A stretch of DNA of 32,809 nucleotides, from NCBI GenBank assembly GCA_023701125.1, contig JAMPXO010000052.1:1-32809 (forward strand). Reading direction: 5' to 3'. Positions 1 through 32,809 of the stretch are shown piece after piece (position 1 is the stretch's first letter; each line of letters opens with the position of its first letter). The position numbers were made by a program, and so were the translations under genes. The stretch comes from Vicinamibacteria bacterium (GTDB lineage Bacteria; Acidobacteriota; Vicinamibacteria; Fen-336). The notes under the pieces were generated by a model. That model was given only the letters and a program-made list of their open reading frames with translations. It searched no databases and was not told the origin of the DNA.

Positions 1-20
1 GGGGTCGGGAGGAGGCGTGA
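1..20 (+). CDS. Possible 3' end of an upstream pilus gene
   Basis: In the third frame the first bases read Gly-Arg-Glu-Glu-Ala followed by TGA at 18-20. That stop overlaps the ATG of the next gene by one base (TGATG), the same junction seen at the lipA start (28614-28618). Minor pilin genes usually occur in runs, so a preceding prepilin gene such as a pilV or fimT homologue is expected here. Only five codons are visible, so the identity is inferred from context alone. Confidence 0.3.
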
Positions 21-1117
21 TGCACAGGCAAGCGCGGACCGAGGCGGGCTTCAGCATGATCGAGCTGATGGTCGCGATGGCGATCACGCTGATCGTGAGC
101 GCGTCGATCTACGGGCTGGTGGCGGGCGGCCAGAACGCCTTCCGCCGCGACCCCGAGATCTCGGAGCGCCAGCAGAACATCCGGGTGGCGATGGAGCGCA
201 TCCAGCGCGACCTGACCGTCGCCGGCATGGGCATGCACAACGTCGAAGGCGGCGAGGGCACGACCTCCAACGGCTACTGGAGCCAGATCTTCAACCCGGA
301 CGGCAACGAGGCCGGCCCCGCCGGCGTGGCGTCGGTGATCAACACGGGCGAGCTGACGGACGTGCTGTCGTTCGTCGGCAACGAGGGCGAGTGCGCCGAC
401 GCGCCGATCGAGGATGTCGAAGGCCAGGGCAACTCGGTCGTGGTCAACTCCGCAACGGGAAATTGGCCGGCGTGCGTGCCCGAGCCCGGGTTGGTCTGGT
501 TCCTGTACCCGGACGGCAAGGTCAAGCGCGCCTGGCTGCACAACATGATGGGCAATGCCGGTGCGATGAAGGCCAATTTCCCGTACGGCCAGCAGCCGAC
601 GTGGCCGATCTCCCAGGTCCAGGAGCATGGCGACCTCGTCTGCCCGACCGTGATCGCGCCGGGCGAGACCTGCCCCGAGCCCGAGGAAGAGCCGATCGCG
701 ATCGTGACGATGACCGTGTTCTCGTACAGGATCGGCCTCGACACGGACGGCATTCCGAGCCTGTACCGTTCGACCTCCGGCGGCATCGCAGCCGGCGGCT
801 CCGGCGACCTCGAGTTCGTGGACCCGGAGGCGGGCGGCGAAGGCTGGCAGTTGCTGGCCCGCGGCGTGACCGACCTCCAGGTCCAGTACCTCGGCGGCGA
901 CGGAGTGTGGCGGGACGAGCCGCAGGAGGTCGTCGAGGACGACTACACGACGATCACCCGCCAGGTCCGGGTCAGCTTGCAGTCGCGCACGACCGGCAAC
1001 GCCAACCTCGGCACCTCGGACGCCTCCGTGATCCAGGGCCGGCTGACCTCGGCCGTCACGCCGCGCTCGGCGATGTTCTTCCTCATGGCGGCGCCGTCGC
1101 CGTACACCTGGAGGTAG
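20..1117 (+). CDS. pilW: PilW-like type IV pilus minor prepilin
   Basis: This is a type IV prepilin-like protein of 365 aa. A short basic leader is followed by the prepilin peptidase site G^FSMIE, with Phe after the cleaved Gly and Glu at mature position 5. A hydrophobic helix then runs to about residue 38. The rest is a long periplasmic domain with several Cys, of the size usual for PilW (about 350 aa). ATG at 20 is preferred over GTG at 17 because GGGAGGAGG lies at 7-15 and the ATG overlaps a plausible upstream stop. It lies directly before PilX-like and PilY1-like genes, the usual minor-pilin order. Minor pilins of this type are thought to prime pilus assembly at the inner membrane. The PilW assignment rests on the N-terminal motif and gene order, since the C-terminal domain is divergent. 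Confidence 0.85.
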   Translation: MHRQARTEAGFSMIELMVAMAITLIVSASIYGLVAGGQNAFRRDPEISERQQNIRVAMERIQRDLTVAGMGMHNVEGGEGTTSNGYWSQIFNPDGNEAGPAGVASVINTGELTDVLSFVGNEGECADAPIEDVEGQGNSVVVNSATGNWPACVPEPGLVWFLYPDGKVKRAWLHNMMGNAGAMKANFPYGQQPTWPISQVQEHGDLVCPTVIAPGETCPEPEEEPIAIVTMTVFSYRIGLDTDGIPSLYRSTSGGIAAGGSGDLEFVDPEAGGEGWQLLARGVTDLQVQYLGGDGVWRDEPQEVVEDDYTTITRQVRVSLQSRTTGNANLGTSDASVIQGRLTSAVTPRSAMFFLMAAPSPYTWR

Positions 1118-1119
1118 TG

Positions 1120-1926
1120 GTGGTCTCGAACGAACGCCGGCCCGACTCGGGCTTCGCCCTGATCCTGGCGCTGATGTCCCTGGTCCTGCTCACGACGCTC
1201 GGCCTCACCCTGGCGGCGACGACGTCGACGGAGCTGCGGATCGCCACCAACTACCGCTGGAACATGCAGGCCTACTACAACGCCCAGGCCGGGCTGGAGA
1301 TCGGCAAGCGCTTCCTGCGCGACAGCGAGGCGACCTCGCTGGCCGTGTCGACCGACGGCTCCTGGAGCCACCTGTTGTGGCCGGCGCGCGACACCGCCGG
1401 CCTCGCTTCGCCCCCCGACACCAGCGGGTTCACCTCGCGGCCCGGGCCCAACGGCGAGGCCTCGCGCAACTGGGAGATGCAGGACTGCGACACCGACGCC
1501 ACCTATGGGGCCAACGTCGGCCTCGGCTGGGTCGTCGACGATCCGTCGCAGCCCCATCCGTTCCAGAACGTGAGCGAGGCGCTCGGCCGCTCGCTGAACG
1601 GGACGTTCACGATCTGGCTGCGCCGGCCGCTGATCCTGCAGGCGGGAGCCAGCAACAACGACCCGGCCACCTACATCGAGGACGCGACCAACATGACGCT
1701 GATCCTGACGGCGGAGGGCACGGCGCCCTTCACCCAGACCGAGACCAGCGACTACGCGATGGTCAACCGGGCGGTGCGCTACCTGGAGATCCAGCTCAAC
1801 AAGGTCTCCTCGGGCAACGAGTGCGACACCCGCGGCGGGCAGATCGGCGGCGGGGCGGGCGGCACGGGCTTCGACCAGTGCCACACGCTCAGCGACACCC
1901 GCGAAACCAACACGGCGATCAAGTGA
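1120..1926 (+). CDS. pilX: PilX-like minor pilin (PilX_N family)
   Basis: This 268-aa protein has a short N-terminus (VVSNERRPDSGFALILALMS) running into a hydrophobic helix. The helix is followed by an amphipathic stretch ending NMQAYYNAQAGLEIGK, the typical PilX_N signature (Y-x-A-x-AGLE). Unlike a canonical prepilin, it has Leu where Glu5 would be after the SGF site. PilX sits in the pilus priming complex with PilW, PilV and PilY1. Two tandem GTG codons (1117 and 1120) are possible starts. GTG 1120 lies 5 nt after GGAGG at 1110-1114 and just past the pilW stop at 1115-1117. The C-terminal part is Gly-rich with two Cys. Confidence in the family is high; the exact start is less certain. Confidence 0.82.
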   Translation: MVSNERRPDSGFALILALMSLVLLTTLGLTLAATTSTELRIATNYRWNMQAYYNAQAGLEIGKRFLRDSEATSLAVSTDGSWSHLLWPARDTAGLASPPDTSGFTSRPGPNGEASRNWEMQDCDTDATYGANVGLGWVVDDPSQPHPFQNVSEALGRSLNGTFTIWLRRPLILQAGASNNDPATYIEDATNMTLILTAEGTAPFTQTETSDYAMVNRAVRYLEIQLNKVSSGNECDTRGGQIGGGAGGTGFDQCHTLSDTRETNTAIK

Positions 1927-1937
1927 GGCGACCGGTG

Positions 1938-4900
1938 ATGCAGCGAACCAGTTCCGTGGAAGAAGGCCGCTCGCGGCCGCGGGGCCTGCGCCGGGCGGCG
2001 CTGCTCGGGGCGGTGGCCGCCGTGGCCCTGCTGTTCGCGGGCGACCGCGCGTTCCTGCAGTCGACTTCCGAGAGCGGCATCGATCCGCTCGAGGCGCTCG
2101 ACATCCAGGTCAAGAGCAACGTCCTGGTCCTGCTCGACAACTCCGAGGGCATGCGCTCGCCGGTCGACGCGCCGGGGCTGCCCGTGGGCGACGACGACAT
2201 CGAGGGCCGCTTCTTCCAGACGAAGAAGGCGCTGTCCGACGCGATCGCGACCAACGCCGACCGCTTCAGCTTCGGCCTCGTGACGTGGGGCCCGGACTCG
2301 TCGGTGATCAACGGCTTCGGCGTCACCAACGCCTCCAACCAGGCCCAGAACACGCCCGGCGCCTACGACGGCCCGTTCGTCTACGTCTCGGTCGATACCA
2401 CCGCCAGCGCCTACTACGCCGCCACGTCGTGCCTCGACTCAGCCGGCAGCAGCAACACCGTGTCGCGCTTCTTCTGCGCGCCGGAAGCCGACTTCGGCCG
2501 CTTCAGCGGCAACGCCTCGGCCGAGTGGTGGGCGGGCTTCTCCAACTCCTCGGGCGAGAACGCGGGCACTTCGCCGCGCTTCTCGGATCCTTTCCCGCGC
2601 GGCTGCGTGGGCAGCGCCTGCCGCTACTACATGCAGTCGCGGCTGCTGCGCCACGGCGTGCAGTTCGAAGTCAGGCCGTCGGCCACCAGCACGAGCGATG
2701 CCATCGGTGGGGCCTCCACGATCAGTTGCCCGACGCCGCCCACCGGCGTATTCGCCGAGGAAGACCCGGACCGGCCCTGCTTCCAGTTCAAGAACGCCGA
2801 CGACGGCAACGTCACGACCTTCTGGTACGTGTCCACGGCCTTCGCCCCGGAGGGGTCGACGAGCTGCACCGACGCGACGACCGACGAGACGGCCAGCGTC
2901 AACACGACGGGCTGGACCTCGGAGTGCACGGCCGCTCCCGGCGCCGCGACGATCGCCCACATGACCGCTGACCTCGGCGTCGCGGTCCCGGTCGACGACC
3001 TCGTCGGCTCGGGCCTGGTCGCGGACGAGACGGGCACGGTGGCGTCGTCGAAGCACGCGACCGGTCAGACGCTGACCGTGAAGGGCGTGCGCACGGGCAC
3101 CGGCTCGGGCCGGCCGATCGCCGCGGCGCTCGACGTGATCCGCACGGACCGCACCTTCCCGCAGTCGGGCGACGCCGCCGTCGCCGCGCTGCAGTACGAC
3201 TTCGTGCTGCTGGTGACCTCGGGCTCCGACCTGTGCGCCAGCAGTGATCCCGACGAGGCCACGCGGCTGGCCGCCGTGGCGGCCGAGGCGCTGTACGACG
3301 ACGGGCTGCAGCGCGAGCTGCTGATCGTCGGCTTCACCAGCGACGATGAGACGATCGCGCGCCTGAACCGGATCGCGCTGGCCGGCTCCGGCGGCGAGGT
3401 GCAGGCGGACGGGACCGTGACCTGCCCGGCGGGCGTGACCTGCCGCACCGCCTTCATCGCCAACAAGAAGGACCAGATCGACGAGGCCATCCAGGACGCG
3501 CTGGAGATCGCGGCCCGCACCGGCGAGTTCGCGACAGCGGCCGTCACCAACGGCACGGTCTACGAGTTCGGTCCGCTGATCGACACGGACATCAACCCGA
3601 TGGACCCGGCCGTGCGCTACGACCCGCGCCTGAACACCACCTACCAGTCGACGATCGAGATGCCGGGCTGGAAGGGCCACCTCTACGCCTACATCAACGA
3701 CGGTACCGGCACCCGCGTCGGCGACAACCTGAACGACCCGGCCTACTTCGACGCCGGCCAGAAGCTGTACACGACGACCGTCAAGCCGATGCTCGACGCC
3801 ACCGGCGTCAAGCAGCGCTACGAGTTCGCCGACCTGCACGCAAGCGCCACGTCCCGGGACATCCGCACCTCGAGCGCCGCGCTGAAGCGCCGCGTGTTCA
3901 CCTCGTCGCCCTCCGTCGGCTCGGGCGGCTCGGCCTACAACCGGTCCTACACGCGCAGTGGCGACGCCCAGTTCGACGCCGCTCTGTCCACGGGCAGCAA
4001 CGTCGTCTCCGTCTGGCCGCCCAACCAGACGGGGCTGACCAACGGCCTGACCGACATCGACCCCGCGGCCGGAACGACCGGCCCGCTGGACGTGGCGCTC
4101 GGCCTGACCGGCCTGAGCCTCGAGCAGATGCAGACCCTGGGCGCGTGCCAGGAGTCGCTGGAGGCGGGCAACGGCGTGGCCCCGGCCGCGTGCGCGTCGA
4201 CGATCGCCAACGAGCAGCGCGAGATGGTCGTGAAGGAGAGCCGCCAGATCCTGCTGGCGTGGGCGGGTGGCGCCCAGGTGGCCCGTTCCACCGAAGACAA
4301 CCTGCCGCTGCGCGACGCCACCAGCGGCGAACTGCTGTACGAGGCCCGCGACTGGTTGCTGGCCGACTCCACCCTGCCCCAGCCCGTGCTCGTCACGCCG
4401 CCGCTGTCGGCCACCCCGAAGCAGCACGTCAAGGAGTGGCTGCTGTACCGCGACGGCCGCCGCGACACCAACCTCGAGGGCATCCCCGAGGCCTCGAAGG
4501 GCTTCGGCCTCCGCAACCCCGACTTCGACAACGGCGACCCGGAGACGGCGCTGCAGACCAAGCCGCTGATGAGCATCATCTACTCGGCCCACAACGACGG
4601 CCTGCACGCCTTCCGCGCGGGCGGCAACTGCGGCGAGTTCACCGGCACCTCCGCCAACTGCCCGGAGACCGGCGGTGAGGAGCTGTGGAACTTCATCCCG
4701 ATCGACCAGCTCAACAAGGTCTACTACCTGGCGCTGCACCAGAAGGTGTCGCCCCACGTCTACATCGCGACGTCGTCGATCCGCGTCGCCGACGTCTTCG
4801 TGTCCGGCAGCTTCACCACCGGCGGCCAGACCTACGCCGGCCGCTGGCGCTCGGTGCTGTACTTCGGCCGCGGCGCGGGCGGCAAGTTCTACACGGCGCT

Positions 4901-6038
4901 GGACGTGACGGGCGCCGGGCCGTTCACGGACGAGGCGCTCGACACCAACCCGCCGTGGGTGATGTGGAACCGCGGCAACGAGGACTGGCGCGTCCCCGAG
5001 CCGACGACGGCCGACGCCGGCTTCGACGGCATGGGCGAGACCTGGTCGACCCCGGCGATCGGGCGCTCCGAGCAGTACGGCATCGAGTACGTGGCCTGGA
5101 CCGGCTCGGGCTACGGTGACGAGATCACGGAGGGCACGACGTTCTACGTCCTGAACGCGTTCGACGGCTCGATCATCGGCTCGTCGGACGTGGGCCAGGG
5201 CACGCCCACCTACATCGCGTCGAACGCGCTCGTGGCCTCGCCGTCGCTCTACAACGAGTACTACCTCAGGCCGGCCGCGTCGCTGGGCTCGGTCACCGAC
5301 CGCGTGACCCGGGCCTACGTCCCCGACCTCCACGGCCGCATCTGGAGATTCGACGGCACGACCGGCTGGGCCGTGACGACGCTCGGGCCAACGCAGCCGA
5401 TCGCCGATCCCTTGGCGCTGATGATCCTCAACAACGGCTCTGGCGAGAAGGCCTGGATCTTCGGCGGCAGCGGCAACGACACGCGGGTACCCGACAGCGC
5501 CGCGTCGCCGTTCTACATGTTCTCGTTCCCGGACACCTCGACGTCGTCGACGGCGATCAACTTCTACACGGCCGTTCCGCTCTCCCCGGGCTCGACCAAC
5601 CTCGAGGGCTTCCGGCGTCCCTACGTCGACTCGCTCGGAGAGATCTACCGGAACGCCTCCCAGCCCGCGGTCGTGCTCAACGAGGCCGGCAACGGGCGCG
5701 TGTTCTTCCTGGCGCGGCGGTTCGACGGCACGTTCTCGAACTGTACGAACAAGTTCACCTCGTTGCTGTTCGGCCTGGGTGCCGTCAGCGGCGGAGCCGC
5801 CTACGACTTCTCGGGCGACGGCACGGCGGACCTGTTCAGCCAGTTGACGGACACCCGCGCGACGTACCTGAGCATCCAGGGCGGTGGCGTGTACGTGTCG
5901 ACCTCGGGCACGACGACCGGCGTCCCCGCGCCGCCGGCGCCTGCGATCGGTTCGACCGCACCCGCGGCCCCCGAGCCGCCGAGCATGACCGTGACCAACA
6001 TCCGGTCCAACACCCAGGTCTGCGCGACGTTCTTCTAG
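1938..6038 (+). CDS. pilY1: PilY1-like pilus tip-associated adhesin/assembly protein
   Basis: A large exported protein (1366 aa) with an N-terminal signal/membrane segment near residues 16-35. A von Willebrand A-like region follows, starting VLVLLDNSEGM with Asp67. The C-terminal half, from about residue 850, is rich in Trp/Gly/Asp blades (SIIYSAHNDGLHAF, RSVLYFGRGAGGKFYTALDV) typical of the PilC/PilY1 beta-propeller. Near the C-terminus D1290-x-S-x-D1294-G-x-x-D1298 resembles an EF-hand-like calcium loop. PilY1 works at the pilus tip and in priming assembly, and in some species in adhesion and surface sensing. The vWA metal site looks degenerate: DNSEG instead of DxSxS, and TSGSD where TDG-x-D is usual. 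ATG 1938 is chosen; in-frame GTGs at 1923 and 1935 are alternatives. It is the last gene before a strong hairpin. Confidence 0.88.
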   Translation: MQRTSSVEEGRSRPRGLRRAALLGAVAAVALLFAGDRAFLQSTSESGIDPLEALDIQVKSNVLVLLDNSEGMRSPVDAPGLPVGDDDIEGRFFQTKKALSDAIATNADRFSFGLVTWGPDSSVINGFGVTNASNQAQNTPGAYDGPFVYVSVDTTASAYYAATSCLDSAGSSNTVSRFFCAPEADFGRFSGNASAEWWAGFSNSSGENAGTSPRFSDPFPRGCVGSACRYYMQSRLLRHGVQFEVRPSATSTSDAIGGASTISCPTPPTGVFAEEDPDRPCFQFKNADDGNVTTFWYVSTAFAPEGSTSCTDATTDETASVNTTGWTSECTAAPGAATIAHMTADLGVAVPVDDLVGSGLVADETGTVASSKHATGQTLTVKGVRTGTGSGRPIAAALDVIRTDRTFPQSGDAAVAALQYDFVLLVTSGSDLCASSDPDEATRLAAVAAEALYDDGLQRELLIVGFTSDDETIARLNRIALAGSGGEVQADGTVTCPAGVTCRTAFIANKKDQIDEAIQDALEIAARTGEFATAAVTNGTVYEFGPLIDTDINPMDPAVRYDPRLNTTYQSTIEMPGWKGHLYAYINDGTGTRVGDNLNDPAYFDAGQKLYTTTVKPMLDATGVKQRYEFADLHASATSRDIRTSSAALKRRVFTSSPSVGSGGSAYNRSYTRSGDAQFDAALSTGSNVVSVWPPNQTGLTNGLTDIDPAAGTTGPLDVALGLTGLSLEQMQTLGACQESLEAGNGVAPAACASTIANEQREMVVKESRQILLAWAGGAQVARSTEDNLPLRDATSGELLYEARDWLLADSTLPQPVLVTPPLSATPKQHVKEWLLYRDGRRDTNLEGIPEASKGFGLRNPDFDNGDPETALQTKPLMSIIYSAHNDGLHAFRAGGNCGEFTGTSANCPETGGEELWNFIPIDQLNKVYYLALHQKVSPHVYIATSSIRVADVFVSGSFTTGGQTYAGRWRSVLYFGRGAGGKFYTALDVTGAGPFTDEALDTNPPWVMWNRGNEDWRVPEPTTADAGFDGMGETWSTPAIGRSEQYGIEYVAWTGSGYGDEITEGTTFYVLNAFDGSIIGSSDVGQGTPTYIASNALVASPSLYNEYYLRPAASLGSVTDRVTRAYVPDLHGRIWRFDGTTGWAVTTLGPTQPIADPLALMILNNGSGEKAWIFGGSGNDTRVPDSAASPFYMFSFPDTSTSSTAINFYTAVPLSPGSTNLEGFRRPYVDSLGEIYRNASQPAVVLNEAGNGRVFFLARRFDGTFSNCTNKFTSLLFGLGAVSGGAAYDFSGDGTADLFSQLTDTRATYLSIQGGGVYVSTSGTTTGVPAPPAPAIGSTAPAAPEPPSMTVTNIRSNTQVCATFF

Positions 6039-6053
6039 ATTTCGGATTCTGAA

Positions 6054-6084
6054 CAGGTGGAGGGCCTTTCCGGCCCTCCACCTG
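6054..6084 (+). terminator. Hairpin terminator after the pilus operon
   Basis: A perfect 13-bp inverted repeat (6054-6066 with 6072-6084) encloses a 5-nt loop, TTTCC. It starts 15 nt after the pilY1 stop. The stem is extended and GC-rich, but the downstream U-tract is weak (AGAAACCACTTTAA). It may therefore act as a weak intrinsic terminator or as a 3'-end stabilising stem. It separates pilY1 from the next unit. Confidence 0.7.
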
Positions 6085-6113
6085 AGAAACCACTTTAATC
6101 GCCCCGGTGGCGG

Positions 6114-6122
6114 TGCTAGGCT
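6114..6122 (+). promoter_or_regulatory. Extended -10 promoter, probably for a leaderless mRNA
   Basis: TGCTAGGCT fits the extended -10 form TGnTAnnnT and ends 6 nt before the ATG at 6129, so transcription would start at or next to the A of the start codon. There is no Shine-Dalgarno between it and the ATG, and a terminator-like hairpin lies just upstream. The same element recurs before other genes in this window. No convincing -35 was found. Confidence 0.5.
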
Positions 6123-6128
6123 TCGCCC

Positions 6129-7238
6129 ATGGCCCAGCCACAGTTCCGGACCTGCCCGGCCTGCGGGACCCGCAACAAGCCGGCGTGGGAGTTCTGCGTC
6201 CGCTGCGGGGAATCCGTCGCCGAGGTTCCGCTCGGTACCGATGCTCCGGCCGCGACCGCAGCTGCGGGAGCCGTGCCGGCTACAGAGGGCGGGGTGGGGC
6301 CCGTGCTCCTGCTGGCGGTCGTGGCGCTGGGCCTCGCGGCCTGGGCCGCGACCCGCATCCAGATCCCGCGCGACGAGATCAGTTCCACGGCCTTCACGGC
6401 GGCCACGATGCCGCCCGCCGACAAGCCCACGGCCGCGTCCGAGGCGCTCAGTGAACTCGACGAGGGGCTGCGGCTGCTGCGGTCCGGCAAGCCCGAGAGC
6501 GCGCTCGGCAAGCTCGAGGAGGCGGCGCTGGGCGACCCCACCGACGCCGCGGCCCAGCACGCCTACGCCCAGGCGTTGTGGGTCACGGGCAACCGGGATC
6601 GGGCGATGACGTTCTACATCGCCGCGGCCCGGCTCGCCCCGGAGGACGTGCAGTACCTCTCCGACGCCGCCCGCGTCTGCACGGCGATGAACCGCCGCCC
6701 GGAGGCCATCGGCTTCTATCGGGCGCTGCTCGACGTGCAGCCCGACACGCCTGCGGCCCTGCGCAGCCTGTCGCAGCTGCTGATGGAGTCGGGCGGAGGG
6801 GCCGAGGCCGTCGACCTGCTGCGGCGGGCAGTGACGCTGGAGCCCGACAGCGTGGTGCTCGGCACCGATCTCGGGTACGCGCTCGAGCGCCTGGGCCGCG
6901 GGCCTGAGGCGGCCGAGGCCTACCGGCAGGTGCTTGGCGTCGATGCCACGGCCGACGTGGCGCGGGCGCGGCTGGTCGACCTGGAGTTCAAGGCGGGTCG
7001 CCCCGAGCAGGCCATGACCCTGGTCCAGGACGCGATCCGCGCCCATCCCGACCAGCCGGGGCCGCACCGTTCGCTCGCCACCCTGCTCGAGCGGATGGGC
7101 CGGCCCGCAGAGGCGGCGGCCGCCTACCGCGAGTACGCGCGGCTCGCGCCCAACGCCGCCGACGCCAAGGCCCTGGAGCAGCGGGCGGCGGCGCTCGAGG
7201 CCACCCCGGCTCCGGCCCCCACCGGCACCTCGTCGTGA
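6129..7238 (+). CDS. Zinc-ribbon membrane protein with TPR repeats
   Basis: A 369-aa protein in three parts. A short zinc ribbon comes first, with Cys9, Cys12, Cys23 and Cys26 (CPAC...CVRC). One hydrophobic segment around residues 57-75 (VLLLAVVALGLAAWAATRI) follows. From about residue 100 to 355 it is a run of TPR-like helical hairpins with NxA/ALxxxP spacing. The expected topology is a cytoplasmic zinc ribbon with the TPR domain in the periplasm, where it would serve as a protein-binding scaffold. It heads a tight unit with a secreted coiled-coil protein (4-nt overlap) and a sigma-54 activator. There is no Shine-Dalgarno at the ATG, but an extended -10 sits immediately upstream. No specific function can be named. 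Confidence 0.85.
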   Translation: MAQPQFRTCPACGTRNKPAWEFCVRCGESVAEVPLGTDAPAATAAAGAVPATEGGVGPVLLLAVVALGLAAWAATRIQIPRDEISSTAFTAATMPPADKPTAASEALSELDEGLRLLRSGKPESALGKLEEAALGDPTDAAAQHAYAQALWVTGNRDRAMTFYIAAARLAPEDVQYLSDAARVCTAMNRRPEAIGFYRALLDVQPDTPAALRSLSQLLMESGGGAEAVDLLRRAVTLEPDSVVLGTDLGYALERLGRGPEAAEAYRQVLGVDATADVARARLVDLEFKAGRPEQAMTLVQDAIRAHPDQPGPHRSLATLLERMGRPAEAAAAYREYARLAPNAADAKALEQRAAALEATPAPAPTGTSS

Positions 7239-7807
7239 AGCGGCTCCTGGCCGCAGCCCTGGTGGCGACGCTGGTCGCGCCCGTGGCGACGGCGCAGGAG
7301 ACGAGCCTGGCCGAGGCCGCGCGGCGCGAGAAGGAACGCCGCAAGGCGCAGAAGAAGGACGGTGCGGCGGCCACCACCTTCACCGACGAGGACCTCAAGG
7401 CCGATCGCGAGGGCAGCGGCACGGTCTCGTCGCCCGCGGCCGCTGGCACCCGCGCTGCGAGGCCGGGCGCCGCTCCGCCTGCGGCGGGCGGCGGCGAGGC
7501 CGAGGGCAAGGCGTGGTTCAACCGCGCCGAGACGCTGCGCAAGTCGATCGCGGCCGCGGAAGAGCGGATCCCGAAGCACGAGCAGCGCATCGCCGAGTTG
7601 CGCAACGACAACGCGCCGAACCCCGACGACCTGCTCGACCCCAACCGGCTGCAGAAGCGCGAGGCGGAAATCCACCGGCTGCTGGCGGAGATCGAGGCGG
7701 CGCAGGCCGAGGTCGTGCGCCTGAAGCAGGCCCTCTCCGACCTGGAGGACGAAGCCCGCGCCAAGGGCATCCCGCCGGGCTGGCTCGAGGGGCGCTTCTC
7801 TGGCTGA
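7235..7807 (+). CDS. Secreted coiled-coil protein, 'PGW-tail' family
   Basis: A hypothetical 190-aa protein with a clear signal peptide, cleaved probably after residue 20 or 21 (LVAPVATAQ^E). A basic segment leads to FTDEDL (residues 49-54), then a Pro/Ala-rich linker. A long charged coiled coil runs from about residue 90 to 175, and the tail is ARAKGIPPGWLEG. The FTDxDL motif and the ARxxGxxPGW tail recur in the minus-strand protein at 17600-18136, so the two look paralogous. The GTG start overlaps the upstream TGA as GTGA, implying translational coupling. A periplasmic location is inferred; the function is unknown. Confidence 0.8.
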   Translation: MKRLLAAALVATLVAPVATAQETSLAEAARREKERRKAQKKDGAAATTFTDEDLKADREGSGTVSSPAAAGTRAARPGAAPPAAGGGEAEGKAWFNRAETLRKSIAAAEERIPKHEQRIAELRNDNAPNPDDLLDPNRLQKREAEIHRLLAEIEAAQAEVVRLKQALSDLEDEARAKGIPPGWLEGRFSG

Positions 7808-9164
7808 CGTCCTCGTCGTCGAAGACAAGGAGTCGCTGCGCGCGGTCCTGCGCAAGACGCTGGAGCAGCGCGGGCTGAGCGCCGACGAGGCCGCCGACGC
7901 CTACGTCGCCCGCAAGCGGCTCGCCGCCTTCCGCTACCTCGTCGTGCTGACCGACCTGCGGCTGCCCGCGGGCAGCGGCTTCGACGTGATCGACGCCGCT
8001 CGCGAGGCCGACGCGGATGCGGCCGTGATCGTGATGACCGCCTTCGGCGGCGTCGAGGAGGCCGTGCGCGCCATGAAGGCGGGCGCCACCGACTTCCTGA
8101 CCAAGCCCGTCGACACCGAGCACCTGATGCTGCTGGTGGGGCGGGCGATCGAGCGGCGGCGACTGCTGACCGAGAACGTGCTGCTGCGCGAGGACGCCCA
8201 GCGCCGTTTCGGGCTGCCGCGCGTGCTCGGCGACGCCCCCGAGTTCCAGGAGTGCCTGAAGGCCGTGCAGCGCGCGGCCGGCACCGACGCCAACGTGCTG
8301 CTGACCGGGGAGAGCGGCACGGGCAAGGAACTGCTCGCCCGCACGCTGCACCAGCTCTCGGCACGGGCCAGGGGCTCGTTCGTCGCCATCAACTGCGCCG
8401 CGATCCCCGAGCAGTTGCTGGAGAACGAGCTGTTCGGCCACGAGAAGGGCGCCTACACGGGCGCCGGCGCGCGCAAGGTGGGCAAGGCGGAGCTGGCCCA
8501 CCAGGGCACGCTGTTCCTCGACGAGATCGGGGAGCTGGCGCCGGCGCTGCAGGGCAAGATCCTGCGCCTCGTCCAGGAGCGGGAGTTCGAGCGGGTCGGC
8601 GGGCTGCAGACGCTGTCGGTCGACCTGCGGCTGGTGGCGGCGACCAACAAGGACCTGCGCGCCGCGGTCGCGAACAAGGAGTTCCGCGAGGACCTGTTCT
8701 TCCGGCTGTCGGTGTTCCCGGTGGAGATCCCGCCGCTGCGTCGGCGCCGCGGGGACATCCTGAAGCTGGCGGAGGATCACCTCGACCGCCAGGCCCGCGA
8801 ACTCGGCCGCAAGGGCCTGCGTTTCTCGGAGGCGACCCGCAAGGCGCTGGTCGATCACGCCTGGCCGGGCAACGTGCGCGAGCTCCACAACTGCGTCGAG
8901 CGCGCGGCGATCCTGTCGAAGGGCCTCGAGATCCAGCCCGCCGACCTGCGCCTCGACCCCGCCCAGGGCGGTCCGCGGATCGCCGACGTGATCGACCTCT
9001 CGGGCACGCTGGCGGACGTCACCCGCCGGGCGACGTCACTGGCCGAGTCGGAGGCCGTCCGGCTGGCGATGGCGGAGGCCGCCGGCGATCGGGTGATCGC
9101 CTCCGCACGGCTGGGCCTCAGCCCCCAGGCGCTGGCCCGGAGACTGAAGCCCGACCCGGACTAG
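7800..9164 (+). CDS. NtrC-family sigma-54-dependent response regulator
   Basis: A 454-aa transcriptional activator with all three NtrC-type domains. The receiver domain has acidic pair E8/D9, phospho-acceptor Asp52 (LTDLRLP), Thr80 and Lys102. The AAA+ domain has Walker A GESGTGKE (170-177), the sigma-54 contact loop GAYTGA (217-222, Tyr variant of GAFTGA) and Walker B FLDE (D241/E242). The C-terminus is a Fis-like helix-turn-helix (ASARLGLSPQALARRL). The frame has no ATG, GTG or TTG before codon 49, which would remove the acidic pair. CTG at 7800 is therefore the likely start; GAGGGG lies 7 nt upstream and the start overlaps the previous gene by 8 nt. No histidine kinase is adjacent, so its signal is unknown. 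I saw no -24/-12 promoter in the intergenic regions here. Confidence 0.9.
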   Translation: MADVLVVEDKESLRAVLRKTLEQRGLSADEAADAYVARKRLAAFRYLVVLTDLRLPAGSGFDVIDAAREADADAAVIVMTAFGGVEEAVRAMKAGATDFLTKPVDTEHLMLLVGRAIERRRLLTENVLLREDAQRRFGLPRVLGDAPEFQECLKAVQRAAGTDANVLLTGESGTGKELLARTLHQLSARARGSFVAINCAAIPEQLLENELFGHEKGAYTGAGARKVGKAELAHQGTLFLDEIGELAPALQGKILRLVQEREFERVGGLQTLSVDLRLVAATNKDLRAAVANKEFREDLFFRLSVFPVEIPPLRRRRGDILKLAEDHLDRQARELGRKGLRFSEATRKALVDHAWPGNVRELHNCVERAAILSKGLEIQPADLRLDPAQGGPRIADVIDLSGTLADVTRRATSLAESEAVRLAMAEAAGDRVIASARLGLSPQALARRLKPDPD

Positions 9165-9168
9165 CGGG

Positions 9169-10992
<1,824 letters not shown>

Positions 10993-11024
10993 GAAATTCA
11001 GGTTCCTCCGAGCGAAAAGCCGAG

Positions 11025-11035
11025 TATGCTAACAC
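11025..11035 (+). promoter_or_regulatory. Overlapping divergent -10 elements between typA and the GT4 gene
   Basis: TATGCTAACAC contains TATGCT (11025-11030), 11 nt before the ATG at 11042 on the plus strand. Read in reverse, 11034 to 11026 is TGTTAGCAT, an extended -10 for typA. One short sequence could therefore serve both directions. The plus-strand gene has no Shine-Dalgarno and would be nearly leaderless, whereas typA has a leader with GGAGGA. This is inferred from sequence only. Confidence 0.4.
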
Positions 11036-11041
11036 GCCCCG

Positions 11042-12157
11042 ATGTCCGAACCTTGCGGACGCGGCGCGCGCCCCCCCTTGCGGCTCCTGCACGTCACCCC
11101 GTTCTACGCGGACCCGGCCTTCGGCGGCATCGCCCGCGCCAGCCAGGCGCTGTGCCGCGCGCTGGCGGCGCGGGGCCACCATGTCACGGTCGTCACGGCC
11201 CGCCTGGCACCCGACCTTCCCGCGCTGGCGGACGACGCCGGCGTGCAGGTGCTGCGCCTGCCCGGGCCGCGGGCGGCCGTGCAGGCGCGGCTGCCGTGGC
11301 CGCGCGGCGTGGCCCGGGTGCTGGCCGGGCTGGGCGCCTTCGACGTCGTCCACCTCCACGGCGCTCGTCACGGCCTGGCGGTACCGGCAGCCGCCTGCGC
11401 CGCGCGCTGCGGCGCACCGCTGGTGGTGCAGCCCCACGGCACCCACCCCGATCACGCGCAGCGACGGTTCGCCAAGCGCGTCTACGACGTCGTCTGGGGC
11501 CGCCGCGTGTGGCGGGCCGCGGCGGCCGCACTGGCCGTCAGCCAGGCCGAGGCACGCGACCTGCCGCGCCGCGCCGAGGTCGTGCCCAACGGGGTCCTTC
11601 CGCTGCGCTGCACGGCGCCCGCGCCCGAGCGCGTCCCGGGCCGCCTGCTGTTCGTCGGCAACCCGAGCGTCCAGAAGCGCGGCCGCGCGCTCCCCGCACT
11701 GCTCGCGGCGCTGCCGGCCGCGTCGCTGCACGTCGTCGGCCCGGTCGACGCCCGCTTCCGGGCCGCGTTCGCCCGCTTCGGCGCGCGGGTCAGCTTCGAC
11801 GGCGTGCTGGCCGGCGAGGCGCTGGCGAACGCCTACGCGTCCGCGGCGCTGCTCGTCCACCCGGCGGTAGGCGAGGCGTTCGGCCTGGTCCCGTTCGAGG
11901 CCGCGCTGCTGGGCACGGCTGGCGTCGTCGCGGGCGCCCACGGCTGCGGTGAGTGGTACGCGGAGGCCGGCGGCGCGTGCGTGCCCGCCGACGCCGCGGA
12001 CGCGCTGGCAGCGGCGGTCGCGGCGCGGCTTGCGGACCCGGCGCTGGCCGCCGCCGAGGCCGCGCGGGTCGCGGCCTTCGTGGGCCGCCACCTGACCTGG
12101 GACGCAGCCGCGCGGACCGTGGAGGCGCTCTACATCCGACTCCGGGCCGGCGCTTGA
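11042..12157 (+). CDS. Family 4 glycosyltransferase (GT-B fold)
   Basis: A 371-aa GT4-type glycosyltransferase. The N-terminal Rossmann-like domain begins LLHVTPFYADPAFGGIARAS, the usual Gly-rich GT4 opening, followed by DVVHLHGARHGLAVP. The C-terminal nucleotide-sugar domain has GRLLFVGNPSVQKRG and LLVHPAVGEAFGLVPFEAALLG, the E-x7-E region of GT4 enzymes. It should act at the cytoplasmic membrane face, adding a sugar to a lipid-linked or surface glycan. Donor and acceptor cannot be read from sequence. It overlaps the next glycosyltransferase by 4 nt (TTGA), so the pair is likely co-translated. Confidence 0.9.
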   Translation: MSEPCGRGARPPLRLLHVTPFYADPAFGGIARASQALCRALAARGHHVTVVTARLAPDLPALADDAGVQVLRLPGPRAAVQARLPWPRGVARVLAGLGAFDVVHLHGARHGLAVPAAACAARCGAPLVVQPHGTHPDHAQRRFAKRVYDVVWGRRVWRAAAAALAVSQAEARDLPRRAEVVPNGVLPLRCTAPAPERVPGRLLFVGNPSVQKRGRALPALLAALPAASLHVVGPVDARFRAAFARFGARVSFDGVLAGEALANAYASAALLVHPAVGEAFGLVPFEAALLGTAGVVAGAHGCGEWYAEAGGACVPADAADALAAAVAARLADPALAAAEAARVAAFVGRHLTWDAAARTVEALYIRLRAGA

Positions 12158-13185
12158 GCGGCCCGCGCGTCGCCGCGGTCGTCGTCAACCACGACGGCGG
12201 CGCGCTGGTGGAGGCCGCCGTCGACAGCCTGCTCGCGCAGCAGGGTGTCACGATCGAAGTCGTCGTCGTCGACAACGCCTCGCGCGACGGCTCGCCGGAC
12301 CGGCTCGGCGAGCGCTTCGCGGGCCGCATCCGCCTGTTGCGCGCGGTGGGCAACGTCGGCTTCGGCGGCGGCTGCAACCTCGGCGTCGCTGCGACCGACG
12401 CGCCGTGGGTGCTGCTGCTGAACCCGGACGCGCGAGCCGTGCCCGACCTCGCGGCGCGGCTCGTGGCCCGTGCGGTCGCAGACGAGCGGGTCGGCATGGT
12501 TGCGCCCAAGGTCTGGCTGGAGAGCGACGAGCGACCGCCGCGGCTCGACACCTGCGGCCACCTGTTGTTCCCGGACGGGCTCAACCGCGGTCGCGGCCGG
12601 CTCGAACCGGACCGCGGCCAGTACGACGGCCTGACCGAGGCGCTGTTCCCGAGCGGCGCGGTCGCGCTGTTCCGCCGGGCGGCCCTCGACGAAGCGGGCG
12701 GCTTCGACGAGAGCTACTTCCTCTACGGCGACGACGCGGAACTGGGTTTGCGCCTGCGGCTGCTGGGCTGGCAGTGCGCGTTCGAGCCACGGGCCAACGC
12801 CTGGCACCACTACTCCCAGTCAGTCGGCGCGTGGTCCGAGCTGAAGGCCTACCACGTCGAGCGCAATCGCGTGCTGGTGCTGCTCTCGTTGCTGCCGTGG
12901 ACCTGGGTCGTGGCCAGCCCCGCCTGGACCACGCTACGCCTCGGGCTGATGGCGTGGGGCGTGCTGACCGGGCGCGGCGCGGCCGCGCGGCTGGGCGAGA
13001 GTCGGTCGCGGCTCACGCTGCCGCGGGTCGCGTTGCGGGCGTGGTGGGACGCGGCCCAGCGTGCCCCGGCCGCGCTGCGCCAGCGGCGGCGGCTGTGGCG
13101 CAACGCCCGGCTGTCGGCGGGCGAGTGGCGAGCGCTGCTGTCCCGCTATCGACTGGGCGTGCGCGAGGTCGCGCTCAAGGACTGA
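12154..13185 (+). CDS. Family 2 glycosyltransferase, rhamnosyltransferase-like
   Basis: A 343-aa GT-A enzyme. It opens VAAVVVNHDGG, then VVVVDNASRDGS (Asp40) and the metal-binding region LLLNPDARA (Asp92), where NPDA is typical of WbbL-like rhamnosyltransferases. Acceptor-side motifs are FPSGAVALFRR and FDESYFLYGDDAELGLRL. A hydrophobic, arginine-rich C-terminus probably binds the membrane. The TTG at 12154 overlaps the upstream TGA. An ORF running further upstream in this frame is only the GC-rich shadow of the GT4 gene. The 3' end overlaps the convergent TPR protein gene by 11 nt. A role in surface polysaccharide synthesis is inferred from family and neighbour. Confidence 0.9.
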   Translation: MSGPRVAAVVVNHDGGALVEAAVDSLLAQQGVTIEVVVVDNASRDGSPDRLGERFAGRIRLLRAVGNVGFGGGCNLGVAATDAPWVLLLNPDARAVPDLAARLVARAVADERVGMVAPKVWLESDERPPRLDTCGHLLFPDGLNRGRGRLEPDRGQYDGLTEALFPSGAVALFRRAALDEAGGFDESYFLYGDDAELGLRLRLLGWQCAFEPRANAWHHYSQSVGAWSELKAYHVERNRVLVLLSLLPWTWVVASPAWTTLRLGLMAWGVLTGRGAAARLGESRSRLTLPRVALRAWWDAAQRAPAALRQRRRLWRNARLSAGEWRALLSRYRLGVREVALKD

Positions 13186-14884
13186 GCGGACGCTGTTGCA
13201 GCGCCGCCAGTTCGTCCTTCAGTCGCACCAGTTGGGCGCGCTGCTCAGGTGGCAGGCGCAGGCCCTCCGCCCGCGCCAGCAGGGGTGCGGCGCCGGCCGC
13301 GTCTTCGCGGGAGAGCCGGATCGCGGCCAGGTTCAACAGCGCCTGGGGCGCCGGCGGCGACAGCGCGGCCGCGCGCTCGAAGGTCCGCTCGGCGAGGTCC
13401 ATGCGTTGCGCCTGCGCCTGCAGGGATCCGAGGTTGGAGAGCATCCGCGAGTCGGTGGGGCTCAACGCGACGGCCCGTTGCATCGGGGCGAGCGCTTCGG
13501 CGAAGCGCCTTTCGCCCGCCAGCGCGGCCGCCAGGTTCGACCAGCCGCGCGGGTCGGCGGGTGCCAGCTCGGTGACCCGACGGAAGTGCCCCCGGGCCCT
13601 CGCGTGGTCGCCGCGGTGGAGTCGGGCCAGCCCCAGCCCGAGCTGCGCTTCCGGCGCGTCGGGGTTGCGCTCGACCGCCGCGGCCCACGCGGACTCGTCG
13701 TTCGACAGGGTGCGTTGTTCGAGCACGGCGCGAGCGGTCATCACGATCAGGGCCGCCGCCGCCAGCGGCGCGCGGCCCGGCGTGGCGAGCGCTCCGGCAG
13801 CCACCCACGCCGCGCCGAGGCTGCCGGTGTAGGCGCGGTGGTCGACCACGAGTTCCTTGAGCGGGACCAGGGTCGAGGACGGTGCCAGCACGGCGGCCAT
13901 CCACGCGGCGGCGAACGCGAGCCGCGAGCGGGGGTGACGCAGGGCCCAGGCCAGCAGCGCGATCAGCAGGCCGACCAGCAGCAGCGTGCGCGGGTCCGGC
14001 GGCCACGAGGCCGGGGCCGCGCCCCGGTGGAAGGCGGGGTCGAGCGGCAGCAACGCGCGCAGCAGGTAGCCCGGGAATTCCAGCGCCTGGGTGGCGAGCC
14101 AGGTGCCGTGGGGCCACACCGGCTCGGGCAGCCACGAGCCGACAACGAGCCGTCTGACCCCGAAGCCGACGACGGGCAGCAACAGGAACGCCAGGTGCAG
14201 CCGCCAGCGCCCGGCGACCTCCGCGAGTCGGCCGTGAGCCGGGCCGTGGAGGTCGAGCAGGACGAGGAGCACGGGGAAGGCCGCGGCTTCTTCTTTCGTC
14301 GCGAGGGCCATCAGCAGCACCAGCCAGCAGCCGGCGCGGCGCCGGGGCCGCGGCGCCTGGATCTCGCCGGCGGCGAGGACCAGGAAGAGGAGGCCCAGGA
14401 AAGCGCAGAGCCCGGTCGAACGACTGGAGACGTAGGCGACGGTCTCCGCGGCCATCGGCGTGCAGGCGAAGAACAGGCCTGCGAACAGCGCCTGGCGCGC
14501 GGGAGTGGCCTCGCCGCGGGAGAGCGCGAGCCAGAGCACGAGCCGCGCCACCAGCGCGGCGCAGCCGGCGTGGAGCAGGATGTTGGGCAGGTGGAAGGCC
14601 CACGGCTCGAGGCCGCCGAGCAGCGTGCTCGCCACCCACGACAAGGTCAGCAACGGCCGCGCGGGATCGAAACGCAAGAGCGCGTCGAGGTTGCCGGGGT
14701 CCTGCAGCACGGGATTGTTCACGACCATGCGCACGTCGTCGTAGAGGAACTCGCCGCGCAGCGAGGGCAGCCAGACCGCCAGCGCCGCGATGAAGGGCAG
14801 CCAGGCGGCGGCCGAGGCCTCGCGGGGCGAGCCTGAGGAGGCCGGCGTTGATGACGACGCCTGCGGCCGTGGGCGTCGACTCAC
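13175..14884 (-). CDS. TMTC-like GT-C membrane glycosyltransferase with TPR domain
   Basis: A 569-aa protein with about nine hydrophobic segments in residues 28-400, then at least three TPRs (about 440-560; e.g. NPDAPEAQLGLGLARLHRGD). After the first membrane helix it has GEFLYDDVRMVVNNP (Asp49/Asp50), then RPLLTLSW and AFHLPNILLH. These are hallmarks of the bacterial relatives of TMTC protein O-mannosyltransferases, where the Asp pair lies in the first extracytoplasmic loop of a GT-C fold. Such enzymes take sugar from a polyprenyl-phosphate carrier outside the membrane. A polyprenyl-P glycosyltransferase gene lies one gene upstream. GTG 14884 forms a GTGA overlap with the previous stop; longer starts would cover that neighbour. 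Activity and substrate are inferred. Confidence 0.8.
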   Translation of the reverse strand: MSRRPRPQASSSTPASSGSPREASAAAWLPFIAALAVWLPSLRGEFLYDDVRMVVNNPVLQDPGNLDALLRFDPARPLLTLSWVASTLLGGLEPWAFHLPNILLHAGCAALVARLVLWLALSRGEATPARQALFAGLFFACTPMAAETVAYVSSRSTGLCAFLGLLFLVLAAGEIQAPRPRRRAGCWLVLLMALATKEEAAAFPVLLVLLDLHGPAHGRLAEVAGRWRLHLAFLLLPVVGFGVRRLVVGSWLPEPVWPHGTWLATQALEFPGYLLRALLPLDPAFHRGAAPASWPPDPRTLLLVGLLIALLAWALRHPRSRLAFAAAWMAAVLAPSSTLVPLKELVVDHRAYTGSLGAAWVAAGALATPGRAPLAAAALIVMTARAVLEQRTLSNDESAWAAAVERNPDAPEAQLGLGLARLHRGDHARARGHFRRVTELAPADPRGWSNLAAALAGERRFAEALAPMQRAVALSPTDSRMLSNLGSLQAQAQRMDLAERTFERAAALSPPAPQALLNLAAIRLSREDAAGAAPLLARAEGLRLPPEQRAQLVRLKDELAALQQRPLSP

Positions 14885-15507
14885 GCTTTGCCTTCCCCGG
14901 CCTGCAGCCGCGCCAGATCGGCAGGCGTGTCGATTCCCCGCCGGCAGCCCGGGCCGGCCGCGACCTCGACCACTTCGAACCCGCCCGCCAGCACGACCCG
15001 CGCTCCTTCGTCCGGGGGGGCGGCCCGCAGGGCTTCGAAAGTCGAGCGCGAAAAACCGCCGGGGTGGCCGCGGCGGCCGGCGTGGACGGGGACGGCGATC
15101 GCTGCGCCGCGAGCCAGCGCGGCGACCACGGCGTCGACCGTGACCACGTCCACCGCCGGGTGGTCGACGGGGTGCAGCAGGACCGCATCGGCACCGGCGC
15201 GGGCCGCGTTGTCGAGCCCGCGCAGCACGGACGACAACATGCCGCCGCTCTCCCAGCCGTCGTTCACGACCCACGCGACGCCCGCTCCCGCGGCGTTCTC
15301 GGCGGCCGAACGCGCCCGCGCTGCTTCGCAGCCGAGCACGACCACCCTCAGCGCGATGGCGGGGTGGTCGTAGAGGCGCAGTGCGCGCGCGAGCAGCGTC
15401 TCGCCGCCGAACTCGACCAGCGCCTTGGGGCCGCCCATGCGGCGACCCGCGCCGGCGGCGAGGATCAGGGCCGCGATCCGCCGCGCGCCGCGCTCCCGAG
15501 CCGTCAG
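14881..15507 (-). CDS. MocA/MobA-like nucleotidyltransferase
   Basis: A 208-aa single-domain NTP transferase. The N-terminal signature LILAAGAGRRMGGPKAL binds the nucleotide. HPVDHP provides the metal-binding Asp, and GRRGHPGGF and GIDTPADLARL follow as in MocA (molybdopterin cytidylyltransferase). No molybdenum enzyme or cofactor gene is nearby, so another acceptor, perhaps a sugar phosphate, is possible. No ATG, GTG or TTG precedes the signature. CTG at 15507 makes a CTGA overlap with the upstream stop, exactly like the GTGA and TTGA junctions of its neighbours, so I take it as the start. It sits between two glycosyltransferase-type genes. Confidence 0.82.
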   Translation of the reverse strand: MTARERGARRIAALILAAGAGRRMGGPKALVEFGGETLLARALRLYDHPAIALRVVVLGCEAARARSAAENAAGAGVAWVVNDGWESGGMLSSVLRGLDNAARAGADAVLLHPVDHPAVDVVTVDAVVAALARGAAIAVPVHAGRRGHPGGFSRSTFEALRAAPPDEGARVVLAGGFEVVEVAAGPGCRRGIDTPADLARLQAGEGKA

Positions 15508-16481
15508 CGCCTCGCGGGCGCGGCGAGGCCCAGGCGCTGCCGCACGACGTAGAGCGGCCGCCCGCGGACCTCGTCGTAGATGCGGCCGACGTAGTCGCCG
15601 AGCAGGCCGAGGCAGACGAGCGTGGCGCCCGCCAGCAGCATCTGGCCGCACAGCAGCGCCGGCCAGCCCCAGGCCCCGGCGTCGCCGGCGAGCGCCACCA
15701 GCAGCAGCGCGGCCGAGGCCGGGATCGCCAGCAGCAGCGCCAGTACGCCCAGCACCAAGGCCAGCCGCAGCGGCGCGACGGAGAACGCGGTGAGCGCGTC
15801 CCACGACAGCCGGAACATGCGCCGGAAGGGGAACTTGGTCTCGCCTGCCGCCCGCCCCGGGCGCTCGAAGTCGAGTGTCGTCTGGCGGAAGCCGAGCCAC
15901 GAGACGAGGCCGCGCACCAGCCGGTGCCGCTCGCGCATTCCGCCCAGCGCGTCGACCACGGCCCGGCTGATCAGCCGGAACTCGCCGACGTTCGGCGTCG
16001 GCGGGCGATCCGCGAGCAGGCCCATCACCTTGTAGAAGCCCTCCGCCGTCAGCTTCTTGAACGCCGTCTCGCCCTGCCGCGCGCTGCGCCGGGCGTGGAC
16101 CACGTCCCAGCCCTCGCGGTAGAGCGCCACCATCTTCGGCACCAGTTCGGGCGGGTCCTGCAGGTCCGCGTCCATCACCACGATGGCGTCGCCGCTGGCG
16201 TGGTCGAGGCCCGCGGTGATCGCGGCGGGGTGGCCGAAGTTGCGCGAGAAGTCGAGCGCCTTGAAGCGCGGGTCGACGCGGGTCGCGGCCGCGATCAGCC
16301 CCCACGAGCCGTCGACGCTGCCGTCGTTGACGAGGATCGCCTCGCAGCCGGCCGCGCAACCGTCCATCACGCCGCGCAGGCGCTCGACCAGCAGTGGCAG
16401 CACCTCCTGCTCGTTGCAGATCGGGACCACCAGCGAGAGCTTCGGCTCGCCGCGCGCGTCTTCGGGCAGCGGGGCGCTCAC
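15504..16481 (-). CDS. Polyprenyl-phosphate glycosyltransferase (GtrB/ArnC/DPM1-like)
   Basis: A 325-aa family 2 glycosyltransferase with the domain order of undecaprenyl-phosphate sugar synthases. Motifs are VVPICNEQEVLP, VNDGSVDGS (Asp53) and MDADLQDPPEL (Asp104/Asp106). The region GETAFKKLTAEGFYKVMGLL and the acceptor motif NVGEFRLISRAVVDAL follow. Two C-terminal transmembrane hairpins (about 230-300) precede GDYVGRIYDEVRGRPLYVV, typical of GtrB. It would move a sugar from a nucleotide donor to polyprenyl phosphate at the cytoplasmic face. The GTG at 16481 overlaps the aroB TGA by 4 nt. Its likely user is the GT-C/TPR protein two genes on. The sugar is unknown. Confidence 0.92.
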   Translation of the reverse strand: MSAPLPEDARGEPKLSLVVPICNEQEVLPLLVERLRGVMDGCAAGCEAILVNDGSVDGSWGLIAAATRVDPRFKALDFSRNFGHPAAITAGLDHASGDAIVVMDADLQDPPELVPKMVALYREGWDVVHARRSARQGETAFKKLTAEGFYKVMGLLADRPPTPNVGEFRLISRAVVDALGGMRERHRLVRGLVSWLGFRQTTLDFERPGRAAGETKFPFRRMFRLSWDALTAFSVAPLRLALVLGVLALLLAIPASAALLLVALAGDAGAWGWPALLCGQMLLAGATLVCLGLLGDYVGRIYDEVRGRPLYVVRQRLGLAAPARR

Positions 16482-17581
16482 GAGCGGGCCCGGGTTTCGC
16501 GCGTCGCCATCACCTTCAGCGCCGCCCGCACGTCGGCGGCCGTCACGTCCTGGCGCAGCACGACGCGGCCGATCGCGGCGGGCAGCACCCACGTCAGCTT
16601 GCCGGCGCGCGCCTTCTTGTCGCGGGCCGTCGCGGCCAGCAGCCGGGCCGGGTCGAGATCGGAGACCCGCGGTCGCGGCCCCAGCGCGTCGACGGCGCGG
16701 GCGATCGCGTCGAAGCCCTTCTCGCGCAGCAGGCCCTTGCGGTGGGCGATCCAGGCGGCGCCGATCAGGCCCCAGCCGACCGCCTCGCCGTGGGTGAAGC
16801 GGCGGAAGCGGGTGACGGCCTCGAGCGCGTGGCCCAGGGTGTGGCCGAGGTTCAGCACCCGGCGCAGGTCGCCTTCGCGCTCGTCGCGCTCGACCACCGC
16901 GGCCTTGACCCGCACCGCGTCGGCGATCGCGTTCTCGAGTGCGATGCGGTCCCAGCCGACCAGCCGCGGCGGGGCCTCGGCCAGCACCCGGAACAGGTCG
17001 CGGTCGGCCAGCAGCGCGCACTTCAGGATCTCGTAGGCGCCGCTCTGGTGCTCGCGCGGTGGCAGCGTCTCCAGCAGTTCCGGGTCGGCGACGACCGCCC
17101 GCGGCTGGTGGAACGCGCCGATCACGTTCTTGGAGGGCGGGTGATTGATGGCGCACTTGCCGCCGACGCTGCTGTCGACCATCGACAGCAGCGTCGTGGG
17201 GATTGCGACCCAGTCGATTCCCCGGTTCCAGGTGGCCGCCGCCAGGCCCGCCACGTCGGAGGCCGCGCCGCCGCCCACCGCCACGACCAGCCCGTCGCGG
17301 CCGAGCGCTGCGTCGTAGAGCGCGTGCCACAGCGCCTCGAGCGTGGCGACGGTCTTGGCCGCTTCGCCGTCGGGCACGAAGGCGCGGTGCAGCGGCTTGC
17401 CCAGCCCCCGCAGCGGCGCCTCCAGGCGGTGGCCGTGCAGCGACCACACCTTGCGCGTGGTGACCAGCAGCGTGGGCCGGCCGGCGAAGGGGGCGAGCAG
17501 GCCACCGAGCAGCCGCGAGGCGCCGTGGCCGATGCTGACCGCGTACCGCCGCGCGCCCAGTTCGACCGGAACCTCGATCAT
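16478..17581 (-). CDS. aroB: 3-dehydroquinate synthase
   Basis: Second step of the shikimate pathway: converts DAHP to 3-dehydroquinate using NAD+ and a divalent metal. The 367-aa protein is of normal length. It has VPDGEAAKT, VGGGAASDVAGLAAATWNRG (NAD site), PTTLLSMVDSSVGGKCAIN, LNLGHTLGHALE and HGEAVGWG (metal-binding residues). ATG 17581 is preferred over an in-frame GTG at 17599 because the extra codons include a rare TTA and the family start is MIEV-like. The GGGAASD loop departs slightly from the common GGGVIGD. The gene follows the 178-aa secreted protein gene and overlaps the glycosyltransferase by 4 nt. Confidence 0.95.
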   Translation of the reverse strand: MIEVPVELGARRYAVSIGHGASRLLGGLLAPFAGRPTLLVTTRKVWSLHGHRLEAPLRGLGKPLHRAFVPDGEAAKTVATLEALWHALYDAALGRDGLVVAVGGGAASDVAGLAAATWNRGIDWVAIPTTLLSMVDSSVGGKCAINHPPSKNVIGAFHQPRAVVADPELLETLPPREHQSGAYEILKCALLADRDLFRVLAEAPPRLVGWDRIALENAIADAVRVKAAVVERDEREGDLRRVLNLGHTLGHALEAVTRFRRFTHGEAVGWGLIGAAWIAHRKGLLREKGFDAIARAVDALGPRPRVSDLDPARLLAATARDKKARAGKLTWVLPAAIGRVVLRQDVTAADVRAALKVMATRETRARS

Positions 17582-17589
17582 GCGGCGCG

Positions 17590-17595
17590 AGCATA
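17590..17595 (-). promoter_or_regulatory. Possible -10 element close to aroB
   Basis: On the minus strand TATGCT lies 8 nt before the aroB ATG, with no Shine-Dalgarno between. It resembles the element before the GT4 gene at 11025-11030. It would give aroB a leaderless transcript in addition to read-through from the upstream gene. Support is positional only. Confidence 0.3.
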
Positions 17596-17599
17596 ACAC

Positions 17600-18136
17600 T
17601 CAGCGGATCCAGCCTGGCAGGGCGCCTGCGCGCCGCGCGCGCTCCTCGAACGCGTCGAGGATCTCCCGCGCGCGCTCGCGGGCCAGCCGCGCCCGGCGCT
17701 CCAGCGACGCCACCTGTGGCGCCGCGGCGCCGCTGCGCGAGCGACGGGACGTTTGCCGCCGCTCCACGACCTGCGCCTCCAGCGTCGCGGCCTGGTCCTC
17801 GTGCTTGCGGGCGCGCTCGCGGGCCTGCTCGGCCTCGCGCCGCCAGTAGCGCTCGTCCGACGCGCGCTGGCTGGCCTCGCGGTCGAGGTCCTCGGCCGAG
17901 CCGGGCTCGATCGCGGCCTTGCGGCCCCGGGTTCGCGTCGCGGGCGGCGGCGAGGCCGCCTCCGGTTCGGACCTGGCGGACGCCGCCGGGCGCGTCGCCG
18001 CGTAGCGGGCGAGGTCGGCGTCGGTGTAGCTCGGCGTCGGCCGTCGCGGCTCGTCGGCGCGGACCGCGGGCGACGGCCCGATCGCGGCGAGGAGCAGGGT
18101 GGCCGAGAAGGCGTGACGAACGAACGGGCGGGGCAT
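17600..18136 (-). CDS. Secreted coiled-coil protein, 'PGW-tail' family (paralogue)
   Basis: A hypothetical 178-aa protein. The signal peptide ends near AVRADE (residue 27), and YTDADL follows at residues 37-42. A Pro/Ala-rich linker leads to a strongly charged coiled coil (about 85-165), and the tail is ARRAGALPGWIR. It shares the (F/Y)TDxDL motif, coiled coil and ARxxGxxPGW tail with the protein at 7235-7807, indicating a small paralogous family. ATG 18136 is chosen because AGAGGA lies about 7 nt upstream; an upstream in-frame GTG at 18169 would put a charged extension before the signal peptide. It heads the aroB/glycosyltransferase run. The function is unknown. Confidence 0.8.
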   Translation of the reverse strand: MPRPFVRHAFSATLLLAAIGPSPAVRADEPRRPTPSYTDADLARYAATRPAASARSEPEAASPPPATRTRGRKAAIEPGSAEDLDREASQRASDERYWRREAEQARERARKHEDQAATLEAQVVERRQTSRRSRSGAAAPQVASLERRARLARERAREILDAFEERARRAGALPGWIR

Positions 18137-18209
18137 GGTCGTCCTCTCCCGAGTGCCGCTGCGCGACACCCGTCGAAGAGGAGCGGGACCGCTCCACGAG
18201 GCCGGCGCG

Positions 18210-18239
18210 AGTGTCGGCGCCCGGCAGCGGGCTCGTCAA
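18210..18239 (-). promoter_or_regulatory. Candidate sigma-70 promoter for the minus-strand aroB run
   Basis: On the minus strand TTGACG (18239 to 18234) is a good -35. An 18-bp spacer and a mediocre -10, GACACT (18215 to 18210), follow. Transcription would begin about 65 nt before the ATG at 18136, leaving room for the AGAGGA ribosome site. It lies in the 176-nt divergent gap shared with the TerC gene. Confidence 0.35.
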
Positions 18240-18259
18240 GGGAAAAACGCGCGCTCACG

Positions 18260-18265
18260 TACAAT
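18260..18265 (+). promoter_or_regulatory. Candidate -10 for the terC-like gene
   Basis: TACAAT matches the -10 consensus at five of six positions and lies about 50 nt before the GTG at 18313. That leaves a short leader with GGGAGG at 18303-18308. No clear -35 is visible. Confidence 0.35.
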
Positions 18266-18312
18266 CGCTCTCCCGGCTGCGGCGGCTCTCGCGGTCGGTC
18301 CCGGGAGGTGTG

Positions 18313-19323
18313 GTGGCCGTCCTGTTCCCGTTCGCGGACTACTGGTGGTTCTACGCGGGTTTCACGGTGCTGGTGTTCGGAATGCTGGCGCTCGACCTCG
18401 GCGTGTTCCACCGCCACGCCCACCGCGTGTCGATGCGCGAGGCCTCGACCTGGGCCGTCGTCTGGATCTCGCTCGCGCTGCTCTTCAACTACGGCTTCTA
18501 CCGCTACATGCTGCACGCCTTCCCGCTGGACCCGCGGCTGATGGCGATCCCCGGTTTCGACCCGCCCGCGGCGGCGGCCCAGGCTGCGCTCGAGTTCCTC
18601 GGCGGCTACGTGCTCGAGTACTCGCTGTCGGTCGACAACATCTTCGTCTTCGTCGTGGTGCTGAACTACTTCGGCATCCCCGGCGCGCTGCAGCACCGCG
18701 TGCTGTTCTTCGGCATCCTCGGCGCGCTGTTCTTCCGCGCCGCCTTCATCGCCCTCGGCGCGCTGCTGCTGCGCTTCGAGTGGGTGGTGTGGCTGTTCGG
18801 CGCGTTCCTGGTCGTCACCGGCTTCAAGCTGATGTTCGGCGGCGCCAACGAGGTCCACCCCGACGAGAACCCCGTGATCCGCGCGTTCCGCAGGCTGGTG
18901 GCGGTCACCTCGGACATGTCCGGCGCGTTCTTCCAGCGCCTGCCGCAGACGGGGCGCTGGGCGGCGACGCCGCTGTTCATCGCGGTGCTGTTCCTGGAGA
19001 TGACGGACATCGTCTTCGCCGTCGACTCGGTGCCGGCCATCTTCGGCCTGACCCGCGAGCCGCTGATCGTGTTCACGTCCAACGTGTTCGCGATCCTCGG
19101 CCTGCGCAACCTCTACTTCCTGCTGTCGGGCGCGATCGACGTCTTCCACATGCTCAAGTACGGGCTCGGCATCGTGCTGATCTTCGTCGGGCTGAAGATG
19201 ACCGTGCTCAACCGCATGTTCGGCGGCCACTTCCCGATCACCTGGTCGCTCGCCATCATCCTCGGCGTGATCGGCGCCTCCGTGGCGCTCTCGCTGCTCT
19301 TCCCGCAGGCGCGGGAGGAGTAG
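18313..19323 (+). CDS. TerC-family integral membrane protein
   Basis: A 336-aa multi-pass membrane protein of the TerC/Alx family, many members of which export manganese or act in metal homeostasis. Two acidic membrane motifs mark the family: SVDNIFVF (Asp108) and TDIVFAVDSVPAIFGLT (Asp232 and Asp238). About eight or nine hydrophobic helices are visible, with a central loop GGANEVHPDENP as in other TerC proteins. Two tandem GTGs (18310 and 18313) could start it; 18313 gives better spacing from GGGAGG. It precedes proS by 27 nt, possibly co-transcribed. Metal specificity cannot be read from sequence, and tellurite resistance should not be assumed. Confidence 0.92.
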   Translation: MAVLFPFADYWWFYAGFTVLVFGMLALDLGVFHRHAHRVSMREASTWAVVWISLALLFNYGFYRYMLHAFPLDPRLMAIPGFDPPAAAAQAALEFLGGYVLEYSLSVDNIFVFVVVLNYFGIPGALQHRVLFFGILGALFFRAAFIALGALLLRFEWVVWLFGAFLVVTGFKLMFGGANEVHPDENPVIRAFRRLVAVTSDMSGAFFQRLPQTGRWAATPLFIAVLFLEMTDIVFAVDSVPAIFGLTREPLIVFTSNVFAILGLRNLYFLLSGAIDVFHMLKYGLGIVLIFVGLKMTVLNRMFGGHFPITWSLAIILGVIGASVALSLLFPQAREE

Positions 19324-19350
19324 CCCCCAAACGAAACGAGAAGGACGGAC

Positions 19351-20796
19351 ATGGAACCCGAACGCACGATGAAGGAGATCACGCCGCGCAGCGTGGACTT
19401 CTCGCAGTGGTACCTCGACGTGGTGCTGAAGGCCGAGCTGGCCGACTACGGCCCGGTCAAGGGCTGCATGATCATCCGCCCCTACGGCTACGCGATCTGG
19501 GAGGCGATGCAGGCGGACATGGACCGCCGCATCAAGGAGACGGGCCACGTCAACGCCTACTTCCCGCTGCTGATCCCGAAGAGCTACCTGGAGAAGGAGA
19601 AGGAGCACGTCGAGGGCTTCTCGCCCGAGTGCGCGTGGGTCACGATCGGCGGCGGCCAGGAACTCGAGGAGCCGCTCGCCATCCGGCCGACGTCCGAGGC
19701 GATGATCTGCTCGACCTACGCGAAGTGGGTCCAGTCCTGGCGCGACCTGCCGATCCTGATCAACCAGTGGGCCAACGTGCTGCGCTGGGAGAAGGTGACG
19801 CGGCCGTTCCTGCGCACGACCGAGTTCCTCTGGCAGGAGGGCCACACCCTGCACGCGACGGAGGAGGAGGCCGAGGAGGAGACGCTGAAGATGCTCGGCG
19901 TCTACAAGAGCTTCGTCGAGGAAATCCTCGCGATGCCCGTGCTCCACGGCCGCAAGACCGACTCGGAGAAGTTCGCGGGCGCGCTGAAGACCTACGCGAT
20001 CGAGGCGCTGATGGGCGACGGCAAGGCGCTGCAGGCGGGCACCAGCCACAACCTCGGCCAGCACTTCTCCGAGGCCTACGGCATCGAGTATCTGGACAAG
20101 AACCAGCAGCGGGCGCGGCCGTGGTCCACGTCGTGGGGCACGTCGACGCGGATGATCGGCGGCATGATCATGACCCACGGCGACGACAACGGGCTGATCC
20201 TGCCGCCGCGGGTGGCGCCCAACCAGGTGGTGATCGTGCCGATCCCGCCGCGCAAGGGGGACTGGAACGAGGCCGTGCTGCCGAAGGCGCGCGAGGTGCA
20301 GAAGATGCTGCGCGCGGCCGGCGTGCGCGTTCACCTCGACGACCGTGACCAGCACCAGACGGGCTACAAGTACGCCGACTGGGAGATGCGCGGCGTGCCG
20401 TTCCGGCTCGAGCTCGGGCCCAAGGACATCGAAAAGGACCAGTGCGTGCTGGTCCGCCGCGACAACCGCGCGAAGACACCGGTGCCGCTGGCCGGCCTCG
20501 ACCGCGCCGTGCCGGAGATGCTGGCGACGTTCCAGGCCGACCTGCTCGAGCGCGCCCGCAAGTTCCAGGCGGACAACACCACCCGCGTGTCGTCGTACGA
20601 CGAGTTCAAGCAGGTGATGGCCGACAAGCGCGGCTTCATCGTCGCCGGCTGGAACGGCGACCCCGGCGTCGAGAAACGAATCAAGGAAGAGACGAAGGCC
20701 ACGATCCGGGTGATGCCGATGGGCGAGCCGGTCGAGGCGAAGTGCGTCGTGACGGGCGAGAAGGGCCGCGAGGTCTATTTCGCCCAGGCGTACTGA
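19351..20796 (+). CDS. proS: Prolyl-tRNA synthetase, archaeal/eukaryotic type
   Basis: Charges tRNA-Pro with proline. The 481-aa length and direct run from class II motif 2 to motif 3 show the short form without the bacterial insertion (INS) editing domain. Visible signatures are RPTSEAMI, motif 2 LRTTEFLWQEGH, motif 3 GTSTRMIGGMIMTHGDD, an anticodon-binding domain from about residue 290 (VVIVPIP), and a C-terminal tail ending in Tyr (VYFAQAY) characteristic of the type. The zinc site of this tail is reduced to one Cys (KCVVTGEKG), as in several bacterial members. ATG 19351 follows an AGAAGGA ribosome site. Without INS, any Ala-tRNA-Pro editing would have to come from a separate protein, not seen here. 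Confidence 0.97.
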   Translation: MEPERTMKEITPRSVDFSQWYLDVVLKAELADYGPVKGCMIIRPYGYAIWEAMQADMDRRIKETGHVNAYFPLLIPKSYLEKEKEHVEGFSPECAWVTIGGGQELEEPLAIRPTSEAMICSTYAKWVQSWRDLPILINQWANVLRWEKVTRPFLRTTEFLWQEGHTLHATEEEAEEETLKMLGVYKSFVEEILAMPVLHGRKTDSEKFAGALKTYAIEALMGDGKALQAGTSHNLGQHFSEAYGIEYLDKNQQRARPWSTSWGTSTRMIGGMIMTHGDDNGLILPPRVAPNQVVIVPIPPRKGDWNEAVLPKAREVQKMLRAAGVRVHLDDRDQHQTGYKYADWEMRGVPFRLELGPKDIEKDQCVLVRRDNRAKTPVPLAGLDRAVPEMLATFQADLLERARKFQADNTTRVSSYDEFKQVMADKRGFIVAGWNGDPGVEKRIKEETKATIRVMPMGEPVEAKCVVTGEKGREVYFAQAY

Positions 20797-20804
20797 TCGG
20801 GTTC

Positions 20805-20908
20805 CGGCGGCTTGCGCCCGGCGCCGGTCCCGCGGGTCCGGGCGGCGGAGCGAAGCGACAGAGCCTGGCGGCCCGAGCGCCGGGATTCACTCCCGGCGCG
20901 AGCCGCCG
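20805..20908 (+). other. Structured GC-rich intergenic element after proS
   Basis: The 205-nt gap between proS and pcm has no credible ORF. Starting 8 nt after the proS stop, an outer stem of 8 perfect pairs (20805-20812 with 20901-20908) closes a 104-nt unit. Inside it, one nucleotide from the 3' arm, is a perfect 9-bp hairpin (20877-20885 with 20891-20899, loop TTCAC). A further 5-bp hairpin with a CTCA loop begins at 20910. It could be a proS terminator, a structured RNA or a palindromic repeat. It does not fit a tRNA: no anticodon arm or TTCRA T-loop in register. GC content makes chance pairing easier, so confidence is low. Confidence 0.35.
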
Positions 20909-21001
20909 TCGGCGCTCACGCCGTGAACGGACGCGGCTCCGCCCCCGCACCCCGTTCGGGCCGCCTTGCGTGCTCGAGGCGGCGGGCGCAGCATTCTCCT
21001 G

Positions 21002-21712
21002 ATGCTGGGTCCTGCGGTCGCGTCGCTTGCGGCTGCGGTGCTGGCGCTCACCATGACCGACGGCCATGACGCCGCCTTCGCCGCTCGCCACGAGGCGATG
21101 GTGCGCGAGCAGATCGAAGCCCGCGGAGTGCGCGACCCCGCCACGCTGGCCGCGATGCGGGCCGTGGCGCGCCACCTGTTCGTGCCCGAGTCGTTGCGCC
21201 GCGAGGCGTACGCCGACTACCCGCTGCCGATCGGCCACGGCCAGACCATCTCCCAGCCCTACATCGTCGCCTTCATGACCGAGGCGGCGGGTATCACGGC
21301 CGGCGAGCGGGTGCTGGAGATCGGCACCGGCTCCGGCTACCAGGCCGCCGTGCTGGCGCGGATCGCCGCCCGCGTGTTCAGCATCGAGATCGTGACCCCG
21401 CTCGCCGAGGAGGCGCGCCAGCGGCTGGCGGCGCTCGGCTGCACGAACGTGAGTGTGCGCGCAGGCGACGGCTACGCGGGCTGGCCCGAGCACGCCCCGT
21501 TCGACGCGATCGTGGTCACGGCCGCCGCGCCACGGCTGCCCGAGCCGCTGCTCGCCCAGCTGGCCGACGGCGGCCGGCTGGTGATCCCGGTCGGCGACGA
21601 GCTCCAGGAGATCCTGATCGTGACCCGGCGTGGCGACCGCTACGACCAGAGCCGGTCGCTTCCGGTCCGCTTCGTGCCGATGACGGGCGCTGTCCGCCAC
21701 CCTCCCCGCTGA
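21002..21712 (+). CDS. pcm: Protein-L-isoaspartate O-methyltransferase
   Basis: Repairs damaged proteins by SAM-dependent methylation of L-isoaspartyl residues. Family motifs are YPLPIGHGQTISQPYIVA (the Ser/Thr-rich substrate and SAM region) and motif I VLEIGTGSGYQ at residues 104-114. FDAIVVTAAAPRLPEPL and GRLVIPVG follow. From ATG 21002 the protein is 236 aa and begins with about 17 hydrophobic residues lacking positive charges. From the internal ATG 21053 (Met18) it would be a normal cytoplasmic enzyme. No Shine-Dalgarno supports either. Some pcm homologues are exported, so the longer form is not excluded. Confidence 0.93.
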   Translation: MLGPAVASLAAAVLALTMTDGHDAAFAARHEAMVREQIEARGVRDPATLAAMRAVARHLFVPESLRREAYADYPLPIGHGQTISQPYIVAFMTEAAGITAGERVLEIGTGSGYQAAVLARIAARVFSIEIVTPLAEEARQRLAALGCTNVSVRAGDGYAGWPEHAPFDAIVVTAAAPRLPEPLLAQLADGGRLVIPVGDELQEILIVTRRGDRYDQSRSLPVRFVPMTGAVRHPPR

Positions 21713-21758
21713 ACGCCGTTTCCGGTATAAACGGGCCCGCAAGAGGAGCGAGAAAGCC

Positions 21759-22409
21759 TTGGGCGAGATCCAGTTCAGCGACAACTACTCCGACCGTTCG
21801 GTCTCCGCGGGCGTCAACGCGGGTTTCCAGTTCGACTTCCACTGCGAACGCTGCAACGACACCTGGCGCAGCCCGTGGGTGGCCTACACCCGCGGCCAGG
21901 CCAGCGGCTGGCTGAGCAAGGCGAGCGGGCTGCTGGGCGGCATGCTCGGCAACGTCGGCGAGGCGGTCGACGGGCTGGCCGAGTCGGGTTTCGGCGAAGC
22001 CCGCGACCAGGCGCTGCGCGACGCGATCGCGCAGGCGAAGCGGCACTTCCACCGCTGCGCGCGCTGCGTGCAGTACGTGTGCGCCCGCTGCTGGAACGCC
22101 GACAAGGGGCTCTGCTTCAACTGCGCGCCCGATGCCGAAGTCGAGGCCGAGGCGGCCGGCGCCGCGGGCGAAGCGGCTGGCGCAGCCGAGGTGGCGCACG
22201 AGGCGGGCCGCGCCCGTGGCGCGAAGGTCGACACGAAGCGCAAGCGCCAGTTGGTCTGCCCGGATTGCAGCGCCGAGACCCACGGCGCGAAGTTCTGCCC
22301 CGAGTGCGGCAAGAAGCTGGCGGTCGACGACGCCTGCCCGGGCTGCGGGGCGAAGGTCTCGCCGAAGGCGAAGTTCTGCCCGGAGTGCGGGGAGAAGCGG
22401 GCCGACTGA
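21759..22409 (+). CDS. Multi-zinc-ribbon protein of unknown function
   Basis: A 216-aa protein with ten CxxC-type or spaced Cys positions. An N-terminal CERC (29/32) follows a beta-like segment. After a Gly-rich amphipathic helix region (about 47-75) comes C100-x2-C103-x4-C108-x2-C111-x7-C119-x2-C122. An Ala-rich helix precedes two tandem C-terminal zinc ribbons, CPDC/CPEC (167/170/180/183) and CPGC/CPEC (193/196/207/210). The last two match double zinc ribbon domains. No signal peptide or membrane helix is evident. The TTG start is supported by GAGGAG at 21743-21748. A TATAAA at 21725-21730 could be its -10. The function is unknown; scaffold or nucleic-acid binding roles are only guesses. 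Confidence 0.82.
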   Translation: MGEIQFSDNYSDRSVSAGVNAGFQFDFHCERCNDTWRSPWVAYTRGQASGWLSKASGLLGGMLGNVGEAVDGLAESGFGEARDQALRDAIAQAKRHFHRCARCVQYVCARCWNADKGLCFNCAPDAEVEAEAAGAAGEAAGAAEVAHEAGRARGAKVDTKRKRQLVCPDCSAETHGAKFCPECGKKLAVDDACPGCGAKVSPKAKFCPECGEKRAD

Positions 22410-22431
22410 TTCGGCAGAATCCTCAGTCGGC
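22401..22431. terminator. Symmetric hairpin over two convergent stop codons
   Basis: A perfect 9-bp inverted repeat, GCCGACTGA (22401-22409) with TCAGTCGGC (22423-22431), has a 13-nt loop. Each arm is the last three codons of a gene: both the plus-strand zinc-ribbon protein and the minus-strand protein end Ala-Asp-stop through it. It lacks U-tracts, but its position suits a bidirectional terminator or 3'-end stem. Confidence 0.55.
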
Positions 22432-22916
22432 GGAGTGGGCCGGGGCGTCGATCCTCTCGACCCGGGCGTCGGCGCCGAAGCGCACGATCACGATCGAGCG
22501 GTTGGGCGCCATGCCGCGGAACATGAACGACGCGGACTGCAGCCCCAGCGCCGGCGCATGGCGATCGAGCAGCGCCCGCACCTCGGCCTCGCCCTGTGCC
22601 CGCTCGGTGCCCACGGTCGCCGAGGTCGTGCCCTGGATCGACACCGGCGACGCGTCCGCGGCGGCGTGGACGGAGACGTACCAGCGCCCGCGAGGCGCGG
22701 CCGCAGCGACCACCTCGCCGAGGCTCATCCCTGGGCGCACCCCGGTGTGGAAGGCGCGCGCGTTCCTGCCCGGCTCGCCCAGCGCGTACATCATCAACGC
22801 GACGAAGCCGACGGAGATCAGCAGCCCGACACGCTCGTCGCCAGCGCCCCGAGCACCGGCAGCGGAAGGGTCAAGGTCCCCGCATGCGAGAGCCAGTACT
22901 GCAGGGCCTTGTTCAT
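22423..22916 (-). pseudogene. Small membrane-anchored protein gene with apparent frameshift
   Basis: From ATG 22916 the frame reads MNKALQYWLSHAGTLTLPLP and a hydrophobic stretch, then stops at 22818-22820 after 32 aa. In the -1 frame the sequence continues LLISVGFVALMMYALGEPG and runs to 22423 with coding-like composition. One extra C at the CCC run (22825-22827) would join the two into a 164-aa protein with one N-terminal membrane helix and a soluble domain. In the first segment 29 of 31 codons end in G or C, whereas the other frame over the same bases does so for only about half. A real frameshift or a sequencing error fits best. An unbroken gene starting at the later TTG/ATG codons is the alternative. 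The domain is not recognised. Confidence 0.6.
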
Positions 22917-22967
22917 GCGCGCGAGTCCAGTCCACGGCGGCAACAGGCCGGCGGCCGGCCCGAGGCG

Positions 22968-23840
22968 TCAGCGCTTCAGGTTGCAGACGCCGTAGAAGCT
23001 GCTGTTCTGGCGGGTCGACAGCCCGAACTTGCCGGGGCCCAGGACGCGCGAGAAGGTGCCCTTCAACGAGCCGCTCTCGAACGTGATCTGCTGGCCATCG
23101 ATGCGGTAGCGGCCCGACTGGCCGCCACGGTCGCTGTAGGTCGCGCCGTCGACGATCGTGATCGGGAACTGGCCGCCCGCGCTCGACATCGAGCACGTGT
23201 AGCGGCCCACTGGCAGCGTGCCGCCACCGCTCGCGGGCGCCTTCGCGGCCCCGCCCGGCCCGGCTGGCGACAGCATCCAGTGCAGGGTGCTGTGCACCGA
23301 ACCGTCGGCGTAGCGCACGACGCACAGGCCGTTGTTCTCGCCCAGCACCGTCGCCGCCCGGCCCTGGCGGTCGACGACCGCGGCTCCCGCGGGGCAGTTG
23401 GCGGTCGACCGGGTGGGTGGCGTGGTGGTGTGGCCACCGCCGGGCGAAGTCGGCGGCTGCGGGCGCTGCACGCGCACGACGGGAGGATCGTCGTCGTCGG
23501 CCGGCGCGGGGGGCGCCGTGCGCGCCGGTGGCGCCGCCGGGGCCTGACCCGTGGCGGGGTTGGGGGAGCAGCGTTGCTGGGTGCCCGCGACGTAGACCTT
23601 CCAGGTGGAAGGGTCGTACCACTCACCTTTCGGGCTCCAGGAGTATCCGATGCGGTACCAGTTCACGTGCGGCGGCTGGGTTCCGATCTCGAGGATCGTA
23701 CCCGCCGAGCCGCCGCCCATCTCGCCCTGGGTGCGCGTGCCCGGGCCGCAGTACACGGTCTGGGCGAAGGCGGCCGGGGCGGCCAGCGCGCCGGCCGCGA
23801 GCGCCAGCAGCAGGAGTCGGCGTCGGATCGTGTCGGTCAA
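22968..23840 (-). CDS. Secreted protein with beta-rich domains, unknown function
   Basis: A 290-aa exported protein. The signal peptide ends near AAFAQ^T (residue 26). The first domain (to about residue 90) is rich in Trp/Tyr/Gly (NWYRIGYSWSPKGEWYDP) and bounded by two Cys. A Pro/Asp-rich linker follows, then a small domain (AAVVDRQGRAATVLGENNGL through HSTLHW). The C-terminal domain from about residue 210 (VGRYTCSM...YRIDGQQITFESGSLKGTF...SSFYGVCNL) has two Cys likely to form a disulfide. The TTG start forms a TTGA overlap with the upstream HEAT gene and has GAGGAG 9 nt upstream. I do not recognise a named family. A periplasmic or extracellular binding role is only inferred. Confidence 0.82.
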   Translation of the reverse strand: MTDTIRRRLLLLALAAGALAAPAAFAQTVYCGPGTRTQGEMGGGSAGTILEIGTQPPHVNWYRIGYSWSPKGEWYDPSTWKVYVAGTQQRCSPNPATGQAPAAPPARTAPPAPADDDDPPVVRVQRPQPPTSPGGGHTTTPPTRSTANCPAGAAVVDRQGRAATVLGENNGLCVVRYADGSVHSTLHWMLSPAGPGGAAKAPASGGGTLPVGRYTCSMSSAGGQFPITIVDGATYSDRGGQSGRYRIDGQQITFESGSLKGTFSRVLGPGKFGLSTRQNSSFYGVCNLKR

Positions 23841-25099
23841 GCGGGCGGCTCCTCGGAACTGGACCTGGGGCTGGCCCGGCGCACGCGCGGTCGCAGCAGC
23901 GCCTGGCGCAGCGCGGTGCGCGGCGCGTCGGGCAGGCTGGTCACGGCGCGGCTGCGGGTCGTGAGCTGGAGCGTGGTCGCGAGGTGGTTGGCGGCCGCCC
24001 GCAACTCGTCGGCGGGCTCGAGTCCGTCGGCCATCAGCTCGGCCAGCGGCTCCAGCAGCGAGACGTCCGGCAGCGCCGTGACCGCGCCCAGCAGGAACGG
24101 CAGCGCCACCGGTGGTCGCACCCGCAGCCGATCCCGCAGGTCGTGGAGCGCGAGCCGCGAGCCGAGGCGACCGAGCGCGCGGTGGGCGCGAGCCGCGAGC
24201 TCGGCCCGGGCGTCCTGCGCCGGCACGTCCTCGAAGGCGAGCCGCGCCAGCAGATCGAGCAGGCGTGGCGCGGCGTCGGCACGCGGGGCCAGCGCCAGTG
24301 CGTCGATCGCGACGCGCAGCGCCAGCGGATCGTGGGAGGCGAGCGCCACCTCGCGGGCGACGTCGAGGGCGCGGGCGCCCAGCGCCGTGGCCAGTTGTTC
24401 CGCGCGCACGGCGCGCTCGGGGCTGACCGGCTCGCGCAACGCCATCCGCAGCTCCGCGAGCTCGCCCACCGCCTCTGTCGCCGTTTCCGTCGGGCTGGCG
24501 GCGGCCGGGGGCTCGGCCGGGCGCGCGCCGACCTCGGTGGCGGGCGGCGCCGCGGCAGCGGCCCGCCGCGCGCGCATCTCGGTCTCCACCGCGGTGGCCT
24601 CGCGCGGGGCCAGCCTCTTCAGCACGCCCAGCGCCGCGTGGCTCAGCTCGTGGGCCGCGGTCGGGTCGAGGGCGAGGCGGGTGATCGGGCCCAGCGCCTC
24701 GGGCTGGTCGCCGGCGATCCGGCCCAGTGCGGCGAGCGCGGTGCGCGGCACCGGGCTGCGGCGTCCCAGCGCCCGCTCCAGGGCGGGCAACGCGCCGGCG
24801 GCGTCGTTGCGGGCGGCCAACGCCTCGGCTGCGCGGGCGGCGACGGCGTCGCTCGGGTCCTCGAGAAGTTCGATCAGGGCCTGCAGGGCCGAGGCCCCGG
24901 GCAACTGCTCCAGCAGGCCCGCCGCGGCCTCGCGACCGGAGGTCGACGCCGTCGGCAGCCAGGTCAGCAGCGGCGCCAGCGCCCGGCGCCCGACCAGTAG
25001 CAGCCGCGCCGCGGCCGCATCGCGGAGCACGGCATCGGCGCCGCCGAGGCGCTCGAGCAGGTCGCCGAGTTCTCCTGTCCTGGATGCTACGATCGGCAT
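23837..25099 (-). CDS. HEAT-repeat protein
   Basis: A 420-aa, almost wholly alpha-helical protein with repeated HEAT-like units, such as LIELLEDPSDAVAARAAEALAARNDAAGALPAL (written here as one repeat, residues about 70-105) and ALRVAIDALALAPRADAAPRL. A Pro/Ala/Thr-rich gap at about 180-210 splits the solenoid into two halves. There is no signal peptide and no catalytic motif. Such solenoids usually bind proteins. The ATG is part of a CATG that also contains the start of the divergent DUF192 gene. It leads a minus-strand unit with the secreted protein and the frameshifted membrane protein, which suggests a shared but unknown process. Confidence 0.8.
   Translation of the reverse strand: MPIVASRTGELGDLLERLGGADAVLRDAAAARLLLVGRRALAPLLTWLPTASTSGREAAAGLLEQLPGASALQALIELLEDPSDAVAARAAEALAARNDAAGALPALERALGRRSPVPRTALAALGRIAGDQPEALGPITRLALDPTAAHELSHAALGVLKRLAPREATAVETEMRARRAAAAAPPATEVGARPAEPPAAASPTETATEAVGELAELRMALREPVSPERAVRAEQLATALGARALDVAREVALASHDPLALRVAIDALALAPRADAAPRLLDLLARLAFEDVPAQDARAELAARAHRALGRLGSRLALHDLRDRLRVRPPVALPFLLGAVTALPDVSLLEPLAELMADGLEPADELRAAANHLATTLQLTTRSRAVTSLPDAPRTALRQALLRPRVRRASPRSSSEEPPA
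25085..25093 (+). promoter_or_regulatory. Extended -10 promoter for the DUF192 gene
   Basis: TGCTACGAT matches TGnTAnnnT and ends 4 nt before ATG 25098 and 10 nt before ATG 25104, placing the start of transcription around 25100. Translation from 25104 would then be almost leaderless. No Shine-Dalgarno is visible. The element lies inside the 5' end of the divergent HEAT gene. Confidence 0.45.
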
Positions 25100-25553
25100 G
25101 GGAATGCGCGCCTCAGCCTACCTCGCTCTCGGCCTTCTCGTCGCGTCCGCCGCCGTCGCCGGCGACGCCCCGGCCACCACGAAGCTGACGCTGCCCTCGG
25201 GCCAGGTCGTCACGGCCGAGCTGATGATCTCGGCCGCCGACCGCCAGATGGGCCTGATGTTCCGCCCCGCGCTACCCGCCGATCGCGTGCTGCTGTTCGT
25301 GTTCCGCGAGAACGATCGGCACTCGATCTGGATGAAGAACTGCAAGTTCCCGATCGACATCGTCTGGCTCGACGGCGACGGCAAGGTGGTCGACCTGGCG
25401 GAGAACGTGCCGCCGTGCGCCAAGGACCCGTGCCCGGTGTACACCCCGTTCCGGGCGGCCGAGTACGTGGTCGAAATGAACGCCGGGCAGGCGAAGAAGC
25501 ACAAGGTCCAGGGTGGGGCCGTGCTCGGTTTCAGGCTGCCGGCGGAGCGCTGA
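25098..25553 (+). CDS. Secreted DUF192 family protein
   Basis: A 151-aa protein with a signal peptide (cleavage near AAVAG^D, residue 22) and one DUF192 domain. Family features are LMISAADRQMGLMFRPAL, ILLFVF-type RVLLFVFREN, SIWMKNCKFPIDIVWLDG and VVEMNAGQAKKHKVQGG. DUF192 proteins are small exported beta-barrel-like proteins without an agreed biochemical function. A Cys pair (CAKDPC) sits where many members have one. ATG 25098 or ATG 25104 can start it; if the first, the start codons of this gene and the divergent HEAT gene share two bases. The 3' end overlaps tatC tail to tail by 23 nt. Confidence 0.9.
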   Translation: MGMRASAYLALGLLVASAAVAGDAPATTKLTLPSGQVVTAELMISAADRQMGLMFRPALPADRVLLFVFRENDRHSIWMKNCKFPIDIVWLDGDGKVVDLAENVPPCAKDPCPVYTPFRAAEYVVEMNAGQAKKHKVQGGAVLGFRLPAER

Positions 25554-26271
25554 CGGCCTCGGCCTTCACCCGTGGCTTGCCGAACAGCCACGCGACCACG
25601 ATCCCCAGCAGGTAGAGCCCGAGCATCGGCAGCGCCAGCAGCGACTGGGTGACGACGTCGGGCGTGGGCGTGATGATGGCGGCGATCACGAACGCGGCCA
25701 GCACCGCCCAGCGGAAGTGGCGCAGCAGGAAGCCGGGTGTGACCAGGCCGATCCGCGACAGCACGAAGATCACCACCGGCAACTGGAACACGACGCCCAG
25801 CCCGAGCAGGAACCACGAGTAGAACGTGTAGTACTCGCTGACCTTGGGCAGGTACTCGACGTCGGTGCCGCCGAACTCGCCCAGGAAGCGGAAGGTCAGC
25901 GGGAACAGCCAGTAGTGGCCGAAGGCCGCGCCGGTGACGAAGAAGCCGGTGCCGAAGACGATGAACGGCACCACGTAGCGTTTCTCGTGGCTGTACAGGC
26001 CGGGCGCCACGAAGGCCCAGATCTGGTACAGCACGAACGGGGCGGCCAGGAAGATGCCGGCGAAGAACGACATCTTCATGAACAGCATCAGCGTCTCGGT
26101 CGGACTGGTGGCGACCAGCTTGATGCCGGGGTAGGCCGCGCGCAGCGGCTGGACCATGAAGTGGAAGATCTGCTCGTGGAAGCTCCAGCACACGGCGAAG
26201 CCCGCGGCCAGCGCGATCACGGTCTTGAGCAGGCGCTGACGCAGCTCCTCGAGGTGCTCGAGGAACGACAT
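25531..26271 (-). CDS. tatC: Sec-independent protein translocase TatC
   Basis: Core receptor of the twin-arginine translocase for folded proteins in the inner membrane. The 246-aa protein starts MSFLEHLEELRQRL, the conserved TatC N-terminus. It has six membrane helices and conserved loops (FMKMSFFAGIFLAAPFVLYQIWAF written here in part; APGLYSHEKRYV; ITPTPDVVTQSLLALPMLGLYL). An in-frame TTG at 26298 with an AAAGAG site is an alternative start adding nine residues. The gene follows tatA/B by 46 nt (19 nt with the TTG start). Its last 23 nt overlap the convergent DUF192 gene. Confidence 0.96.
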   Translation of the reverse strand: MSFLEHLEELRQRLLKTVIALAAGFAVCWSFHEQIFHFMVQPLRAAYPGIKLVATSPTETLMLFMKMSFFAGIFLAAPFVLYQIWAFVAPGLYSHEKRYVVPFIVFGTGFFVTGAAFGHYWLFPLTFRFLGEFGGTDVEYLPKVSEYYTFYSWFLLGLGVVFQLPVVIFVLSRIGLVTPGFLLRHFRWAVLAAFVIAAIITPTPDVVTQSLLALPMLGLYLLGIVVAWLFGKPRVKAEAVSAPPAA

Positions 26272-26317
26272 GCGATCGGGATCGGGACGCCCTGCCAAGC
26301 GGCTCTTTCGCGCCGCG

Positions 26318-26698
26318 CTAGCGATCGGCCGCGGGGGGCTCCGCGGACGGCGGGGCAGCCTCCGCGGCGGCGGCGGGAGCCTCGGGCCCCGGCTCCGCTG
26401 CCGCTTCCGCGGCACCGACCGCGATCGTGCCCGGCAGCGGCTCGGGTGGGGTCGCCGCGTCTCCCGGGTCGGCGGCCGGGTCGGCGACCGGCGGGGCGAC
26501 CGGCGCGGCGAGGGCGCGGTGCTTGTCCGCTTCGACTTCTTCCTCGACGGTGCGTCGGAACTCGTTCGAGGCGCGGCGGAACTCGTTCATCATGTTGCCC
26601 ACGCTCCTGCCGATCTCGGGCAGCTTGCGAGGGCCGAAGACGATCAGGGCGATGACCAGGATCAGGAAGATCTCGGGTCCACCGAGGGTGCCGAACAT
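26318..26698 (-). CDS. tatA: TatA/TatB-family twin-arginine translocase subunit
   Basis: A 126-aa protein with one N-terminal membrane helix, the hinge FGPRKLPEIGRSVG and an amphipathic helix (NMMNEFRRASNEFRRTVEEE). An Ala/Pro/Glu-rich tail follows. FGPRKLPE favours TatA, while the long acidic tail is more like TatB. Only one such gene is next to tatC, so it may serve both roles, or another tatA lies elsewhere. It probably forms an operon with tatC. It is divergent from the DUF4388 gene over a 61-nt gap that holds two extended -10 elements. Confidence 0.9.
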   Translation of the reverse strand: MFGTLGGPEIFLILVIALIVFGPRKLPEIGRSVGNMMNEFRRASNEFRRTVEEEVEADKHRALAAPVAPPVADPAADPGDAATPPEPLPGTIAVGAAEAAAEPGPEAPAAAAEAAPPSAEPPAADR

Positions 26699-26707
26699 GA
26701 GGATGAA

Positions 26708-26716
26708 ATCCTAGCA
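26708..26716 (-). promoter_or_regulatory. Extended -10 promoter for tatA-tatC
   Basis: On the minus strand TGCTAGGAT ends 9 nt before the tatA ATG. Only a marginal AGGA overlapping the element could act as a ribosome site, so the mRNA is probably leaderless or nearly so. It lies back to back with the TGCTACCCT element of the divergent gene, 23 bp away. Confidence 0.5.
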
Positions 26717-26739
26717 CGCGGCTCCCGGCGCGCTTCTTT

Positions 26740-26748
26740 TGCTACCCT
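26740..26748 (+). promoter_or_regulatory. Extended -10 promoter for the DUF4388 gene
   Basis: TGCTACCCT is preceded by TTT and ends 11 nt before the ATG at 26760. Transcription would begin about 5 nt before the ATG. No Shine-Dalgarno is present in the interval. Confidence 0.5.
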
Positions 26749-26759
26749 AACCCGATTCG

Positions 26760-27926
26760 ATGAGTGACGAAGGCGGAGGCTACGAACTCGCGGACGACGA
26801 ACCGCTCACGCTGCGTGGCGAAATCCGCTCGTCGAGCGTGCCGGCGCTGCTGCGCTCGCTGCTCGGCTCGGGCGAGACGGGCATCCTGACCTTCCGCTCG
26901 GCCGACGTCACCAAGAGCATCTACATGAAGGACGGCCGGATCGTCTACGCGGCCTCCACGGATCCCGACGAGCGGCTCGGCGAACTGCTGCTGCTGAAGG
27001 GGCGGATCACCGCCCGCCAGTACCTGGAGGCGTCGAAGATGATCCGCCCCGGCCGCCGGCTGGGCGCGATCCTGGTCGAGATGGGCGCGATCGACCCCGA
27101 CGAGCTGATCCCGACCGTCGAGGAGCAGATCCGCGAGGTTCTGCTGGACCTGCTGACCTGGACCCACGGCCACTACGAGGTGGTGATGAAGGAGGTCGGC
27201 GACGATTCCGTCGTCAGCCTCAACATCAACGCCGACAACCTGATCCTCGAGGGCATCCGCCGCACCCGCTCCTGGACCCAGGTCATGCGCGGGATCGGCA
27301 ACATCGAGTCGGTGCCGGCGCTGACCGGGCAGCGCGACGTGCTGATGAAGATCGAGCTGGCTCCCGACGAGCAGGAAGTGCTGTCCCACGTCAACGGTCG
27401 CTCGACGATCGAGCAGGTCTGCAACGTCTCGTTCCTGACCCACTTCGAGACCTGCCGCATCCTGTGGGCGCTGCAGATCCTGGGCGTCGTGCGCTGGAGC
27501 CTGCCGGCCGAGGCCCAGACCGCGGGCGAAGCGGCCAAGGCGGCCCAGGGCGACCTCGACCTCGGCGACGTGGTGGAGCGCTTCAACCAGATGTTCCACC
27601 GCATCTACGAGACCCTGCACGAGCGGCAGGGAGCGGCCGTGGACGTGGTGATGGACGACGTGATGCGCGAGGTGTCGGTGTCCTATGCGTCGCTGTTCGA
27701 CGGCGTCGACCTGCGCCACTACGGGCGGGTCGACTTCGAGCAGATGCTGGCCAACGTCGCCGACCTGCCGTCGGACCGGCGGCGGGCGCTGATGGTGGCG
27801 GCGCTCAACGAGCTGGTGTTCGCCATCCAGCTCTCGGTCCGCCAGCGCCACGGCGCTGCCGAAGAAGCGGCCGTCTCGGGCATCATCAAGGAAGGCCTGC
27901 AGCGGATCGGGGCGATCGGCGCGTAG
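26760..27926 (+). CDS. DUF4388 domain protein
   Basis: A 388-aa cytoplasmic protein. The N-terminal DUF4388 region (about residues 17-170) begins LTLRGEIRSSSVPALLRSLL and contains GILTFRSADVTKSIYMKDGRIVYA and RLGELLLLKGRIT (both shown in part). Such domains often sit in signalling or gliding/motility proteins of Acidobacteriota and Myxococcota. A winged-helix-like middle (LSHVNGRSTIEQVCNVSFLT) and a helical C-terminal part follow. No enzyme motif is visible. It stands 27 nt before the SPOR gene, likely in one transcript. A sensory or adaptor role is a family-based inference. Confidence 0.85.
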   Translation: MSDEGGGYELADDEPLTLRGEIRSSSVPALLRSLLGSGETGILTFRSADVTKSIYMKDGRIVYAASTDPDERLGELLLLKGRITARQYLEASKMIRPGRRLGAILVEMGAIDPDELIPTVEEQIREVLLDLLTWTHGHYEVVMKEVGDDSVVSLNINADNLILEGIRRTRSWTQVMRGIGNIESVPALTGQRDVLMKIELAPDEQEVLSHVNGRSTIEQVCNVSFLTHFETCRILWALQILGVVRWSLPAEAQTAGEAAKAAQGDLDLGDVVERFNQMFHRIYETLHERQGAAVDVVMDDVMREVSVSYASLFDGVDLRHYGRVDFEQMLANVADLPSDRRRALMVAALNELVFAIQLSVRQRHGAAEEAAVSGIIKEGLQRIGAIGA

Positions 27927-27953
27927 TCGGCGACAAGCGAGAGAGGCAGGGGC

Positions 27954-28616
27954 GTGACCCAGCAGGACGACTACTACTACGAGATCCAGCTCACCAACAA
28001 GCAGCTGGTCTTCTACTTCCTGGCCGGGGCCACGGGCCTCGTGCTGGCGTTCCTCGCGGGCGTGATGGTGGGTCGCGGCGTGCAGGCCCCGCCCGATCCG
28101 ATGGCCGCCCAGCCGGTGCGCGAGGAGAAGATCGTCACCGAGGAGCCGAAGGCCACGCCGCTGCCCGCGGACGCGCTCACCTACGCGAAGAACCTGGAGA
28201 GCGACAGGGCCGAGGACGTGCTGGAGAAGCCGGCGCCCGCCGCCCGGCCGTCCGCTGCCGCCACGCCGCAGCCCACGGCCCCGCCCGCTCCGCCGACCAC
28301 CGCCGCCGCTCGGCCGACGCCCGCGCCGAAGGCCACCCCGAAGCCCACGCCCGCGCCGGCCAAGGCTGCGCCCGCCGCGCCTGCCGCGAGCGGCGCGTTC
28401 ACCATCCAGGTCGGCGCCTTCCGCGATCGCGCCAGCGCGGACTCCATCGCCGCCCGCCTCAAGGGCAAGGGCTTCGCCGCGTTCGTGGTGGCGCCCACGG
28501 GCGAGGGGCTGTTCAACGTCCGGGTCGGCAGCTACGCCGCGCGGCCGGAAGCCGAGCGGGTGATGGCGCGGCTGCGCGACCAGGAGAAGTTCAAGCCCTT
28601 CATCGTCAAGAACTGA
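27954..28616 (+). CDS. SPOR-domain membrane protein
   Basis: A 220-aa bitopic inner-membrane protein. It has a short cytoplasmic N-terminus (TQQDDYYYEIQLTNKQ) and one membrane helix (about 18-40). A long Pro/Ala/Thr-rich periplasmic linker follows, then a C-terminal SPOR domain (about 148-220) starting FTIQVGAFRDRASADSIAARL. SPOR domains bind denuded glycan strands of septal peptidoglycan, so a cell-division or envelope role is likely. The GTG start follows a purine-rich GAGAGGCAGGGG site. Its TGA overlaps the lipA ATG by one base. Confidence 0.92.
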   Translation: MTQQDDYYYEIQLTNKQLVFYFLAGATGLVLAFLAGVMVGRGVQAPPDPMAAQPVREEKIVTEEPKATPLPADALTYAKNLESDRAEDVLEKPAPAARPSAAATPQPTAPPAPPTTAAARPTPAPKATPKPTPAPAKAAPAAPAASGAFTIQVGAFRDRASADSIAARLKGKGFAAFVVAPTGEGLFNVRVGSYAARPEAERVMARLRDQEKFKPFIVKN

Positions 28617-29503
28617 TGGCCTCGCCGCCGGCTCCACTGCTTCGCCTGCCGGAGTGGGCGCGCAAGGGCGACCCGCTCGCTCGCCACGCGCGCCCGCTGC
28701 GGGTGCTGCTGCGCGACGAGAAGCTGGTCACGGTCTGCGAAGAGGCGCGCTGCCCGAACCTCGGCGAGTGCTTCTCGCGCGGCACGGCGACCTTCATGCT
28801 CGGCGGCGACCGCTGCACCCGGCGCTGCGACTACTGCTCGGTGTCGACCGCCAAGCCGCTGCCGCTCGACCCCGACGAGCCCGCCCGGGTCGCGGCAGCC
28901 TCGGCGCGGATGGGGTTGCGCTACGTGGTGCTGACCGCGGTGGCGCGCGACGACCTGAAGGATGGGGGAGCGGGGCACTTCGCCGCGACCCTGGTGGCGC
29001 TGCGCGAGCGGGTCCCCGGTGTGCTGGTCGAGGTGCTGACGCCCGACTTCCGCGGCGACGAGGCCTCGCTGCGCGCGGTGCTGGACGCGGCGCCCGACGT
29101 CTTCAACCACAACATCGAGACCGTCCCGCGGCTGTTCCCCGAGGTGCGCCGCCAGGGCGACTACGCGCTCAGCCTGTCGCTGCTGCGGCGGGCGAAGGCG
29201 CTGCGGCCGTCGCAGGTCACCAAGAGCGGGCTGATGGTCGGCCTCGGCGAGGACGACGACGAGGTGATGGCCGTGCTGCGCGACCTGCGCGCCGCCGCGG
29301 TCGACGTGCTGACGATCGGCCAGTACCTGCGCCCGACCCGCGACCACGCCCCGGTCGCGCGCTACGTGCCGCCGGAGGGCTTCGTGGAGTGGCAGCGGCG
29401 CGCGCTCGAGCTCGGTTTCCCGACCGTGTACTCGGGCGTGTTCGTGCGCTCGTCGTTCAACGCCTTCGAGGTCCACGCGGGCGTGGAGGGCGCGCGCGGT
29501 TGA
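28616..29503 (+). CDS. lipA: Lipoyl synthase
   Basis: A radical SAM enzyme that inserts two sulfur atoms into octanoyl groups to form lipoyl cofactors. The 295-aa protein has both cluster sites. The auxiliary 4Fe-4S site is C41-x4-C46-x5-C52 (CEEARCPNLGEC) and the radical SAM cluster is C67-x3-C71-x2-C74 (CTRRCDYC). The C-terminal RSSFNA (278-283) supplies the conserved Ser ligand. MVGLGE and TIGQYLRPT are also present. ATG 28616 overlaps the previous stop (TGATG). No lipB is adjacent. Confidence 0.97.
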   Translation: MASPPAPLLRLPEWARKGDPLARHARPLRVLLRDEKLVTVCEEARCPNLGECFSRGTATFMLGGDRCTRRCDYCSVSTAKPLPLDPDEPARVAAASARMGLRYVVLTAVARDDLKDGGAGHFAATLVALRERVPGVLVEVLTPDFRGDEASLRAVLDAAPDVFNHNIETVPRLFPEVRRQGDYALSLSLLRRAKALRPSQVTKSGLMVGLGEDDDEVMAVLRDLRAAAVDVLTIGQYLRPTRDHAPVARYVPPEGFVEWQRRALELGFPTVYSGVFVRSSFNAFEVHAGVEGARG

Positions 29504-31041
29504 GCTCGAGGCTCCGCCCCGAGGCGCTGGCCGCGCTCTCGGGCGTGCTGCTGGCGCTCTCGTTCCCCAAGTTCGGGCACGGCGCCGTCGCCTTCGTGGC
29601 GCTGGTGCCGCTGCTGGTGGCGATCGCCGGCGTGCCCGCGCGGCGTGCGCTGCGGCTCGGCTACCTCTCCGGCGCCGTGGCCGCGCTCGGCCTGCTGTAC
29701 TGGACCGCGCTGACGGTGATCCAGTTCGGCCGCATCCCCGCGCCCGTGGCGGCCGTGGTGATGCTGCTGTTGTGCGCGGCCTTCGCGCTGTTCCCGCTGC
29801 TGTTCGGCTGGGGGCTCGGGCGGCTGACCAGCGCCTTCGGGCCCCGGGCGCTGCTGCTGGCGCCGGTGTTGTGGACCGCGACCGAGCTGCTGCGCGCGCA
29901 CACGTTCTTCCGCTTCCCGTGGTGCCTGCTCGGCTACGCGACGATCGACCTGCTGCCGTTCGCCCAGGTGGCGTCGCTGTTCGGCGTCTACGGCGCCTCC
30001 TTCCTGGTGATGCTGGTCAACGCCCTGCTGGCGCTGGCACTCGTCTCGCCGGCGGAGGCACGGCGCGCGTCGCTGGCGACCGCGGCGCTGCTCTTCGCCT
30101 GGGGCGGCCTCGGCCTGTGGGCGCTGGCGACGCCGGTCGTCGAGCAGGGCCGGGTCCGGGTCGGCCTGGTCCAGGCCAGCGTCGTCCAGGACCAGAAGTG
30201 GGACCCCGACTTCGCGGAGCAGAACGTCGCCCGCCACGAGCGGCTGGCGCGCGACGCGGCCGCCCGCGGCGCGCGACTGATCGTGTGGCCCGAGTCGGCG
30301 GTGCCCTCGTACTTCGACCACGACCCGGAGCTGGCCGCGCGGCTGCGGCGGCTGGTCCGCGAGACCGGGGCCTGGCTCGTGTTCGGCAACGACGACATGG
30401 AGCTCGGCGCCGAGGGCCGCCCGCGCCCGTACGTCGGCGCCAAGATGCTGACGCCCGCCGGCGAGCTGGTGCTGCGCTATCACAAGATGCGGCTGGTCCC
30501 GTTCGGCGAGTACGTGCCGATGAAGCCGCTGCTGACGCTGGGCGGGCGCTACGCCGCCAAGCTCGTGCAGCAGGTGGCCGACTTCGAGCCCGGCACCGAG
30601 GCGGTCGTCGCGGCCGGCCCGGGCGGCGCGCTGGGGGCCTTCATCTGCTACGAGGCTGTGTTCCCCGACCTCGCCCGCGCCTTCGTGCGCGGCGGCGCCG
30701 GCCTGCTCGTCAACATCACCAACGACGGCTGGTACGGCCGCACCTCCGCCCCCCACCAGCACCTGGCGATGGCGCGGATGCGGGCGATCGAGACCCGCCG
30801 CTACCTGGTCCGCGCGGCCAACACCGGCATCACGGCGATCGTCGACCCGCGCGGCCGGTTGCAGGCGCGGACGGGGCTGTTCGACCAGACGGCGCTGGTC
30901 GGCGAGGCCGGCTTCGCGACCGGCACGACGCTCTACGTGGGCATCGGCGACGCCTTCGCACAGGCCTGCCTGCTCGCCGCCGCGCTGGTGGTCGCCCTGG
31001 CGCGATCGCGAGTCGCGCCGGCGGACCCCGCTCGGGGATAA
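29500..31041 (+). CDS. lnt: Apolipoprotein N-acyltransferase
   Basis: Adds the third acyl chain to lipoproteins in the inner membrane, the last step before their sorting to the outer membrane. The 513-aa protein has about seven N-terminal membrane helices, then a nitrilase-like periplasmic domain and a final helix. The catalytic triad is visible: Glu265 (WPESAVPSY), Lys329 (YHKMRLVPFGEYVP) and Cys383 (FICYEAVFPD), close to the E. coli positions 267/335/387. NITNDGWYG is also conserved. The TTG start makes a TTGA overlap with lipA. Its presence supports a Gram-negative cell plan. Confidence 0.97.
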   Translation: MSSRLRPEALAALSGVLLALSFPKFGHGAVAFVALVPLLVAIAGVPARRALRLGYLSGAVAALGLLYWTALTVIQFGRIPAPVAAVVMLLLCAAFALFPLLFGWGLGRLTSAFGPRALLLAPVLWTATELLRAHTFFRFPWCLLGYATIDLLPFAQVASLFGVYGASFLVMLVNALLALALVSPAEARRASLATAALLFAWGGLGLWALATPVVEQGRVRVGLVQASVVQDQKWDPDFAEQNVARHERLARDAAARGARLIVWPESAVPSYFDHDPELAARLRRLVRETGAWLVFGNDDMELGAEGRPRPYVGAKMLTPAGELVLRYHKMRLVPFGEYVPMKPLLTLGGRYAAKLVQQVADFEPGTEAVVAAGPGGALGAFICYEAVFPDLARAFVRGGAGLLVNITNDGWYGRTSAPHQHLAMARMRAIETRRYLVRAANTGITAIVDPRGRLQARTGLFDQTALVGEAGFATGTTLYVGIGDAFAQACLLAAALVVALARSRVAPADPARG

Positions 31042-31066
31042 TCAACGGCTGGAGGCAAAGGCCACC

Positions 31067-32189
31067 TTGAACGAAGACTTCGCGAAGAGCTTCTCCGACC
31101 TGCAAGCGAGGGCCGCGGACATCCGCGGCTATCTTTGACGAAACGAAACTGAAGCCGGAACTCGACTCGCTCGAGTCGAAGATGTCCGATGCCTCCTTCT
31201 GGTCGAACCCGCTGGAGGCCCAGAAGGTCCAGAAGCGTCGCAAGCGCCTCGACGACGACATCAACTTCCTGGCCCGGCTGCGGCGCGAGGAAGACGACGT
31301 CAAGGTCCTGGTCGACTGGTTCGAGGCCGGCGAGGACGTGACGGCCGACCTCGCGGCCGGGCTGCAGACGCTGCAGGCTTCGATCGAGGCCGCCGAGTTC
31401 CAGAAGATGCTGGGCGGCGAGGTCGACCGCGCCTCGGCGATCCTGACCATCAACGCCGGCGCCGGCGGCACCGACAGCCAGGACTGGGCGGAAATGCTGC
31501 TGCGCATGTACCTGCGCTGGTGCGACCGCCGCGGTTTCAAGTGCGACATCACCGAGATCCAGGCCGGGGAAGAGGCGGGGATCAAGAGCGTGACGCTGAT
31601 GGTCGAGGGCGAGTACGCCTTCGGCTACCTGTTCGTCGAGGCCGGCGTCCACCGCCTGGTGCGGATCAGCCCGTTCGACGGCAACGCGCGGCGGCAGACG
31701 GCCTTCGCGGCGGTCTTCACCTGGCCGCAGGTCGAAGACGACATCAAGATCGACATCCAGGACAAGGACCTGCGGGTCGACACCTACCGCTCCTCGGGCG
31801 CCGGCGGCCAGCACGTCAACGTCACCGACTCCGCCGTACGCATCACCCACCTGCCGACAGGGATCGCGGTCGCCTGCCAGAACGAGCGCAGCCAGATCCG
31901 CAACCGCGAGGTGGCGATGAAGGTGCTCAAGTCGCGGCTGTACGACCTCGAGCTGCAGAAGCAGCGGGCCAAGCTCGACGCCGTCGAGAGCGCCAAGAAG
32001 GACATCGCCTTCGGCTCCCAGATCCGCTCCTACGTGCTGCACCCGTACAAGATGATCAAGGACCATCGCACCCGGTACGAGGTCGGCAACGTCGACGCGG
32101 TGCTCGACGGCGACCTCGACGGATTCATCAAGGCGGCGCTCGTCGCCAAGGCCCGGGGCCAGCTCGGCCCGGCCGTCGCCGAGGACTAG
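31067..32189 (+). CDS. prfB: Peptide chain release factor 2 with programmed +1 frameshift
   Basis: RF2 ends translation at UGA and UAA. A TTG-started first frame gives 23 aa (MNEDF...RGYL), ending CTT TGA at 31133-31138. A +1 shift skips the T at 31136 and continues DETKLKPEL... to 32189, for 373 aa in total (E. coli 365). In the shifted product the codon-recognition SPF is at 201-203 and the peptidyl-tRNA hydrolysis GGQ at 246-248, both close to E. coli positions. GGAGG (31051-31055) and AAAGG (31057-31061) precede the TTG. Low RF2 should favour the shift, giving autoregulation. The usual AGGGGG stimulator before TATCTTTGA is replaced by CGCGGC. Confidence 0.95.
31130..31139 (+). promoter_or_regulatory. 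prfB programmed frameshift site
   Basis: TATCTTTGAC is the canonical RF2 recoding heptamer region: P-site CTT slips +1 onto TTT over an in-frame TGA with a following C that weakens termination. The codons immediately before it are CGC GGC instead of the AGG GGG that pairs with 16S rRNA in E. coli. The nearest purine run, GAGGG, is about 20 nt upstream. Confidence 0.93.
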
Positions 32190-32219
32190 CTCGTCCCCGG
32201 CAGCATGGAGTACGAAATC

Positions 32220-32809
32220 ATGAACAGGATGCTCTCGGTCGGCGCCGGCGCGCTCGCGCTGCTCGCCCTCGCCACTTTCGCCCAGGCCGCCCCCAACCCG
32301 CTGCTCGAGGCCTGGAAGGGCCCCCACGGCGGCGTGCCGCCGTTCGACCAGGTCAAGGTCCTTCACTTCAAGCCGGCCCTCGAGGCGGCGATGGCCGAAC
32401 AGCTCGCCAACCTCGACAAGATCGCGGGCGACCCGGCGCCGGCGACCTTCGACAACACGATCGCCGCGATGGAGCGGGCCGGCCGCACGCTCGAGCGGGT
32501 GTCCGCCGTCTACGGCATCTGGTCCGGCAACATGAGCGACGCGTCCTTTCAGGCGGTCGAGGTCGAGATGGAGCCGAAGCTGGCCGCCTTCTTCGACAAG
32601 ATCACCCAGAACGAGAGGCTGTTCGCTCGCGTCTCCGCCGTTTACGAGGCCCGCGACAAGGCCGGCCTGAACGCCGAGCAGAAGCGCCTGGCGTGGCTGT
32701 ACCACGACAACTTCGTGCGCGCGGGGGCGAAGCTCGACGCGGCGAAGAAGGCGCGGATGTCCGAGATCAACCAGCGCCTGGCGGTGTTGTTCACCGAGTT
32801 CGGCCAGCA
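32220..32809 (+). CDS. M3-family metallopeptidase (Dcp-like), 5' part
   Basis: The gene runs off the window; 196 codons are visible. A signal peptide (MNRMLSVGAGALALLALATF, cleavage near AQA^A) is followed by NPLL and PPFDQVKVLHFKPALEAAM. The helical region of peptidyl-dipeptidase Dcp and oligopeptidase A comes next (TFDNTIAAMERAGRTLERVS, AVYGIWSGNMSD, FFDKITQNERLFARV). The HExxH zinc site would lie beyond the end. These enzymes cleave small peptides, here probably in the periplasm. ATG 32220 is preferred because GGAG lies 9 nt upstream; an in-frame ATG at 32205 would put charges before the signal peptide. Confidence 0.88.
   Translation, partial: MNRMLSVGAGALALLALATFAQAAPNPLLEAWKGPHGGVPPFDQVKVLHFKPALEAAMAEQLANLDKIAGDPAPATFDNTIAAMERAGRTLERVSAVYGIWSGNMSDASFQAVEVEMEPKLAAFFDKITQNERLFARVSAVYEARDKAGLNAEQKRLAWLYHDNFVRAGAKLDAAKKARMSEINQRLAVLFTEFGQ

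What the first reader, a model, noticed from the sequence alone, without database searches (positions are those of the whole stretch)
13175..16481. DPM1/TMTC-like pair: possible periplasmic glycosylation cassette
A GtrB/ArnC/DPM1-like polyprenyl-phosphate glycosyltransferase, a MocA-like nucleotidyltransferase and a GT-C membrane protein with the TMTC-type YDD...N and RPLLTL...HLxNxLLH motifs plus TPRs are linked by 4-nt overlaps. In eukaryotes DPM1 makes Dol-P-Man and TMTC proteins O-mannosylate targets. The same logic in one bacterial operon, with a nucleotidyltransferase that might make the donor, would be an undescribed protein or glycan modification route.
Basis: partly seen in the sequence, partly recalled or inferred. 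Interest (0 to 1): 0.6.

Follow-up and report, generated by a model that had tools for sequence, protein, structure and literature searches.

The report
TMTC-like GT-C glycosyltransferase gene cluster

Summary
The genes are real. On the minus strand aroB, a GtrB-like polyprenyl-phosphate glycosyltransferase, a MocA-like nucleotidyltransferase (NT) and a GT-C/TPR membrane protein are joined by 4-nt overlaps. The GT-C fold is supported: an AlphaFold2 model of the membrane domain (pTM 0.88) finds ArnT, STT3 and PglB as its top ten PDB matches. The protein is homologous to DUF1736-bearing TMTC-like proteins, but has no DUF1736 match itself and altered RxD, KE(T/Q)xxT and ERxxY motifs.

The "three-gene cassette" does not hold up. 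The order is kept in all three genomes of this genus (class Vicinamibacteria) and was seen nowhere else. In five related genomes the membrane protein sits in another module, GT4–TMTC-like–GT2, without GtrB. The NT belongs to an older aroB–OTC–NT–bipA neighbourhood found in six genomes without the membrane protein; it matches no sugar-1-phosphate nucleotidyltransferase family and is probably a bystander.

Best reading: extracytoplasmic glycosylation with a polyprenyl-phosphate sugar, probably of a surface glycan, less likely of protein. The logic is known from Gtr three-component systems and the S. mutans Pgf operon. Acceptor and sugar are unknown. Interest is modest.

The parts
13175..14884 (-). 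TMTC-like GT-C membrane protein, 569 aa (GTG start): membrane domain residues ~20-392, TPR domain ~400-540
   Evidence: TPR; 11-sequence alignment; hhalign to DUF1736-positive homologs; AF2 model; ArnT/STT3/PglB top PDB matches
14881..15507 (-). MobA/MocA-like NTP transferase, 208 aa, CTG start; probably a positional neighbour and not part of the glycosylation module
   Evidence: PF12804; TIGR03310 below cut-off; ancestral aroB-OTC-NT-bipA neighbourhood
15504..16481 (-). GtrB/ArnC/PgfS-like polyprenyl-phosphate glycosyltransferase (GT2 domain plus C-terminal membrane helices), 325 aa, GTG start
   Evidence: GtrB sll0501, 248 bits; PHROG GtrB; at this locus only in the genus
16478..17599 (-). 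aroB, 3-dehydroquinate synthase; first overlapping gene of the minus-strand run
   Evidence: TIGR01357 over cut-off
11953..13185 (+). GT2 family glycosyltransferase (GT2b); conserved partner of the membrane protein in five related genomes, convergent here; the ORF opens at 11953 but homology begins at ~12112, so the true start is probably downstream
11042..12157 (+). GT4 family glycosyltransferase; conserved partner of the membrane protein in five related genomes

Best explanation
The membrane protein is a GT-C glycosyltransferase working in the periplasm with a polyprenyl-phosphate-linked sugar as donor. In this genus the linked GtrB-like enzyme loads that sugar from a nucleotide sugar onto the lipid on the cytoplasmic side; the lipid is flipped by an unidentified flippase, and the GT-C protein transfers the sugar to an acceptor. 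The acceptor is most likely a surface glycan or lipid-linked oligosaccharide built by the GT4 and GT2b enzymes encoded next door, with the periplasmic TPR domain recruiting the acceptor or a partner protein. Shown: the genes, the fold class (by model), the conserved DD, RP, KE and D residues, the GT4-TMTC-like-GT2b module, and the restriction of the GtrB linkage to the genus. Inferred: donor, direction, acceptor, TPR role and topology. The NT is probably not part of it.
For: Membrane domain modelled at pTM 0.88; the top ten PDB matches are all GT-C enzymes: ArnT, STT3, PglB. D49/D50, R76/P77, K197/E198 and D282 are invariant, matching motifs that PMC7801869 links to catalysis and lipid-phosphate-sugar binding. 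The linked partner is a GtrB/ArnC/PgfS-type enzyme. GT4-TMTC-like-GT2b lie together on one strand in 5 of 5 orthologous loci outside the genus. The best-scoring more distant homologs mostly lie beside a divergent GT4, some with an ABC-2 permease or ABC ATPase as in polysaccharide-export loci.
Against: GtrB is not beside the membrane protein in any related genome examined outside the genus, so the two are not obligate partners. No GtrA-type flippase was found in the genome. In the window the GT-C gene is on the opposite strand to GT4/GT2b. PDB matches are weak by E-value (best 2.8e-3), although all the top ones are GT-C. The acidic residue of the RxD motif is replaced by T/S.
Confidence: 0.5

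Rival explanations
1. Protein O-glycosylation: the GT-C protein, fed by GtrB, transfers one sugar to Ser/Thr of secreted or membrane proteins, as TMTCs, bacterial PMTs and the S. mutans Pgf proteins do; the TPR domain selects the protein.
For: Homology to TMTC-like proteins and a C-terminal TPR domain; the nearest NCBIfam family of GtrB is PgfS, whose operon modifies adhesins (PMC5856776).
Against: The stable partners are GT4 and GT2 enzymes, not a protein substrate; distant homologs sit in polysaccharide-type loci; TMTC-defining DUF1736 is absent.
Confidence: 0.2
2. Type IV pilin glycosylation, TfpW-like: the GT-C proteins decorate pilins or minor pilins encoded nearby.
For: The window holds a prepilin-type gene (17-1114), and in G001/G002 a paralog of the GT-C gene lies directly upstream of prepilin peptidase and minor pilin genes on the same strand. 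TfpW is a GT-C enzyme that arabinosylates pilins (PMC11841053).
Against: The pilus cluster lies beside ntrC/bipA also in relatives without an ortholog of the GT-C gene (G004, G008, G013), so the closeness of the window copy is old synteny. The paralog in the window's own genome and the order-level orthologs are not near pilus genes.
Confidence: 0.1
3. One reading: the NT makes the activated sugar, GtrB loads it on lipid, the GT-C protein uses it, as one dedicated three-gene route.
For: Three adjacent genes kept in order in 3 of 3 genomes of the genus.
Against: NT is MobA/MocA-like with no sugar nucleotidyltransferase family match over cut-off, and lies in an aroB-OTC-NT-bipA neighbourhood in six genomes without an ortholog of the GT-C gene. 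The genome has four molybdenum-hydroxylase genes that a MocA-type enzyme could serve.
Confidence: 0.06
4. Independent genes: GtrB serves one of the other ~28 PMT_2-type GT-C proteins of the genome, and its linkage with the TMTC-like gene is operon packing only.
For: 28 PMT_2 and 46 GT2 matches in the genome; at least four GT2/PMT_2 pairs within 1 kb elsewhere. GtrB absent next to orthologs outside the genus.
Against: GtrB and the GT-C gene stay close and co-directional in all three genomes of the genus, and the pairing is biochemically sensible.
Confidence: 0.14

Closest known systems
Eukaryotic TMTC1-4 O-mannosyltransferases (GT-C with TPR; Pfam TMTC_DUF1736)
   Same: Membrane GT-C domain followed by TPRs; DD in the first loop, RP and KE kept; best PDB fold match ArnT, as reported for TMTCs in PMC7801869
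   Different: No DUF1736 match; RxD is SRST, KE(T/Q)xxT is KEEAA, ERxxY is DHRAY; no evidence for mannose or a protein acceptor
Gtr three-component O-antigen modification (GtrA/GtrB/Gtr-type) and the GT136 pentofuranose systems (PMC11127046)
   Same: GtrB-type polyprenyl-phosphate sugar synthase plus a GT-C enzyme, next to glycosyltransferases of a probable surface glycan
   Different: No GtrA flippase found in the genome; GT-C carries TPRs; MATE-type flippase not searched
Streptococcus mutans pgfS-pgfM1-pgfE-pgfM2 protein-modification operon (PMC5856776)
   Same: PgfS-like GT2 coupled to a multi-pass PMT/GT-C-type protein and a nucleotide-related enzyme gene
   Different: PgfM1 is PMT-2 type and is not described with TPRs; PgfE is a sugar epimerase whereas the NT here is MobA/MocA-like and a likely bystander; substrates unknown here
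TfpW of Pseudomonas (GT-C pilin arabinosyltransferase; PMC11841053)
   Same: GT-C enzyme near type IV pilus genes
   Different: Pentofuranose pathway not looked for; the pilus neighbourhood occurs also without the GT-C gene
DUF1736-positive TMTC-like proteins of other Vicinamibacteria (L064-L067)
   Same: Full-length homology of the membrane domain and TMTC-like motif order
   Different: They keep GRAD or similar, KES and ERLLYLP-type motifs; the window group is a separate branch

Membership tests
TMTC (TMTC_DUF1736 family) | Match to Pfam PF08409 (TMTC_DUF1736) | tested here: not met
   No match in the window protein or its orthologs, while 4 other Vicinamibacteria genomes have over-cut-off matches
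TMTC (TMTC_DUF1736 family) | GT-C membrane fold | tested here: met
   AF2 model pTM 0.88; ArnT, STT3, PglB are the top 10 PDB matches, prob 0.99-1.00, TM 0.41-0.48
TMTC (TMTC_DUF1736 family) | C-terminal TPR array | tested here: met
   TPR_2, TPR_16, TPR_17 and others over cut-off
TMTC (TMTC_DUF1736 family) | DD in first loop (M1) | tested here: met
   D49 D50 invariant
TMTC (TMTC_DUF1736 family) | RxD (M3), KE(T/Q)xxT (M4) and ERxxY (M7) | tested here: not met
   SRST, KEEAA and DHRAY instead; R of M3 and K, E of M4 kept
TMTC (TMTC_DUF1736 family) | O-mannosylation of proteins from a dolichyl/polyprenyl-phosphate mannose donor | not testable with these tools
   Needs biochemistry
GtrB/ArnC polyisoprenyl-phosphate glycosyltransferases | GT2 domain with C-terminal membrane part, alignable over full length to GtrB/ArnC structures | tested here: met
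   GtrB sll0501 over residues 14-319, 248 bits; ArnC 176 bits; DPMS only 62 bits over the GT2 domain; PHROG GtrB
GtrB/ArnC polyisoprenyl-phosphate glycosyltransferases | Sugar specificity | not testable with these tools
   NCBIfam PgfS 237.8 bits against a cut-off of 500; ArnC 177.6 against 529, so neither equivalog is reached
Molybdenum cofactor cytidylyltransferase MocA | Reaches the curated MocA score | tested here: not met
   TIGR03310 86.7 bits against a cut-off of 186; fold family PF12804 is over its cut-off
Sugar-1-phosphate nucleotidyltransferase (donor maker) | Match to a sugar-nucleotidyltransferase family | tested here: not met
   Only NTP_transf_3 and IspD among Pfam matches at E<=0.01; weak partial GlmU matches far below cut-off
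Gtr three-component system | GtrA-type flippase (PF04138) | tested here: not met
   No match in the 95%-complete genome
Pgf operon | PMT_2-type membrane protein with PgfS and a sugar epimerase | tested here: not met
   No PMT_2 match in the window contig; no epimerase among the cluster's genes

The most novel reading that the evidence does not exclude
A distinct bacterial branch of TMTC-like GT-C/TPR enzymes, confined so far to one order of Vicinamibacteria, transfers an unusual sugar (RxD acidic residue lost, DHRAY in place of ERxxY) from a GtrB-made lipid donor onto secreted proteins chosen by the periplasmic TPR domain, making it a bacterial parallel of TMTC O-glycosylation.
Probability: 0.12. 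Interest if true: 0.55.

Novelty: new variant of a known kind. Interest (0 to 1): 0.25.

Why it matters
TMTC-like GT-C/TPR proteins are frequent in these bacteria, and no paper found here tests the function of one. This locus offers a small genetic setting (a GT-C protein linked to its probable donor enzyme, with two partner glycosyltransferases) in which the acceptor of the family could be settled. It also warns that overlap-linked genes can be inherited neighbours and not a pathway.

Tried and rejected
NT as donor-making enzyme: rejected on family match and on the older aroB-OTC-NT-bipA neighbourhood. DPM1 as nearest relative of the GT2: rejected, GtrB/ArnC/PgfS are much closer. Direct PDB sequence search with the membrane-domain profile: one chance hit only. 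Fold search with the full-length model was swamped by TPR structures, so the membrane domain was modelled alone. Pilus genes as acceptor cue: weakened because the pilus cluster is beside ntrC/bipA in genomes without an ortholog of the GT-C gene. Promoter/terminator scan gave nothing above shuffles. Literature searches found no experimental study of a bacterial TMTC-like protein in the library used. NT presence tracks molybdenum hydroxylases only loosely: both absent in G003 and G006, but G010 and four f3 genomes have hydroxylases and no NT match, and G009 (63% complete) has the NT and no hydroxylase.
Full report
What is there. The window is contig C202 of a 5.4 Mb, 95%-complete genome. On the minus strand aroB (16478-17599), a GtrB-like GT2 (15504-16481), a MobA/MocA-like NT (14881-15507) and a 569-aa membrane+TPR protein (13175-14884) follow each other with 4-nt overlaps. 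The NT has no usual start codon upstream of its LAAGAGRRMGG motif; only CTG at 15507 fits. Convergent to the membrane gene lie a GT2 (GT2b) and a GT4 gene, followed by a gene read by eye as bipA on the minus strand. The name GtrB-like rests on a full-length match to GtrB sll0501 (248 bits) and ArnC (176 bits), against 62 bits for a dolichol-phosphate mannose synthase, and on PHROG GtrB and NCBIfam PgfS as best families.

The membrane protein. Pfam sees only the TPRs. Eleven relatives share a 393-position membrane domain with D49, D50, R76, P77, N101, H105, R155, K197, E198, D282 and DHRAY (348-352) invariant. An AlphaFold2 model of this domain from ten sequences reaches pLDDT 84 and pTM 0.88. 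Its first ten PDB matches are ArnT (5f15, 5ezm), STT3/OST and PglB, with probability 0.99-1.00 and TM-score 0.41-0.48; E-values are weak, best 2.8e-3. PMC7801869 reports ArnT as the best template for human TMTCs too. A profile comparison with four TMTC-like proteins of the class, three with an over-cut-off DUF1736 match, aligns 390 columns with 99.9% probability. It is not a TMTC by the tests that define that family: DUF1736 does not match, and the RxD, KE(T/Q)xxT and ERxxY motifs are changed to SRST, KEEAA and DHRAY. A graded series links the groups: GRAD/KES/ERLLYLP, then QRTE/KET/ERRMYLP, then GRSE/KET/EHRVYLA, then SRST/KEE/DHRAY. A tree puts the window group with its family- and order-level relatives in one clade with full support.

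Synteny. The order aroB-GtrB-NT-membrane protein is found in all three genomes of the genus. The aroB/GtrB GTGA overlap is seen in G001; the NT/membrane-protein junction overlaps (ATGA) in G001 but not in G002; the GtrB/NT overlap is in neither congener. Outside the genus, orthologs of the membrane protein were found in three more genomes of the family and two of the order. In all five it lies between the GT4 and the GT2b gene on one strand, and in none is GtrB beside it (the G016 contig ends inside GT2b). At the stringency used (E<=1e-40) the GtrB matches outside the genus are at most 45% identical and lie elsewhere. Of 20 further loci of distant homologs in the class, seven of the best-scoring lie beside a divergent GT4 (L099-L102, L104-L106). 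L099 and L101 also carry an ABC-2 permease and L104 an ABC ATPase; none of the 20 has a strong GtrB neighbour. These look like surface-polysaccharide loci, a reading that rests on the family matches of a few genes and on inspection of the rest.

The nucleotidyltransferase is a neighbour. It is found in most genomes of the family. In G004, G007, G008, G011, G012 and G013, where no ortholog of the membrane protein was found, it lies near bipA with ornithine carbamoyltransferase and/or aroB on the other side as far as the contigs reach. The same stretch continues through ntrC into a type IV pilus gene cluster in G008 and, in part, in G004 and G013. The glycosylation genes are therefore most simply an addition to an old chromosomal neighbourhood that already held aroB, the NT and bipA. 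The NT matches NTP_transf_3 and, below cut-off, MocA. The genome has four molybdenum-hydroxylase genes and no other NT homolog at E<=1e-12. A cofactor role is plausible but not shown.

How it probably works. GtrB loads a sugar onto polyprenyl phosphate in the cytoplasm, an unidentified flippase turns it over (no GtrA in the genome), and the GT-C protein transfers the sugar in the periplasm. The conserved GT4 and GT2b partners point to a glycan acceptor. A protein acceptor, as for TMTCs or the S. mutans Pgf proteins (PMC5856776), is the main rival. A pilin acceptor is a weaker one: a paralog lies directly upstream of prepilin peptidase, histidine kinase and prepilin genes in G001 and G002, but not in the window's own genome. 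The genome also has 28 PMT_2 and 46 GT2 matches, with at least four GT2/PMT_2 pairs within 1 kb elsewhere, so a GT2/GT-C pair by itself is unremarkable here.

Novelty. The logic is known: Gtr systems and GT136 systems modify polysaccharides with polyprenyl-phosphate sugars and GT-C enzymes (PMC11127046), and pgfS-pgfM1-pgfE modifies proteins (PMC5856776). What is new is a divergent TPR-bearing GT-C branch linked, in one genus, to a GtrB-type enzyme. No experimental work on a bacterial TMTC-like protein was found in the papers searched, so its function remains open.

Noticed in passing
window 15504-15510; L034 ~5617-5660; L035 ~8350-8395: The NT gene has no ATG/GTG/TTG start before its nucleotide-binding loop in the window; CTG in a CTGA overlap is the best fit. 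In both congeners the start is also unclear (CTG, or a GTG inside the first strand).
   Followed up: partly
L032 2398-8492; L033 6755-8401: A 43-44% identical paralog of the GT-C/TPR protein lies directly upstream of, and on the same strand as, prepilin peptidase, histidine kinase and prepilin genes in G001 and G002; in the window's own genome (L031) it has other neighbours (PIG-L, S9 peptidase).
   Followed up: partly
window 1-10992; L122, L123, L125-L128: Pilus genes, a zinc-ribbon/TPR protein, a sigma-54 activator and bipA form a neighbourhood conserved across the family.
   Followed up: partly
L036 3476-4783: A conserved 435-aa protein between ornithine carbamoyltransferase and the NT has no Pfam match; it resembles cyclic 2,3-diphosphoglycerate synthetase by eye (unverified).
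   Followed up: no
L103, L108, L117: In three genera of another family (f14) a more distant GT-C homolog follows proS next to aroB.
   Followed up: no
G000 (whole genome): 28 PMT_2 and 46 GT2 matches but no GtrA-type flippase.
   Followed up: no
L048, L049, L051: GtrB homologs in other Vicinamibacteria lie beside a methyltransferase gene; in L049 a weak PMT_2-type membrane protein is close by.
   Followed up: no
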